A stretch of 64,000 nucleotides of DNA. It comes from Termitidicoccus mucosus (GTDB lineage Bacteria > Verrucomicrobiota > Verrucomicrobiia > Opitutales > Opitutaceae). Location: positions 1,550,001 to 1,614,000 of the forward strand of contig NZ_CP109796.1 in NCBI RefSeq assembly GCF_038725785.1, read 5' to 3'. Positions 1 through 64,000 of the stretch are shown here, in pieces (the stretch's first letter is position 1; every line of letters begins with the position of its first letter). The position numbers were made by a program, and so were the translations under genes. The notes below the pieces were generated by a model. It was given only the letters and a program-made list of their open reading frames with translations. It was not told the origin of the DNA and did not search any database.

Positions 1-3000
1 GACGTGGGCTCCGCGGTCTCGGTCGTCACGGCCAAGTTTCTCCAAGACACCGGCTCCAATAAATCCGAGGACCTGCTTGTATATACAACCAACACCGAGG
101 TCGGCGGACTCGGCGGCAACTACGCCGGCGCGGGCAACGGCCCCTACCTCGACACCGCCAACGCGCGCCTCGCCCCGCAAACCAACACCCGCGTGCGCGG
201 ACTCGCCGCCGCCGACAACACCCGCGATTTCTTCATCACCGACATCCCGTGGGATTCCTACAACGTCGGCCGCATCGATCTCCAGCGCGGGCCCAACTCG
301 ATCCTCTTCGGCCTCGGCAGCCCCGCCGGCATCATCAACGCCAGCGTCAACGCCGCCTCGTTCACCGACTCCGCCGTGGTCGAGGGCCGCTTCGGCAGTT
401 ACGGCAGCCTGCGCGCCTCGGCCGACATCAACAAGCTCCTCCTCAAGGACGAACTCTCCGTGCGCGCCTCGGTCCTCTACGACGACACGAAATACCGGCA
501 GGATCCCGCCTTCAATCGCGACGAGCGCTACTACATCGCCGGCCGCTTCGACCCGAAATTCCTCCGCTTCGGCTCCGCCCGCACCTCGCTGCGCGTGGGC
601 TATGAGCACGGCGACGTGAAAGCCAACCGCCCGCGCACCACGCCGCCCATCGACGCGATCACGCCATGGTTCAACGCCATGAACAAACAAACCTACGATC
701 CGCGCACCGTCGGCCTGTCGGACGCGACCCTGATCGCCCAGGCCATCGCCAACGGCGACCTCGGCGCCGGCGCCGCGCAGCCCAACATCGACGGCAATCC
801 CAACCCCAATTACCAGCCTTGGCTTGGCCCCGCCGGCGCGATCTACGAGAATCTCGCCACGGTCTTTCCCGATCCCCGCTCGGGCGCATGGACGGCCATC
901 ATTCCCGGCCTCGCGCTCGAAACCGGCGGCCTGGCCCCCGATGGCTCCGTTGACGGCGAGATCGAGGGCATGCCGTGGACGGTCTGGCGCGGCATCCGCA
1001 ACTTCAACGACTACGCCGGCTTCGTCGGGCTGCCCAACAACAACCTCGGCGTATATAAAGCCGTCACGCTCTCCGACGACTCCATTTTCGATTTCTATGA
1101 CAAGCTTCTCGAAGGCCCCAACAAGCGCGAGTGGCAGAAATTCGACTCGGTCAACGTCGCCCTCGCCCAGACCTTCTTCAACGAGAAACTCGGCATCGAG
1201 GCCGTCTATGATTATCAGAAATACGAAGAGGGCATGGCCAATCTCCTTTCCACCTGGTCGCAGGCCCTCACCATCGATGTCAACAGCCGCCTCCCCGACG
1301 GCACGCCGAATCCGAACGTCGGCCGCCCCATGGTCGTCGGCTCCAACAACAGCAATTTTTCCCGCGAGACCGAGCGCGAGTCCTGGCGCTTCACCGCCTA
1401 CGGCGAACTCGATTTCAAAGACTTCATGGACCCGTCGTCGTGGCTGACGCGCCTCCTCGGCCGCCACGTCTTCACCGGGCTCTATAGCACGCACAAATAC
1501 GACCTCTCCACGCGCAACTGGGCCAGCCACGCCACCGACGACGCCTATGGCGAATTGATCCGGGTGACGGGCATCAACACCAACCAGCGCCAGCTCGCCA
1601 CCATCAACTACCTCGGCCCCTCCCTGCTCGACGCGTCCTCCGCCTCCGGCGCCCGCATCGGCCGGCTCGGCGCGGTGCAAAGGCCCTCCTCCGGCCGGGC
1701 GGCCATCTACGACTCGACCTGGACCGCGACCGGCGTGAGCCCCGGCGACCCGTGGACCACGCCCACCGGCGACACGTCCACCCAGTCCGAGAATCCCGCC
1801 AACTACGCCGGGTGGCGCACGATCGATGTCGGTATTTGGAACGCGGATACAGGCGACATCGACAGCCTCTACCTCAACGGCAGCATGTCGCGCGACAAAA
1901 TCGAATCCACCGCCCTGGTCTGGCAGGGATTCCTCCTCGACGGCATCCTCGTGCCCACCATCGGCTGGCGCAAGGACACCCTCAAAAGCTACAAGATCGA
2001 GGCCGGAAGCGCCGACGTGAAAAACCCGAACGGCTCCATCAACTTCAACCACCCGAACTGGCGGCTCCCCGGCGCGCCCTACAACGAGGAAACCGGGCGC
2101 AGCACCAGTTGGAGCGTGGTTGCCCACACCCCGAAATGGATCGTGGACAAGATGCCCGGCCGCACCAGCCTGAGCCTGTTCTATAATCGCTCCGAGAACT
2201 TCCAGCCCGCAGGCAGCCGCGTCGACATCATGGGCAACGGCCTCGCCTCGCCCAACGGAAAGACCAAGGACTACGGCTTCGTCATCAGCACGCTGAACGA
2301 CCGCCTCACGCTCAAGGTCAACTGGTATGAAACCTCCATCACCAACGCCACCCTCACCGGGCTCGGCGGCGATTACATGATCGGCGCCGCGGAGGCATGG
2401 GGCTACATGTTCGCCATGCAGGCGAGAAACGGCCACGGCTCCTTTTCCACCGGTTACGAGGCCGGCGGCGGCCTGACCAAGGAGGAGGCCATGGCCTTGC
2501 AACAAGCCGCCGTGGACGCGTTCCTCGGCAACCTCGCCCCCGAGCAATTCATGCGCGCCTGGAACTACGCCGACCAGCTCGACAGCTGGCAGTCATGGAT
2601 TCAGCCCAATGCGCCCGCGGGCATGGCCGTCACCGGCGACACATTCGCCAAGGGCATCGAAATCGAGCTCACCGCGCAGCCCCTGAAAAACTGGAATATC
2701 ACCCTCAACGTCTCCAAGACCCGCGCCCAGCGCCTCAACATGGCGGGCTCGTTCGCGAGCTGGATCGAGGACCGCTGGCAATTCTACCAAGGCCCCGCCG
2801 GCGACGTCCGGCTCTGGGGCCCGTGGTATGACGCCGGGGAGACCATCCGCGGAAAATTCGAGCGCGAGTTTTATTCCAACTACCGCCTCTACCGCCTCCA
2901 GGAAGGCGCCGACGTGCCCGAGCTGCGCCGGTGGCGTTTCAACATCGTGACCAACTACGCCTTCGCCGGCGGCCTCCTCAAAGGCGTGAACGTCGGCGCC

Positions 3001-3285
3001 GGCTACCGCTGGCAGGACAAGGTCGTCACCGGCTACGCCGTCACCGACGGCGACTTCGACCTCTCGCGCCCGTATTACGGGCCGACGGAGGACGCCATCG
3101 ACTTCTGGATCGGCTACCAGCGCAAACTCACCGACAAGATCACCTGGCGCATCCAGCTCAACATCCGCAATCTCTTCGACGACGCCCGCCTCGTTCCCGT
3201 CACCGTGCAGCCCGACGGCTCGCCCGGCTCATCCCGCATCGTCGAAGGCATGGCCTGGAGCGTGAGCAACAAACTCGAATTCTAG
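1..3285 (+). CDS. TonB-dependent outer-membrane receptor, 5' end outside window
   Basis: This is the 3' part of a TonB-dependent receptor, an outer-membrane beta-barrel that imports oligosaccharides or chelates using TonB energy. The frame is open from base 1, and the first residues already read as plug domain (NTEVGGLGGNYAGAG, then RGLAAADNTRDFF and RIDLQRGPNSILFGLGSP, the typical plug segment). About 1,090 residues are visible. The plug occupies roughly the first 140, and the rest is alternating amphipathic strands rich in Tyr, Trp, Asn and Gly. The C-terminus is Asn-Lys-Leu-Glu-Phe, with the aromatic last residue expected of BAM-assembled barrels. The GTG at base 4 is only the first start-like codon; the true start, signal peptide and any carboxypeptidase-regulatory domain lie upstream. 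The substrate cannot be read from the sequence. It belongs to the long-barrel group frequent in Opitutaceae. Confidence 0.93.
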   Translation, partial: DVGSAVSVVTAKFLQDTGSNKSEDLLVYTTNTEVGGLGGNYAGAGNGPYLDTANARLAPQTNTRVRGLAAADNTRDFFITDIPWDSYNVGRIDLQRGPNSILFGLGSPAGIINASVNAASFTDSAVVEGRFGSYGSLRASADINKLLLKDELSVRASVLYDDTKYRQDPAFNRDERYYIAGRFDPKFLRFGSARTSLRVGYEHGDVKANRPRTTPPIDAITPWFNAMNKQTYDPRTVGLSDATLIAQAIANGDLGAGAAQPNIDGNPNPNYQPWLGPAGAIYENLATVFPDPRSGAWTAIIPGLALETGGLAPDGSVDGEIEGMPWTVWRGIRNFNDYAGFVGLPNNNLGVYKAVTLSDDSIFDFYDKLLEGPNKREWQKFDSVNVALAQTFFNEKLGIEAVYDYQKYEEGMANLLSTWSQALTIDVNSRLPDGTPNPNVGRPMVVGSNNSNFSRETERESWRFTAYGELDFKDFMDPSSWLTRLLGRHVFTGLYSTHKYDLSTRNWASHATDDAYGELIRVTGINTNQRQLATINYLGPSLLDASSASGARIGRLGAVQRPSSGRAAIYDSTWTATGVSPGDPWTTPTGDTSTQSENPANYAGWRTIDVGIWNADTGDIDSLYLNGSMSRDKIESTALVWQGFLLDGILVPTIGWRKDTLKSYKIEAGSADVKNPNGSINFNHPNWRLPGAPYNEETGRSTSWSVVAHTPKWIVDKMPGRTSLSLFYNRSENFQPAGSRVDIMGNGLASPNGKTKDYGFVISTLNDRLTLKVNWYETSITNATLTGLGGDYMIGAAEAWGYMFAMQARNGHGSFSTGYEAGGGLTKEEAMALQQAAVDAFLGNLAPEQFMRAWNYADQLDSWQSWIQPNAPAGMAVTGDTFAKGIEIELTAQPLKNWNITLNVSKTRAQRLNMAGSFASWIEDRWQFYQGPAGDVRLWGPWYDAGETIRGKFEREFYSNYRLYRLQEGADVPELRRWRFNIVTNYAFAGGLLKGVNVGAGYRWQDKVVTGYAVTDGDFDLSRPYYGPTEDAIDFWIGYQRKLTDKITWRIQLNIRNLFDDARLVPVTVQPDGSPGSSRIVEGMAWSVSNKLEF

Positions 3286-3459
3286 CCGCTCCATGCTGCC
3301 ATGCGATAAGTCGCCAGGCACGCAAAGGATGCAAAACCCGGTGGTTCCGCCGTCCGCCCCGCCGCACCCGGTTAATTTCCTGTCATTCCTGTGACTTGCA
3401 ATACCGCTGATTGCATTAGTTATTTTTTCGTATCACAGTCCGCCATCTTCTAACCACGC

Positions 3460-5199
3460 ATGGCCCAGACTGAACCACATCAACACACCGCCAACACATC
3501 CAATTCCGCTCCGCCGACCACCTACATTGTCGGCCATCGCAACCCTGATGCCGATTCCGTCTGCTCCGCCATCGCCTACGCCGCCTTCAAGGAGGCCCGC
3601 GGCGAACACGGCTATATCGCCGCCCGCTGCGGAAACTCCAACGACCGCATCGACACCATCCTCCGGCGCTTCAACACCCCGCTCCCGCTCTACCTCAGCG
3701 ACGTCACTCCGCGGGTCCGCGACATCATGGTGCGCGACGTCGTTTCCGCCCCGATCACGGCCACCTGCGCCGAAGCCCTCGCCCTGATCGACGAGCACGA
3801 CGTGCGCGTGCTCCCCATCACCGCCGACGCCCAGCATGTGCTCGGCACGCTCAGCATTTTCCAGCTCGGCGGCCACTTCGTCCCCCGCGCCCGCGAGCCC
3901 CGCGAGATGCGCAAAGTCGAGACCTCGCTCGCCCACATCACGCGCGCGCTCCACGCCCGCGTCCTCCACATCACCGATCCCGACCGCTGCGAAACCCTCT
4001 ACGTGCGCGTCGGCGCGATGGACATACGCTCCTTCGGCAAATACTCCGAAAGCGCCGGCGTCCCCGACGCCCAGACCATCATCATCGTCGGCGACCGCTG
4101 GGACATCCAGCAGCGCTCCATCCAGATCGGCGTGCGCGCCGTCGTCATCACCGGCGACCTCCCCGTGGACGAGGAAGTCATCGAGCAGGCCCGCCAGGCC
4201 GGCGTCAGCTTCATCGTCAGCCCCTACGATTCCGCGACGACCGCGTGGGTCGTCCGCACCGCCTCCACCATCGACCGCCTCATCGACCGCCAGTTCTCCT
4301 CCGTCGGCCCCGACGTGCCGCTCTCCGAGTTCCGCCGCCGCGTCGCCATCAGCAGCGCCGCCGCGCACATCGTCCTCAACGACGAGGGCCTCCTTCAGGG
4401 CATCGTCACCAAAACCGACGTCCTCAAGCCCGTGAAAACGCGCCTCGTGCTCGTTGACCACAACGAGATGTCGCAGGCCGTCCCCGGCGCCCACGAGGTG
4501 ACCATCACCGAGGTCATCGACCACCACCGCCTCGGCGCGCTCAACACCCAGCAGCCCATTCTCTTCATCAACGAGCCGGTCGGCTCCACCTGCACCATCG
4601 TCGCCGACCTTTTCCGGCGCGAAAACCTCACGCCCGCGCCCGACATCGCCGGCCTCATGATGAGCGGCATCATCGCCGACACGCTCCACCTCAACAGCCC
4701 GACGACCACCGAGAAGGACGTGACCCTCCTCCAATGGCTCGGCAAGATCGCCGGCGTCGATTCGCGCGAACTCGCCGACGCCATCTTCAGTTCCGGCTCC
4801 GTCATCCTCGCCAATCCTCCCGACTCCGTCATCCGCTCCGATTTCAAGATCTACCAGGAGGACGGCGTGCGCTTCTCCGTCTCGCAAGTGGAGGAGCTCG
4901 GCTTCGGCAATTTCTGGAAACACGCCAAGCCGCTCAGCAACGCCCTGCAAAAAATGCAGACCGACGAGAACCTCTCGTTCGCCTGCCTGCTCGTCACCGA
5001 CATCAACTCGCAAAACTCGCTGCTCCTCGCGCACGGCGAGGAAAGCTTCATCGCGCGCATTTCCTACCCGCATGTCGAGAAGGACGAGATTTTCGACCTG
5101 CGCGGCATCGTGAGCCGCAAGAAGCAGCTCATCCCCTACCTCACCTCGCTGATCAAGGAGATGCAGACCGCCGGCTACCTCCCCCGCGACGATGGCTAG
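3460..5199 (+). CDS. Manganese-dependent (family II) inorganic pyrophosphatase with CBS and DRTGG regulatory domains
   Basis: It hydrolyses pyrophosphate to two phosphates in the cytoplasm. The 579 residues follow the CBS-PPase plan. The DHH domain opens with GHRNPDADS near residue 25. A first CBS motif (VRDIMVRDVV) follows at about 85, then a DRTGG-type insert around 190-285, and a second CBS half around 300. The DHH core resumes with VDHNE (about 331) and IDHHR (about 353), both metal ligands. The DHHA2 domain fills 380-560, with the substrate-binding SRKKQLIP near 552. CBS domains of this family bind adenine nucleotides and tune activity. The ATG at 3460 gives a short polar leader before the DHH domain and is the natural start. 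It is followed by a large inverted repeat and then mutY on the same strand. I see no damage, and the family assignment is secure. Confidence 0.93.
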   Translation: MAQTEPHQHTANTSNSAPPTTYIVGHRNPDADSVCSAIAYAAFKEARGEHGYIAARCGNSNDRIDTILRRFNTPLPLYLSDVTPRVRDIMVRDVVSAPITATCAEALALIDEHDVRVLPITADAQHVLGTLSIFQLGGHFVPRAREPREMRKVETSLAHITRALHARVLHITDPDRCETLYVRVGAMDIRSFGKYSESAGVPDAQTIIIVGDRWDIQQRSIQIGVRAVVITGDLPVDEEVIEQARQAGVSFIVSPYDSATTAWVVRTASTIDRLIDRQFSSVGPDVPLSEFRRRVAISSAAAHIVLNDEGLLQGIVTKTDVLKPVKTRLVLVDHNEMSQAVPGAHEVTITEVIDHHRLGALNTQQPILFINEPVGSTCTIVADLFRRENLTPAPDIAGLMMSGIIADTLHLNSPTTTEKDVTLLQWLGKIAGVDSRELADAIFSSGSVILANPPDSVIRSDFKIYQEDGVRFSVSQVEELGFGNFWKHAKPLSNALQKMQTDENLSFACLLVTDINSQNSLLLAHGEESFIARISYPHVEKDEIFDLRGIVSRKKQLIPYLTSLIKEMQTAGYLPRDDG

Positions 5200-5213
5200 C
5201 CCGCCCGCATCCA

Positions 5214-5386
5214 ATCGTTCTCTTACTCGTTCTCGTTCTCTCATTTTCTGTTTCTTTCCTCTTTCCTCTTTATCTTTCTCTTTATCCTTATCCTCCCGGC
5301 GGCACTGCCTGGGGAGAAGAGAAAGAGGAAAGAGAAAGAATAAAGAGGAAAGAAAATGAGAGAACGAGTAAGAGAACGAGAACGAT
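5214..5386. repeat. Long imperfect purine/pyrimidine inverted repeat between pyrophosphatase gene and mutY
   Basis: The left arm is almost pure pyrimidine (ATCGTTCTCTTACTCG followed by TTTC/CTTT runs). The right arm is almost pure purine and ends AGAGAACGAGAACGAT, followed by five T. The arms are about 70 nt each with small indels, around a GC-rich centre near 5300. Transcribed left to right it would fold into one long imperfect hairpin followed by a short U-run, so it may terminate the upstream gene. Confidence 0.75.
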
Positions 5387-5399
5387 TTTTCCCAACACC

Positions 5400-6497
5400 A
5401 TGCCCGCCCGCACCCTGATCGACCGCCGCGACGAATTCCAGCGCGCCCTTGCCGCGTGGTATCGGCAGCACGCCCGGCGGCTGCCGTGGCGGGAGGCGCC
5501 GTCGCTTTACAAGACCGTTGTATCCGAATTCATGTTACAGCAGACGCAGGTCAGGACCGTCCTGCCGTATTTCGCGCGCTGGCTCGACGCGCTGCCGGAT
5601 TTTTCCGCCCTGGCCGCCGCGCCCGAGGCGCGCGTGCTCAAGCTCTGGGAAGGGCTCGGCTACTACTCGCGCGCCCGCAATCTTCACCGCCTCGCGCGCG
5701 CCGTCGTCGCCCTGCCCGCGCCGCCGCGTACGCCGGAAGCCTGGCGCGAACTGCCCGGCATCGGCCCCTACACGGCGGCGGCCATCACGAGCATTTCCTT
5801 CGGCGCTCCCGCCGCCTGCGTGGACGGCAACGTCGTGCGCATCCTCGCCCGGCTGACGGCGGACTCGACCGGATTTCGCGATTCCGCCAGCGCGTCAAAA
5901 GCCTTCGCGGCGCTCGCCGCCGCGCTGCTCCCGCCCAAAAACCCGGGCGACCACAACCAGGCGATGATGGAGCTCGGCGCGACCGTTTGCTTCCGGCAAA
6001 ATCCCGCCTGCACGGTCTGCCCCGTGCTCGATTTCTGCGCCGCGCGCCTCACCGGCGCGCCGGAGGACTTTCCGAAGCTCGCCCCGAAAAAAATCGAGCA
6101 GCGCGCCGTCACCCGCGTCTGGTGCGAGCACGGCGGACGGCTTCTGCTGCACCGCGCCGCCTCGCACGCGCGGCGCCTCGCGGACCTGCACGAACTGCCC
6201 GAGCCCGCCGCGCTCGGGCTGGAGGCGGATGCATTGGCCGCGGACGGCTCGACGCTGCTCGCAACCGGGAAACGCGGTATCACGCGCTACCAGATCACGG
6301 AAAAAATCCATGCCGCGCGCCTCACGCCGGCGTTGCAACGCCGCATCGCCGCGGAGCCCGATTCGCTGCGTTGGATTCCCCTCGATCAACTCGACACCGT
6401 CACCCTCTCCGGCCCGCACCGGCGCTGGGTGACCGAAATTCTGGCGAAGCGGAAAAAGACGGAGCCATCGGCCGCTTCGCGCGGTAGCGCGCCGTAG
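5400..6497 (+). CDS. mutY: A/G-specific adenine glycosylase MutY
   Basis: It removes adenine mispaired with 8-oxoguanine, preventing G-to-T mutations. The 365 residues fit MutY. The catalytic-glutamate motif SEFMLQQTQV is near residue 41, and the helix-hairpin-helix LPGIGPYTAAAI near 117. The catalytic aspartate lies in VDGNVVRIL near 140. The iron-sulfur ligands follow the C-x6-C-x2-C-x5-C pattern (CFRQNPACTVCPVLDFC) at about 196-212. A NUDIX-like 8-oxoG-recognition domain occupies about 230-345. The frame is open far upstream through the pyrophosphatase gene, but homology starts only after the ATG at 5400, which is the natural start just past the long inverted repeat. It ends in a small REP-like hairpin overlapping the stop codon. 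The gene appears intact and is housekeeping. Confidence 0.95.
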   Translation: MPARTLIDRRDEFQRALAAWYRQHARRLPWREAPSLYKTVVSEFMLQQTQVRTVLPYFARWLDALPDFSALAAAPEARVLKLWEGLGYYSRARNLHRLARAVVALPAPPRTPEAWRELPGIGPYTAAAITSISFGAPAACVDGNVVRILARLTADSTGFRDSASASKAFAALAAALLPPKNPGDHNQAMMELGATVCFRQNPACTVCPVLDFCAARLTGAPEDFPKLAPKKIEQRAVTRVWCEHGGRLLLHRAASHARRLADLHELPEPAALGLEADALAADGSTLLATGKRGITRYQITEKIHAARLTPALQRRIAAEPDSLRWIPLDQLDTVTLSGPHRRWVTEILAKRKKTEPSAASRGSAP

Positions 6498-6518
6498 CGC
6501 AGGCATCCCTGCCTGCGC
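6497..6518. repeat. Short perfect hairpin at the mutY stop codon
   Basis: GCGCAGGCA and TGCCTGCGC form a 9-bp stem around a TCCC loop, starting on the last base of the mutY stop. There is no T-run on either side. The core GGCATCCCTGCCTG occurs again near 23053, so this is probably a dispersed REP-like element rather than a classical terminator. Confidence 0.6.
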
Positions 6519-6557
6519 GAACAGACCGGATTCCAGAGGGAAGCCGGGGACTTCACG

Positions 6558-6570
6558 AAAAAGTTGCCAG
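6558..6570 (+). other. Candidate left attachment repeat of an integrated element
   Basis: AAAAAGTTGCCAG occurs here, 22 nt before the recombinase start, and again at 22927-22939 in the same orientation. Integrases often lie immediately inside one end of their element, which is the main reason to call it. The match is only 13 bp and no empty site is available for comparison. Confidence 0.3.
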
Positions 6571-6591
6571 TTGATGGCGGCAACCTGATCG

Positions 6592-7862
6592 ATGAAGTCA
6601 AAAAAATCCGCATTCACCATCAAGCCGTTCAAGAATCGCAACGGCATGATTTCGTTCCGCGTGGCCGGCTGGCTGCTCGGCGAGCGCATCCGCAAAAACT
6701 TCAAAACCCGGGAGGCCGCCATCCTTGAGCGCGGCACCCTGCAACTCAAGCAGGCGCAGGCCGACTCGGACTTGCGCGTGACCTCCACGTTCCTTACTGA
6801 GCCCCAGTTGCGCGAGGCCGAGGCCGCGTTTCTCAAGCTCAAGGACAGGCCGCGCGCGCTGACGTTCTACCTCGACGTTGGCCTTGAAACCCATCGCGAG
6901 CCGAAGTCCGACCACCTCCTTGCCGATGCGATCGTCGCCTACGCGGAGCGCACCAAGGAAGTGACCCGAAAGCCATTTGCCAGCGGCAGCTCAATGCCAT
7001 CCGCATCGAATTGACGCTCTTCAAGGAATACTTCCCCGACCGCAGCGTGGGCGAACTGACGACCGAAGAACTCCTAAAATACCTCCGCAGGGACGGAGCC
7101 GCGGCAAAGACGCAGAACAACCGCCGCGCCACCTTGTCCACGTTTTTCAAATACGCCCTCGCCCAAGGCTGGCTGCTGGAAAACCCGGCCAAGGCCATTG
7201 TCCGGCAGCGCACGGGCATAACCGGGCTCGGCCCGGCACTGAACGCCGCGCAAGCCGCGCAACTCATGGCGCACGTCGAGACCGTCCACGGCGGGGCGCT
7301 CGTGCCGTATTTCGCTCTATGCCTGTTTGCCGGCATCCGGCCCGAGGGGGAGATCACCAAGCTGCCCGCCGCCGATGTGCGGCTTGAAAACAACGCCATC
7401 ACCATCGAACCAGATGTGTCGAAGGTGAACATGCGCCGCCTTGTGACCATCCAGCCCAATCTTGCGGTGTGGCTCCAAGCGTATCCGTTGGACCAATACC
7501 CTATCATTCCGTCGAAGGACAAAATGAAGAACGTGGCCGGGAAAATCACGCACATCCGGCGGCAATTCAAACTCGGGCATGACGTGTTGCGGCACACGTT
7601 TATTTCGATGCACGTTGGAAAATTCCGCTCGATGGGCGATGCGGCGTTGCAGGCGGGCAACTCGGAAAAAATCATCCGCCGCCATTACCTGAACGTGACC
7701 ACGCCGCAGGAGGCCGACGCCTTCTTCAAAATTATGCCATCATGCCGGGAGCGGCATGGGGCGAAGAAGGCACCGGAAGCGAAAACGGCGGAGGCGAACA
7801 CGACGCCGGGCGTCACCATTGCCGCCGCCGAGCCCAACGAGCCGGGCCGGCTCGCGGCCTAG
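6592..7862 (+). pseudogene. Tyrosine recombinase (phage/ICE-type integrase), split by one frameshift
   Basis: Two overlapping frames make up one integrase. The first (6592-7014) carries the N-terminal arm-binding-like region (FKNRNGMISFRVAGW) and the start of the core-binding domain. The second (frame of 7011-7862) continues with RQLNAIRIELTLFKEYFP and the catalytic domain. Catalytic residues are visible in the second part: Arg in FAGIRPEGE, the His/Arg box in GHDVLRHTF, and the nucleophilic Tyr in RRHYLN. The C-terminal sequence TPQEADAFFKI is also typical. The frame change falls near 6975-6990, where one base lost or gained would restore a single protein of about 420 residues. The break separates part of the core-binding domain from the catalytic domain, so the gene is probably inactive unless the shift is a sequencing error. 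Two terminators lie directly downstream. Confidence 0.85.
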
Positions 7863-8045
7863 AACGGTGGCGGTGTGGCGCGGGTGGCCGCCAAGGCCGC
7901 CTGTGCCATGCCGTCGTTTTTTGCGCCGCCCCACTTGGGGATGTGCACTCAGCGCAGACGCTCCGCTCGCGTGGACGCTGGAATGCTGCATCCCGCATTC
8001 CTCTCCGAAGCCGCCGCGCATCCGCGCGCAACCGGCCATAACGCG

Positions 8046-8067
8046 AATTTCCCACACGTGGGAAATT
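8046..8067. promoter_or_regulatory. Perfect 10-bp dyad with 2-nt centre
   Basis: AATTTCCCAC and GTGGGAAATT are perfect inverted copies separated by AC. The 2-nt centre is too short for a stable hairpin loop, so it looks more like a binding site for a dimeric protein. It sits downstream of the recombinase and just before a terminator. No protein can be assigned to it. Confidence 0.4.
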
Positions 8068-8087
8068 TCCTCCGAAAATCCGCCCGC

Positions 8088-8113
8088 AAGCCCTGCACCA
8101 CGCAGGGCTTTTT
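8088..8113 (+). terminator. Rho-independent terminator after the integrase gene
   Basis: AAGCCCTGC and GCAGGGCTT form a 9-bp stem with a 5-nt loop, followed by a run of five T (8109-8113). The position downstream of the recombinase stop fits termination of plus-strand transcripts. Confidence 0.85.
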
Positions 8114-8142
8114 ACTTCTCAACCGACCCCATCCCCCGCAAA

Positions 8143-8181
8143 AGAAAAACGACACAGAAACGCATTCCGTGTCGTTTTTCT
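8143..8181. terminator. Bidirectional terminator between convergent integrase and relaxase operons
   Basis: AGAAAAACGACAC (8143-8155) and GTGTCGTTTTTCT (8169-8181) form a perfect 13-bp stem around a 13-nt loop. A/T runs on both sides give a U-run whichever strand is transcribed. It lies between the ends of the plus-strand recombinase and the minus-strand relaxase operon. Confidence 0.88.
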
Positions 8182-8209
8182 GGAAAACGCAGACAGTCAA
8201 TCCTTCAAG

Positions 8210-8596
8210 TCACCTGGCTGGTGGCGATATCGCCGCCTCCGCTTTCGGCTGGACGAGCAATTGCTCGATAAATGCCTCCGTGGCCGGAAACGTTGTCCGA
8301 TACGACGCGGGAAAACTGCGCATGCAACTCAGTTGGAAGGCCTGGATGTCCTCCAGCATCTCGTGCAGGCAAAACCCGATCACTGTCACGTGATGGCGGG
8401 CAAAGTGCAATTCCAGCCGTTCCCTGCCTTCCTCGCGGGCGAGACTCAGCGAGTTCAAACCAGACCACCGCAGCATCCATTCCGTTTCCTGCCACGGACA
8501 AAGCCGGATCATGGCAACGGGCTCATGCCCGTAATGCCTTTCCATGCAGTAGATGCTTGAACCTCTCTTGGCCAATAACGCTGCTTTTAAGCTCAT
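8210..8596 (-). CDS. Small unknown protein translationally coupled to the relaxase
   Basis: This gene encodes 128 residues that I do not recognise. Its ATG (8596-8594) overlaps the TGA of the relaxase gene in an ATGA arrangement, with AGAGG about 8 nt upstream, so it is almost certainly translated by coupling. It begins MSLKAALLAKRGSSIYCMER. It is soluble, rich in Glu, Arg and Leu, has no membrane segment or signal peptide, and ends in an Ala/Pro-rich tail. An open frame continues further upstream, but the overlap and ribosome-binding site choose the start at 8596. Being locked to a MobF relaxase suggests a role in DNA processing or relaxase control, by position only. A strong terminator lies just downstream. 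Confidence 0.7.
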   Translation of the reverse strand: MSLKAALLAKRGSSIYCMERHYGHEPVAMIRLCPWQETEWMLRWSGLNSLSLAREEGRERLELHFARHHVTVIGFCLHEMLEDIQAFQLSCMRSFPASYRTTFPATEAFIEQLLVQPKAEAAISPPAR

Positions 8597-11361
8597 ATTC
8601 GTATTCCTCTTTGATGATGATTGTTGTTTTCCAAATATGCAGTTTCCCCATGCAGGTAATCCTGCCCGATGAAGCACTGCCTCGACACCCTGTTGCGCGC
8701 GTCAACTGACGACGCCATTCCCAGTTTCAAATCCAGGGCAAGTTCGCGCTCCCCGGCCTGCCGGACATGCTCCCGCAACGTCGTCTTGTCGGGCGTAAAA
8801 ACAATCACCTGCTTTCGCCCCCGGGAGACAGACACATACCATTGATGCGCATGGGTGGCGGCCTGATTGCCGGCATCGGCCATCAACACCGTATCAACCG
8901 TCTTGCCTTGGGAGCCATAGGAGGTCACCGCATACCCGCGCACGAAAAGCCGCTGGGCGGGCTCCATCGTTTTCTCGATTCCCCTCGCGTCCTTGACCAC
9001 GACGGCTCCGTCATCCGCGATGCTTTGCACGGTGACCAGTTCGCCGTTGTTGATGCGGTGGCCCTCGCGCGAGTTACCGTTGAACTTGACCTGCAAGCGG
9101 TCTCCCGGGGCGACTTCCAAGGACACGGGCATTGCGGCGATAAAACGCTCCGCATAACGGAAACTCACCCTGCTGGATACGCCGTCCTTTTCCAGAATGA
9201 CGCCATGGTCATCCGTCCCGACCACGGGGCAAATGTCCCCCTTGGCAAACCGGCCGTAACCACGAACAAAACACACATGGTAGTCGGACTGGTAAAATCG
9301 AGGGTCCACTTTCTGGGCCGCATTCAGGTCAACAGGCTGGCAGGTGTCGATGCGCACTCCGCGACCAATGATGCCTGCTTCAAACAATTTCGCCCTGATT
9401 GCCTCATTGGTTTGACGAACCTCCTCCCTTGTTTGGGCGACTGCCAGCACCCGCTCTTTTCGCTCAACGGCGGCCAGATATTCCGAGGCAAGCGCATTTC
9501 GATAGTCCTCGACGGCGACTTCGCGGATGCAGCCCAGACGATCCAAAGCGTCAAACGACTCCACGGTTTTCCCCTCCGCCGCCAGCTTCACCGCGTTTCT
9601 GTAATGACGGATGAACGCGCGTTCCGCCGATGTCCCGGCCCGCGACGGGTCCTGCCTTCGGATCGACCGGAGCACGGCCGGTTTCAGTCCGGCATGTTTT
9701 TCAATGGCACGCAGCGCATCGGAAAACGCAACGGCTCCATGCTGCCGGGTGTCCCCGGACAGGATCAGCCGTCCGCCGTTCGATTGCACGACACAAATCA
9801 ATTCAGCGAGCTGTTGCGCCCCGACCTGCCCGGCCTCATCCACCATCACGACCGCGTTTGGAGGCAGTTGCTTTCGCTGCAAAAACGACGCAAGCGTTTC
9901 GGCCTCCAGCCCGTCCGCCTGCAAGTCCTGCGCTTGCTGGCGCTGGGGCGTCAGCACCACGACTGCTTTTTGCGCAGCCGCCAGCCCCCGCTCCACTTCT
10001 TTCAGGGTAAAACTTTTTCCCGTTCCGGCACCACCGCGAAACAGAGTGATAAAATCACAACTGCCGAGGATCTTTTTTACGGCCATCGCCTGTTCATGCG
10101 AAAGCGCCGGAGACGCCTGATAGTTTGGATTCAGCGCGGGAAACCGTCCGCGCCCATCGGCGGCGGCCATCACGACTGCCAGTTCGCAATTAAAAACTTC
10201 GCGCACCGTGAGCTTGTCCGTTCCCGGCTCTTTCAGATAACCGCGCTCCGACAGGGCCTGACGCAACGCATCAAGATCGAAGTCCAGTCCGCGTCCACGC
10301 TCCAGGGCGGCGGCCAGCAACTCATGCTCATGGACGACGGAGCGCCGCTCAAAAAGATACTGCTCGGCCCATTGCATGATGCCAGGCAGGTCCGGCTTTA
10401 TCGCCGGCAGGGGCGCTATCGTCGTCAATGCTTTCAAGGAGGCGACTTCTTCGGGTGGCATTTCCCCGCGCCATCGGGCACGCAACCGCTCCGCATTCGA
10501 GTTCTTCAGTTTTCGTCGGCGGTTTCCATGGGCGATTTGTTCACGCAGGTCTTTGATGCTGACATTGGTGGTTTCAAGAGGAGCCTTGCCTTCCTGCAAC
10601 AGACGGCGCGTCTCCTCGTCAATTTGATGATGCCTTTTGGAAAACCGCTCAATGGCACTGGCGGGGACGTTCTTGATCTCAAAGCCCGTGGGGTGGTTGA
10701 GGATTTCATAGCCGAGGGCGCGCAGCCCTTTGGCCAGTTCATGCCGGTAAAGGTTGGTGGCAAACCGATGCGCCCGATACATGCCCGAAGGCTCCAGCGC
10801 CTTCCACCTGTCTTCCACCGGGTCAAAGGTCGCGTTCATGACCACGCAGTGGGTGTGCAGATGCGGGTCGAGTTCCCGGCTCGTCTCATGGCGGAAGCAC
10901 GCGCTGATGATGTTTCCGGTGACCCGTTCGCCGTTTTTACTGGATTTGCGCACCCGCGTTTCCGCACACTTTTCGAGCTCCGACAGGGCCAGGCGAACCG
11001 CCTTTTCGTGCAGCCCGACAATGCGCTCATCCTGATAAAGCGCGACAATGGAAACGCTTTTTGGCGGCGCCATCGTGAAGTCAAAAAAGACGCGCCGGTT
11101 GGCCTTGGCCCGACCACCCTCGCGCCTGACCGAGTTCATGCGCTGGCCTAATTTTAACCCCGTTTGCGGATGCAATCCCTCGCACAAGGCGATGAAGGAT
11201 TTTTCCGTCACGGGGCCATCCAGGCCGAGTTTGTCAGCACCTTGGCCGAGCCATTCGCCGAGGACTTTCTTGTCCTCGGAATAATAGTCGCCCAGCCCCA
11301 AGTGCTCGCGAAAATACTGCCTTGCCGTTTTCAGGTTATATTGGATTTTTGTCTGTATCAT
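8593..11361 (-). CDS. MobF-family (TrwC/TraI-like) conjugative relaxase-helicase
   Basis: It nicks and unwinds mobile-element DNA at oriT for conjugative transfer. The protein is 922 residues if it starts at the ATG at 11361 (MIQTKIQYNLKTARQY), which places the tandem tyrosines of GLGDYYSED about where TrwC relaxases have their catalytic tyrosines. The metal-binding histidine triad is in DPHLHTHCVVMN near residue 165. The helicase half has Walker A GGAGTGKS near 445, Walker B VMVDEAGQ near 507, and a late motif with TSYGSQGKT and YVSVSRGRKQ, as in RecD-like helicases. The frame is open further upstream to 11502, but that extension shows no similarity to the family. No coupling protein or type IV secretion gene is visible, so it could act only on a mobilisable element. 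It overlaps the next gene by 4 nt. Confidence 0.92.
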   Translation of the reverse strand: MIQTKIQYNLKTARQYFREHLGLGDYYSEDKKVLGEWLGQGADKLGLDGPVTEKSFIALCEGLHPQTGLKLGQRMNSVRREGGRAKANRRVFFDFTMAPPKSVSIVALYQDERIVGLHEKAVRLALSELEKCAETRVRKSSKNGERVTGNIISACFRHETSRELDPHLHTHCVVMNATFDPVEDRWKALEPSGMYRAHRFATNLYRHELAKGLRALGYEILNHPTGFEIKNVPASAIERFSKRHHQIDEETRRLLQEGKAPLETTNVSIKDLREQIAHGNRRRKLKNSNAERLRARWRGEMPPEEVASLKALTTIAPLPAIKPDLPGIMQWAEQYLFERRSVVHEHELLAAALERGRGLDFDLDALRQALSERGYLKEPGTDKLTVREVFNCELAVVMAAADGRGRFPALNPNYQASPALSHEQAMAVKKILGSCDFITLFRGGAGTGKSFTLKEVERGLAAAQKAVVVLTPQRQQAQDLQADGLEAETLASFLQRKQLPPNAVVMVDEAGQVGAQQLAELICVVQSNGGRLILSGDTRQHGAVAFSDALRAIEKHAGLKPAVLRSIRRQDPSRAGTSAERAFIRHYRNAVKLAAEGKTVESFDALDRLGCIREVAVEDYRNALASEYLAAVERKERVLAVAQTREEVRQTNEAIRAKLFEAGIIGRGVRIDTCQPVDLNAAQKVDPRFYQSDYHVCFVRGYGRFAKGDICPVVGTDDHGVILEKDGVSSRVSFRYAERFIAAMPVSLEVAPGDRLQVKFNGNSREGHRINNGELVTVQSIADDGAVVVKDARGIEKTMEPAQRLFVRGYAVTSYGSQGKTVDTVLMADAGNQAATHAHQWYVSVSRGRKQVIVFTPDKTTLREHVRQAGERELALDLKLGMASSVDARNRVSRQCFIGQDYLHGETAYLENNNHHQRGIRI

Positions 11362-11721
11362 GGTCGCATTTGCCGACACGGCGGCCATGCACTTATGAAA
11401 CGAAGCCTCGTTTTTTTGGTTGAGACACTTACCCTTGCGCGCCCGCAACGCGGAGTCTTTCATAAGTGAGGTGCATGCCGGTCGCACTTGCGACCGCGTC
11501 AACCGAAGCGCTTTTTCTTCAATCTGTGAAAACGAACACGCGCACCGGACATGGACAAATGCGGCCGCGCTGCGCTGTTTCGGCCCGCCATTGTCCGCCG
11601 GTAATGATCAGGCATGGGAACACGGTATTTGCTCCAGCTCTTGGGAGCTTCCTGCAAGCACCGCGATCCCATGCCGTCCGGGTTGAAAACTGGCACTCGC
11701 CTGTTTGTTATGGGAGGCTAT
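11362..11721. other. Intergenic, upstream of relaxase
   Basis: About 360 bases between the relaxase start and the broken DUF3102-like gene. I see no convincing gene. It would be the place to look for an oriT, but I could not identify a nic-like site with confidence. Confidence 0.5.
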
Positions 11722-12217
11722 TCAGAAAAACACTTCCGGAGAATTTGTAGAGAGGCCGGAGGTCCGGCGGATGGATTCATGCGAGAGTTTGCCACGGACG
11801 GGTGCAAGTCTTGCGCAGAGCAAGCACCAGCCTGTTTGACAAACCACATGGCGGGGCAACTGGAGGGCAATGGCGTTTTCGGACTTCCGTTTTGGTTCGG
11901 TGGCGATGCCGAGGCGCGCATACGCCTGCCTCAAACTCATGCCAGCAAAGGCGGATGTATCCGCAACCGTGCGGGCAAGTTTCATGTAGCGTTGGGCAGT
12001 GCGGACCCTTGAAATTGGCCTCCAGCCACAGAAGCCATGAGCCCGCATCCATCTGTTTGCGAACCCGGTGTTTTTCGGCGAGGAGCAATTTGCCCGCCTG
12101 CCATGCCGCCGACAAGGCTTCATCGAGCAGTGTCCGCGACTGGCTGGAAATCGCTTCCACGCGGGAGTGCAGCTGGTTGATCTGTTCGGCGGCAGAAATC
12201 CTTTCGCATGTGTTCAT
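11722..12217 (-). pseudogene. DUF3102-like element gene, frameshifted
   Basis: The N-terminal part starts MNTCERISAAEQINQLHSRV at 12217 and runs to GSWLLWLEANFKG. After a one-base shift near 12010 the next frame continues VRTAQRYMKLART and then SLRQAYARLGI. The spliced product resembles the DUF3102-type proteins found on plasmids and integrative elements, which share the pattern Trp/Leu-rich helix, then TAQRYM. Neither frame alone carries the whole domain, so the gene is probably dead or contains a sequencing error. It shares its fate and strand with the nearby relaxase. The function of the family is not known to me. Confidence 0.6.
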
Positions 12218-12319
12218 GCGGTGGATGATATTCCATCATTTCATCGGGAAATAGGGCGCTTAGGTGTAATTTGCCGGGTTTCCGGAGAAAGATGCCGCCC
12301 AAATATAGCCGCTTAGGTA

Positions 12320-14757
12320 TCAAAGGCTCGCGTCCCTCAATTCCGGTCCGTCATCGCCGCCGCCCCATACCGCGTAACGAAACCAACCGTCCCGCGACAG
12401 GTTCAACGTTCCGAACGACTCGGGCGACAAATTCAGCCCGCCGACCACCACGATGCGCCGCGCCGGGTTTTTCGGATGGCGCATGACCGCTTGAATGGCG
12501 ATGCCGTCGCCAAACCATGACCGTTCGCCCCAAGTGATGCCGTCTCCTGTTATCGTCACGCCCAGTCCCCTGTCCAACTCGCGCCAGACCGAGTTCGTCC
12601 GTGCGTTGCCGATGAGCACGAGATTGAGTTCCGCATTTCTCTGCCGCCAGTTCGCTATCCATGACCATCCGGCATCCGCTGAAATGGGTTTTCCGCCACC
12701 CGGCTTGAATCGCCTCCGCGACGGTGGCGTTGGCCGCGTTCTCCTCATCGTTTCCCGTCGACCCGATCACCACCCAAAATTTCTCTGTCAGCACGTCCTG
12801 CACCGAGCCCCGGCGGACGCGCTCCGCGCCATCCTCCCAGCTAATTCCAGCTGCTGCGCGGCCCATTCAATCAAATCCTCCCATGCGCCCAAATGTGCCG
12901 ACCTTCTGGGCGGCGTTTCAAACGCACAGGCGCGCTGCACGCACGGCCTTGGTTACGAATGCCTTTGATGTTTTCAAATCCCATGCCCCGGTTCGTTGCC
13001 GCCGTCGTTGATGATAAAAACATCGGGAGTTTTTCTTTAGAAAAGCACTCATCCGATCTCCTCTCATAAACCATTCCCGAAATTCCTTTCTTTCGAAAAA
13101 GCGGCCACAAGGTTTCGGGGCATGTTTTGGTCGAGGACAAATTCCGGTTCAGGACGGCGATCCCGGCAAAACGTCCGCCAGCTTGCGCAGGCATCGAAAG
13201 CCAGCGGTGCGCGCTGCACATGCCCATCAAGGTCACGCGATTGCGATCAAATAGATAATTCCGGCCAACCGCTTCCAGCACCTCCGCGAGATGGGCGGAT
13301 TCCATCGGCAGGCCGGTGGGTCGGTTGTGATAGCGGACCAAAGCAAAATGACGCCGTGCCTTTCCGCGAGTTTGGCCATTCGGTCCGCCAGATGATGATC
13401 GTCCAGAAACGGACTTTCCAAAAGGGTTTGGCGGCGGAAACGGCGGTGGGAAGAATGACGACAAGCGGCAGAGCGGAAGCGTCCTTTTTATAGCAGGAAG
13501 GAACATATATCCGGTAGCATTGTTGGGAATCGTCGATTCTTGATACAAAACCATTCAAATGCAGGCCGGTCACATGGGAAAACGGCTCGCCCCGGCGGAC
13601 TCGCATCAATGCCTCCTGTGTGATCCATAGCTCATGCACAAACCGGCGCTCCCAACCGCGCCTGCCGCCAATCGGATCGGGATTTCGCCCTTCCCTGCAT
13701 TGTTTTTCTCAAATTGGGAGGCAAGGAATCCAAGCCGGGCCTTGAGTGCCGCAAAACCGCCATGCTCCTGCAAACGGAAAGGAAGGGCGTCTATTTCCAA
13801 AAGGGCGTCTTGAAGCGCATGCGCCGGGTGTCCGACAAGCAGCCTTTCATAATATTCCTTGCCGTTGACCTCAAGCACCACCTTGTGCAGTCCGCTTTGC
13901 GCAGTTGCCTTGTCCCATTGCACCTTGTTGCCCACCAGCCCCCCTGTCCGTTCGCCCGTGATTGAACGGACATGCCCGGTAAATTTGACAGAGAAAGGCG
14001 CGCCTCTGGGGGCGGCCGCCACTGGCTCATCAAATGTATAATAAATATTCTTTCTCATGATGGATTTTTCGAGCGAGGATTGCGCCGCAAGCGTGGCTTG
14101 GGCGGTTTTTACTCCGGCCAGGGACAAGTGCGCGCAAAATCCCCACAAGGTATCCTGCCTTGGTATTTTCACCACGACCAGATTGTCACCCGGTGCAATC
14201 GGCACTTTGGTCAAATCCCTGTATATGAACAGGGATCGCCTGCCCTTGGGGGCGAAAACACGTTTCCCGTTCGCAAACACCCGGGACACGCCCGTGCTGC
14301 CGATCAGCATCCATGCGTTGGTTTTTTTGGTCGATGTTACATTGAACGCGACATAGGCGACCATTCCATCCGTTTCCTTTGATTCCGGTTGGTTGAAAGC
14401 ATGATTAAAATCAACAAAATGGCGGCGCTCGTTCATGACGAACCACTTTGATAATCGTGCCCTCCCCATCCGGCACCCTGATGGCTTTTAATTTCTTGGA
14501 AAATTCATCCACGCTGGCGATGCTTTCGCTTAGATTGACGCGCTCCAGATAATCAATCTTGTCAAAATCCTCCCCTTTTTTGATTTGAAAAGGCCCAATG
14601 ACCAAGTGGTCTTTGATCTCTGCTCCGATAGATTTTGAAACCACCACCGGCAGGCGGACGCCGCTTGGCGCGGGTTCCTTTTCAGACGCGGCATGAGCGC
14701 TGAAACGTCAAGGAAATCGACGCCAGAACAAGACCGAAAACCTGTCTTGAATGCAAT
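12320..14757 (-). pseudogene. Secreted prolyl-oligopeptidase/esterase-family hydrolase, at least six frameshifts
   Basis: One protein can be followed through successive frames. A signal peptide (LHSRQVFGLVLASISLTF, then SAHAASEKE) lies near 14755-14690. An N-terminal domain follows (SKSIGAEIKDHLVIGPFQ, then VNERRHFVDFNHAFNQ). A long middle segment lies in the frame of 13606-14469. The alpha/beta-hydrolase entry is CYRIYVPSCYKKDASALPL near 13500. A nucleophile-elbow-like VTLMGMCSAHR lies near 13220. Then come KFWVVIGSTGNDEEN near 12770 and a C-terminal NLVLIGNARTNSVW near 12640 leading to the stop at 12320. The ending matches large esterases of Planctomycetes and Verrucomicrobia. With this many shifts no functional product is possible. 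The presumed ATG now reads TTG. Confidence 0.72.
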
Positions 14758-14778
14758 GCGGCCCGGCCAATGATTTTG

Positions 14779-14873
14779 ACCACAGATAGACACGAATCAA
14801 AACAGGCATTAACATTTGTTGCTTCATGATATTATTGGATTTTATCCGCATCTATTTGCGTTCATCTGTAGTT
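14779..14873. repeat. Imperfect inverted repeat of the 'accacagatgaacgcag' type
   Basis: The left arm starts ACCACAGATAGACACGA and the right arm ends GTTCATCTGTAGTT. They pair imperfectly around an AT-rich middle. It resembles the word-like intergenic hairpins at 35.4-35.7 kb. It sits just upstream of the decayed esterase gene. Confidence 0.55.
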
Positions 14874-14935
14874 AAATCAAGTGGTGTTGGCCTTAATCTT
14901 CAAATCACACCGTGGCGCTGTCTAGCGGACGAGCG

Positions 14936-15706
14936 TTACCTCCCGTTTTGTAACTCCCATCGCAGGCGCTTCCAGTCTCCGTCCGGTGGCTTCATTTTCA
15001 TCGTCACCCGGTTTCCGGCGCGAAAATAATCGTATTTGGTATCGTTGATTTTCTCTACACTGAAAGGTTTTCAAGGAATCGCCTCGTCCATATCCTCTGT
15101 TTGCCTTCCACGAAACATTCATGTCCTTGGCTCCGATTCGCCTTACCCGCTCGACCAAACCGTTTTTGTTGTAAGAAAGCTCGATGATTGCGGTCCGATC
15201 TCCTCGTCGATGATCCGCGCCATCCGCCCCTGCTCGTCCTCGACAACACATAACGGTTTTCCCGCAGCGCAGCACCGACGGATTTTCGCTTGCGCTCCAT
15301 TCCACGGACGCCAGCACCCGGTTTCCGGCGCGAATTTCGGCAATTTTGCCACCGTTGGCCTTGACCGAGAGGAGCTTGTTACAGCCATTTTGCCTCCACC
15401 CGGTGTTTCCCATAAAATTGCCGGTCTCGCGCTCCCACACGGAGGTCTCGAAGGGCGCAAATGAAACCGGCTGCCCGGCGCGACGTAATCTTCCGTTTCT
15501 GTCGCGTGGTCAATAAGCACCTCGAAAGAAATCCTCCGAAAACTCGACTGTGCATAGCTTGATGCGCAGAAACAAATCTCCGTCCTGATTCAGATCGCCC
15601 AGCGCCGTAGCTGCGCGGGCAAAACGGATTCGCGAGAATAATGCCCGTCGAGAACCAGATAAAGGGCAATACCGCTGAAAAACACGGGACCGCGCTTTTT
15701 CCGCAT
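14936..15706 (-). pseudogene. Unknown secreted protein, frameshifted
   Basis: A signal-peptide-like start (MRKKRGPVFFSGIALYLVL) at 15706 is followed, with frame changes, by ALGDLNQDGDLFLRIKLC, then VLIDHATETEDYVAPGSRFH. Next come GGKIAEIRAGNRVLASVEW, IELSYNKNGLVERVRRIG and a final KINDTKYDYFRAGNRV with a TAA stop at 14936. The motif order is coherent, so this is a real gene in decay rather than noise, but I do not recognise the family. Three reading frames are used in under 800 bases. It lies between two other broken genes on the same strand. Confidence 0.5.
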
Positions 15707-15719
15707 GTAAAATCGTTGC

Positions 15720-17120
15720 GTCACCAAAAAATCCTTTCGCTTGATTGATGACATCCATGCCGCAAAACCACCGAGCGAGCCGCTTTCCGTTGCATGATGC
15801 CGGCCCGGGTTTTTTTCTCCATGCTGCATCTCCGCCCGTGCTGTCATATTTGGGCAACCACACCGTCATTAAAATTTCTTTCGGTGGCATGACAAACCCG
15901 CCGCGCGGGTGAATCACAAGCCAGCGTTTGGTCCCTAGCGGCGGCAAGCTGGGCAGCCAGCGGACAGCGTTGCCAAATACGGCGATGTCATAATTGCCCA
16001 TGGGCAGAGTTTCGGGCGGGGCGCGCCTTGGGTCAAGAATCACAAATTCGCGATACAGCGGACTGGCTGACAGCATCGCCCGCAATTTCTTGCCGTATAA
16101 TGTGCCGAGTTCGGCCCGGTCGCAGAAAACCAGCAGCTTTTGCGCATCCGCCGAAACCTCTCCGCCGGGCGTTTCTGTTTTTATGAGCCTGATCGCGCCA
16201 CCTTCCGTCAACCCCGCCCGTAAATCATAATCACCCACGTAAAGCCTGCCCCAGCCCCACAAGCCCGCCAGCGCCAACGCGGCGAAACACGCGGTTCCGC
16301 TTGCCAGCTTCGCCCAAGGCAGAACGCGTCGGAGGACAAAGGCACGGTGCACAGCACCACGACATTAAACAGGACAATCCAGTTTACCGTCATGTAATCC
16401 TGCGCTGTGCAGGTCAGTCCGCACAGCAGCAGCAGCAGTGACACCGCCGCGCAAATTCCGAACGCGGAGACATAATGCGGACAGTCAGATTTGCCTGCTG
16501 TTAGCACAGACGGACTTGGCAGTCGGGCCACGGCAGACGCCAAACCATACCGACGCCATCACCATAAACCCAAAAAACAACACCAACCCCAACGCCGGCA
16601 ACCCCCGCTCCACCGCAATCTCAAGATAGCTGTTCAACAATCCCGTGTAGGAATAGTTCAGGCGCTCGGGCTGATACCACTGGCTGAAAAAATGCCCGCT
16701 CTCCCCGATGCCGATTCCCGTTAGCGGTTCAATAAAACTCATCGGCCCCGCCGCCCGCCATAATTCGAGGCGGTTGAGGATGGAGGCATCGCCGCCGCCT
16801 ACCATATCCCCTATGCGCTTACCCGCCGGAAATATGAAAAGCGAAAGAAGCAGGGCCATCAATCCGGTCACGCACGGCACGGCGGCATGCCTGCGTAAAG
16901 CCAGACCATGGCGACGCGTCAGAAAGAAAATCGCGATGAATAACAATAATCCCGCGAGAATCGGCCCACGCGAACCGGTGAGAGCAAGGCAAACCGCCGC
17001 CCCTGCCGCCATGATTGACACAACAACACGCAGCGCACGATGGAGGAAGAGCAACAGGGCAGGCACAGCCATGCGACCATCGCCGCCATGACCATCCCGC
17101 ATTCTATCGGCGACTCAAAG
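15720..17120 (-). pseudogene. O-antigen ligase-like membrane protein with C-terminal soluble domain, truncated and frameshifted
   Basis: The 17102-16485 frame gives several membrane helices and the O-antigen ligase/polymerase signature region: LALTGSRGPILAGLLLF, then GIGIGESGHFFSQWYQ and LNSYLEIAVERGLPALG. A shifted frame near 16490-16360 adds two more helices (FGICAAVSLLLLLCG and NWIVLFNVVVLCTV). A third frame continues from 16320 with LASGTACFAALALAGLWGWG and a soluble tail. The N-terminal half of the ligase is absent. Its 5' end is joined to a leader (NERWRACF) matching the start of the neighbouring lipoprotein gene (NRKWRACF). In life such enzymes transfer or polymerise O-antigen at the inner membrane. 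This copy cannot work. The 3' limit is uncertain. Confidence 0.6.
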
Positions 17121-17204
17121 CACGCCCGCCACCTTTCATTCGAGAAAAATTGATTTATGGAAACCCATGGTTGGAATGTGGTTTGCATATCCCTAGCCAT
17201 TGTA

Positions 17205-18260
17205 TTATTCCATGCCGATAACCTCGCCCTCGCCGATATCAACGCGGAGACGGTCGTCATAGCATGTCACTTTTTTGAAATCGCGGCCTATTCCCGTGAT
17301 CGCCCCCTCTGCCTTTGCACCATCCTCCGCCACCGGGGCGGCTGTTCGCAGGCGCACATGGTAGGTGGTGGAAAGCGGCATTTCACAGTCAGGAGCATGG
17401 CTGAAAGTCCTGCGAATTTCCAAAAGCTCCAGTTCCACGCCCGCCGTGTCGCGCACCCTGATCCCGTCGCAGAAAATCGTTTTATAGTCAACGAGGTCGC
17501 CCGTGGACATATCGACCATGTATTCGATTCTCCGTTCCTGCCTGACACCATAGCCCTCGTTTTTTATATAGAACCTGTTGAATTTATAATCAGATCGATG
17601 GTGCGTCAGGAATGTATATTTTAATACATTGCCAAGGGCTTCCATATGGCACGAACCGTGTTTAATATTCGCCTCCAGTGCCTTTATCCATTCCTTGCGC
17701 TTTTTCTTTTTTCCGTATAACTTGAGCGCACCTTCCGCGATGGCATTTTTTTGCTTCTCAGTGGGCGGACTGTTGTGAAGAAGAACCATAGCGCGTCTTT
17801 CCGCCGGCGGTTTCGCGGCATTATAATGATATATCGTTTTGGCGATTCTGCCGTCCGGGCGGTCGTATGTTTCCTTATAGGTGTATGATTTGCAGGAAAA
17901 AGAAAAACGGTCCATCTTGGTCGCAGCCTCAATGAGCGGTTTGAATTCGTCCCGTTCGCTGGCTTTCCCGTCGCGAACGGCGGCGGGTTTGATTGCCACG
18001 ACGCCGCTCCCCGTCGGCGGCATGAAATTCGGGTCCGCATGCAAACTGGCTTTCCCCAACGCCGGGGGAACAGTGACGGGTGTGATTGCGGCGACATTGG
18101 CTCCCATGTGCGGCGAGGTGTGCGCATCCGGCCCCGGCTGTTTTTTCCCCGGCAAAACGCAGCCAGTTGTCGCGGATGCCAGAAATAGCAGGCAGACAAT
18201 TGCCTGCGCGAAGCATGCTCGCCATTTTCTATTCAGAAAATTTGATTCATGGAAATCCAT
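17205..18260 (-). CDS. Lipoprotein of unknown function (tandem paralogue 1)
   Basis: The gene encodes 351 residues. A hydrophobic leader ends in a lipobox, LASATTGC, near residue 34, so the mature protein would be lipid-anchored. The middle segment (TKMDRFSFSCKSYTYKETYD) and the ending (FKKVTCYDDRLRVDIGEGE) match the next gene, 18314-19255, residue for residue in many places, so the two are tandem paralogues. Conserved features include paired cysteines (SFSC, GSCHME, VTCYDD) and a GDLVDYKTIFCDG segment. The region is AT-richer than the surroundings, consistent with transfer. I do not recognise the family. A third copy of the leader sits just downstream at about 17110-17200, fused to the broken ligase gene. 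Confidence 0.75.
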   Translation of the reverse strand: MDFHESNFLNRKWRACFAQAIVCLLFLASATTGCVLPGKKQPGPDAHTSPHMGANVAAITPVTVPPALGKASLHADPNFMPPTGSGVVAIKPAAVRDGKASERDEFKPLIEAATKMDRFSFSCKSYTYKETYDRPDGRIAKTIYHYNAAKPPAERRAMVLLHNSPPTEKQKNAIAEGALKLYGKKKKRKEWIKALEANIKHGSCHMEALGNVLKYTFLTHHRSDYKFNRFYIKNEGYGVRQERRIEYMVDMSTGDLVDYKTIFCDGIRVRDTAGVELELLEIRRTFSHAPDCEMPLSTTYHVRLRTAAPVAEDGAKAEGAITGIGRDFKKVTCYDDRLRVDIGEGEVIGME

Positions 18261-18313
18261 GGTTGAAATACTGCCTGCATGGTCATGCCCCTATCCTTGC
18301 CCAATGATAGGTG

Positions 18314-19255
18314 TTATTTCGGGCCATCATCGACAATCATGCCTTCGCCAATATCCACACGAAGACGGTCATCGTAACACGTCACTTTTTTATAATCGCC
18401 GATGATTCGCACAAGCGTCCTGTCCACCTGCCTACCGTCCGCATCGGGCGACTGGCATCGCAGCCGGTATGATCCAGAAACGGGAATGACATTAGCTGAT
18501 ATATAATTATAGGTTCTGACCACCTCCAAGAGTTTCAATTTCGATCCGGACATATCCTTTATGTCCTTGCCATCGAAAAAGAAAATCCTGTATCCAACAA
18601 GGTTGCCTGTGGTTGTATCAACCTCGTATTCAACCCTTCTTTTTTTCGAATGGCTAAAATGGCCCCTTATGTTGAACCCGGAAAGGCTGTAATTTATGAC
18701 ATGCCGCGTCATGAACACATATTTAAATATATTTTCATTGATTTCCATGTGACAGGCGCCACGCTTGATGTTCCCCTCCAGTTCTTTCATCCACGCCCTA
18801 GGCATTATTGTTTTTTCCCCATAGGCTTCCACCATTCTTCTGGTGATTAACGCCTTGAACTCATCGGAGGGGGGCGCGTTATTATAAATAATTATCTCAA
18901 CCCGATCTGCGGGGCTTTGTGATGCGTCAAAGCGGGTGATTGTCCTGAGATTGCCAGCACTGGGAGAATCATATGTTTCATCGATGGTGAATGCCGTGCA
19001 GCTGGAGGCAAATATATCCATTTTTGTTACCGCAGCAACCAGCGGCGTCAGCGCATCCCGGTGAATCATCTTCCCAAAGATGCCGTCGGTTCGTTTGATT
19101 GTTAAAATATTTCCATCGGGCGGGACGCTGCCTTCGCGCATTGGCGGCGTAGCGTTTTCCCCTGCACGAATCCTTTCTCTTTTCGGCAGGACGCATCCGC
19201 CCGTCATAATGGCGGCCAGAAATAGATAGAAAATAAACTGTCGTGATGCGGGCAT
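18314..19255 (-). CDS. Lipoprotein of unknown function (tandem paralogue 2)
   Basis: The gene encodes 313 residues. The leader MPASRQFIFYLFLAAIMTGG is followed by Cys, a clear lipobox (TGGC). It shares with its downstream paralogue the pattern TKMDIFASSCTAFTIDETYD, then CHMEINENIFKYVFMTRH, then TGNLVGYRIFFFDGKD, and the end KKVTCYDDRLRVDIGEGMI. The distance to the paralogue is 53 bases. Conserved cysteines suggest disulfides in the periplasm or at the surface. No enzyme motif is visible. Both genes are in a relatively AT-rich patch between decayed genes and the Sel1/TonB protein. Confidence 0.75.
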   Translation of the reverse strand: MPASRQFIFYLFLAAIMTGGCVLPKRERIRAGENATPPMREGSVPPDGNILTIKRTDGIFGKMIHRDALTPLVAAVTKMDIFASSCTAFTIDETYDSPSAGNLRTITRFDASQSPADRVEIIIYNNAPPSDEFKALITRRMVEAYGEKTIMPRAWMKELEGNIKRGACHMEINENIFKYVFMTRHVINYSLSGFNIRGHFSHSKKRRVEYEVDTTTGNLVGYRIFFFDGKDIKDMSGSKLKLLEVVRTYNYISANVIPVSGSYRLRCQSPDADGRQVDRTLVRIIGDYKKVTCYDDRLRVDIGEGMIVDDGPK

Positions 19256-19269
19256 TGTGGATTATTTAT

Positions 19270-19707
19270 CGTCATTTAGCGTTTGAGAATGAAATGCCCC
19301 CCGCATCCCGGACGCGGAGTATCTCAAATGTTTCATCCACGAGGAAAATCTGGGAAGCACTTCCTTTATTAAAAACGTAGAATGACAGCTATAAACCCAA
19401 GCGTTCTTTAATCAGCCCACGGAGGCGGTGGTGTGTTGGTTGGAACAGATGGATGCCATACCTCCGAGGCAAAGCTTTGAAGAGCTTCCGTCATTTAGCG
19501 TTTGAGAATGAAATGCCCCCCGCATCCCGGACGCGGAGTATCTCAAATGTTTCATCCACGAGGAAAATCTGGGAAGCACTTCCTTTATTAAAAACGTAGA
19601 ATGACAGCTATAAACCCAAGCGTTCTTTAATCAGCCCACGGAGGCGGTGGTGTGTTGGTTGGAACAGATGGATGCCATACCTCCGAGGCAAAGCTTTGAA
19701 GAGCTTC
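19270..19707. repeat. Exact 219-bp tandem duplication
   Basis: Bases 19270-19488 and 19489-19707 are identical by eye over the whole unit, starting CGTCATTTAGCGTTTGAG and ending GAAGAGCTTC. The right copy contains the last 27 codons of the gene at 19627-20325, including its stop, plus 138 downstream bases. The left copy is an orphan 3' end of the same gene. The identity implies a very recent event or an assembly artefact. Confidence 0.9.
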
Positions 19708-20325
19708 TCCTGCGCTTGATAAGTCTCCCCCCAACTGCTCCACATGCCCTCCCATTTTTTTGATTTCTCCCCCAGCCCAATCCAATGTTTCATGTAATAA
19801 TCCAAGGTCTGCCGGCGTGGAGCCCACCCAGTCGCCAAATCCACTTACACCCCCTCCTATTCCGGAAATCACTGTGCCAATACCATCAAATATCAACCCC
19901 ACAGCATACAGCGCGCCCGCTGCAATCGTCACGGCTAGATCAAGTATATCCGAAAATAATTCACCTATGCAACCAACGATACCACCAAGGGTTCCCCATA
20001 AGCTTCCCCAAAAGCCCTCGTCATCATCCAAATCGCCGAACGGATTGTCACTCAAGTCATCAGACAGATTTTCATAGTATTGCTGATACTCATAATATTC
20101 TTCATCATCCCATTCCTGTTCCTCCCACCACGGGTCTTCAGGCTCACCATCACCGTCACTGTCGCCCATGCCCGGATACTCCGTCCCGTCGCCTCCATCC
20201 CCATCGCCGTCTCCATCACCGCCGCCGATGTATTCCATCGCATGGAGAGAACAAGGTATCAGCAAAAATGCCAGAAACAGGCACTTGATTTTGAAAAGCA
20301 TGTGGACGATTTTATATGTATTCAT
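19627..20325 (-). CDS. Secreted acidic Gly/Asp-rich protein with hydrophobic glycine-rich core
   Basis: The gene encodes 232 residues of unknown function. A signal peptide (FLAFLLIPCSLHA) is followed by IGGGDGDGDGDGGDG, a second GDSDGDGEPED run, and a very acidic Tyr/Glu stretch (EEYYEYQQYYENLSDD). Next comes a long hydrophobic, glycine-rich segment (GTLGGIVGCIGELFSDIL, then GLIFDGIGTVISGIGGGVSG). A helix follows, and the tail is Pro-rich, ending PPPPWAD. The charge switch from acidic to membrane-active is unlike ordinary enzymes. Asp/Gly runs suggest calcium binding, and the core could insert in membranes. No family is recognised. The start at 20325 is preferred because it gives a complete signal peptide; an internal ATG nine codons later is possible. 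Its 3' end is duplicated downstream. Confidence 0.7.
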   Translation of the reverse strand: MNTYKIVHMLFKIKCLFLAFLLIPCSLHAMEYIGGGDGDGDGDGGDGTEYPGMGDSDGDGEPEDPWWEEQEWDDEEYYEYQQYYENLSDDLSDNPFGDLDDDEGFWGSLWGTLGGIVGCIGELFSDILDLAVTIAAGALYAVGLIFDGIGTVISGIGGGVSGFGDWVGSTPADLGLLHETLDWAGGEIKKMGGHVEQLGGDLSSAGEALQSFASEVWHPSVPTNTPPPPWAD

Positions 20326-20357
20326 GGGGAAAAATATGCATGTTCATTGAATCTCAA

Positions 20358-21875
20358 TCACTGCCCGTTTCCGAACGAAATCGGTATCCTTATTTTATGT
20401 GGCACATACTGCCCGCCCTTCGTTGCAGGTGTCATTTTCCATGTTTCCACCGTCTTCATGGCGGCGTCGTTCAATCCGGGATGCGAGCTTTTGAGCACCT
20501 GTATTCCCTGTGGGGTTCCGTCCTCCGCGACCACAAACGCCACCGTCACAGTGCCTTTTATATTCAACGCCGCCAAGGAGTCTGGCATTTTGGGTTTCGT
20601 CAACTCAATGAACTTGGGCAGCGTGACATTTCCGGACGTGGACTTCGTTTCGGCGAACGCGTTCATCCAGTCCTTGAATTCGGAACTGGCGACGGTCTTG
20701 AATGCATTCACAGTGTCCGCCCCTCCTTGAATTAACAGCAATGCATACTGGCTGCGCCAGCTTTGGTCGGCCTTCCCCATCTCCAGCCACTGCAATGCCC
20801 GGTCGAGGTCGGGATTTTTCCCGACGGCATGACTCAGCGCCATCAAGAACGCTCCGTCGGATCTCCCGCTATCATACGCATTTTCCGCGTATTCGCGAAT
20901 CGCAGTCAACGCTCCGAGCGAAGGTTTCCCTTCAAAAAACAGTTTTGCCAGCGCATAGGCCGCCTTGCCGTTCCCTGCATCCGCTGCCTCTGAAAGCAGT
21001 CTGCCGACCTCCTCTCTTTGCCCAGCCTCCAAAGATTTATCATTCAACATCAACAATCCCAAGTCCGTCTTGGCTCGCACGGAGCCGTTTTCAACGGCAA
21101 AATGGAGCCACTGTGCAGCCATGTCCATGTCCCGCCCGACCACCATTCCGTCACGATACATGCGACCTATCATATATTGAGCATCGGCGTTGCCTTCCTT
21201 TGCAGCCTCCATTAACAGTGTCAGACCCACTTGTTCCGAACCATCGGTTCCCACAAGCAAAGATCCTTTCAAAAACATCGCCTCCGCACTCCCGGCCTCA
21301 AGCGCCAAATTCAAATAAAAATCCGCTTTGGCAACATGCGGTTTTGTCAACTGCCCCTCCATGTAGGCGCGGGCCAGCGCCGCATAGGCGTCGGTGTAAC
21401 CGGCATCGGCGGCCTCCTTGAAAAACTTCATCGCGCTTTTGGCGTCCACGCCGTCCACCTTCTCGTCCCGCGCGAGAACACCCATGCGATACCATGCCTC
21501 GGCGCTGCCCAACGCGGCGGCTTTCTGGTAGAGCGCAAACGCCTTTTGCAAATCCACCGGGCTCCCATTGAGCCCGATCTCCAATGCCCGTGCCTGCTCC
21601 AATAGGCGCAGCCCCTCCGGCGTGGACGGGTTCACCAGTTTTTTCTTTTCCTGTTGTTGGACGGCAAACCCGGCATCGCCCGACTGCGTGTCCCTAGCCG
21701 ATGCGGACGATTCCATAGCCTGAATCGCTGTCGGTTTTAAAGAAAATTGCAGTGAAGACGTTGAGGCGGTCCAGTTTGAGGAAAAAAAGCGCACTCCGGC
21801 GACTACACCGACCACAGCAAAGATAAGTCCTCCAATGACAAACCACGCTTTGGGACGTTTATTTGGAATGTGCAT
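20358..21875 (-). CDS. Sel1-repeat protein with TonB-type C-terminal domain
   Basis: The gene encodes 505 residues. One membrane helix (FVIGGLIFAVVGVVAGVRFF) near residues 12-31 leaves the rest in the periplasm. About eight Sel1-type repeats follow (for example AEAWYRMGVLARDEKVDGVD, then DAYAALARAYMEGQLTKP and DAQYMIGRMYRDGMVVGRD), which form a scaffold for protein partners. The last ~90 residues (LAALNIKGTVTVAFVVAEDG, then DAAMKTVETWKMTPATKGG) are a TonB C-terminal domain that contacts outer-membrane receptors or other periplasmic proteins. The combination suggests an envelope adaptor rather than a classical TonB, as there is no Pro-rich spacer. It stands alone, 32 bases upstream of the acidic secreted protein on the same strand, and may be cotranscribed with it. 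Confidence 0.85.
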   Translation of the reverse strand: MHIPNKRPKAWFVIGGLIFAVVGVVAGVRFFSSNWTASTSSLQFSLKPTAIQAMESSASARDTQSGDAGFAVQQQEKKKLVNPSTPEGLRLLEQARALEIGLNGSPVDLQKAFALYQKAAALGSAEAWYRMGVLARDEKVDGVDAKSAMKFFKEAADAGYTDAYAALARAYMEGQLTKPHVAKADFYLNLALEAGSAEAMFLKGSLLVGTDGSEQVGLTLLMEAAKEGNADAQYMIGRMYRDGMVVGRDMDMAAQWLHFAVENGSVRAKTDLGLLMLNDKSLEAGQREEVGRLLSEAADAGNGKAAYALAKLFFEGKPSLGALTAIREYAENAYDSGRSDGAFLMALSHAVGKNPDLDRALQWLEMGKADQSWRSQYALLLIQGGADTVNAFKTVASSEFKDWMNAFAETKSTSGNVTLPKFIELTKPKMPDSLAALNIKGTVTVAFVVAEDGTPQGIQVLKSSHPGLNDAAMKTVETWKMTPATKGGQYVPHKIRIPISFGNGQ

Positions 21876-22926
21876 GGCTGAGGAATAGGAGTGAGCGGCT
21901 CAAATCGCGCAGAGGAAAGGAGCAAGTGCACAGATTGCATATAGTTGTCCTTATTTCGTCAATTTGTTTTTTCATTTTTTTACAATAATAGGGGTCCGCT
22001 CCTAAAAATACTCCCATCATTCATCCTATCAGGGCATCGGCGTTCGAGGCTGCTTCGTAATCATTGCGAAAACCTCATGTGTATCACAGTCGCGTTGCGT
22101 ATCCAATTTATGACAAAAAGATGCGCCATCCGATGGCATGGCTGATGAAGCGGCGAACCACCGCAGGGCCGACGCCCGCGAGGACGCGCCGCGCTCTCGT
22201 CCCTCGCCCACGGCGCGTCCACGCGGAATGGCGGCAGAACCATACGGCACGCGGAAGCAGACGCGGGCGCGTCCTCGCTGCGCTCCGGGCGTCCCGCGAC
22301 TGCTTTCCGGGCCGACTGGCAACCGGCAGGCCGCGCGCCTGCCCGATGGCAGGCATGCTCCGCAGGCACGCGGGGGAATCTTATCAGGCGAAAACAGGGT
22401 GAAACCCATGCACCGATGGCCCTCATTCGCCAAGGGCGGAAGACTGTCCCGAACGCATTGCGCGCGGCGGAAATCGCTGAAACGCATCCCGATCCCGGCC
22501 ATGCCTTGACGTGGCAAGCGGGGAAAGACCACACGTCGCGCCCCGTTGCCGATGATGGTGCCGCGGGCAAGGTTCGCTACGCTTTCCACCTTGCCCGCGA
22601 CACCCGATCCGCAACTATGGGGCGCGGAGGTGTGCCGGCCGCCGCCGGCAGCAAAAGCATACGGCACACGCCAGCCATGACCCGCACACGCCGACCGGCG
22701 GCACGCGACTTGCGGCATTCCACGCATGCGTCGCCAGAACAACCATTCGGGCAGGCGCGCATGGAGGAGAGGAAACACCCCCGCTCGCACCGGTACGGGA
22801 AATCCCGGAAATCCGGGCTCGCCAAACCGGGCGGATTCCCCCCATTATTTAATCCGAATTTAATTTCGTATTCAAATTATGGATACAAGCGAGGCGACAC
22901 CTTTGCGGAAACCGCATGCCGTTGCC

Positions 22927-22939
22927 AAAAAGTTGCCAG
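22927..22939 (+). other. Candidate right attachment repeat
   Basis: AAAAAGTTGCCAG repeats the sequence at 6558-6570 in the same orientation. The interval between them holds the recombinase, the relaxase and the decayed, AT-richer genes. A chance match is possible. Confidence 0.3.
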
Positions 22940-23180
22940 AAACGGTGTTTTTTGCTTCACTTTTCCTCTCCGACCTGCCACTCTCTTCCTGTTCTAAACC
23001 ACTAACCATCAAATAAGTCCGCTAATACGAGCGACTTATTCGTGAAGATAACGCGGGCATCCCTGCCTGCCGTCAAAACCGAAGGCGCGAAGCGCCGCTG
23101 ACTCTCTTTTCAAAAAACAAAACCCGCGCTTCACGCCATCACGTGACAATTAAGACCAACTCCGAACAAAATTCACTCCT

Positions 23181-23263
23181 CTGGAGGGCCGAGCTCCTGC
23201 GAGGCCGTCGCGGAAACCCGTCGCGTATAACCGCGACGGCCTCGCAGGAGCTCGGCCCTCCAG
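23181..23263. repeat. Perfect 33-bp hairpin, REP-like
   Basis: CTGGAGGGCCGAGCTCCTGC and the following GAGGCCGTCGCGG (23181-23213) are exactly mirrored at 23231-23263, with a 17-nt loop. It has no T-run. It lies 47 bases upstream of the GNAT gene start and looks like a dispersed palindromic element. Confidence 0.85.
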
Positions 23264-23309
23264 CAGAAGGGTGATTTTCATTGGGGAATGGTATATAACA
23301 CGACCTTCA

Positions 23310-23816
23310 ATGATCATGCCCGGCAAAACCCCCGCGTCGCATCGCTGGACGGAAGCGACCTCCAGCGACGAACCCGCCATCATCGCGTTGATGCGCGATT
23401 TTTATGAGGAGGACAAAATCACCTTCCGCCCCGACGCCGTGGGCGAAGGCGTGCGCGCCCTGCTCGCCAATCCCGCCGCCGGCCGGCTTTTCCTCCTGCG
23501 CCGCGCCGCTGCCGCCGCCGGGCGCGAGGATGCCGCAACGGAGCCGCCCCTCGGCCACCTCGCGCTGACGTTCTGTTTCAGCATGGAATTTCACGGACGC
23601 TTCGTGCTGCTCGACGAGCTTTACATCGCGCCGCCCGCGCGCGGCGCCGGCCTGGCGAACGACGCGCTGCGTTTCGCCGCCGATTGGGCGCGCAGCCAAG
23701 GCGCGCGGGCCATTCGTCTCGAAGTCAACGCCCACAACGCCCGCGCCCGCTCGCTCTACACGAAGCACGGCTTCACCGACGACCGCCGCGATTTGTTCAC
23801 CCGGTGGCTGGTTTGA
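23310..23816 (+). CDS. GNAT-family N-acetyltransferase
   Basis: It transfers an acetyl group from acetyl-CoA to an unknown amine. The protein is about 168 residues if it starts at the ATG at 23310; a second ATG is two codons later. An upstream GTG in the same frame would run into the hairpin element and is unlikely. The GNAT fold is shown by the strand LLDELYIAPPARGAGLA, in which RGAGLA is the acetyl-CoA pyrophosphate loop. The helix NDALRFAADWARSQGA follows, then the strand IRLEVNAHNARARSLYTKHG, the family's C-terminal motif. The N-terminal half has an Ala-rich insertion (about residues 75-87). It is a single gene, convergent with the next minus-strand lipoprotein gene. The substrate is unknown. 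Confidence 0.85.
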   Translation: MIMPGKTPASHRWTEATSSDEPAIIALMRDFYEEDKITFRPDAVGEGVRALLANPAAGRLFLLRRAAAAAGREDAATEPPLGHLALTFCFSMEFHGRFVLLDELYIAPPARGAGLANDALRFAADWARSQGARAIRLEVNAHNARARSLYTKHGFTDDRRDLFTRWLV

Positions 23817-23835
23817 CCTGACCCGACTGCGTGCC

Positions 23836-24312
23836 TTACTTGCCCGCAAACGACTCTTTCGCCCTGACATAGGCCTCTTGGGCCTTCGTCCACGCGGACT
23901 GGATGCCCGCCTTGACGCTCGCCCATGTCTCGGCGGTCGCCCCGTCCGCGCCCTTCAGTTTCTGGCGCAAATCGGCCACCGCCGTGTTGAAATCGTTCAG
24001 CGCCGATTGCGCGCCTGATTTTGCGTCGCCGCTCAGGGTGTTGAGCTGGGCGCCCCATCCCTTCGAGGTCGCCTCGAAATCGTCCGCAGTTTTCGAGACG
24101 CCGGCCACGAACGCCGAGCGTTGCTCGAAGGTCGCATCCTTTACGCTGGCCCAGGCATCGCCCGCCATCTCGCTGATGCGCGAGGCAACGTGTTCGGCAT
24201 CGTCTGCCGCGTGTTTCTTCTCGCTTTTTGAGCAACCGGATACGGCAAACGCAACGCCCGTCGCGACTACCGCCGCCAGACTGAACACAAATCGGTTTAT
24301 TGTCATTTTCAT
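23836..24312 (-). CDS. Small helical lipoprotein
   Basis: The gene encodes 158 residues. The signal peptide FVFSLAAVVATGVAFAVSG is followed by Cys-Ser-Lys-Ser, a lipobox ending in SGC. The mature part is Ala/Lys/Glu-rich with repeated amphipathic helices (SRISEMAGDAWASVKDAT, then FNTAVADLRQKLKGAD and TWASVKAGIQSAWTKAQEA). These resemble apolipoprotein-like or coiled-coil envelope proteins. No enzymatic motif is visible. The start at 24312 overlaps by two bases the divergent candidate start of the DUF971 gene, so the two probably share a short promoter region or the neighbour starts later. Confidence 0.82.
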   Translation of the reverse strand: MKMTINRFVFSLAAVVATGVAFAVSGCSKSEKKHAADDAEHVASRISEMAGDAWASVKDATFEQRSAFVAGVSKTADDFEATSKGWGAQLNTLSGDAKSGAQSALNDFNTAVADLRQKLKGADGATAETWASVKAGIQSAWTKAQEAYVRAKESFAGK

Positions 24313-24790
24313 GGGATATCGGTATGAATTTCTCGGTTATTCTCCGCCGTCGCCGTCATCGCGACGCGCGCAAGGACGCCAACCTAGCCAAATCCGCTCA
24401 AACCGCCAGCGACGGGGCCCGATTTTCGGTCCATCCGGCATTTCCAGCTTCACTCTTTCCGTCAATCGCCCTTCAAATGCCCGTTTCTTGAACACTCCGC
24501 AAAACATCCAGCTCATCGGCAGCGAACTCGCCATCGTGTGGGACGACGGCGTGGAGTCGTATTTCCCCGCCGCGAAGCTCCGCGCCGCCTCGCCCAGCGC
24601 CGACCAGCGCGGCGAGCGGGATATTTTCGGCAACCAATACGGCGGCTCCGGCCGCACCGACTTCTCCGGCGTGCGAATCACCGCGTGGGAACACGTCGGC
24701 AACTACGCGCTGCGCTTCGATTTCAGCGACGGCCACCGCACCGGCATCTACAGCTACGACTACCTGCGCGATCTCTCGCGACATTCGTAG
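24311..24790 (+). CDS. DUF971 domain protein (gamma-butyrobetaine-hydroxylase-like N-terminal domain)
   Basis: The conserved part begins NTPQNIQLIGSELAIVWDDG and continues ESYFPAAKLRAASPSADQRG. It ends with RITAWEHVGNYALRFDFSDG and HRTGIYSYDYLRDLS, a complete DUF971 domain of about 100 residues. Members occur as single domains next to Fe-S or Mrp-type proteins and as the N-terminal part of gamma-butyrobetaine hydroxylases. The biochemical role is not settled. The start is uncertain. The ATG at 24311 adds a 60-residue low-complexity leader and overlaps the divergent lipoprotein start. A TTG at 24488 would begin right at the domain and may be the real start. It is followed by hisI on the same strand after about 100 bases. 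Confidence 0.8.
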   Translation: MGYRYEFLGYSPPSPSSRRAQGRQPSQIRSNRQRRGPIFGPSGISSFTLSVNRPSNARFLNTPQNIQLIGSELAIVWDDGVESYFPAAKLRAASPSADQRGERDIFGNQYGGSGRTDFSGVRITAWEHVGNYALRFDFSDGHRTGIYSYDYLRDLSRHS

Positions 24791-24889
24791 GCTGCGCGTC
24801 CGCCTGCGTTTCGTGCCCTCGCGCAGCCTTCCCTTGCCATCGCCCCATTCCCCGGTTTTCAACTTAAACTTAAAACTTAAACCAACAAA

Positions 24890-25336
24890 ATGACATTCCC
24901 TTCCCGCACCACCAACCAGGAAATCGAACTCGGCACCACGCTGCAGCCCAAATTCGGCGCCGACGGACTCATCCCCTGCATCACGCAGGACGCCGCCACC
25001 GGCGAAGTGCTCATGTTCGCCTTCATGAACGCCGAGTCCCTGGCCACGACCCTGAAAAGCAAAAAGGCCACCTACTGGAGCCGCTCCCGCAGCAAACTCT
25101 GGATGAAAGGCGAGGAGTCCGGCAACGTGCAGTGGGTCAAGTCGCTCCACACCGATTGCGACCAGGACGTAATCCTCATCAAGGTCGAGCAAACCGGCTC
25201 CGCCAACGCGTCATGCCACAACGGATACAAGAGCTGCTTCTACCGCCGCCTCGCCGACCTTGACGACCCGGCGTTCAAGCTCGAATACACCGCCGAGCGC
25301 CTCTTCGATCCGGCCACGGTTTACAAAAAGAAATAA
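24890..25336 (+). CDS. hisI: Phosphoribosyl-AMP cyclohydrolase HisI
   Basis: It catalyses the third step of histidine synthesis, opening the adenine ring of phosphoribosyl-AMP. The protein is 148 residues, slightly longer than typical single-domain HisI because of a 15-residue leader. Signature elements are present: VLMFAFMNAESL, TYWSRSRSKLWMKGEESGN, the metal-binding aspartates in DCDQD, and the zinc cysteines in SCHNGYKSCFYR. No HisE domain is attached. No other histidine gene is nearby. The AT-rich leader AACTTAAACTTAAAAC directly upstream may include the promoter. The oxidoreductase gene follows after 24 bases and may be cotranscribed. Confidence 0.95.
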   Translation: MTFPSRTTNQEIELGTTLQPKFGADGLIPCITQDAATGEVLMFAFMNAESLATTLKSKKATYWSRSRSKLWMKGEESGNVQWVKSLHTDCDQDVILIKVEQTGSANASCHNGYKSCFYRRLADLDDPAFKLEYTAERLFDPATVYKKK

Positions 25337-25360
25337 GCCGCGCCCGCCCTCCCGCCCCTC

Positions 25361-26797
25361 ATGGCCTACGACTGGTTAAAAGGCGTCGCCGACGAATACG
25401 ACGTCATCGTCATCGGCAGCGGACTCGGCGGCCTCACCGGCGCCAATGTCCTCGCGAAGGCGGGCCACCGCGTCCTCCTGCTCGAGCACCACTTCCAGTT
25501 CGGCGGCCTCGCCACCTGGTTCACGCGCAAGGGCGGGCACATCTTCGACATCTCCCTGCACGGTTTTCCCAGCGGCATGATCAAGTCCTGCCGCCGCTAC
25601 TGGACGAAGGAGATCGCCGACGCCATCGTGCAGCTCAAGGACATCCGCTTCGTCAATCCGCAGATGGACGTGTGGACCACCTTCACGCGCGAGGACTACA
25701 CCCGCGTGCTCGTCGAGCAGTTCAAGCTTCCGCGCGCGCAGGTCGAGGCGTTCTACGAGCACCTGCGCGCGATGAACTACTACGACCGCAACACCGAGAC
25801 CACCGGCGCGATGTTCGAGCGCTTTTTTCCCGGCCGCCCCGACGTGCACCGCCTGCTCATGGAGCCGATCTCCTACGCCAACGGCTCCAACTTCGACGAC
25901 CTCGCCATCACCTACGGCATCGTGTTCTCGAACTTCATGGGCGCGGGCGTCTTCACCTTCCGCGGCGGCTCCGACCTGCTCATCAAGAAGATGACCGACG
26001 AGCTCCGCAAAAACGGAGTCGAGTTGCGCAAACGCGTCCTCGTCGAACGCATCCTCGTCGAAAACCGCGACGGCCGCAAAACCGCCTGCGGCGTCGTCGC
26101 CAACAACGGCCGCGTCATCCGCGCCAAGGCCGTTCTCTCCAACGCCAACATCCACAACACCATCTTCCGCCTCGCCGGCGCGGAGAATTTTCCCGCCGAT
26201 TTTGTCGAGCAGGCCCGCGCCGTCCGCATCAACACCAGCTCCTGCCAGGTCTATCTCGGCATCCGCAAAGGCGAGACCATCCCGCACATCGGCGACCTCG
26301 TCTTCACTTCCGCCGCGCCCGAATACAGCAACTCCGAGCTCATCGACCTTCACACCACGAGCCGCACCTTCTCCGTCTATTACCCCGACACGCGCCCCGG
26401 CTCCGATCGCTACGCCGTCGTCGCCTCGCTCAACGGCCGCTATCCCGACTGGGAAAAAATGGACGACGCCACCTACGAACGGCACAAGGAGCGCCTCATC
26501 GGGGAGGCGATATCCTCGCTCGAAAAATTCATCCCCGGCGTGCGGGAAAAGATCGACTGGAAGGAAGCCGCCACCCCGCGCACCATCGAACGCTACACCC
26601 GCCACGCCCAAGGCACGTCCTTCGGCACGAAATTCGAAGGGCTGCCCGTCTCGATGCAGTTGAGCGAAAACCTCCCCGGCCTGTATCATGCCGGCAGCGT
26701 CGGCATCATCATGTCCGGCTGGCTCGGCACGATCAACTACGGCGTCATCACCGCCAACAAGATCGACAGCCATCTGCACGCGCTGAAATCAAAGTAA
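25361..26797 (+). CDS. FAD-dependent oxidoreductase, phytoene-desaturase/CrtI-like
   Basis: The gene encodes 478 residues. The dinucleotide-binding motif [20 protein letters not shown] is at residues 15-34, followed by [11 protein letters not shown], a typical FAD-binding edge of the CrtI/CRTISO group. A second conserved block ([20 protein letters not shown]) lies near 205, and the C-terminal FAD motif ([20 protein letters not shown]) near 445. The family covers carotenoid desaturases and isomerases, but many bacterial members act on other substrates, and no carotenoid gene is near. The gene follows hisI after 24 bases and ends 44 bases from the convergent PL11 gene. The product appears intact and cytoplasmic or membrane-associated; the substrate is not assignable. 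Confidence 0.85.
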
Positions 26798-26841
26798 AGC
26801 GGACCACCGCCTGGCCAGGGATTTTCATGGACGCGGCGTTC

Positions 26842-28821
26842 TTATTCTTTTGATCCCCGTGTGAATTGGCGCGCAGCCTGGATGCCTGGCCAGGGCGGCG
26901 GCGTCATGCCTTCGCCGAGATAAAAGCTCGGGTGCGGCGGCTGGTTGTAGGCTGTGTTTTGCCATGCGATGGCCGTGCGATACTGGCGGTCATGCATGAG
27001 CGTGAAAAGGCGGTGCGTGGTCGGAATCGTCGTGGTGTATATGCGCAACTCGCGATTGTCTTTCGTGCGCCAGACGACCTCTTCGCGCCAGTCGCCGAAA
27101 ATATCACCGCTCAGGCAGGGCGTGGCCTTGGTGCCGTTGTTGGAGGCGCACTCCGCGTCAGTGAAAAGCACGTCGGATTTTTCCGTCTCCCAGTTCCACT
27201 TGGAAATAGTCACCCCGTCGAGCAGTTCGCGGAGGAAATCGCCGTCCCACCAAAGAAGGAAGTTCTTTTGTCGCGGCGTTTTTTCCGAGATGACATTGCC
27301 TTTGCAATCGTAGAGCGCGCCGCGCGAGGCCCACATTTCGTAACCGGGCGTGCGCGGATCGATGTCGGCGGCGACGCCGCGCCCGACATCGCCCCATTCT
27401 TCACCAGCGCGCCCGAAGATGAGCTTGCCCGTGCGCGCGTCGCGAAACTCGATGGCCGCGTCGCGGTATTGCTTCGGACTTTCATGCACCATCCATACCT
27501 GCATGTCCTTGCCGGATGGGTCCATGACGGTGAGATGCTGCGCGTCACCGTGGCCGAGGCCGGTCGAATAGAGCCCCTTGCCGTCATGGTCGATGGCCGC
27601 GGCGCCGTAGATGATTTCGTCGCAGCCATCGTGATCGACATCGCCGACGAGCACATTGTGCGCCCCCTGTCCGCGATAGTCCCTGTTGCCGGGCGTGCCG
27701 TCGTCGCTGTCAAAGACCCAGCGCCGCGTGAGCTTGCCGTCGCGCCAGTCCCAGGCGGCGATCACTGCCCGCGTGTAGTAACCGCGGCACATGACGAGAC
27801 TCGGGCGCCGGCCATCGAGATAGGCGACGCAGGCCAGGAAGCGGTCGACGCGGTTGCCGCGCGGGTCGCCCCAGCCGGAGCCGTCCCCGCCGCGCGGCGG
27901 CACGTAATCGACGGTGGCCATCGTCGCACCGGTGCGTCCGTTGAAAACAGTCAGGTATTCCGGGCCGCTGAGAATGCGGCCGCGCTCATTGCGATAATCG
28001 GCCTTGGCGTCGCCGATGATCCTGCCCGTGCCATCCACGGTGCCGTCCGCGGTTTTGCAGGCGACCTCGGCGATGCCGTCGCCATCGAGATCGTAAACCT
28101 GGAATTGTGTATAGTGCGCGCCGGCGCGGATGTTTTTGCCGAGGTCGATGCGCCATAAGAACGTGCCGTCCAGTTTGTAAGCATCGAGATAGACATTGCC
28201 CGTGTATCCATCGTGCGCGTTGTCGTGCGAATTGGTCGGATCCCACTTCACGACGATTTCGTATTCGCCGTCCCCGTCGAGGTCGCCGACGGAGCAATCG
28301 CTGGCGTTATAAGCGTAGGCGGCGCCATCGGGTGTCGTGCCTCCCTCTGGAATGCGCAGTGGAACGGAAATATATTGGCGCACCGGCGCGTTGGCCGGAA
28401 GCGTGTTGGGCGCAGTCGCCGCTTTCACATCATCGCGCGGCAGCTCTTTGCCTGCCTCTCGCGAAACCGCGCGGACCGTGTAGGTGTTGCCCCTTGAAAA
28501 ATCCGCCGCGTGGTCGGTGAAATTCGTGCCTTGGGCAAGCGGCGTTTTATTCAACTTCACCGGCGCCCCGCCATCCGTCGAGCGATAGATATCAAAAGCG
28601 GCATCAGCCGTCTCCGTGCCGAGAAGCCGCCAGCTCACAAACGCGGACGACTCCGACGCGCGCACGGCCACGACGCCGCGATCGAGATTCTCCATGAGCG
28701 AGGGCGGCGGCCCTTCGGTGGCGGCGCCAGATGCAACAGGAAGGGCAGGCGCGCCAAGGGAGCAGCCGGCGAGAACAAAGACTGCAAGCGACCGCAGAGG
28801 TTTTATATTGATGGACATCAT
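26842..28821 (-). CDS. Rhamnogalacturonan lyase, polysaccharide lyase family 11
   Basis: It cleaves the rhamnose-galacturonate backbone of rhamnogalacturonan-I by beta-elimination. The start at 28821 (MMSINIKPLRSLAVFVLAG, then Cys) gives a leader with a possible lipobox LAGC, so the enzyme may be lipid-anchored. A fibronectin-like N-terminal domain (MENLDRGVVAVRASESSAFV) precedes the eight-bladed propeller typical of PL11 (YesW/YesX). The propeller has repeated calcium-binding Asp motifs such as GDLDGDGEYEIVVKWDP, VYDLDGDGIAEVACKTADGT, GDVDHDGCDEIIYGA and GDIFGDWREEVVW. Its ATG overlaps the stop of the LacI gene (ATGA), so the pair is translationally coupled. The protein has no visible damage. 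Confidence 0.93.
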   Translation of the reverse strand: MMSINIKPLRSLAVFVLAGCSLGAPALPVASGAATEGPPPSLMENLDRGVVAVRASESSAFVSWRLLGTETADAAFDIYRSTDGGAPVKLNKTPLAQGTNFTDHAADFSRGNTYTVRAVSREAGKELPRDDVKAATAPNTLPANAPVRQYISVPLRIPEGGTTPDGAAYAYNASDCSVGDLDGDGEYEIVVKWDPTNSHDNAHDGYTGNVYLDAYKLDGTFLWRIDLGKNIRAGAHYTQFQVYDLDGDGIAEVACKTADGTVDGTGRIIGDAKADYRNERGRILSGPEYLTVFNGRTGATMATVDYVPPRGGDGSGWGDPRGNRVDRFLACVAYLDGRRPSLVMCRGYYTRAVIAAWDWRDGKLTRRWVFDSDDGTPGNRDYRGQGAHNVLVGDVDHDGCDEIIYGAAAIDHDGKGLYSTGLGHGDAQHLTVMDPSGKDMQVWMVHESPKQYRDAAIEFRDARTGKLIFGRAGEEWGDVGRGVAADIDPRTPGYEMWASRGALYDCKGNVISEKTPRQKNFLLWWDGDFLRELLDGVTISKWNWETEKSDVLFTDAECASNNGTKATPCLSGDIFGDWREEVVWRTKDNRELRIYTTTIPTTHRLFTLMHDRQYRTAIAWQNTAYNQPPHPSFYLGEGMTPPPWPGIQAARQFTRGSKE

Positions 28822-29909
28822 AAGGAAATGGTGGCCGTCGCGGTGGGCGCGGATGCGCCGTCCGCCGGCATTGGGCGCAGGGTCAGACCATCCACCCATA
28901 GCGCGGGAATGGTCGTCGTCGAAGGATGCTCAGGCAGCCCGTATTCGTTGCGGTAGATTTGCCCGATCACCAGTTCGATGCCGCGCGCGCCGACCAGATA
29001 CGGCTGCTGGTCAAGCCCCGAGCAGGCGATATCGGGATTTTTTGTGATGTTCAGGCAGCAGAAACCATGCGTGCCCGGGATTTTCGCGCCCCACGCGCGC
29101 ATCCAGTCCATCGCGACGGGATTGTGACAAATCACGACATCGGGATCATATTCTCCAAACCATTTAAAAAAAACACTGCGCTCCATTTCGGGCATGACCA
29201 GCGGGGGAACTTTCAGGTGCTTGTCTGGGCCGGCCTGGCTGAGCCACCAGGCGTCTTCCCAGCGGCAGTGCAGCCGGGCTTCCTCGCTTTGCTGCAATAT
29301 GAGGCCGGGACGACGGTAACCGAGCGCGCAGAGGCGTCTGATCGCCAGACGCATCGCATTGTAATGATCTGGGCAGATGTTGTGGAACGCCGGCTGCCCG
29401 GTTTCGCAGTCGGCGTAAACTGCCGCGTGACGCGACCAATCATGCCCGGCCATGATCGAGCGATCCCTGACGGGCAGGAGCAGCAGACCATGGATGTCGC
29501 ATTTCCGAAGGGCCGCGTCGATAGGCTGACCGCAGATCCTGTGACCGCGCGCATGGAAAATCTCGGCCTTGAAACCAAGCTCGACCGCGCGCTCGCTGGC
29601 GCCCTCGGCGAGTTCTCGATGGTAGCAAGCGGAGCCGGGCGGACGTCCTTTGACGCCGTCAAGGTCAACGATGGCCACCACGCCCTGGAATTCGCTCCCA
29701 CGCTGCCGGCGCATCCGGGACATGACCGCGCCCACCAGCGGATTGCGCCGGTAGCCCAGGGCCTTTGCCGCGGCCTGCACGCGTTTGCGCGTTTCGAGCT
29801 TGATGTTGGGATTATTGCGAAGCCCCTCGGCCACGGTGCTGTGCGAAAGCCCGAGGACACGGGCGATGTCACGAGTCGATGGCGGTTTTGAGGATGCGCG
29901 GGTTTGCAA
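28818..29909 (-). CDS. LacI-family transcriptional regulator
   Basis: It is a DNA-binding sensor of a sugar ligand. The 363 residues comprise an N-terminal helix-turn-helix (TRDIARVLGLSHSTVAEGLR, residues 12-31) and hinge (RVQAAAKALGYRRNPL), then a periplasmic-binding-protein-like domain. The start is odd. The frame opens at TTG 29909 after an immediate TGA, while a better-looking ATG 22 bases upstream is out of frame, so a one-base shift near the start is possible. Its stop overlaps the PL11 start, making PL11 the most likely target. A palindrome at 29960-29983 just upstream could be its own operator. The C-terminal ~20 residues are Ala/Thr-rich and look unstructured. Confidence 0.9.
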   Translation of the reverse strand: MQTRASSKPPSTRDIARVLGLSHSTVAEGLRNNPNIKLETRKRVQAAAKALGYRRNPLVGAVMSRMRRQRGSEFQGVVAIVDLDGVKGRPPGSACYHRELAEGASERAVELGFKAEIFHARGHRICGQPIDAALRKCDIHGLLLLPVRDRSIMAGHDWSRHAAVYADCETGQPAFHNICPDHYNAMRLAIRRLCALGYRRPGLILQQSEEARLHCRWEDAWWLSQAGPDKHLKVPPLVMPEMERSVFFKWFGEYDPDVVICHNPVAMDWMRAWGAKIPGTHGFCCLNITKNPDIACSGLDQQPYLVGARGIELVIGQIYRNEYGLPEHPSTTTIPALWVDGLTLRPMPADGASAPTATATISL

Positions 29910-29959
29910 GGGGCGAGGATTCTGTTGTCATGATATTATCAAAACCGCACCGCCGTCGC

Positions 29960-29983
29960 GCATCTCCAATATTAGGTATTTTT
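29960..29983. promoter_or_regulatory. Candidate operator upstream of lacI-type gene
   Basis: GCATCTCCAATATTAGGTAT followed by TTTT contains an imperfect dyad (ATCTCCAAT/ATTAGGTAT) centred on AATATT, about 55 bases upstream of the regulator start. A close relative, GCATCTCTAATAGTAGAGAT followed by TTTT, occurs at 62109-62131. LacI-family proteins bind such dyads and often regulate themselves. Confidence 0.35.
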
Positions 29984-30181
29984 CTCCGGCGAAGCACGGC
30001 GAAGGCCGATGAAGCGGACTCAACTCATATGACAGTGACATTTTTCCCGGGGGCTGCCTTGGCCTGGATGGCGTCGGGCGAAAGAGGGAAAGGCGCGGCC
30101 ATGAGGGAAGCGGCAATCAACACAAAACGCGTTGCAAGGTATTTTGACCGATCATGGTTTCGATAACGTGATTTGCGCCCG

Positions 30182-31927
30182 TCAGTTGCGACCGGGGGCA
30201 AGCGCCCCGGCGATGGTTTGGTTTCTCGGGTAGCGTTTCGCGGCTTCACGCAGGAAAGCGATCATGTTGGCATCGGGGCGGGTGTCACTTTTGAGGATGA
30301 CTTCGGCGAGCGTGCCGCAGAGATCCTCGGTGGTGAGTCCGCCGGCGAGCGCGCCGCTGAGCGTGTCGATCAGCGCGGACGTTTCCTCGGCGGCCAGTTT
30401 TGCGCCGGCAGGCTTGGCGGCGAGCGCATCATTGAGTTGGAGGCGCGCGGCGGCGATGTAGGTTTGGGGCGGAGGCGCGGGCAATCCCAGCAGCGCCTTC
30501 AGGATTTTGCGGGCGCGCGCCTCGGAGCCGATTTGCTGTTCCAATGTGGCGAGCAGGGCCAGCATGGCGGGCGCGCGCTCGCCGCGCCAGTAGGCGGTGC
30601 GCAGTTCTTCAAGCGCCTTGCCCGGGTTTGCCTGCGAAACATGCATCTCGGCCTTTATGCGCGCGACATCCGACTGCGTGGCTTCGCGGTACACGGGCGC
30701 CGGCATCGGCGGAATGTCGCCCTTGAAGTCCGTGCTCTTGTAGAAGGCGAGGTCGCGCGCATAGGCGGCGAGGTAGGTTTCCATGGTGCGCATACTCTTG
30801 CCGAATGCCTCCTTGAACATGGCGTCGGTCGGTTCCCCGCCGCTTGCGAGATGATTCACGAATTGCATGAAGCGGGCGGAGTATTTGCCGTTGTCGCCAA
30901 AAAGTCCGTAGTGGACAAACAGGGACGCGAGCCGCGCCTCTTCCTCCGTAAACGCGCCCTCCTTTTTGAGAAGCCCGGAGAGTTTCGGCATCCCGCGTCC
31001 GGCGAGGTCTTCCTTGACCCGGGCGAACTGGATCAGCTTGCGGGAGACTTGCGTGCTGCCGAGAAGGCTGCCGAGGCCGCGGACAAACCACCCGGGCAGT
31101 TTTTGCGACTGCGAGTTGAGCGCGAACAGGTTCAATTCGTAGCTCAGCGTGGCGGCAAAACGTTCCTCGCTGGGGCGTCCCAACCCGGCACGCGGCTCGC
31201 CGGCGCGGACGAGCGCGGCGAGCGGGCCGCCGTTCATCGCCAGCTCGACATAGCCGTCCGGCAGCGGGCGCGCGACGGTTTCGTCGCGCTCATATCGCTG
31301 GGCTTGGCGGCTGCTGGATTGCATCAGTTCTTCCTCCGGGGTGATGTCTTCGCTCATTACCATGGTGTCGGTGTTAATGTCATCCATCCGGCTCAGGCCG
31401 TATTCGGCGGCGAACCGCTGCGCGCCCGTGGCGGCAAAGTCGCTGGAGCTGCTGAAACTGCCCGGCGAGGGCTCGATGTTGGTCGCCACGATGGGATCGC
31501 CCTCCCATGTGTCGCTTGATTTCACAAACTGGCGGGGCGCCGAGTGCTGCTGGTTGATATCGACGACGACGTAAACGGGCGTGCGCGGCAGGGCCTGCGT
31601 GAGCATGGGCCAGAGGTAGGTGGCGGCGAACTGGCGCAACTGCAACTCCTCGACGAGCGTCCTGGTCTGGCTGGAGTTGAGGTTGGAAAGCATTTCGTAG
31701 CCGGGCGCGATGATCTGGCGGTCGCCGCGCGTGAGGACGAGCGCCGGCACCTTGGCATAATGCCACTGTTCAGGGTTCGGCAGGATGCGGTCGTCCTTCA
31801 CAACATAGGGTTCCATCTCGACGACGGGGCCTATGGGCACCGTGTCGTTCGCTGGAGGGAGCACCTGCGTGGACGCAGTTCCCAAAAGCAGGGGAATGCA
31901 GAGCAGACAGGACGGGATTGTTTTCAT
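30182..31927 (-). CDS. Secreted protein of unknown function, possibly peptidase-like
   Basis: The protein is 581 residues from the ATG at 31927, which starts a signal peptide (MKTIPSCLLCIPLLLGTAST). The frame is open 21 codons further, but that part is not leader-like. The N-terminal half has KVPALVLTRGDRQIIAPGYE and VVVDINQQHSAPRQF. The middle (SYELNLFALNSQSQKLPGWF, then FVHYGLFGDNGKYSARFMQF) resembles the gluzincin-like region of DUF1570-type proteins, but a HExxH motif is not present. The C-terminal third is a helical tetratrico-like region (KALEELRTAYWRGERAPAML). It follows a lipoprotein gene after 64 bases on the same strand, so both are likely exported partners in one operon. No activity can be claimed. 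Confidence 0.75.
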   Translation of the reverse strand: MKTIPSCLLCIPLLLGTASTQVLPPANDTVPIGPVVEMEPYVVKDDRILPNPEQWHYAKVPALVLTRGDRQIIAPGYEMLSNLNSSQTRTLVEELQLRQFAATYLWPMLTQALPRTPVYVVVDINQQHSAPRQFVKSSDTWEGDPIVATNIEPSPGSFSSSSDFAATGAQRFAAEYGLSRMDDINTDTMVMSEDITPEEELMQSSSRQAQRYERDETVARPLPDGYVELAMNGGPLAALVRAGEPRAGLGRPSEERFAATLSYELNLFALNSQSQKLPGWFVRGLGSLLGSTQVSRKLIQFARVKEDLAGRGMPKLSGLLKKEGAFTEEEARLASLFVHYGLFGDNGKYSARFMQFVNHLASGGEPTDAMFKEAFGKSMRTMETYLAAYARDLAFYKSTDFKGDIPPMPAPVYREATQSDVARIKAEMHVSQANPGKALEELRTAYWRGERAPAMLALLATLEQQIGSEARARKILKALLGLPAPPPQTYIAAARLQLNDALAAKPAGAKLAAEETSALIDTLSGALAGGLTTEDLCGTLAEVILKSDTRPDANMIAFLREAAKRYPRNQTIAGALAPGRN

Positions 31928-31991
31928 AATGGCCGGGCGGTTTGAATAATTCAGGCTGGATGTTTTATGCGGCACTGGATGCGGCTCCACA

Positions 31992-32558
31992 TTACTCGTT
32001 GCTTTTTACCCAACCTATAAACGCATTGTATAATGGATAATATACATTCCTGTCATTGGCGCCGGTCATGATGCCGGAAAATGATGTTATGTTCACCTCG
32101 GCTGTGAAGACTTCGTCACCCGTGTCAGCCTGGCAGGCTTTCAGCTGGATGTATCTTTTGCCGTCCGCGACGCGCTCATCCGGCCTCAGCACGAGGAAGG
32201 GTTTGTAATTGCCGGAGATTCTTTTCCAAGAGGCGGGATTTGCGAAATCGTAGGCGATTCCGGCTTTGTTTTCCTTTATCAAAAGTTTCTCCATATCGTG
32301 ACCGTCCACGACGGTGGTGAACCAGCCGAAGGCGATCGTCTGGTCCCTGAAGAATGTGCCGCCCAGCGTGAGGATCAGGTCGCGGTATTTCGCCATGTCG
32401 ATTTTTTCGCTTTTGACGACGGTGGCGACGACGGCGGAGTTTGTCGGAATGTATCCGGTCCCCGGATCAACCTGTTTGTGTTTTCCCGCGGTCGCACAGC
32501 CGGCGACCAAGAGCGCAGCAAGCACGAGCGGAAAGAGGGCGGGATGTTGTTTTTGCAT
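31992..32558 (-). CDS. Lipoprotein of unknown function
   Basis: The gene encodes 188 residues. The signal peptide PALFPLVLAALLVAG is followed by Cys-Ala-Thr, a lipobox. The mature protein has a compact mixed alpha/beta look (YIPTNSAVVATVVKSEKIDM, then RISGNYKPFLVLRPDERVAD and YIQLKACQADTGDEVFTAEV). It is probably one small periplasmic domain. I do not recognise the family. It lies between the autotransporter gene, from which it is separated by a 13-bp hairpin, and the secreted 581-residue protein gene, all on the minus strand. Confidence 0.75.
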   Translation of the reverse strand: MQKQHPALFPLVLAALLVAGCATAGKHKQVDPGTGYIPTNSAVVATVVKSEKIDMAKYRDLILTLGGTFFRDQTIAFGWFTTVVDGHDMEKLLIKENKAGIAYDFANPASWKRISGNYKPFLVLRPDERVADGKRYIQLKACQADTGDEVFTAEVNITSFSGIMTGANDRNVYYPLYNAFIGWVKSNE

Positions 32559-32573
32559 GGAGAGTATTTTGAC

Positions 32574-32617
32574 TCACCTCGACGCGCACCGATACAAATC
32601 GAGTCGCGTCGAGGTGA
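32574..32617. repeat. 13-bp hairpin between autotransporter and lipoprotein genes
   Basis: TCACCTCGACGCG and CGCGTCGAGGTGA form a perfect stem with an 18-nt loop. There is no T-run on the minus-strand side, so it is more likely to be an mRNA processing or stability element, or a partial terminator, than a full stop. Confidence 0.65.
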
Positions 32618-32636
32618 ACGGAAGCAATTTTCGGGA

Positions 32637-35351
32637 CTAGAACGTGTAATTCACGGCGGCGCGGAGGCCGACGCTTTCGTTGGCGGCGCCGCGGTATTCG
32701 GACTGGTAGCGCAGGCTCACGCGCACGTCGCGCGCGGGGTTCCAGTCCACGCCGAAGTCCAGGCGCCAGCCGTTGGCGTTGGTGGCGGGGGCCTCGACAC
32801 GGCGGCGCGGATCGGGGAGGACGTCGCTGAAGAGGTCGTAGTCAAGGGTGCGCCGGTCGGACTTGAACTCGTGCAGCCACGAGTAGTGGAAATACGGGCG
32901 CAGCAGGCCGTGCTTCAACGGGAAGCTGCGCGCGATGCGGACGCCCGCCTTGCCCAGTTGCGAGGTCGCGCTTTGCTTATACACATAAAGACTGGCGTTG
33001 CCGCCGTCGCGCTCCTGGAAGGCGTCGGCCTCCCAGTCGAGCCATTGCAGGCCGACGACGGGCGTGATTTCGAACCACGCGGGGCGAAAGGTGTAGGCCG
33101 CCGAGGCGGCGGCGCCGAGGCGCGTGCCGCTGGTGTCCGCCCCGGCCCAGGTGCCGAGGCCGGTCATGGCCACGGTGCGGGAGGATTTGTAGTCGTCGGC
33201 GCCGTAGAAGGCGACGGCGTTGAACTGGAGGTTTTCGTTGAGGAGGTAGCGCGCGTTAAGGCCGAAGGTGAGGCTGTCCACGTCGCAGGAGCCGCCGGCG
33301 GTGTCGAGGTCGAACTCGGTTTCCTCATAGCCAATGAAGCCGCCGGCCACGAGGTTTTCGCGGATGGCGTAATCGGCGCCGACGACGGTGCCGATGATGC
33401 CGTAGTTGGAATACGCGGCGAGGTCGTCCTTGCCGCGGGAGGCCTCCTGGCGGTAGCCGTCGAGGAACGCCTGGACGGTGCCTTTTTTGCGCTTGAAGGA
33501 GGCGTCCTGATAGAGGCGGTCCTCCAGGCTTTGCACGAGCGAGTTGGTGCGAACGACGGCCGAGGGGAACCAGGGCTGGTAGGCGCCGGGGGTGAGCTGG
33601 TCGAGCAGCTCGGTGTATTGGATGATCGAGGGCTGGTAGTTGAGCGACTCGAAGAGGGGGATGTAGGCGGCGCGGGCTTGCGGGTCGGGGTTCGCGGCGG
33701 TGGCGGGGTTGACGAGCTTGTTGTAAACCTCGTCCACTTTTTGGGCGACGGCGAGGCGGTTGCCGCGCAGGAGCGGCTCGCCGGTGCGCGCGTCCTTGAC
33801 TTCGGCAAAGGGGGTTTGCTCGACGGTGACGACGAGGACGCGCTGTTTGAGCAGGTCCTGCGCGTAGGTGTGGCTGTATTCGTAGGTGTCCTGCCATTCC
33901 CAGGAGGTTTTGAGCGAGAGGCTGGCGGGGAGGGTGACGTTCTGGCGGGTGACGTCGCCGTTTTCGTCAACATCCCTGAAGTCGCCGACGAAGAAGGGAT
34001 TGGTGCCGCTCGCGACGGTGTCGATGTTGACGGTCATCATTTCGTAGCTGACGGGCTGCGGGACGAGGCGGGGGAAGGTGTCGGCCATGTTGATGACGAG
34101 GTTGGCGAAGCGGGCGTTGGGGGTGGCGACGAGGTCAACGGTGGCGGGGCTGCGGATTTGCATGGTGCCGGAGAGGTTGACGAGGAGGCGGTCGTGCACG
34201 GTCTCGGTGACGAGGTCGAGGGAGAGGCTGCCGTTGAGCTCGAGCGAAGTGGCGTTGATGGTGAGCGGGGTGTCGGGGGAGTTGCCGATGGTGGATTCGC
34301 GATAGCCGACGGTGAGCATGCCGCCCTCGGCCACCTGGATCGCGCCGTTGATGATGCCGCTGCCGCCGATGGTGGCGCCGCTGTTCCGGGTGGAAATGCC
34401 GCCGTTGTGGACGCCTTCGACGAGATACTGGACGCCGGCGTTGATGCGGAAGCGGGCGCGCCCGTCGCCCTCGAAGTTGACCTGGCCGGTCATGCGGGTG
34501 ATGTCGCCATACACGTCGCAGATCGCGTTGGCCGCGGTCTGGTCGGACTGGTCGTGGTAGAAGAGGCCGCCCATGATGCTCACCTGGCCGGTGGTCAGCT
34601 TGCCGTTGAGGTTCACATAGCGTCCGCCGACATAGATGGAGGTGTTGGGGCCGGTTTCGAGGAGGCCGCCGATGTAGATTTGGGCCTGGCGGTTCGGCGT
34701 ATAGGTGACGACGCCGGGGGCGCCGTTGACAATGCCTTCGTAAACGAAGGGGATGTCGCCGGCCTTGGACAGGTCCATGCGGGCGTTGTCCGTCATGGTG
34801 AAGATGCCCGAGGCGAGACCGTTTTCAGCGATGCGGAGGCCGGCATAGGAGCCGTCGAAGGTGAGAAGGGTGTTTTTGCCGAGTTTGTAATACGCGGCGA
34901 GGCGGGTCGAGGCATCGCCGGTGGATTCGGGATAGGTGATGTCGAGGGAGCGGCCCACCTCCGGGGTGCTGCCGATGAAGCCGTCGAAGGTGAGGCCCCG
35001 TCCGACGGGGTTGATGATGAGCATGCCGTCGTCGTTGCCGGAAAACTCGATGGTGTAGCTTTTGTTGGCGCCGGTCTGGATGCTGTAGAGCTGGATGGTT
35101 TTGTCGCCCGCGCCGCCGTGGTGGGCGACGATGTTTTTGTTGGTGATGGCGCTATCGCCGGGCAGGCGGACGGCGACGGTGGGACCGTCGGGGACGACGC
35201 CGGTGCTCCAGTTGCCGGGATTGAAGAAGTTGTTGTCCACCGCGCCCGTCCAGTCGGTGAAATGGTCGGGCACGGGGGTGAGCTGGGCGCGAATGGCTGC
35301 CGCCGACAAAAGGACGAGGGCGAGAGGGAGGGATTTGGCGAGGAGTTTCAT
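32637..35351 (-). CDS. Type V autotransporter protein
   Basis: The gene encodes 904 residues. The signal peptide LAKSLPLALVLLSAAAIRAQ is followed by the autotransporter-associated start TDWTGAVDNNFFNPGNWSTG. A beta-helix passenger (Gly/Asn/Thr-rich, with repeated IYIGGLLETGPNTSIYVGGR-type strands) runs to about residue 600. The autotransporter barrel starts near 625 (QAFLDGYRQEASRGKDDLAA) and ends with alternating strands and a terminal Phe (RAAVNYTF), as needed for BAM insertion. No protease or adhesin domain is recognisable in the passenger. Its leader AATAAAAAACCAT just upstream resembles the spacers of the hairpin array that separates it from the TonB-receptor gene, so expression of the two may be uncoupled there. 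Confidence 0.9.
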   Translation of the reverse strand: MKLLAKSLPLALVLLSAAAIRAQLTPVPDHFTDWTGAVDNNFFNPGNWSTGVVPDGPTVAVRLPGDSAITNKNIVAHHGGAGDKTIQLYSIQTGANKSYTIEFSGNDDGMLIINPVGRGLTFDGFIGSTPEVGRSLDITYPESTGDASTRLAAYYKLGKNTLLTFDGSYAGLRIAENGLASGIFTMTDNARMDLSKAGDIPFVYEGIVNGAPGVVTYTPNRQAQIYIGGLLETGPNTSIYVGGRYVNLNGKLTTGQVSIMGGLFYHDQSDQTAANAICDVYGDITRMTGQVNFEGDGRARFRINAGVQYLVEGVHNGGISTRNSGATIGGSGIINGAIQVAEGGMLTVGYRESTIGNSPDTPLTINATSLELNGSLSLDLVTETVHDRLLVNLSGTMQIRSPATVDLVATPNARFANLVINMADTFPRLVPQPVSYEMMTVNIDTVASGTNPFFVGDFRDVDENGDVTRQNVTLPASLSLKTSWEWQDTYEYSHTYAQDLLKQRVLVVTVEQTPFAEVKDARTGEPLLRGNRLAVAQKVDEVYNKLVNPATAANPDPQARAAYIPLFESLNYQPSIIQYTELLDQLTPGAYQPWFPSAVVRTNSLVQSLEDRLYQDASFKRKKGTVQAFLDGYRQEASRGKDDLAAYSNYGIIGTVVGADYAIRENLVAGGFIGYEETEFDLDTAGGSCDVDSLTFGLNARYLLNENLQFNAVAFYGADDYKSSRTVAMTGLGTWAGADTSGTRLGAAASAAYTFRPAWFEITPVVGLQWLDWEADAFQERDGGNASLYVYKQSATSQLGKAGVRIARSFPLKHGLLRPYFHYSWLHEFKSDRRTLDYDLFSDVLPDPRRRVEAPATNANGWRLDFGVDWNPARDVRVSLRYQSEYRGAANESVGLRAAVNYTF

Positions 35352-35360
35352 GTTATGGAA

Positions 35361-35750
35361 AAGGATGGTTTTTTATTGAACAGAAGGAAACGAAGGGAGC
35401 GAAGAATACATTTTTTTATTATGGTTTTCTTGGCGTCATTTGTTTCCTTCTGTTCAAAATAATGGTTGGTTTTTATTGCCCACGGAACACACAGAATACA
35501 CGGAAAGAATTTTATATTTATTATTTCCGTGTGTTCCGCGGGCTATTCTATTGGTTCTCTATTTTTAGACAGAATGAACAGAATTTAATAAAATGGACGG
35601 AATGGAGGTTTCATTTTGTTCATTCTGTCTAAAAAGATGGTTGGTTTTTATTGAACAGAAGGAAACGAATGGAACGAAGAATACTTTTTATTAAATGGTT
35701 TTCTTGGTTATCTTTGTTTTCTTCTGTCAAAAATAATGGCTGGTTTTGGT
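35361..35750. repeat. Array of four hairpins separated by near-identical spacers
   Basis: Four different palindromes sit in a row. Hairpin 1 has stem TTGAACAGAAGGAAAC (35376-35391/35442-35457). Hairpin 2 has stem GCCCACGGAACACAC (35478-35492/35529-35543, one mismatch). Hairpin 3 has stem TTTTTAGACAGAATGAACA (35562-35580/35617-35635, perfect 19 bp). Hairpin 4 (35651-35730) is a degraded relative of hairpin 1. Between and around them is the spacer ATGGTTGGTTTTTATTG or close variants (near 35364, 35462, 35547, 35637 and 35736). Confidence 0.85.
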
Positions 35751-35756
35751 TCGTGG

Positions 35757-38700
35757 TCAGAAGTCGGCTCTCAGGCTGAGGTTCATGACCATGCCGGAGG
35801 TGAAGTAGCCGCCGGTGCGGTCCATGATTTTGCGATCGTCGCCGACGTCGGTCATGTTGCGCCAGTCGAGGCTGGCCCGCCAGCGGCTGTTGAGCTTGTA
35901 GGTAAGGCTGAGGTCAAACCGCACGTAGGCGTTCTGCTCGGTGATTTCAAGGTAGGGGTCCGTCTTCACGCCTCGCGCAAAGTTGTCCACCCAGAAGGCG
36001 GCGATGCTGCCGCTGAATTTTCTGCCGTTGTAGGCGAGGCGGAGGGTGCCGCTGCGTTTTTGGATGCCGGACATGGGCACCGTCACCCAAGCCATGGGAC
36101 TGGCCTGGTATTCGGCTTTGGTCTGCGCGGTCAGGTTTCCGGCGGCGGGGGCGCGCATCGTGTGGCGGTAGGCCTCGATCGTGGGGTCGGCATAGGAGAA
36201 GGCACCGTAGAAGTTGAAATCGCGCAGGCTCTTGTGGATGATATCGAGACGCTGCCGGTAGGTGATTTCGAAGCCCTGGTTCTGGCCGCGGCCGCTGTTG
36301 TAATAATTGACGTTTCTCCAGATGCCGGTGCGCATCTGGACGGGAAAGTAGGCGATGTCGTCATAGTAGAACACATCCGTGTTGTCCACCATCTCGGGCA
36401 GGTCGGTAATCTCGAAAAATGTGGTCTCCTGGTGGATGTAATCCTTGATGTCCTGACGGTAGAGGGAGAGGCGGATTTCACCGTCCCTCGAGGTGGTGTA
36501 GTCGATGGAGACGTCGTATTTCACCGACCTTTGGGGCTGGAGGTTCGGATTGCCGGTCTCAAGGGTGCGACCGTTTTGATTGTAGGTGGTCTCGGCGGTT
36601 ATCTGGCTGAGCCTGGGACGCCCGATGCCCTGGGTGCGCGCGGCGCGGACGGTGAGGTTGCGGATGGGCGTCGTCCACTTGACCTGGATGTTCGGGAAGT
36701 ATTCGCCGTCGAAGGTATGGGAGTAGTGCGTGGTCGTGAAGAGGGCGGCGGTCTGGTCGGCGAGGTCATACATGCCGTAATAGGGATTGTCCACCTCGTC
36801 GAAGCGGATGAACTCGTGGGTGACGGGATCGCGCACGGGCACCAGATTTTTCTCGCGGGTGGGGTTGCGCTGGCTGTTCGGGTTGTCGGTGCTGTAGATG
36901 TTTTCGACGCTGGTGGAGGTGATGACCGAGCCGTCCACGTTCCGATTGGTTCTCATGCCGAGGAATTCCGGTTTCCTGCCGCTTATCTTGTAAACTTCAT
37001 AACGGATGCCGAGGTCAACGGACAGGGTGGGCACGGGCTGGAAGACGAGCCGGGCGTAGCCGGCGGTGGTGGACTCCGTGTTTTTCTTGTCGTTGCTCAT
37101 CACGGTGTAAGTCTGCACGTGCCCGCGGTCGTCATGTTGTTCCTGGGAGTAAAACGCGTCGGGGTTTGCCGCGTAGTAGTCGTTGACGAGATAGGGGCTG
37201 ACCCAGGTGGGGATGGGTGTGTCGAAGCCCCAGGAGTCCCTGAAATAGGGGTCGGAGAACTGGACGAGGCCGGGCTGCGCGGAGGTCCAGCCCGGCTCGG
37301 TGCTGCCGCCGGTCATCTTGTGGCTGCGCCAGTGCTTGGTTTGCGCGCGCGACTGCTCGCCGTAGCTGGCGCCGGCCGACAGGGCGACGGGGATGCTGTG
37401 GGAGGTGAAGGGGATGCGGATCGAGGTTGGGTATTCGACGCTGAACCTGGCTCCCAGTTTTTCATCCACGCCGTTGTTGAAGTCCTGGCTGAGGGTGAGC
37501 TCGCTGTAGTTGTCGAGGTTTTGGTAGCTGCGCGGGTCGGAGGGGAGGATGAGGGACTGGCCGTTGTGCGCGGTCTGGACAAGCCGGCCGGTGGCATTGC
37601 CAGCGAGGTCGAAGATGTTCATGCCGAGGCCGCGCGTGATGTAGGAGATATTGTAATTGTCATCCAGTCCGGGCTTGGTCTCGGCGCGGCTGTAATAGCC
37701 GTTGTAGTCGAATTTGAGCGAACCGAACTGGTGCTTGGCGCCGGCGTTGAAGGTGTAGGTGCGGGTGTCGGCGGCATTCACACTGTTGCTCATGCTGACC
37801 GAGACACCGTCGGGCGAAATCATGTTGTAGAGGTCCGAGCTTGGGTCGTGCGAGCCGGCGGTGACGCGCATGGAGCGATCATAGGCGCCCAGGCCGCGGT
37901 AGTCGTTGTAGGAGGTCTTCAAAAAGAAGGAGTGATTCGGACCCCAGGGCTCGTAGTCGAGGTTGAGCGAGATCATGCGGCTTTCCGTGCTGCCGCTCCT
38001 TTCGCGCCATTGCAGTGAATTCACCGTGCCCGTCGTGTCCTTGGTGACGACGTTGCCGGTCGTGGCCAGCGAGTGGGTGTCGTAGTTATAACCGCTGGGC
38101 ACGGTGTATTCGTTGTTGTAGCGGTAGCTGCGGGAAAAGCCCACGTCGAAGGCAATGGCGAAGAGATCGCTGAAGTTTTCGCTCCAGGAGAAGTTGAAGC
38201 CGGGCTGTATCTTGCGGTCGGGGGTGCGGCCGCCGCCGGGGGTCTTGTCGAAATTAAGCTCGGCGGTGTTGAGGCTGAGGTTGCTCGTGAACATCATGCG
38301 GCGGCCCTTCTGGCGGAGGGCGCTTTTGGTGACGATGTTGATCTGGCCGCCCATGGTGTTCGCGGGCTGGTCAACGGTGGGGGCGGCGTTGATCTCGATC
38401 TTCTCGATGTTCTGCATGGTGGCAGACTTGAGGTTGAAGCCGCGGCTCCCGGTGTCGCCGATGGAGGCGACCTCGTTGCCGTCGAGGGTGATGTTGGCGA
38501 ACTCGGGATCCATGCCGCGGATGCGCATGGAAGAGGCGTCCTCGCCGTCGTAATCGATGGTGATGCCGGGGAGATTTTTCATCAGCTCGCCGATGTTGTT
38601 GTCCACGACGTTGCCGAAGGAGTCGGCGGCAAAGACGGCTTTCTGGGTGATCGCCACGCGCTGCTCCTGCAAGGCGCGCGAGGAACCTTCGCGCTCGCCG

Positions 38701-39131
38701 GCGACAGTGAAGGCTTCGAGCAGGTAAACCTGCGCGGTCATGTCGAAGTCGGCGCCGATCGGACCGTCGGAGGTGACGACCACCTCCCGGCTCATGTCGT
38801 CGAGACCTGCGTAGCTGGCGGTGATGCGCACGGGGCCGGGGGAGAGGTTTTCGATGCGGTAGTAGCCGTTGGCGTCGGTGATGGCCTGGATGCTCGTGCC
38901 GGGGACGGTCACGACCGCGTTGGAGAGATACTGGCCGGTGGCCTTGTTGGAGATGCGACCCGTGATGGCGCCGTTGCCCTCCGGCCTCACCGCCTGCGCG
39001 GCGCCGGCACCGACGCAGGAGGACGAGAAACGCCAGCGTGGGCAGATACCAGAGGCCGGGCGCACCGCCACCGCCGCCGCCACTGCCGCCACCACCGCCC
39101 CCGACGTCGTCCGGATTGCCCGGGCTGGCAT
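35757..39131 (-). CDS. TonB-dependent receptor with carboxypeptidase-regulatory-like domain; 5' end merged with upstream gene
   Basis: This is an outer-membrane receptor, probably for glycan fragments given its neighbours. After RPEGNGAITGRISNKATGQY comes a CarboxypepD-regulatory-like domain (about residues 50-130) and the plug (VVDNNIGELMKNLPGITIDY, then SSMRIRGMDPEFANITLDGN). A long barrel ends VMNLSLRADF. The start is a problem. A good signal-peptide end (CVGAGAAQA) precedes the domain at about 39000, but its hydrophobic core (LPTLAFLVLL) lies in a different frame, which is the frame of the upstream giant protein. The only in-frame ATG, at 39131, reads through the neighbour's glycine run as Ala/Val-rich sequence. 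Either a frameshift or deletion broke the start, or expression needs frameshifting. The barrel itself is intact. Confidence 0.85.
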   Translation of the reverse strand: MPARAIRTTSGAVVAAVAAAVAVRPASGICPRWRFSSSCVGAGAAQAVRPEGNGAITGRISNKATGQYLSNAVVTVPGTSIQAITDANGYYRIENLSPGPVRITASYAGLDDMSREVVVTSDGPIGADFDMTAQVYLLEAFTVAGEREGSSRALQEQRVAITQKAVFAADSFGNVVDNNIGELMKNLPGITIDYDGEDASSMRIRGMDPEFANITLDGNEVASIGDTGSRGFNLKSATMQNIEKIEINAAPTVDQPANTMGGQINIVTKSALRQKGRRMMFTSNLSLNTAELNFDKTPGGGRTPDRKIQPGFNFSWSENFSDLFAIAFDVGFSRSYRYNNEYTVPSGYNYDTHSLATTGNVVTKDTTGTVNSLQWRERSGSTESRMISLNLDYEPWGPNHSFFLKTSYNDYRGLGAYDRSMRVTAGSHDPSSDLYNMISPDGVSVSMSNSVNAADTRTYTFNAGAKHQFGSLKFDYNGYYSRAETKPGLDDNYNISYITRGLGMNIFDLAGNATGRLVQTAHNGQSLILPSDPRSYQNLDNYSELTLSQDFNNGVDEKLGARFSVEYPTSIRIPFTSHSIPVALSAGASYGEQSRAQTKHWRSHKMTGGSTEPGWTSAQPGLVQFSDPYFRDSWGFDTPIPTWVSPYLVNDYYAANPDAFYSQEQHDDRGHVQTYTVMSNDKKNTESTTAGYARLVFQPVPTLSVDLGIRYEVYKISGRKPEFLGMRTNRNVDGSVITSTSVENIYSTDNPNSQRNPTREKNLVPVRDPVTHEFIRFDEVDNPYYGMYDLADQTAALFTTTHYSHTFDGEYFPNIQVKWTTPIRNLTVRAARTQGIGRPRLSQITAETTYNQNGRTLETGNPNLQPQRSVKYDVSIDYTTSRDGEIRLSLYRQDIKDYIHQETTFFEITDLPEMVDNTDVFYYDDIAYFPVQMRTGIWRNVNYYNSGRGQNQGFEITYRQRLDIIHKSLRDFNFYGAFSYADPTIEAYRHTMRAPAAGNLTAQTKAEYQASPMAWVTVPMSGIQKRSGTLRLAYNGRKFSGSIAAFWVDNFARGVKTDPYLEITEQNAYVRFDLSLTYKLNSRWRASLDWRNMTDVGDDRKIMDRTGGYFTSGMVMNLSLRADF

Positions 39132-42100
39132 CGGAGATTGAGAGATACGCGCGGGCGGAGCGGAAGCCGAGCGGGTTGGTGACGACGACCCGGTAGAAGG
39201 CCACGTCGGAAAGCCGCACGTCCTCGACGGTGAGCGAGGGCCCGGTCGCGCCGGGGATGATCTGCTCGTCCTTGTACCATTGGTAGGTGGGCAGCGGCCC
39301 GCCGGAGGCCATCACACTGAACGTCGCCGTGGCGCCGAGCGTCACGGGCTGGTCTTCCGGCGGCGTGACGATGGCCGGGCCGACTTGCAGCACGCGGATG
39401 GTGTGGTTGCCCGTGTCGAACACGTAGATTTCGCCGTTGGAATCAATCGTGAGGCCGCCCGGGGCGGTCAGCAGGGAATTGACGGCGTTGCCGTCCATGT
39501 TGCCGGAGAGTCCGGCCACGCCGGCGAAGGTGATGACGGCGCCGGTCTTCGGGTCCACGGAGCGGATGGTGTGGTTGCCCGTGTCAGCAACGTAGAGCAC
39601 GCCGGCGCTGTCAGCGGCCAGGCCCTCGGGCGTGTTGAAGCGGGCGGCGGCGGCGACGCCGTTCGCGCTGCCGGGCGCGCCGGGGACGCCGGCGAGGGTC
39701 GTGACGTCGCCGCTGGCGAGCACGATGTCGCGGATGGTGCTGTTGCCGGTATCGGCCACGTAGAGGCGGGCGCCGTCGACGCTGAGCGCGAGGCCCTTGG
39801 GCTGATTGAAGCCGGCGGCCGCTCCGGTGCCGTCGGCGGAACCAGCCGCGCCGGCGCCGGCGACGGTGGTCATGGACCCGGTGGCGGGATCGACCTTGCG
39901 GATGAGATGGTTGCCGGTGTCGGCCACGTAGAGATTGCCGGCGGCGTCGAGGGCGAGGCCGTGGGGGGCGTTGAGCGCGGGCGAGCCCGTGAGGGCGAGC
40001 GTGGTGACGGCGCCGGTGGCGGTGTCGATTTTCTTGATGACGCCGGAGGCGGTGTCGGCCACGTAGAGCGTCGTGCCCGCCGCGTCGATGACGAGGGAGG
40101 AGGGCTGGCCGAGGCCGGCGGCAAGGGTCGAAACCGTGCCGTCGAGCGCGATTTTGCGGATGCTGTTGTTGGCGGTGTCGGCGATGTAGAGGTTGCCGTG
40201 CCGGTCGGCGATGCCGCCGGCGGGGGCGTTGAAACGGGCGTCGGTGGCCGGGCCGTCGGCATCGCCGGACGTGCCGGCGGCGCCGGCGAGGGTGCCGAGC
40301 AAGGAGGCGGCGCTGATAGTAAAGCGGGCCTGCCTGGCGCCGGCACCGGTGATGTTGGTGGCGACGAGGGCCACGTCGTAGGCGCCGGCGGCCTGCGGCG
40401 TGCCGGTGATCTCGCCGCTGGCGCGGCTGACGTTGAGACCCTGCGGGATGTTGGTGACACCGTAGCCGGGCTTGTAGGCCGGATACATGTTGGAAGCGGT
40501 GATGACCGTGGTGAAAGGCACCCCGACCATGCCGAGGTATTCCGTGCCGCTCGTGACCACCGGCTCCGGCGGGTTGACCGTGATGGTCAGCGGGAGGGAG
40601 AACCTGCCGGTCCTGCCGTCGGCGCGGATGGTGCCCGTGACCAGCAGGGGCGCGGTGCCGGCGGTGGCGACGTTCGGGAAGGTGCCGGTGATGAGGCCGG
40701 TGGCGGCGTCGAGGGTGATATAATTCACCGCCGCGCCGGTGATGCTCAAGGGATCGGTGGTCTCATAGAAGGTCGAGCGCCAGTAGCCGGTCGGCTCGTT
40801 GGTGGCCGCAATCTGGTAGAAGAAGGGCCTGTGCTGGATGGCGATCGTGCCGCTCGGCGAGATGATGACCGGGGGCGGGAGCGTGACTTCCAGGTGCAGC
40901 GTCGCCGAGCCGGTGCCGGCGAGGTTGGAGGCGGTGACGGGAATGGCATAGTCGCCCAGCACCTCGGGAATGCCGGAGATGCGCCCGTCGGCATTGACCG
41001 TGACGCCGTTGGGCAGGCCGCTCGCGGTGAAACGGGTCGGGAGGTTGGTCGCAACAATCTGCACCGTCATCTGCCGGCTCCTGGTCGCGGCCACGGTGCC
41101 GGTCACAGGAGTGGCGTTGAATTGCGTGATCACCGGCACCGCCACCGGAAAGGCGGCGGGATAGATGATGACGGCCAGCTTCTTCACGATGTCGCCGCTG
41201 GCGTTGCCGAGGGTGACCTTGACCAGCGGGTAATGGTCGGGCGCCGGCACGCCGCCCGCATCCACATCGACATCATAGAAGCCCGCTTGGGTGGGAGTGC
41301 CGCCGATGAGGCCGGTGGCGGCGTTGAAGGTGAGGCCGGGGGGCAGGTCTTCCACGGTGATCTGCGTGGGCGAGGCGGGATCGCTGGTGGCCTCGATGGT
41401 GTAGGAGAAGGGCTGGCCGACCATCCCGTCCGCGCGGCTTGGGCCGGTGAATTTCGGCACCGGTATCGCGCCGCCGGTGACGGTGGCCTGGAGGCGGTTG
41501 CTGTCGACATACTCGAGCTGGACGTGGAGCAGCGGATCCTCGGGATACGTCCAGACGGGTTGCGGCCTGCCGGCGAACTCGTTTTCGCCGAAGAGCAGCG
41601 TGTAAACGCCGTTGGCAATCCTGCCGCTGCCGGTGACGACGGGGCGGACTTCGATGGCGCCGCCCTCGAACCGCACCAGGCCGCTGACGGACAGGCCGGC
41701 GAGGTCGCCGGTTTCCGGATCGGCATCGACCAGGAGCACCGCGCCGGCTTGGAAGGTGACGTTGGGCGCGACCGCGCCCGCGCCGCCGAAGGCCGCGCCG
41801 GGGTTGACCGTGATCGCCGCAGTGGAGTCCAGACTCGCGAAACGGCCCGTCTTGGTGAGGCGCAGCGCGCCGGCGGCGACCGTCGTGGGGAAGATGTAGT
41901 TGTGCGAGCCGGAGAGCGTGAGCATGCCCGCGCCCTCCTTGATGAGCTCGGCCTTGTTATACGTGGTGGCGGCGCCGACCGTCCAGTCGCCGATGGAGCC
42001 GGCGTAGTGGGTGTCGAGGTTTTTGCGCCCGATGCGGTAGATGCTGTTGGGCTTGCCGGTCGGGCCGTTCAGGCCGCCATTGAGCGCGGCGCCGGGACTG

Positions 42101-45100
42101 CCGCCGGCGAGCGCGCCGATGTAAACGGTGTTGCCGCCGGAGTTGGTCGTGGGGCGCATGTTGATGTTTTCCTCGATGGTGAGCGTCGTGTTGGCGAGGT
42201 TCGTGCCGAAGTTCCACGAGTTGGAGCTGGGCAGCGTGGCCTGGCCGCTGCCGCTAAGGATCAGCGTGCCGTTGAAATTCTCACCGTTATATACGTGGTA
42301 GGCGCTCTGGGCGTTCGTGTTCCTGAGCTCCAAGGTGCCGGAGCCTTCCAGGTTGCTGTTGAACGAGTAGGCGTAACGCAGGTCCATGAGCGCGTAGATG
42401 CCGCCCGGCACGACGAGGGAGTTTTCAAAATAAATCCTGGATCTGTTCAACGGGTCGAAGAGCAGCGAGCCGCCCTCGAATATCATCGCGCCGGTCCTGG
42501 GCGTACCGGTCTGCGCCTGGAAACCGTCGTCCACTTTGTAAACGCCGGAGACGATGCGGGTGACGCCGCCCCAGCCGCGGGCGTCGCGGGCGGCGATGCC
42601 CACGGTGCCCGTGCCTATCAGGCGCATCTCCCGCGTGCCGCTCACGCCAAAGGAGGCCGTGTCCGACACCTGAATCGTCAGCGCGGCCCCGGAGATGTTG
42701 AATGTCATCGAATTGGGCGCATAGGTGCCGCTCTCGATGATGATGCGCCGCCCTGCGGTCGAGGAGTCGTCGAAATACAAATCCTGTCCGTCCGTGTAGG
42801 CGGCGGGGGTGTTGCCCATCCTCCAGTTTTGCATGGGCGGGTCCCAAGTCGCGGTGCCCGTGACACCGGTCGTGCCCGACAGCCCGGCGGAGCCCGTCCA
42901 GACCAGCGCGCCGGCGGGCGCGTCGCCGTAGGTGACGATCTTGAGGGTGAAGGGGTAGCCCAGGCCCACGGCGTTTTCCGCGGCAAGCTCCATGTAAATC
43001 GTGCCGGGCGCGGACGGCGTGCCGGTGATCCGTCCGGTGTTTTCGTCGAACGTGAAGCCCGCGGGCACCTGGTTGGCATAGAATTTGGAGGCCGGCCGCG
43101 TCGTGGTGATCTGGTAATCCACCGACTGGCCCAGGCGCAGGACAACAATCGGCTCGCTGGTGATGCGCGGCTGCGGGATGTCGATCACCACTTCCAGCGG
43201 CGCCCAGCCGGTGCCGGCGTGGTTCTTTGCGCCCACGCTTCCCGTGGTGATGAGAAACGCCGTGTGCGTGGTCGTGATTACGCCCGTTGTCTTGTCGATG
43301 ACGAAGATGTCATCCGGGAACCCGCCCCAGTCGAACGACGTGGGGGTGTTGTCGGCCGTGATCTGGTAGCTGAACGGCGTGTCAATCATGCCCAGCGCAG
43401 TGGTCGGGCTGGTGATGACCGGCACGGCCCAGGCGGAGAGCGTGAGGCCGGCGGTGCCCGTGCCGAGCATGTTGGTGGCGCTGAGCGTGATGACGGTCGT
43501 GCCCGTGCCGGCGAGCGTGCCGCTGATGAGGCCGGTGGCCGGGTCGAGCGAAAGACCGGCGGGCAGCGGCGCCGCGCCGTAGCCCCATATCCGCGGATTG
43601 CTCGCCGTGATCTGGTAGTTGAACGCCACCGGCGCCGTGCCGCTGAGGTCAACCGTGCCGTTGGCGCTCGCCGCGCTGGTGATCACCGGGATTCCCGCCG
43701 GCGTCCGCTCGTCCATGGTAAGGACAAGCGTCCGCGTGTCGGCGCCGGCGCGGTTCACGGCCTTGATGGTGACGTTGGCCGTGCCGTAGAACGTGGTCAC
43801 GCCGCTGATCTCGCCCGTCCATGGGTCGAGGACAAGCCCCGCGGGCAGGCCCGTCGCCTCATAAGTCATCGCCCAGTTGTCCGCCGTGATGGTGTGGGAA
43901 AACGGAAGGCTCTCCGTGCCCGTGACGGCCAGCGCGCTGGTGATGACGGGCGCCTGAAGCGGGTCCATGGCGACTGTCGCCAGGTAATCGAGGTTATTCG
44001 CCGACCGGGCAAAGGTGACCGTGCCGGGAGGTCCCGAGTAGTCCCATGTTACGACCGGGTTGCCACTCACGCCGGCCGTTGTCCTGATGATCGGGTAAGT
44101 GCCGCTTTCCAGCACGGCGCCCCTGGGGATGATCGGCTTCACCGTGAGCGTGCCACCGAGGTTCACGCCGCCCGTGACATTGATGCCGGCCATCACGCCC
44201 GACACCTGGTCAACATCCACGAGCAGCGTCGCGCCGGCGGCGTAGGCCAGGCCGCGGGTGATCGTGCCGGAGCCGCCCATGCCGGCCGCGGCGGGGATTG
44301 TCATGATGCCCGGATTGCCGACCACCTGCCCGGTCACGCGAAGACCGCCCCCGAGCAGCCTGATTTCGCCGGTGAAGCTGTTGGCCGTCGAGCTCAAGGT
44401 CAGCATGCCGCCGCCGGTCTTCGTGAAACCGCCCGCGCCGCTGAGCATGGCGTCGATCGTGATGTCGTGCGCCACGCCGAATTCGTCGGCGGCGCGGATG
44501 ACGGCATTGTTTGTATTTGCGGCGGGCAACTGCATGATAAGCGCCCCCGACCCCGACAGGGTCCAGGACTCGTCGGCCCCGAGGGTGCCGCTCGTAAAGG
44601 TGACGAGCGCCGTGTTTATGCCGGGCACGTTTTTCACTATGCCGCCGGCGCCGATATAAAGGGCCGCGCTGCCGCTCATGGCGAATTGGATTGATCCCGA
44701 TGTCACAGTGGCCGATCCCGTCGTCGCGGCGGCAGGATCAAAACCAAAGTTGACTTTTGGGAACGTGGTGACGCCGCCGGCCAGCGTGAGATGGCTGACG
44801 GTGTTGTAGCTTCTTACCATCATCAGGCCATCCGTCCCCGTTGCGGTCAGGCGCCCGCCTGACACGTGCAATCTGCCGCCGCGACTGGTGGAGTTGCCGG
44901 TGCCGACGGCGAAAGTCCCCGTGACGAGGGTGTCGCCGCCCGAAACCGTCATGTTGCCCCACGAATTGCCACTGGCTATATAAACATTCTCCAGCGTTGA
45001 CGTGCCCCCGGTTATGATGAAGCCGGCGTTGATATTGCCGCCGTTGGTATTGCCGGTGTTGCGCTGCACGTTGACGGTGTCCGCGAAGAACTCGCCGCCA

Positions 45101-45783
45101 TTGACGCGGATTTCCACCGGGTTCGAGTCCTGGGTGCCTGTGCGAATTCCGGCCCCGAGAAATTTCGCGGTGCCGGAATTGACGATAAATTTGGCGGGGT
45201 TGTTTATGGTGCTTGGGGTCGAGCCATGGTTAAATTCCAAATAACCGCCATCGACGAGCAGCCGCGTGGTCTGGCCAAGTGTGAGGACCGTGCCTGTCAG
45301 GCTGCCACCGGGCGCGACGCTAATCACGTTGTTGGCATTGTTGTCGGTGTCGATGTTGACCGGCCCCCCGGCGTTCACCGGGCCGGCCAGCACAAGCGTG
45401 CCCAGGCCCCGCTTTGTGAGGCCGTTCGTGCCGATGGCCGGCAGGGCGAGCGTGGCGTTGGCCTCGGCGGGCAGGGTCACGGTTATGATGGAAGCACTGG
45501 CGGCCTCGAGCCCGAGCGTCCCCGCGCCTGTGATGAGCCAGCCGCCCGGATAATCGGTGTCGGTGTCGCCGAATGCCAGCGAGCCGACGGTGGCCGAAAC
45601 GCCGAGGTTTACGGTGACGGTGCCGGACACATCGAGTGTGTCGAATTTTGCGGCGCCACCCGCACCGTCGGCAATGACGCCGCCCTGCCAGTTGGCCGAA
45701 TCACCCCAGTTGCCGCCGGCCGGCTGCGTCCAAATGCCGTCGGCGGCGCGCGCGGAAAACGAAAAAAGCCCCAGCGGGAGCAA
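38371..45783 (-). CDS. Giant surface protein: autotransporter-type strands, Ig-like modules, NHL repeats, C-terminal anchor
   Basis: The frame spans 2,470 residues. A leader (LPLGLFSFSARAADGIW) is followed by autotransporter-associated strand repeats (GNWGDSANWQGG, AGTLGLEAAS and others) and many putative-Ig modules of the kind 'FSYQITADNTPTSFDWGG' and 'LPAGLSLDPATGLISGT'. From about 1824 to 2127 come NHL propeller repeats (NLYIADTANNSIRKIALDG, LYVADTGNHLIRKVDPATG). A final Ig domain has WYKDEQIIPGATGPSLTVED. The end GGGGGGSGGGGGG, APGLWYLPTLAFLVLL, RRCRRR near residue 2230-2260 is a sorting or anchor signal. After it ~210 residues are out-of-frame translation of the TonB-receptor gene, so the natural stop is lost. 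No ATG is available at the 5' end; TTG 45783 is provisional. It is probably adhesin- or surface-layer-like. Confidence 0.8.
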   Translation of the reverse strand: MLPLGLFSFSARAADGIWTQPAGGNWGDSANWQGGVIADGAGGAAKFDTLDVSGTVTVNLGVSATVGSLAFGDTDTDYPGGWLITGAGTLGLEAASASIITVTLPAEANATLALPAIGTNGLTKRGLGTLVLAGPVNAGGPVNIDTDNNANNVISVAPGGSLTGTVLTLGQTTRLLVDGGYLEFNHGSTPSTINNPAKFIVNSGTAKFLGAGIRTGTQDSNPVEIRVNGGEFFADTVNVQRNTGNTNGGNINAGFIITGGTSTLENVYIASGNSWGNMTVSGGDTLVTGTFAVGTGNSTSRGGRLHVSGGRLTATGTDGLMMVRSYNTVSHLTLAGGVTTFPKVNFGFDPAAATTGSATVTSGSIQFAMSGSAALYIGAGGIVKNVPGINTALVTFTSGTLGADESWTLSGSGALIMQLPAANTNNAVIRAADEFGVAHDITIDAMLSGAGGFTKTGGGMLTLSSTANSFTGEIRLLGGGLRVTGQVVGNPGIMTIPAAAGMGGSGTITRGLAYAAGATLLVDVDQVSGVMAGINVTGGVNLGGTLTVKPIIPRGAVLESGTYPIIRTTAGVSGNPVVTWDYSGPPGTVTFARSANNLDYLATVAMDPLQAPVITSALAVTGTESLPFSHTITADNWAMTYEATGLPAGLVLDPWTGEISGVTTFYGTANVTIKAVNRAGADTRTLVLTMDERTPAGIPVITSAASANGTVDLSGTAPVAFNYQITASNPRIWGYGAAPLPAGLSLDPATGLISGTLAGTGTTVITLSATNMLGTGTAGLTLSAWAVPVITSPTTALGMIDTPFSYQITADNTPTSFDWGGFPDDIFVIDKTTGVITTTHTAFLITTGSVGAKNHAGTGWAPLEVVIDIPQPRITSEPIVVLRLGQSVDYQITTTRPASKFYANQVPAGFTFDENTGRITGTPSAPGTIYMELAAENAVGLGYPFTLKIVTYGDAPAGALVWTGSAGLSGTTGVTGTATWDPPMQNWRMGNTPAAYTDGQDLYFDDSSTAGRRIIIESGTYAPNSMTFNISGAALTIQVSDTASFGVSGTREMRLIGTGTVGIAARDARGWGGVTRIVSGVYKVDDGFQAQTGTPRTGAMIFEGGSLLFDPLNRSRIYFENSLVVPGGIYALMDLRYAYSFNSNLEGSGTLELRNTNAQSAYHVYNGENFNGTLILSGSGQATLPSSNSWNFGTNLANTTLTIEENINMRPTTNSGGNTVYIGALAGGSPGAALNGGLNGPTGKPNSIYRIGRKNLDTHYAGSIGDWTVGAATTYNKAELIKEGAGMLTLSGSHNYIFPTTVAAGALRLTKTGRFASLDSTAAITVNPGAAFGGAGAVAPNVTFQAGAVLLVDADPETGDLAGLSVSGLVRFEGGAIEVRPVVTGSGRIANGVYTLLFGENEFAGRPQPVWTYPEDPLLHVQLEYVDSNRLQATVTGGAIPVPKFTGPSRADGMVGQPFSYTIEATSDPASPTQITVEDLPPGLTFNAATGLIGGTPTQAGFYDVDVDAGGVPAPDHYPLVKVTLGNASGDIVKKLAVIIYPAAFPVAVPVITQFNATPVTGTVAATRSRQMTVQIVATNLPTRFTASGLPNGVTVNADGRISGIPEVLGDYAIPVTASNLAGTGSATLHLEVTLPPPVIISPSGTIAIQHRPFFYQIAATNEPTGYWRSTFYETTDPLSITGAAVNYITLDAATGLITGTFPNVATAGTAPLLVTGTIRADGRTGRFSLPLTITVNPPEPVVTSGTEYLGMVGVPFTTVITASNMYPAYKPGYGVTNIPQGLNVSRASGEITGTPQAAGAYDVALVATNITGAGARQARFTISAASLLGTLAGAAGTSGDADGPATDARFNAPAGGIADRHGNLYIADTANNSIRKIALDGTVSTLAAGLGQPSSLVIDAAGTTLYVADTASGVIKKIDTATGAVTTLALTGSPALNAPHGLALDAAGNLYVADTGNHLIRKVDPATGSMTTVAGAGAAGSADGTGAAAGFNQPKGLALSVDGARLYVADTGNSTIRDIVLASGDVTTLAGVPGAPGSANGVAAAARFNTPEGLAADSAGVLYVADTGNHTIRSVDPKTGAVITFAGVAGLSGNMDGNAVNSLLTAPGGLTIDSNGEIYVFDTGNHTIRVLQVGPAIVTPPEDQPVTLGATATFSVMASGGPLPTYQWYKDEQIIPGATGPSLTVEDVRLSDVAFYRVVVTNPLGFRSARAYLSISDASPGNPDDVGGGGGGSGGGGGGAPGLWYLPTLAFLVLLRRCRRRAGGEAGGQRRHHGSHLQQGHRPVSLQRGRDRPRHEHPGHHRRQRLLPHRKPLPRPRAHHRQLRRSRRHEPGGGRHLRRSDRRRLRHDRAGLPARSLHCRRRARRFLARLAGAARGDHPESRLCRRLLRQRRGQQHRRADEKSPRHHHRLRRRGRLFHAHPRHGSRVRQHHPRRQRGRLHRRHREPRLQPQVCHHAEHREDRDQRRPHR

Positions 45784-46438
45784 GATGGCCAGCCGGAAGG
45801 CTAATGGGAGGCGAGGAGTATAAATTGACCATAAAACGCAAATAATATCGAGTTACCGCTGGGAACTCCGCGCGGTGCTTTCGCAAGCGGCGCGGGCGGT
45901 CGATGTGCAGGAGTTTATCGTTGGCATACGCATGTGCATGATGAGTTGGGTTTAATTAAGGTGATAAATTAGGAGACAAAGGCTGCGGCACCAGGCCCAA
46001 GGCACGACGCGACGTTGGTTGCCGTGCCGGTGTTTGCCGTTTTTACGGACATCCGGCCCGTCAAAATCAATTGCAGTAGAAAACGGTTCGTCGTTATTCT
46101 CAATGGCTGGAAACACGCAAAAGCGCGCTGCGGAGCGCATGGAGGGTGGCTGCGCCGCCTGTTGAAGTTAATAAAACTGATTTTTGAATTAAAATGGTTT
46201 CCCTCCGCCCCCTCTGGGGAGATCCCCGGGCAACCACGGATTTCATTTCAGCCATTGAAAATTGCGAAAAACCAGCAACTTGGGTTGAGTAACATGGATG
46301 CACGAAGGTTTGCAGGGGGCCTTTGGGGAGATTGAACCCTGTGATATTAACAGAATGCCATCGGGTGTATGCATCCCTTGTTTAAGGTATTTTTTGCCCC
46401 TTGCCCCCGTCATCGGTCGATGAACTTTATTTTCCCCC
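45784..46438. other. Divergent intergenic region, no gene
   Basis: About 650 bases between the giant surface protein (minus) and the sensor kinase (plus). Open frames up to 106 codons exist but show no domain or leader signals. It must hold both promoters; I could not point to clear -35/-10 pairs. Confidence 0.6.
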
Positions 46439-49400
46439 ATGTCGCCCGTGATATCATTTTTTCCCCCTCGCGCCGTTTCGCGGCTGTTAAGAACCTTCCG
46501 GCTTCCTTCATCCATCCGACGCGCGGGTCCGGTTTTCGCGATGCTGGCAATGACATCGCCGTTATATACAATTGGCGCGCCGGCCTGGAGCCGAAACGAC
46601 TCCCTGCTCTTCACGGGGGAGTTCGTCATGTCAACATGGCATGGCGAGGGCGGCCTGCCGCACAATGTCATCAACGACGTGGTGCGCGATCCGCGCGGCT
46701 TTCTGTGGCTGGGCACGCAGGGCGGAGTGGCGCGCTTCGACGGACGATATTTTATTGATTATCCCATGCCGGACGAGTTCGCGCAGGGCCGCCACGAGAT
46801 ACGCGCGCTGGCCGTGGAGGACGAGCGCACCCTGGTGATGCTCACGGGGCACGGAAAGCTTGTGCGTTTGCGAGACGGCAAATTCGAACCGCACCCGGCC
46901 GACGCATTCCAAGGGAATTCATCGGCCGTGGATCTCGCGGTCGATGAAATGGGCGCCCTTTGGATAGGCACGATGGCCCCCGTTTCCCTCATGCGCTGGG
47001 ACGGCCGGCGCATGGAAACGTTCGGGCCGGAATCGGGCATAGGGCGGCGCAGCTCGCGCTTTTGCATCGTGCCCGACGGCAAGGAGCGCACCTGGGTGGC
47101 GAGCGGCGAATTCCTGGGCTGGTATGACGCGGACGGCCTGCACCGCCACGAGCCGCTGCCCGACTACTCTGTCATGGCCGCCAAGGCGCGCGACGGCGGC
47201 CTGTGGATTGCAGGCCGCGACAGACTCGCGAAATTTGAGAACGGAAACTTGAGCATCGTGCTGGCAGGCCCGGACTGGCCGGCGGCGCGAGTCGGCATCC
47301 AGGACATCTACGAAACCTCCGACGGCGTGCTCTGGCTGGCAACCCGCCGTGATGGCGTGCTCCGGCTGATTGACGGCAAACTGGAACGCCTGCCCTTGCG
47401 GCACGACCGCGTCGAGTCAATCAACGAGGACACCGACGGCAATGTGTGGCTCGGCACGAATGGCGGCGGGCTCATCCGGCTGAAGCGAAAACACCACGTG
47501 CTTATAAACTCGGCGATGGGCATGCCCAAGGACGCCAGTTCCTCCGTCACCGAGGACGAGACGGGCGCGCTGTGGTTCGCCAACCAGTCGGGCGGCGTGG
47601 TGCGCATCAAAAACGGCCTGACGCTCGCGATTCCCACGGAATCTGGCGGCATCCCCTACGCGAGCAATATTTGCGCCGACCAGCGCGGCACCGTCTGGAT
47701 CGGAGCGCTGGATGGACTCTACTCCGCGGTGGTGCAGGCGCACGACGATGCGCGGACGCTGCGGCGCCTCGAAATCAACATCGCCGGTGTGCAGACGCTT
47801 TTTTGCGCCCGCGACGGCGATGTCTGGACAAGCTGGAGAAACGGGCGCCTCGGACGGCTGCGCGACGGGAAATTGCGCGAATTCACGAACAAGGAAGGAT
47901 GGCCCGGCAAGCGTATCGCCGGTGTCATCGGACGACAAGGCTCCTGCGGCCCGGAGATCTGGGTTGCCACGAATTACGGCCAGTTGCTCAAGCTCGCGAA
48001 AGACGGTGAAAGCTTCGAGGAGCAACCGCTCCCGCCCAGACTGAAAACCACCCATATTTACGCGTGTCATATGGATGCCGCCAATCGATTCTGGCTGGCC
48101 ACCTCGGCCGGCCTGCTGCTTTGGGATGAACCAAAGCCGATGCTCTTCACCTGCGCGGACGGGTTCCCGGACGACATCCTTTACCAAGTCATCTCCGACG
48201 ACCACAACCGCCTTTGGCTGAGCAGCCGGCGCGGCATCTTCTGCGTCGAAATCGACAAACTGCTCGCCGCAAAATCAGGGCCGGGCCGCCCGGTTTCCGT
48301 CACCCTTTTTGGCCGCGACGATAATCTCGAAGGGCTCTCCGGCATGATCGGCGGGCAGCCCATGACTTGGAAAGGCCGCGACGGGCGGGTGTGGTTCGCG
48401 ACCTATCGCGGCGTGGCGGGCTTCGACGCCACGGGGTCATCCATCGAGACGGCCGGGGAGCCGCCGGTTTACATCGACAGCCTGTCCGCGAACGGCGTTG
48501 CTATTGCCATCCACTCCGACAACAGCCAGGAGCCCTTGCGCATCGGCCCCAATGCCATGCAGGTCGAGTTCTCGTTTGCCGCGCTGAACTTTTCATCGCC
48601 GGAACGCATGCACGTGCGCCGTGTGCTGGAGGGGTTCGACCTGGACTGGATCGACGCCACCGGGGAGCGCTCCTGCGTGTATTCCCGCCTGCCGCCCGGG
48701 AAATACGTTTTCCGCGTCGAGACCATGGGCGGCGGTGCACCGGGATCGCAAAGCTCGCTCGTGATCGAAGTCGCAGCCGCATGGTGGCAGACCGGCTGGT
48801 TTCGCGCCGGCATCGCCCTGGTCATTGTCTGCGCCGTGGCCTGGGTTGCGCGTCGCGTCTCGAACCGCATACTCCGGCAACGCCTGCGCCGTCTCGAACT
48901 CGAAAAGGCCCTCGACCGGGAACGCGCCCGGATCGCCCGCGACCTCCACGACGAACTCGGCAGCCGCATGAGCCAGGTGGGGTTTGTCGCGGACTCCGTC
49001 TGCCGCAAGGCCGGCGATCCGCGGCAAAAGGAGAAACTCTCGGAACTCGTCACCCAGTCGCGCGAGCTCGTCGAGGACCTTCATCGCATCGTGTGGACTG
49101 TAAACCCACAAAACGACTCGTGGCAGCGGCTCGCAGCCTACATATCACGCTACACCCAACGCCTCCTGCATGACACACCCATTACCTGCACCATTGATGG
49201 AGTGGACGCCATTCCCGATATCCCCGTGACCCCCGAAATCCGCCATCACTTTGTTGCCATCACAAAGGAAGCACTGAACAACACGCTCAAATACGCGCAG
49301 GCCGACCACATCAAAATCCAGATGAACGCCGACAATGGACACTTTAAAATGAGCATCAGCGACAACGGCCGCGGCTTCGATCCGGCGGCGTTGCGGAAAG

Positions 49401-49555
49401 ACGACCACTACGGCCTGGAAAACATGCGCGAACGCATGGCCGAGGCTGGCGGCCGGATAGAAATCAAAAGCCAGCCGGGTGAAGGCGCCCAAATCATGCT
49501 CGACATATCCCTGCAATACCGACCGCCCCACCCCATCCCCGGCAACGGCGGTTGA
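46439..49555 (+). CDS. Sensor histidine kinase with beta-propeller (two-component-regulator propeller) and Y_Y_Y domain
   Basis: The gene encodes 1,038 residues. After an N-terminal leader or anchor there are about twelve propeller repeats (for example RGFLWLGTQGGVARFDGRYF, NVWLGTNGGGLIRLKRKHHV, RLWLSSRRGIFCVEIDKLLA). These are followed by the Y_Y_Y immunoglobulin-like domain (SRLPPGKYVFRVETMGGG) and one membrane helix (GIALVIVCAVAWVARRVS, about 790-810). The kinase is of the HisKA_3/NarX type, with the phosphorylated His in ARIARDLHDELGSRM (about 837). The ATPase half has NNTLKYA, ISDNGRGFDP and GLENMRERMAEAGG. This periplasmic architecture is that of hybrid sensors for polysaccharide utilisation, but here receiver and HTH are on a separate protein (next gene). 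It probably senses pectin-derived oligosaccharides, by context. The gene is intact. Confidence 0.9.
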   Translation: MSPVISFFPPRAVSRLLRTFRLPSSIRRAGPVFAMLAMTSPLYTIGAPAWSRNDSLLFTGEFVMSTWHGEGGLPHNVINDVVRDPRGFLWLGTQGGVARFDGRYFIDYPMPDEFAQGRHEIRALAVEDERTLVMLTGHGKLVRLRDGKFEPHPADAFQGNSSAVDLAVDEMGALWIGTMAPVSLMRWDGRRMETFGPESGIGRRSSRFCIVPDGKERTWVASGEFLGWYDADGLHRHEPLPDYSVMAAKARDGGLWIAGRDRLAKFENGNLSIVLAGPDWPAARVGIQDIYETSDGVLWLATRRDGVLRLIDGKLERLPLRHDRVESINEDTDGNVWLGTNGGGLIRLKRKHHVLINSAMGMPKDASSSVTEDETGALWFANQSGGVVRIKNGLTLAIPTESGGIPYASNICADQRGTVWIGALDGLYSAVVQAHDDARTLRRLEINIAGVQTLFCARDGDVWTSWRNGRLGRLRDGKLREFTNKEGWPGKRIAGVIGRQGSCGPEIWVATNYGQLLKLAKDGESFEEQPLPPRLKTTHIYACHMDAANRFWLATSAGLLLWDEPKPMLFTCADGFPDDILYQVISDDHNRLWLSSRRGIFCVEIDKLLAAKSGPGRPVSVTLFGRDDNLEGLSGMIGGQPMTWKGRDGRVWFATYRGVAGFDATGSSIETAGEPPVYIDSLSANGVAIAIHSDNSQEPLRIGPNAMQVEFSFAALNFSSPERMHVRRVLEGFDLDWIDATGERSCVYSRLPPGKYVFRVETMGGGAPGSQSSLVIEVAAAWWQTGWFRAGIALVIVCAVAWVARRVSNRILRQRLRRLELEKALDRERARIARDLHDELGSRMSQVGFVADSVCRKAGDPRQKEKLSELVTQSRELVEDLHRIVWTVNPQNDSWQRLAAYISRYTQRLLHDTPITCTIDGVDAIPDIPVTPEIRHHFVAITKEALNNTLKYAQADHIKIQMNADNGHFKMSISDNGRGFDPAALRKDDHYGLENMRERMAEAGGRIEIKSQPGEGAQIMLDISLQYRPPHPIPGNGG

Positions 49556-49593
49556 TTCTTATTCCCCCAAAAAAACAAACAAAAAATATCCCA

Positions 49594-50256
49594 ATGCCCA
49601 TCTCAGTTGCCATAGTCGAAGACAGCGCCGCATGGATCGAGGAGCTCGAACAGGTCATCGCCCGGGATTCCGGGCTTCAACTCACATGCACGTGCCGCCG
49701 CATGCGCAGTGCGCTCGAACGGATCCCTCCCCTCGCGCCCGACGTCGTGCTCATGGACATCAATCTGCCCGACGGCTCGGGCATCGAGGCCACCGCCCGG
49801 CTCAAGGACATGCTGCCGCGGATCGAGGTGCTCATCTTCACCGTTTACGAGGACACCGAGGAGATATTCAAGGCCCTCGAAGCCGGTGCGAGCGGCTACC
49901 TGTTGAAACGCTCCTCGGACGTCGATGTCCTGAATGCGATCCACAACCTCATGAAAGGCGAGGTGCCGATGACCGGTGAGATCGCGCGCAAAATCATACA
50001 ATCGTTCCAGAAAAAACAGCCCATCCCGAGGGAATACATAATAAATGAAAACCTGACGCGGCGCGAAATGGACATCCTGCAAGCGCTGGCCCGCGGGCTC
50101 TCGATGAAGGAAATCGGCAGGGAATGCTCGATCAGTCCCGGCACGGTGAACTGCCACTTGAAAAACATCTACGCCAAACTCCACGTCCACTCGCGGATGG
50201 AGGCCGTGATGAAATTTCTCGGTGATCCCCATCCGCTCACGCGGGTCCAAATGTAA
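49594..50256 (+). CDS. NarL/LuxR-type response regulator
   Basis: The gene encodes 220 residues. The receiver begins MPISVAIVEDSAAWIEELEQ, with the phospho-acceptor Asp in DVVLMDINLPDGSG (about residue 55), Thr in LIFTVYEDTEE and Lys in GYLLKRSS. The LuxR-type HTH follows at about 155-210 (LTRREMDILQALARGLSMKE, then CHLKNIYAKLHVHSR). The ATG at 49594 is preferred to the in-frame TTG at 49552 because homology starts at MPISVAI and the extra residues are Lys/Pro-rich. It lies 38 bases behind the propeller sensor kinase and is its obvious partner. It is convergent with the glycosidase operon, whose promoters it may control. Confidence 0.93.
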   Translation: MPISVAIVEDSAAWIEELEQVIARDSGLQLTCTCRRMRSALERIPPLAPDVVLMDINLPDGSGIEATARLKDMLPRIEVLIFTVYEDTEEIFKALEAGASGYLLKRSSDVDVLNAIHNLMKGEVPMTGEIARKIIQSFQKKQPIPREYIINENLTRREMDILQALARGLSMKEIGRECSISPGTVNCHLKNIYAKLHVHSRMEAVMKFLGDPHPLTRVQM

Positions 50257-50403
50257 TTTCCAAGGCCATTGAGAGAATACTCGTTTTCACGAGAGCTTCC
50301 AAAAATTCTTTTTGCCGCAAAGAGGCATTAGCCCGGAACGGATCCGAGGCGGGAAATCCCAACGGCAGCAAGGCACCGTGCACAAAGTGAGAATCCCATG
50401 AGT

Positions 50404-51073
50404 TCATCCGTTTTTCATTTGCTTGATTCGGATTACCGTCAGCGAGCGGGCGGGGGCCTCGCAGTCGAATAGTTCGCTGATTTTGATTTGCGTGGTCACG
50501 GGGAGAAGTGGCGTTGGATTCCCGGGTGTATTCTCGGCTTTCGGGTCGCCGGCCAAAACGGTTTTGACCGCCCCGGGGATGAAATTTTTTGCGCCGCCGA
50601 GCTTTATGCGGAGTCCCTTCACGGTGTCGCCGGGGTTGACCACCTTAAGGATGAGGTCGCCGGTTTTGCTGTCGCGCACCATGGAGAGCGCGACTTGGTC
50701 CGCCACGCCAGAGTTGCCCGCATGCGTATCGAGCCAGGTGTCGCCCGCGTTTGAGCCAAAGAGTTTTTGGACGTGGTAGTTGATTGTCGGATACACATGG
50801 GTGTTGGTGAAGTAGACGAGATTGGGCGTCCATTGCGTGCGGCCGATTTTCGCGCGAAGCGGAGCGTAGGAGGTGAGGCGGACGATGTCGCCGTTGCGCT
50901 CGAGTTGTGTCATGTAGGCGGCCTCGGCGAGCGCGGCGCGGAGTGTGCTTTTGCGGGCGATGTCGTGCGCGGCGTATTCGCCGACGTAGACTTTTGCGCC
51001 TGCGCGGTCGTAGCTGTCGTAGCGGTGGAGGTTGTCGAGAAACCACTTTGGCGATTTGTAGGGATGTGCGGTT
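50404..51073 (-). pseudogene. C-terminal stub of a GH51 alpha-L-arabinofuranosidase
   Basis: The open frame carries only the last ~220 residues of a GH51 enzyme: SPKWFLDNLHRYDSYDRAGA, KVYVGEYAAHDIARKSTLRA, ALAEAAYMTQLERNGDIVRL, then the beta-sandwich C-domain (VADQVALSMVRDSKTGDLIL) to the stop at 50404. The nucleophile Glu region (VGEYA) is present, but most of the (beta/alpha)8 barrel and the signal peptide are absent. There is no ATG before 50913. Upstream the frame runs directly into the stop of the three-module glycosidase gene, so the 5' part was lost by deletion at about 51075. An intact enzyme would remove arabinose from arabinan side chains. As it stands it is a remnant, unless fused by read-through. 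Confidence 0.82.
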
Positions 51074-51079
51074 TCATTC

Positions 51080-54000
51080 TTATTCCCGTGTTGTTTCGGG
51101 ACGCATCAGGCGCAGGTCGTAGACGCCGCCGACGAGCGAGCCCGGCTCGGCGATGAAGCGAATCCTCAGCACGCCGTTCTCCGCCTTCGCGAGCAAGTCG
51201 GCGGGGATGACGTAGCGTTTATCGATGAACCGGTCGCGCGCGGAGCCGTTCAATGCCTCCTCCGAGAGAAATTTCCCGTTGGCGGTGATCTGGAACCGGC
51301 GGTTTTGGTCCCCGCCCCAATACGTCACCACCAGATCGACCGCTTTCTCGTCGCGCGTTTGGAGGGTGTATTCAAACCATTTTCCGTGGCGCCAGACGCG
51401 ACCGCGGAGCACGCCGGTTTCCGTGTCCTCTCCGGCAAAGGCATGATCCACCTCGGGCTGCTGCTCGCCGATGGCGACGGAGTCAAGGGTGGCGGTTTCG
51501 CGGGCGAGCTTCACGCGTTCCTCCGCGGCGAGCTGTTGTTTTCGTCCGGCGAAGTCCTCCGGTGACGTGAGATGCCAATACATCTGGTAACGTGAATCAT
51601 GCAGGCGGAAGAACGGCATAAGCGGCAGGCCCCCCGCCGATGCGGGCTCAACGATGTCCACGAGCCGGAAACGCAGCGGACCGGCGGCGGAGTCGGACTT
51701 CACATGGTCGGGCAACGCGTCCGGGGTCGTCAGCAGCGAAGGCATTTGATCGAGCGGGACAAGCCGCCCGTTCGGCTTGTGGTCGCCCCGCCCGGGACCG
51801 GCGCGCAGGCCATCGAGGTCATCCGTGCCAGTCGGGGCGGCGAGCAGGATCGGCCCGCGCAGGATCGCATGCCAGGGCGAACCGTCCGGCAAGGCTTCCG
51901 CCGTGGTTCGCATGGGAAGCTCCAGCTCCACGCGATCACCATCGCGCCATTCGCGGCGAATCGCCGCGTAGGACGACGGCTTTGATTTCACCTCGACCGG
52001 CCTGCCGTTGACCCGGACGGCGAATGCATCCTCGGCGACCCAGGCAGGGTGCCTCAGGTGGAGGGCGAAGGTCGCGGGGCGATCAAGTTTCAAAGACAGG
52101 CGTGTGCGCTCCTCGTCGGGGAAGGACGTTTCCTGTCGCAGCGTGAGGCCGGAGTCCGCGACGGTGAGTTCGGAGGCGATGAAGAGATTGACGTAGAGAC
52201 CGTCGCCCGCCTGCGCGTAGATGAACTGGCCGTATTTGCCGGGGTTTTCCATGCCGGTGCCAACGCAGCACCAGAAGCCCTGCTCCGGCTGGGAATACAC
52301 ACGGTAGTGTCCGGGACGAAGCGGCGTGAAGTAAACATAGCCCGGATGATCCGGGTGGATCGAGGAAAGGATGTGGTTGAACAGGGCGCGCTCGTAGTAA
52401 TCCGCGTAGGAGGCATCCGGCGAGGAGGAGAAGAGCTGCTCTGTCAGGCGCAGCATGTTGTAGGTGTTGCACGTCTCGGGACCCTCGCGACTTTCGATCA
52501 CGGGCAGGAAGTTTTTCGGATCGTTGAAATGTTCTGCCACGCTGTTGCCGCCAAACGCGACGGAACGGGTGCGGACGACGGTTTCCCAAAAAAAGCGCGC
52601 GCCCGAACCGCCCTCCTTGTCCCCGGTCAGCGCCGCAATGCGTTCGAGGCCGATGACCTTGGGGATCTGGGTGTTCGCGTGTTTGCGGGTGAGTTCGTCC
52701 TTGTGCGCAATCAGCGGGTCGAGGACCGCGTGGTGATGGAAACGCCGCGCCGCGCGCAGGTATTTTTCATCGCCAGTCATCACATGGAGGTCGGCCAGCA
52801 CCTCGTTCATGCCTCCGTGCTCGGCGCCCAGCATGTCCTGCATCTGCTGGTCGGAAAGGCCGGATGTGACGCGTTCGGCCCAGTCACCCAGCCGGATCAA
52901 CAATTCGCGCGCCTTCCCGCTGCCGGTGCCCGCGCAAGCGTCGCGCAGCCCGGCAAAGGTCTTGTGGATGTTATACCACGGCACCCACTTGCCGTTGATT
53001 TCAAAGCGTTGCGCCTGGAATCGGCCGGCGGCCAGATCGGCCCAAAAGGCACGGCCGCCCGGGATGCCGCCGATATAGCCGTCGCCGTTTGCCTTCTGGC
53101 AGCGTTCAAGCTCGGCCAGCATGTAATCGAGGCGGCGCTGCAACTCGCGCCCGGGCGTGTCGGCACCCGAGGCGATCATGTTGGCCAGCGCGGCCAGATA
53201 GTGTCCGGCGGTGTGGCCGTCGAGCCCGATGTTCTCCCAATTCTCGTAAGACGGGGCGCGTGGCTCGAGTCCGGCTTCGCGCAGAAAGGGGGCAAGCAGC
53301 CGGTCGGGGTTGTGCGCCAGCAGGTAGGCGCGATTGGCCGCGATGGCTGCGGCAAACGGACTGCCTTCGAGCAAGCGCACGGAGGTCAATGGACAAAGCG
53401 TGACGGAGCGCGCCGGAGTCTTTGCGCCGGGCGGGGCGGCGACGGGGTTGGGCGGCCCGGGCGAGCCGCCCATGCCACTTGCCCCGCCAATCGGGGGCAC
53501 CGTTTTCAAACCGTCCGCATCGGCGGTGCCTTTTGCTATTCGGATTGGCTTGATGGAACCATCCTCATTATAAGAAAGCGGCTCCACACAAACACGGCGC
53601 TCCCAATTGCTGGGGCCGGCGACATGGTGGAAAAGATACCACTGGCCTTTGAATTCCGTGATCGAGCCGTGGATGTTGAGCGAGCGATTGTCCAGTATTT
53701 CTCCCTTGTATTCCCACGGCCCCAATGGACTTTGGGCCGTGCTGTAGGCCATCACATTGGCCTGCCCTTCCCGGCCTTTCGGCCGGATCGGATAACTCGC
53801 ATAATAAATGCCCTTTCGTTTGTGAACCCACGCGCCTTCGTAGAACTTTGGCATGTCCAGCATCTGAATCGGCCCGTCGCGGGTGATCATGTCCTCCTTG
53901 AGCTTTACCACGCCAAGTTGATAGGCGCCGCCAACGTAGAGATACGCCTGCCCGTCGTCGTCGATGAAGACATTCGGATCGATCATATAGCGGATGCCTG

Positions 54001-57000
54001 CTTCGTTTTTCTTGACCAATGGCTGCCCGAGCGCGTCCTTGAACGGGCCGGTGGGGGAATCCGACACCGCCACCCCGATCTGCCCGCCGGCGGGAAAATA
54101 GAAATAGTATTTGCCGTTTCGCTCGATGCAATCGGGGGCCCATGCCTCCGTATCCGCCCAGGCGATGTCTTTAAGGCTGGAAATAACGCCGTGATCGGTC
54201 CATTTCACCATGTCCTCGGTCGAAAAAACATGCCAGTCCACCATGCCCTTCCAGTTTCTGGCCCCGGCGGCGTCGTGCGAAGGATATATATAGAGTTTCC
54301 CATCAAAAACGCGGGCGGAGGGATCGGCGTGGAAATCCGGCAGAATCGGATGCCGGGCGGGGGCCGGCATTTGCCCGGTGGGCCGGCCGATCGCGGGCTG
54401 GACGGCAGGCGTGTCGATCGTCTTGCCGTCGGCGGCGGCCCCGGCAGCGGCAGGCAAAGGGTTGGGAGCCGGGGCGAACCGTTCCATCGGCGTCAATGCC
54501 ACCGGTCCGAGCAGGCCCGAATCGCGCGGCGTCCATTTGGCGGCGCTGAAGTTTCCATCCGCCCCGCGATTCTTCGCGATGCGCGCCGGATAATTGATAT
54601 TGTAGAATTTCTTCCAGCCCGAATCGCGCCGGTCGAGGTCGGCGATGCGGTTCACGGCGAGATTCGTCACCGCGATCTCGAGCGTGTTTTGCGCGGCGAG
54701 CAGGCCGTCCGGCAGCGTGAGTTGGAAAGGCGGCGAGAACAGCACCGCGAGTTCGCGGCCGTTGAGCGTCACGCGCGCGCTTTCCCCCACCCTGCCGAGA
54801 TCAAGCCGCCACGCCGTGGCGCGAGCAGCCGGACGCGCAAATGCGATTCTATACACCGCAGTGCCGGAGAATGCCTGGCAATCCGGGCCTTCGAGTCTGG
54901 TCCACGATTTTAGCTCAGGCATTTTCCGCGCCGCAGGCAGCGTCGGTCCGCCGGATGTGAAACGCAGTTCCCATTCGCCCATGATTGGCTCCGGAGTGCC
55001 CGCCGTTTTCCAATACGGAAAATCGGGGCCTTCTATCGGCGTCGTGAATGACTTCACGATCACTGATTCGGCGGGTGCGAGCCGCAGAAAAATTTCCGGA
55101 CGGCCGCCGGTCCCCGTGCGCAACGCCGCGCGCCCGCGCTCAGCGCGCAAGGCATCGAACAACGCTGCGGCGCGCGTGCCGGCTTGCAGCGGCACCCAGC
55201 CTTCGAACGAGTTTTCGCCTCGGTTGAGCAGGAAATAGGTGTGGCCTTTGCCGTGCACGCGCCGCTCGAAATGCAGCCCGCAATCAACAAGCGATTCACG
55301 GGCAACCCCGGCGCGGGCGAGCAGTTTTTCCAGATCGCGGCCAAGCAGCAGGCGGCCTTTATCCAGCGGGGAGATCGTGATGCCGTCCGACTCCGTCGCG
55401 CCTTCGCGGAACGTTTTGATATTCGCTTTGAAAGCTGCGCGCCGCGCTTCCAGTTGTCCGAGCCCGGGCACATCCTCCGGAAAGCTTTTGAGGAACACGA
55501 TTGTCGCACCGGCTTCGGCGAGGCGACGCAGTTGCCGCAGTGTTTCAAGCGGCATGAATTTCATCTCCGGCACGAGCACGACGCGATAGCGACTGCCGCC
55601 GGTCACGAGAGCGCCGTCGCGCACCTGCACATCCGCGAGGAGCCGGTCGGTGATAAAATCGAACGCATAACCGCGATCCAGCAGCTCTTGCGCGACGGTC
55701 TGCGTGCTGCCCAACCGTCCGCTTTGGGAAAAGTGCGGCATCGCGCCGTTGCCGCGTTGGGACCAGATGTCGTGAATCGGAAAGTAGAACAGAATGTCGT
55801 TGCCCGGTTTGTCCGCTTGCAGGAATGACTGCACGCGCGCCACGTAGCCGTTGAGCGCGGCGGAATCGGCCCAGATCGGGTTCGCCGGGTTCAACTCCAC
55901 CGAAGCGTAGAACTGGTGCCCCGGCCAGGATTCGTCCGGCGGGGAAAACGCGGTGCCGTGGTAGCAATTAAAATTCACGCCGCCGAGGAACATGAGGTCC
56001 ACGCGCCGCTTGATGTCGTCGAGCGTCGAGACCCAGTGCTCATCGAGCCATGTGGCTGTCTCGGCGCCGGTCAGAGGCTTGCCAGTCACGTGCGCCGCGG
56101 ATGAGGCGAGTTTCATCCCGACGATATTCGTGCCCTCGGTTTCCGGAATGCCGCTCGCCGCGTAGAGGTCGATGATGTTGGCGGGCGAGCCGTGCGCCTG
56201 GTTGCGAATAACCGCGTTGTGTGTGGCGGCCCACTTCGCCCACGGCACGGTGAACTCATCGAGCAACAAATCGGAGATCGTTTCGCGATGATCGGAGATC
56301 ACCCGGGAGTTTTTTTCTTCCGTGTCGTTTCCAAGGAATGCGGGCAGCTCATCACGCAGATCGTAGCCGCGGCGGCGTTTGAATTCGTCGAAGAACCGCG
56401 GCGTCCAGTTCGCTTCGCCGCTGGCGTCATCGACTTCGTAGGAATCGTTGAAATAGGCGCGCAGCCGGTTGGCGCGATGGTTCGCGTAGGCCTCGTCGAA
56501 ACGCTTCAGATAGTTCGCAAGCGAGGCGGACGAGAAGTGATCGATCACATCGCCCTCGCCGCCGGGACCGGCGCGCTCGACCTGCTTGCCGTGCCAGCCC
56601 ATGAACACCGCGCAAAGTGTCCAATCGCCTTCGGGCGCGGTCCAGTCGAGCCGGCCGTCCGCATCGACCTTGTCGGTGAGATTGATTTTTTGATCTCCCG
56701 ATGCCGAATATGCGACGAGCGCCTGCAACTGCAATTTTCTGGGAAACCGCGCCTGATCGAGCGCGAGATCCTGAAGGTTGGTGTTGGATGCGACAGGGTC
56801 CTTCAGTTCGGAAATATCGGCGCGGCGACGCCCCGCCACACGCACGAGCGGCTGGTCGGTGGCGGTGATTTTTTCCGCAAGCCGCAGACCGCTTTTCACG
56901 GTGTAGGTTTTGGTGACGATGTGGCGCGCGGCATCCCGGGCATCGACCCACGGTCCGCCAAAGGGCCAGCCGTTGCCTGTCGCCATGTCGATGCCGAGAT

Positions 57001-57406
57001 CAAGGCGCTGCGCTTCGTCGAGCACGTGGTCGAGCAGATCCATCCACTGCGGCGAGAGATATTGCCTGAAACGGTCTTCCTGTCCGCGAACGCCGTAGAT
57101 GGGGGTGATCTCAAGGCCGCCAAGTCCGGCCTTGGCGTATTTTTCCATCTCGGAGGAAAAATCCTCCTTCGTGCCGATGGAGCCAAGCCACCACCAACGC
57201 GTCCACGGCTTGGTCTGCGAGGTGATTTCCGGCCAGTCCAGGTCGGAGGCGGCGGGCGAAGGCATCGCAAGCGCGCCGAGGAGAAGCGCGACGCACGACG
57301 CGCGGAGGGCGTGGTTAAGTATCCCGGCTTTATCGGGTCGCGGATATTGTGCATCCTGCGCGTGAGTTGTGCGGGCGGGGTGGCTCATGATTGTGCGGGA
57401 ATCCAT
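51080..57406 (-). CDS. Three-enzyme fusion: GH106 alpha-L-rhamnosidase, GH43, and GH127/GH146 beta-L-arabinofuranosidase
   Basis: One uninterrupted frame of 2,108 residues, secreted (leader ASCVALLLGALAMPSPAAS; an alternative ATG is at 57388). Residues ~50-1010 are a GH106 rhamnosidase (WPEITSQTKPWTRWWWLGS, then MATGNGWPFGGPWV and KPLTGAETATWLDEHW). After a Pro/Ala linker, residues ~1020-1320 are GH43, with catalytic Asp in ILPDFHADPS, the second Asp in MIDPNVFIDDDG and Glu in FYEGAWVHKR. After a Gly/Pro linker, residues ~1330-2000 are GH127/146, with Glu and Cys in GPETCNTYNM and the nucleophile pair in FWCCVGTG. A C-terminal beta-sandwich ends the protein. All catalytic motifs seem intact. 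Together they would strip rhamnose and L-arabinose from rhamnogalacturonan side chains. It lies 59 bases behind GH28 in one operon. Confidence 0.92.
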   Translation of the reverse strand: MDSRTIMSHPARTTHAQDAQYPRPDKAGILNHALRASCVALLLGALAMPSPAASDLDWPEITSQTKPWTRWWWLGSIGTKEDFSSEMEKYAKAGLGGLEITPIYGVRGQEDRFRQYLSPQWMDLLDHVLDEAQRLDLGIDMATGNGWPFGGPWVDARDAARHIVTKTYTVKSGLRLAEKITATDQPLVRVAGRRRADISELKDPVASNTNLQDLALDQARFPRKLQLQALVAYSASGDQKINLTDKVDADGRLDWTAPEGDWTLCAVFMGWHGKQVERAGPGGEGDVIDHFSSASLANYLKRFDEAYANHRANRLRAYFNDSYEVDDASGEANWTPRFFDEFKRRRGYDLRDELPAFLGNDTEEKNSRVISDHRETISDLLLDEFTVPWAKWAATHNAVIRNQAHGSPANIIDLYAASGIPETEGTNIVGMKLASSAAHVTGKPLTGAETATWLDEHWVSTLDDIKRRVDLMFLGGVNFNCYHGTAFSPPDESWPGHQFYASVELNPANPIWADSAALNGYVARVQSFLQADKPGNDILFYFPIHDIWSQRGNGAMPHFSQSGRLGSTQTVAQELLDRGYAFDFITDRLLADVQVRDGALVTGGSRYRVVLVPEMKFMPLETLRQLRRLAEAGATIVFLKSFPEDVPGLGQLEARRAAFKANIKTFREGATESDGITISPLDKGRLLLGRDLEKLLARAGVARESLVDCGLHFERRVHGKGHTYFLLNRGENSFEGWVPLQAGTRAAALFDALRAERGRAALRTGTGGRPEIFLRLAPAESVIVKSFTTPIEGPDFPYWKTAGTPEPIMGEWELRFTSGGPTLPAARKMPELKSWTRLEGPDCQAFSGTAVYRIAFARPAARATAWRLDLGRVGESARVTLNGRELAVLFSPPFQLTLPDGLLAAQNTLEIAVTNLAVNRIADLDRRDSGWKKFYNINYPARIAKNRGADGNFSAAKWTPRDSGLLGPVALTPMERFAPAPNPLPAAAGAAADGKTIDTPAVQPAIGRPTGQMPAPARHPILPDFHADPSARVFDGKLYIYPSHDAAGARNWKGMVDWHVFSTEDMVKWTDHGVISSLKDIAWADTEAWAPDCIERNGKYYFYFPAGGQIGVAVSDSPTGPFKDALGQPLVKKNEAGIRYMIDPNVFIDDDGQAYLYVGGAYQLGVVKLKEDMITRDGPIQMLDMPKFYEGAWVHKRKGIYYASYPIRPKGREGQANVMAYSTAQSPLGPWEYKGEILDNRSLNIHGSITEFKGQWYLFHHVAGPSNWERRVCVEPLSYNEDGSIKPIRIAKGTADADGLKTVPPIGGASGMGGSPGPPNPVAAPPGAKTPARSVTLCPLTSVRLLEGSPFAAAIAANRAYLLAHNPDRLLAPFLREAGLEPRAPSYENWENIGLDGHTAGHYLAALANMIASGADTPGRELQRRLDYMLAELERCQKANGDGYIGGIPGGRAFWADLAAGRFQAQRFEINGKWVPWYNIHKTFAGLRDACAGTGSGKARELLIRLGDWAERVTSGLSDQQMQDMLGAEHGGMNEVLADLHVMTGDEKYLRAARRFHHHAVLDPLIAHKDELTRKHANTQIPKVIGLERIAALTGDKEGGSGARFFWETVVRTRSVAFGGNSVAEHFNDPKNFLPVIESREGPETCNTYNMLRLTEQLFSSSPDASYADYYERALFNHILSSIHPDHPGYVYFTPLRPGHYRVYSQPEQGFWCCVGTGMENPGKYGQFIYAQAGDGLYVNLFIASELTVADSGLTLRQETSFPDEERTRLSLKLDRPATFALHLRHPAWVAEDAFAVRVNGRPVEVKSKPSSYAAIRREWRDGDRVELELPMRTTAEALPDGSPWHAILRGPILLAAPTGTDDLDGLRAGPGRGDHKPNGRLVPLDQMPSLLTTPDALPDHVKSDSAAGPLRFRLVDIVEPASAGGLPLMPFFRLHDSRYQMYWHLTSPEDFAGRKQQLAAEERVKLARETATLDSVAIGEQQPEVDHAFAGEDTETGVLRGRVWRHGKWFEYTLQTRDEKAVDLVVTYWGGDQNRRFQITANGKFLSEEALNGSARDRFIDKRYVIPADLLAKAENGVLRIRFIAEPGSLVGGVYDLRLMRPETTRE

Positions 57407-57465
57407 ATAAAAATCGAATTTTTGGGATGATAGATGCGAAAGGGCGTTTTTTAATATGCGCGGGG

Positions 57466-58920
57466 CTACCTGTTCGGATTGTCCTTGTCGGGCTCCTCGA
57501 GGAATGTGCCGATCGTGATGTTTTTCTCGGTTATGTTTTCGGCGTGTTCATAGCGGTTTTTCTGGCCGCGAGCGGTGTTGATGGCGATGTTGTCGAGCGT
57601 CACGTTTTTCACGGGCATATCCTTGTCGCCAAGGATGCGGAATGGCGTAAGGGTTTCTCCGGCCTTTATATTTCTCATGGCGATATTGCGGATCGGGGTG
57701 AGCCGCTCCTCGTAGGCGGGGACGAGTTTGCGCCATTGGTAGAGAACGTCGGTCTCGATGCCGAGCACGCCCATCCTGAACCGGGCGCCGGCGGCGTCGA
57801 TGTTCTCCACCGTGATGTTTTCCACAAAGCCGCCGCGCCGGCAGTTGGTTTTAATATAGAGGATGTTGAACGGTTTTTTGTCTTTCGGCTCGAAGCGGCA
57901 GTCATGCACGTAAACATTGCGGACGCCCCCGGAAAGCTCGCTGCCGATGGCGACAAGCTGGTGTCCGTTGAGGACGGTGCAGTTGCGGATGACGATGTTT
58001 TCCGACGGCGCGTTCAGCCGCCAGCCATCGTGGTTGGTGCCCGATTTGATGGCGATGGCGTCGTCGCCCTGGTCGAAGGTGCAATTTTCGACGAGGAGGT
58101 TGCGCGTGCCCTCGGGATCGATGCCGTCGTTGTTGTGCCCATGGGCGGAAACATTGAGGTGGCGGACGACGACGGAATCGCAGAGCAGCAGGTGGATCGT
58201 CCAGAACGGGCTGTTGCGGATGGTCACGCCCTCGATGAGGACGTTGTTGCAGCGGTTGAACTGGATGAGCTGGGGACGAAGGTTGTTCTCGCCCTCGGCC
58301 ATCTGGCGTTTTTCAACGGGCACACCGGTGGAGCCCATGGTATAAAGCCGCTTGAGCGCCTCCATGTGGGCCGGCGGGCGCGAAGACCATCTTTTCCATG
58401 TGTCCATGCGGGGCTCGATTTTGCCTTCGCCGGTGATGGCGACGTTTTCGCAACGGAACGCATAAACAAGGGGCGAGTAATTGAAACACTCCCATCCCTC
58501 CCAGCTCGATTGTACGGCGGGCAGGTAGTCCTGCGGATTGTCGCTGAAGGAGAGGACGGCGTCCTTCGCGAGGCGGAGGTTCACGTTGCTTCGCAGGTGG
58601 ACGGAACCGGTCAGCCACACGCCGGCGGGGATGACAACGCGCCCGCCGCCGGCATCATGGCAGGCGGCGATGGCATTGCGAATGGCCGCGGTGTTGTCGG
58701 TTTGCCCGCCGGCCCTCGCGCCAAAATCGGTGATGACAAAGTCACGCCCGGGGAAAACCGGCACCCGGACTGGCTGCATGGGAAACGGCGCTTTCACGTG
58801 GATCTCCTCATGGCGGATTTCATCATCACCGGATTGGGAGGTAGCGGCTGGCACAAGATCAGCCTTGATCGTCAGCGGCACGACAGTCCAGAGCAGGATG
58901 GGGATAAACTTTGCTTTCAT
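57466..58920 (-). CDS. GH28 polygalacturonase-family glycosidase
   Basis: The gene encodes 484 residues. The signal peptide MKAKFIPILLWTVVPLTIKA is followed by a right-handed beta-helix. Family signatures are present: HNNDGIDPEG (NxD variant, about residue 263), FDQGDDAIAIKSG (the catalytic Asp pair, about 287), NGHQLVAIGSE (GHG variant with Gln, about 320) and LYIKTNCRRGG (RIK variant, about 353). The variants are those of exo-acting or rhamnogalacturonan-type members rather than plain endopolygalacturonases. It likely trims galacturonate residues from pectin in the periplasm or outside. It sits between the broken GH2 (102 bases upstream) and the three-module gene (59 bases downstream), consistent with one operon. 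No damage is visible. Confidence 0.92.
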   Translation of the reverse strand: MKAKFIPILLWTVVPLTIKADLVPAATSQSGDDEIRHEEIHVKAPFPMQPVRVPVFPGRDFVITDFGARAGGQTDNTAAIRNAIAACHDAGGGRVVIPAGVWLTGSVHLRSNVNLRLAKDAVLSFSDNPQDYLPAVQSSWEGWECFNYSPLVYAFRCENVAITGEGKIEPRMDTWKRWSSRPPAHMEALKRLYTMGSTGVPVEKRQMAEGENNLRPQLIQFNRCNNVLIEGVTIRNSPFWTIHLLLCDSVVVRHLNVSAHGHNNDGIDPEGTRNLLVENCTFDQGDDAIAIKSGTNHDGWRLNAPSENIVIRNCTVLNGHQLVAIGSELSGGVRNVYVHDCRFEPKDKKPFNILYIKTNCRRGGFVENITVENIDAAGARFRMGVLGIETDVLYQWRKLVPAYEERLTPIRNIAMRNIKAGETLTPFRILGDKDMPVKNVTLDNIAINTARGQKNRYEHAENITEKNITIGTFLEEPDKDNPNR

Positions 58921-59022
58921 TCAGTTTGAATTTTATAAATGGGACATGAAGCGCACGGGCGCGCGCCTGAAACGTCCGCGGCATCCCATGGGGCAAAGGC
59001 AGGAATATATTCTGGCTTATCA

Positions 59023-61587
59023 TCATTGGCCTGTGGTCATCAGTCTTTTTTTCGCGCTTTTCAGACCCGGGACGGACGCCGTGATTGTCACTTCCCCGGG
59101 GACCAGTCCGGCGCGGAGGATGGCGAGCGCGCGGCCATTGTGCAGCATCCGCTTGTTCCCGGCGAACAGTTCGTCGCTGCGATGGTCGCCGTTGTCCACC
59201 GCGATCAGGCGGGCCGCGCCGGACACCTCAAACGTCACCTCTCCTGCGGCGTCCGGCACTTCGCGGCCCTCGCGGTCAACGGCGCGCACTTTCATATACT
59301 GCAAATCAAGCCCGTCGGCCCGCCATGCGCCGGTTTCCGCCTCGAGCCGCAGCGCGACGGCTTTGTCCGTGGTTTCAAGTTGATGGCGGGCGACCTCCCC
59401 GCCGCCGTTGCGCGCCACGGCCACCACCCCGCCCTCGCGGTAAGGCACGTCTTTCCAGAAGATGGCGTTTCGCCGCGCCGGGTCGTCAATTATATTCTTT
59501 TGGACGCCGAACGATTTTCCGTTTATAAACAGCTCCACCTCCTCCGCGTTTGTATAAGTGACCAGGTTCAGCCTGGCACCCGACGCGCGGTTCCAATGCG
59601 ACGACATGGGCATTTGCCCCACCATGACATCGTTCCACTCGATGCTTTCCGCCTCCCTGTCCACCACCCCGATGCGCACCAGCGGCGTGTCGTCGAACAT
59701 ACTTTTGACAAAATAAGCCTGCGGGAGAGGTTCGAGCGAGTGGTCGAAAAATGAATAATTCCAGCCCTTCGCCGGCCAGCCCCTCGACTCGCCCCAGTAT
59801 TCGATGGCGCCCCAGTAGGCCAGCCCCACCACCTTGCCGAGATCCATGCCGTAGTAGGCTTTGCCCATTTCGCTGGTCGCGGCCTCGCTCTGATAAAGGA
59901 TCAGGTGCGGGAATTGTTCGGCGTACTTGGGAAACGCCGGATAACGATAATTATAGCTGGCGATGTCGGTGACCACCGACAATTCGGGCGGCTCGACAAC
60001 CACGTTGAAACTCGGGTCCTCCTTGGTCACCGCGTTTTTGCGCGCGGGAAACATGGCCACGGTGGTCTTGCGCGTCGGGTCGTGGCGTTTCGCCAGCACG
60101 TCGAGAATACGGTAACCGGTCACGCCCCAGTCGCCGGTGGGAAACCCTGTCCACTCTTCGCGGACTTGCAGCTCGTTGCCGAAACTCCACATGATGACCG
60201 AGGGGTGGTTGCGGTCGCGCTTTATCCATTCGGCGACGGCAGCGGGCCAGAGCATCATCCACGGGATGCGCCCGCCGGCATACTGCTGCGACCGTCGAGA
60301 ATACGGTAACCGGTCACGCCCCAGTCGCCGGTGGGAAACCCTGTCCACTCTTCGCGGACTTGCAGCTCGTTGCCGAAACTCCACATGATGACCGAGGGGT
60401 GGTTGCGGTCGCGCTTTATCCATTCGGCGACGGCAGCGGGCCAGAGCATCATCCACGGGATGCGCCCGCCGGCATACTGCTGCGACCATTTATCGAACAA
60501 CTCGTCCACAATCAAAATGCCATGCTTGTCGGCGAGACGCAGGAACGACTCCGAGTAGGGATTGTGCGAGGTGCGGACATGATTAAAGCCGCTCGTAGGC
60601 GGCGCCCACCGCGCCCAAGTCATGGTGGTTGGCGATGCCCTTTAATATGATTTTCTTCCCGTTGAGCTTGAAACCGAAGCCGGGCGAAAACTCGATGTGG
60701 CGGATGCCGAAGGCTTCCGTCACGCGGTCAACAATTTTGCCGTCCAATGCCAGCGTGACCACCGCCGTGTATAAATGAGGCGTTTCGCACGACCATAATT
60801 GCGGCGTTTCGATATTCATCGCTGGGAGAGCGATCTCAACCGTCAGTTTCTTCGATTTTTTCGGGGCGGACTGGCGTGTCTCGGCGACCAGCCGCCCGCC
60901 GGGTGCGTATAGCTTCGCCTCGATGTCCACTTGCAGCTGCTTGCCGCGCAATCCCTCCACCTCGACCTGGACGCCGACTTCGGCGTTGCGCTCCGAGACC
61001 TCCGGCGTGGTTACAAAAACGCCATGCCGCGCGACGGCGATCTCATTTTTCACCAACAAATGCACATCGCGGTACAAACCGCCGCCGGTATACCAGCGCG
61101 AGTTGCCATCCATGCCGGTGTCGGCCCGCACGGCGATCACATTTTCACCTTCGTAATTTATATATTTAGTGATGTCGGCCTCAAAGCCAAGGTAGCCGTA
61201 ATCCGTCCCGCCCACCCTGGTCCCGTTAAGCCAGACATCGCCCGTCAGCATGATGCCCTCGAAATCCAGCAGCACACGCTTGCCCCTCCAGTCCGGGTCG
61301 GCCCGGAACGATTTGCGATACCAGCCGGCGCCCATTTTTTTGAATCCGCGCGCGCCCCTGGCCGACTTTTCCCAAGGCTGCTCGATCTGGAAGTCATGCG
61401 GCAAATCAACCGCCCGCCAGTCCGAGTCATTGTATGCGGCGGCTTGCGCGCCCTCCACGTCGCCCGCGCGAAACTTCCATCCGAAATTAAACAGCAGGGA
61501 GCGGCGCGCATCCCCGGAATCCTCACCCGCAAACAGCGAGAACGCCGCCAGCAGGCCGATTGTTGTCATTATGATTCTTTTATACAT
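59023..61587 (-). pseudogene. GH2 beta-galactosidase-like gene, split by a 194-bp tandem duplication and a second lesion
   Basis: The N-terminal frame (61587-60583) has a signal peptide (MYKRIIMTTIGLLAAFSLFA), the sugar-binding domain (AGWYRKSFRADPDWRGKRVL) and the Ig-like domain. It ends at KGIANHHDLGAVGAAYERL and a stop. The next frame resumes at GFNHVRTSHNPYSESFLRLA and runs into the exact duplication at 60099-60486. The last frame (stop at 59023) carries the acid/base Asn-Glu motif MWSFGNELQVREEW and the rest of the barrel and C-terminal domains (KVVGLAYWGAIEYWGESRGW). Apart from the two breaks the protein is complete. An intact form would remove beta-galactose from RG-I side chains. Removing one duplicate copy would repair one of the two frames. 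Confidence 0.85.
60099..60486. repeat. Exact 194-bp tandem duplication inside the GH2 gene
   Basis: Bases 60099-60292 and 60293-60486 are identical by eye, beginning CGTCGAGAATACGGTAACCG and ending CATACTGCTGCGAC. The length is not a multiple of three, so it shifts the frame. The unit includes the GNEL catalytic motif, which is thereby present twice. Confidence 0.92.
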
Positions 61588-61689
61588 GGCTGTTTATACG
61601 TGATTATATTTGATTGATGATTGTTGTTGCAGCGGCGATTGCGTGGGCCTGGACGGGCACCGGCTGTCAGCGGCGGCGCGCGGAATCCT

Positions 61690-61880
61690 CCAACTCCGGG
61701 TCGCACGCCGAAAATATCCGCGCCCGTGATGCGGGGCGCCGCGGGCGCGGACGGAGCGAGAATCTGGCGCCCCTCGCTTCGCGCGTCATATGCGCCTGCG
61801 ACAGCGGCAGGCATCCACGCCGGGAGGACGGAGGCGATGGCGGCCAGAGGCGCGCAGAAGACAAACCGGGGAAAGAGCAT
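61690..61880 (-). pseudogene. N-terminal remnant of a secreted glycosidase
   Basis: From the ATG at 61880 the frame gives a signal peptide (MLFPRFVFCAPLAAIASVLP) and then APRITGADIFGVRPG. This motif begins Ig-like N-terminal domains of secreted glycosidases in Verrucomicrobia (typically alpha-galactosidase-type proteins). After FGVRPG the similarity stops, and the frame runs through unrelated sequence to 61569. The rest of the gene is missing. It lies directly upstream of the broken GH2 gene. Confidence 0.45.
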
Positions 61881-62109
61881 GGTGCATTGTCTTAATATGC
61901 GCGCCCGCAACAACAAAATGAAGCGCGAGGTTACAGTCAGAACCTGCGCGATTATTTCGCGGCGGGACGCAGGAAATCGCGAAACCTTTGCGCGCCGTGG
62001 CAGAAGGAGTTTTTTCGTCATGCGGCAGGACGAGGTTGGGCTTGTTGGGCAGGGGGTTGAATCGGATTGGATTTGGAATCCATGCTATCGAAACCCGTGA
62101 AGCCGCCGC

Positions 62110-62127
62110 ATCTCTAATAGTAGAGAT
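62110..62127. promoter_or_regulatory. Perfect 7-bp dyad, candidate LacI-type operator
   Basis: ATCTCTA and TAGAGAT mirror each other around ATAG, in the context GCATCTCTAATAGTAGAGAT followed by TTTT. The sequence at 29960 upstream of the LacI-family gene is closely similar, including the flanking T-run. Here it is upstream of the minus-strand glycosidase operon and downstream of kdpE. It could also be a weak plus-strand hairpin followed by T-run. Confidence 0.35.
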
Positions 62128-62165
62128 TTTTGGCACGCGCCAATTTACGCTTCGCGCTCAAGAAG

Positions 62166-62189
62166 CAGCCCCTTTGCCTTGGGGCTGCC
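62166..62189 (-). terminator. Probable terminator after kdpDE
   Basis: GCAGCCCC and GGGGCTGC form an 8-bp GC-rich stem with an 8-nt loop, about 45 bases beyond the kdpE stop. On the minus strand it is followed by TTCTT, a weak T-run. Confidence 0.5.
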
Positions 62190-62234
62190 TCATCCAACTT
62201 TGCCCGTTGGTGGCAAGGGGACTAGGTCAGCGAT

Positions 62235-62924
62235 TCATTCCACGAGGCGGTAGCCGATGCCGGCATCCGTTTTCAGGTGCTTGGGCACTTGCGGGTTCGC
62301 TTCGAGTTTCTGGCGCAGATGCGTCATGTGGACGCGCAGGTAGTGCGTGTTGTCCTCCGCCGACGGCCCCCAGACCTCGCGCAGGATTTGCCGGTGGATG
62401 ACGACTTTTCCCCGGTGCCGGACCAATAGCCTGAGGAGCGCATATTCCTTGGCCGTGAGGTGCACCTCTTCCCCTCCACGGCGGACCAGCCGCGCGGCCA
62501 GGTCCACTTCGATGTCACCGAAACTCACCAGGGCTGATTCGTCGTTCGGCTGGGCGCGGCGCATGACGGCCCGCATGCGCGCCAGCAATTCCCGTCCGCT
62601 GAAAGGCTTGGTGAGATAGTCGTCGGCCCCGGCGTCCAGCGCATCGATCTTGTCGTCTTCGCCGGCCCGCACGGACAAGATCAGCACAGGGATGCGGCTC
62701 CATTCGCGGAGCCTCCTCAGCACCTCCACGCCCTTCATGTCGGGCAATCCCAAGTCCAGGATGATGCCGTCGGGCTGGCGGGCCACGGCTTCCTGCAGGC
62801 CGAGTTGCCCGGTCTCGGCCTCGAAAACCGTGTAGCCATCGCCACCCAAGGCCAGGCGAAGGAGGCGGCGGATCTGGATTTCATCGTCGATGACCAGCAG
62901 TTTCCGGGAAGCGGGAGCATTCAT
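62235..62924 (-). CDS. kdpE: KdpE-type response regulator (OmpR family)
   Basis: It activates transcription, in the best-known cases of the Kdp potassium-uptake operon. The 229 residues comprise a receiver with acidic pocket KLLVIDDEIQ, phospho-acceptor Asp in GIILDLGLPDMKG (about residue 56), Ser in LILSVRAGEDD and Lys in DYLTKPFS. A winged-helix output domain follows (VHLTAKEYALLRLLVRHRGK, then EDNTHYLRVHMTHLRQKLE). The sequence matches KdpE more closely than other OmpR regulators, particularly NTHYLRVHMTHLRQKLE and DAGIGYRLVE. Its ATG overlaps the stop of the kdpD gene (ATGA), so the pair is cotranslated. The kdpABC genes are not in the window. Confidence 0.93.
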   Translation of the reverse strand: MNAPASRKLLVIDDEIQIRRLLRLALGGDGYTVFEAETGQLGLQEAVARQPDGIILDLGLPDMKGVEVLRRLREWSRIPVLILSVRAGEDDKIDALDAGADDYLTKPFSGRELLARMRAVMRRAQPNDESALVSFGDIEVDLAARLVRRGGEEVHLTAKEYALLRLLVRHRGKVVIHRQILREVWGPSAEDNTHYLRVHMTHLRQKLEANPQVPKHLKTDAGIGYRLVE

Positions 62925-64000
62925 GCGGAAGGAGTCGGCTCAGGAGGATTGTTTGGCAGATAAATCGTGAAGACGGCCCCGCCGCCGGGATTCCCCCCGA
63001 CCACAATCTCACCGCCTTGGGCGGCGATAAATCCACGCACGATTGACAAGCCGAGCCCAAGGCCGCCGGCATGCGCCGCGTCGCCGCGGGAGAATTTTCG
63101 GAACACCCGGTCCTTCATTTCGGGCGGGAGGCCGGGGCCGCGATCAGCCACCGTAAAAAACGCCGTCCCGGTTCCATGGTCCAGCCCCGCGGCCAGAAAA
63201 ACCGGAGTCCGCGGCGGGGTGTGAAGCCCGGCATTGAGCAGGAGGTTGGCCAAGGCCTGCTCCGTGAGGGCAAAGTCCGCGCGGATGGGAGGCAGAGCGG
63301 GCGGAATCGAAATCTCAAGCGGGCGATCCGCGAGCGCATCACCCACGCTTTCGAGGGCGGCATTCACCATGTCGCTCATGTCGCACCAGTCGAGGCGCGG
63401 CTTGAGCGCGCCGCTTTCCAGGCGGGTCTGGTCGAGGAGATTTTCCACCAGACGGTTGAGCCGCCTCGCGGCCGTGCGTCCTTCGGTCACCAGGCTGTCC
63501 CGCAACTGCGCATCATCCAGCCCGGACAGATTTTCAAAGGCTCCGGTGATCACCGCCAGCGGCGTTCTCAACTCATGGGAAACGCTGTCGAGGAGGGTGC
63601 GGTGGAGTTTGTCGGATTCGGCCAGAAACTTCTCCCGCTCCCCGGCCTCGCGGAGACGCTCGCGTTCAACGCTAAGCGCCAGTTGTCGCGCAAACGCATC
63701 AAGCAAATCGCGCCGGGCCAGCGTGAGCTGTTCATTGGCCGCGACCACCACCGCGAGAACGCCGACCGACTGGTTTTCGCGCACCAGCGGCACGTAATAA
63801 CCGGCGCTGCCCGGCAATGTATCCGTGAACCTGCCGGCAGAGCGCCGATGGCGGAATGCCCAGGACGCCACGCCGGCCTCCTTCTCGTCGAGGGAATACG
63901 AGCTGGCGGGATGAGGCGCGAGCTCGCCCCCGCCGTCCGGGACGAGCAGCAAGGCGGTCTTGGCGTCGAGCAATTCGTCAGTCTGGCGCAGCGCGGCGGA
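62921..64000 (-). CDS. kdpD: KdpD-type sensor histidine kinase, 5' end outside window
   Basis: Only the C-terminal ~360 residues are visible; the frame is open to the window edge (first visible codons read SAALRQTDELLDAK). They contain the end of a GAF domain (GYYVPLVRENQSVGVLAVVV) and a dimerisation/phospho-transfer domain with His in LDSVSHELRTPLAVITGAFE. The ATPase domain follows, with NLLLNAGLHTPP, ADRGPGLP and GGLGLGLSIVRGFIAAQGGE. Full KdpD also has an N-terminal KdpD domain, a USP domain and four membrane helices, all upstream of this window. The TGA overlaps the kdpE start by 4 nt. It probably senses potassium or turgor. Confidence 0.92.
   Translation of the reverse strand, partial: SAALRQTDELLDAKTALLLVPDGGGELAPHPASSYSLDEKEAGVASWAFRHRRSAGRFTDTLPGSAGYYVPLVRENQSVGVLAVVVAANEQLTLARRDLLDAFARQLALSVERERLREAGEREKFLAESDKLHRTLLDSVSHELRTPLAVITGAFENLSGLDDAQLRDSLVTEGRTAARRLNRLVENLLDQTRLESGALKPRLDWCDMSDMVNAALESVGDALADRPLEISIPPALPPIRADFALTEQALANLLLNAGLHTPPRTPVFLAAGLDHGTGTAFFTVADRGPGLPPEMKDRVFRKFSRGDAAHAGGLGLGLSIVRGFIAAQGGEIVVGGNPGGGAVFTIYLPNNPPEPTPSA

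Follow-up and report, generated by a model that had tools for sequence, protein, structure and literature searches.

The closest characterised proteins to the enzyme described here are, module by module, BT4145 (GH106), BT0349 (GH146) and Xsa43E (GH43), with which it has its catalytic residues in common but which, unlike it, are encoded by separate genes; B. thetaiotaomicron has BT4145 in a PUL for RG-I and BT0349 in another one, for arabinan. BT4145 works with GH28 enzymes on oligosaccharides of the RG-I backbone (PMC8002723), and BT0349 acts on the beta-1,2-linked arabinofuranose of arabinan (PMC10850190). For one of the junctions between modules, the nearest described systems are the intragenic REPs of Opitutus terrae and the RPEs of Rickettsia, short dispersed palindromes translated in frame within genes (PMC3733652, PMC2229807); O. 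terrae has been reported as the richest in intragenic GTAG REPs, and a GTGG start is the majority form of its GTAG-20 REPs (PMC3733652). In the window, by which we mean the whole 64,000-nt stretch of Termitidicoccus mucosus DNA that was analysed, all three glycosidase families are found in one gene.

A single reading frame with three catalytic modules

An ORF check of the fusion gene (Table 1) showed one open frame with no internal stop, so that the coordinates, strand and 2,108-codon length given in a preliminary description of this DNA proved exact. From the N-terminus, the gene encodes a signal peptide, a BT4145-like GH106 module, a GH43 module and a BT0349-like GH146 module. The signal peptide, with a hydrophobic core at about residues 33–50 and no lipobox Cys, is the sole strongly hydrophobic segment of the protein. 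As one frame supplies both the signal peptide and several catalytic modules, the protein belongs with the multi-catalytic secreted CAZymes, and the Pfam matches, the catalytic residues and the signal peptide agree with the earlier claim that one secreted chain bears three complete modules. By homology, these are predicted to be three exo-glycosidases with intact active sites that depend on one export signal. Codon-position GC shows no break across either junction, and both junctions are confirmed at the level of the assembly (7.92 Mb in two contigs).

The GH106 module was assigned by Pfam PF17132 (residues 237–753 plus an N-terminal stretch; 247 bits against a cut-off of 29), and alignments with 5mqm and with 5mwk, a chain with an E-to-Q mutation, placed its catalytic acid and base glutamates at E324 and E449, corresponding to E461 and E593 of BT0986. 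Because it scored 881 bits where the BT4145 equivalog model (NCBIfam NF049897) requires 1300, we call this module BT4145-like rather than an equivalog. For the GH43 module (residues 1018–1284; 150 bits against a Pfam cut-off of 32.2), alignment showed a complete Asp/Asp/Glu catalytic set, D1028/D1143/E1190, and the nearest solved structures are 4nov (Xsa43E) and 5a8c. The third module had been described as GH127/146: Pfam indeed detects a GH127-type catalytic domain (residues 1342–1726), with GH127M, DUF4986 and DUF6805 C-terminal to it, but the family is GH146 rather than GH127, since the closest solved chain is 5opj, the GH146 enzyme BT0349 (E 4e-224 to 4e-223), and GH127 structures match at E 6e-24 or weaker. 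The alignment extends to the C-terminus of 5opj, as in the BT0349 type, whose rear domains end with a jelly roll at the C-terminus, and it shows the acid/base residue E1625, the Zn/Cys site E1644/C1646/C1713/C1714 that includes the nucleophile Cys, and W1474 aligned with the active-site Trp162 of BT0349.

The fusion gene is the last in a minus-strand operon, after GH28 and GH2 genes. A net 41-nt deletion near 60588 has shifted the frame of the GH2 gene and split it, and on the other side, 14 nt past the stop codon of the fusion, begins the relic of a GH51 gene that lacks its first 485 residues.

Table 1 Positions of the fusion gene, its parts and its neighbours, numbered from the first letter of the window.
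Feature	Position	Strand	Remarks
Reg_prop sensor histidine kinase	46439..49555	+	convergent with the operon
LuxR-type response regulator	49552..50256	+	convergent with the operon
GH51 relic	50404..51066	-	retains the ~216 C-terminal residues of an arabinofuranosidase of ~700
Fusion gene GH106-GH43-GH146	51080..57406	-	2,108 codons + stop
GH146 module + DUF4986 + DUF6805	51083..53407	-	BT0349-like, predicted beta-L-arabinofuranosidase; codons of acid/base 52532-52534 and nucleophile Cys 52268-52270
Linker 2	53408..53536	-	residues 1291-1333
Translated REP-like palindrome	53441..53486	-	within linker 2
GH43 module	53537..54355	-	88% identity to free paralogue L029:8388-9401
Linker 1	54356..54481	-	residues 976-1017
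GH28 N-terminus remnant	54384..54444	-	within linker 1; 61 nt
GH106 module	54482..57244	-	BT4145-like, predicted alpha-L-rhamnosidase; catalytic Glu codons 56435-56437 and 56060-56062
N-terminal region with signal peptide	57245..57406	-	hydropathy maximum of the whole protein; cleavage site inferred
GH28 gene	57466..58920	-	BT4155-like; not fused, immediately upstream in the operon
GH2 gene, split	59023..61587	-	ORFs 60583-61587 and 59023-60489

A paralogous operon with a free GH43 gene

The genome has a second locus (L029; C1:3.532–3.550 Mb) that is colinear with the window operon, with identities of 83% for the sensor, 92% for the regulator, 86% for GH28, 81–83% for GH2 and 88% for GH43. There, GH2 is unbroken (811 codons), and GH43 is a free gene of 337 codons with its own signal peptide, located 6 nt after the GH28 stop. 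The DNA match between the two loci continues to the GH28 stop and picks up again at the mature GH43; between these points lie 3.1 kb of GH106 in the window and 112 nt in L029, part of which encodes the GH43 signal peptide. An outgroup GH43 from another family of the same class (76% identity) is also free and also has its own signal peptide. Because GH43 stands free with a signal peptide both in L029 and in this outgroup, the fused state is derived; GH106 and GH146, too, are stand-alone in most relatives. Hydropathy and sequence comparison found neither the GH43 nor the GH146 signal peptide in the linkers of the fusion, and a simple loss of stop codons was rejected as its origin on this ground, bearing out what had been proposed earlier.

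Both linkers have a traceable origin

Of all 42-residue windows of the protein, the two richest in Pro/Ala/Gly begin near residues 976 and 1291, exactly at the two junctions, where low-complexity linkers had been described. In linker 1, residues 988–1008 match the start of the GH28 module of a GH106-GH28 fusion in the Opitutaceae MAG Gx485_bin97 (G102, JAISGL010000384.1; L034/L053), reading GAAADGKTIDTPAVQPAIGR in the fusion and GAVADGATINTAAIQTTIDR in the MAG. The match is ungapped, in frame and colinear with the MAG fusion, with 79% identity over 61 nt, and neither 2000 codon shuffles nor 9,066 windows of other DNA gave a score that high. The assignment rests on this direct comparison because Pfam searches of the bare linkers returned nothing useful; against its own genome, linker 1 gave only weak GC-rich matches. 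The Gx485_bin97 protein contains the nearest GH106 (about 82% identity), is also a pectin fusion, of two enzymes, and has a linker that starts alike, but its second module is GH28, and it has neither GH43 nor GH146. By this comparison, linker 1 is a leftover of recombination that holds a stub of about 20 codons from a GH28 module.

The centre of linker 2, AGTGGCATGGGCGGCTCGCCC, occurs at 82 places in the genome, its own included, with at most one mismatch, compared with none for the reversed control. These copies are palindromic and frequently arranged in head-to-head pairs, and with their GTGG start they have the form of REPs, which are dispersed short palindromes with a tagged end that often occur as dimers. 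The window copy shares 33 of 46 positions with the consensus, whose arms pair at 19 of 20 positions, compared with 14 of 20 in the window copy. Given its composition, linker 2 shows nothing unusual in RNA folding (z -0.15), which fits a right arm that is partly degraded. Further intragenic copies in this genome lie between domains of a TPP enzyme, between domains of an ABC transporter and in the ATPase domain of a histidine kinase, and most relatives lack the 40–60 residues present at these sites. The GTGG tag is shared with most O. terrae GTAG-20 elements, a likeness by tag and description rather than by family consensus; unlike the REPs of O. terrae and the RPEs of Rickettsia, the window copy sits in a linker that joins two catalytic modules. 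Judged by its sequence, linker 2 thus contains a translated REP palindrome and is a recombination leftover, not a purpose-built spacer; it may have originated as a REP-bearing intergenic spacer that turned coding, or as a short coding linker that gained a REP.

The triple fusion is known from one genome

No full-length match to the triple was found in 200 genomes of the family, in the genus or in 273 genomes of the order, and none to the GH43-GH146 part in 388 genomes at the level of the phylum; these sets overlap and comprise about 760 other Verrucomicrobiota genomes altogether. The large genome scans scored the best two candidates per genome, among which a complete triple would have ranked first. 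A single-protein scan of 84,980 species, which was dominated by GH106 and reaches only close relatives, likewise did not show the triple order at its 80 best GH106 loci. All 80 of these loci match GH106, and one of them, GH106-GH28, is a fusion; full-length GH106 frames at the others have about 907–1,035 codons. GH28 and GH2 also adjoin many stand-alone GH106 relatives. We found no report of a GH106-GH43-GH146 enzyme in the open-access literature.

Pairwise fusions were observed in several arrangements: GH106-GH28 (L034), GH43-C2-GH146 (L047, L048), GH146-GH43 (L046) and GH146-GH43-C2 (L137). Those combining GH43 and GH146, from other Opitutales, join the same two families on one chain but without GH106, and those with GH43 in front of GH146 have a GH43 of a different type, which carries a GH43_C2 domain. 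The triple fusion is known from one genome so far, and pairwise joining of the same families already occurs in the order. The triple order, which the preliminary description had presented as unknown, recurs neither in the approximately 760 Verrucomicrobiota genomes nor at the 80 best GH106 loci; its accompanying statement that known loci encode these activities as separate genes is right for the triple, whereas relatives do have pairwise fusions of these families.

Proposed origin and function

We think it likely that the fusion gene, born of recombination inside an operon, encodes one secreted, multi-catalytic enzyme that acts on pectin (RG-I) fragments. A GH106-GH28 fusion resembling that of Gx485_bin97 would have recombined into a GH2-GH28-GH43 operon, and its GH28 part would then have been lost down to the 20-codon stub and joined to the mature start of GH43. 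A GH146 gene would have been joined behind GH43 via the segment with the translated REP, its other end coming to abut a GH51 gene shorn of its first two-thirds.

In function, all three exo-glycosidases would be exported together. The GH106 module would take rhamnose off RG-I backbone oligosaccharides at their non-reducing ends, in alternation with the product of the adjacent GH28 gene, the GH146 module would remove beta-L-arabinofuranose caps, and the GH43 module would take alpha-L-arabinofuranose (or xylose) off side chains. Side-chain trimming by all three modules, as originally suggested, does not fit this scheme, since GH106 enzymes of the BT4145 type work on the RG-I backbone (PMC8002723). 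By analogy with its nearest characterised relatives, GH43 may release arabinose and/or xylose; since the nearest solved ones are arabinofuranosidase/xylosidases known from xylan work, its role in RG-I is inferred from the gene neighbourhood, that is, from the BT4155-like GH28 and the GH2 upstream of the fusion. What joining would bring is a fixed stoichiometry and nearness of the activities, the chemistry itself not being new, and we saw no sequence features that show such a gain. That REPs and leftover module ends provide ready-made linkers with which this lineage splices the exo-glycosidases of one operon, and that the triple enzyme is truly faster on branched RG-I fragments through having backbone and side-chain activities in one molecule, seems doubtful to us.

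Alternative explanations

Wrongly joined separate genes or a missed frameshift could have been suspected from the occurrence of the fusion in one genome only. Such an artefact is highly improbable: it would require two independent in-frame errors, in a genome of two contigs and across junctions where the codon pattern is unbroken, and the linker sequences are traceable to a GH28 stub and a REP of the genome's own rather than being chimeric ends. We give just as little credence to spacers selected for length and flexibility, even though the two most Pro/Ala/Gly-rich windows of the protein coincide with the linkers, because that composition is explained by origin, from the GH28 stub and from the REP palindrome; later tuning is conceivable, yet unnecessary. 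The notion of linkers designed by selection, put forward in the preliminary description, therefore gives way to a GH28 remnant in linker 1 and a genome-dispersed REP in linker 2, and we find this history more instructive. It leaves the making of a multi-catalytic enzyme still legible: the genome retains the unfused paralogue, a two-module relative is of an intermediate kind, and each linker can be traced. Whether CAZyme linkers are selected or are tolerated scars can thus be tested directly on a single protein and on its modules taken separately.

Unlikely, though less so than an artefact, is that the fusion is a by-product of a decaying operon, in which chance in-frame deletions joined the genes without benefit and the long protein is poorly made or cut. 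Remnant and repeat sequence inside the junctions would suit such an origin, as would the fact that no relative has kept the triple. Because GH2 is frameshifted and GH51 truncated, on either side of the gene, and because an intact GH2-GH28-GH43 operon, which could take over part of the function, is kept in the same genome, the fusion may be in the process of being lost. Decay sits poorly, however, with two in-frame junctions from which both internal signal peptides are gone, and with 2,108 codons that contain no stop and encode an intact set of catalytic residues. Moreover, dN/dS is 0.07 for GH43 against its L029 paralogue and 0.19 for GH106 against its nearest relative in Gx485_bin97, values that span pre- and post-fusion time, between which selection is inseparable because the fusion is seen in one genome only. 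The modules evolve no faster than stand-alone relatives, their identity to outgroups being within about 3 points of the values of those relatives; together with the low dN/dS, this closeness argues against long neglect and favours the multi-catalytic pectin enzyme over decay. The fusion also holds the genome's sole BT0349-like GH146, the other GH127-type matches being partial and of at most 36% identity.

REP palindromes within coding sequences

The GTGG-tagged REP palindrome, one copy of which is translated in the second linker of the fusion gene, was found in about 80 close copies across the genome. We also observed in-frame insertions of the palindrome within other genes (for example at L171:2881-3013, L172:2973-2992 and L179:3026-3045, and at loci L173 and L174), including a copy between the domains of a TPP enzyme, one within a linker of an ABC transporter and one in a histidine kinase, within its ATPase domain. 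The REP-encoded residues are absent from most relatives; one relative (locus L182) carries an insertion at the same site, with a translated sequence similar to these residues.

Gene relics, the paralogous operon and other long frames

The GH51 relic abuts the stop codon of the fusion gene. The paralogous RG-I operon (L029) adjoins genes resembling those of conjugative transfer (TraG/TrwB type, AAA), together with one for a KilA-N protein, and may therefore lie on or beside a mobile element.

GH106 genes are numerous in the genome (26 profile matches, some genes having several each), and several are frames of 1,200-1,600 codons with additional domains.

Features in the window and at compared loci (locus coordinates are internal)
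Feature	Position	Strand	Remarks
GH51 arabinofuranosidase relic	window 50404-51066		first 485 residues gone
GH2 beta-galactosidase gene, broken	window 59023-61587		net 41-nt deletion near 60588
Intact GH2 copy	L029:10996-13431		in paralogous operon
Paralogous RG-I operon	L029 = G000:C1:3532000-3550000		own sensor/regulator pair
Long GH106 frame (example)	L140:2078-6925		laminin-G and GH2-type beta-sandwich matches
2,470-codon frame	window 38371-45783	-	autotransporter-type beta-strand repeat and NHL-like matches
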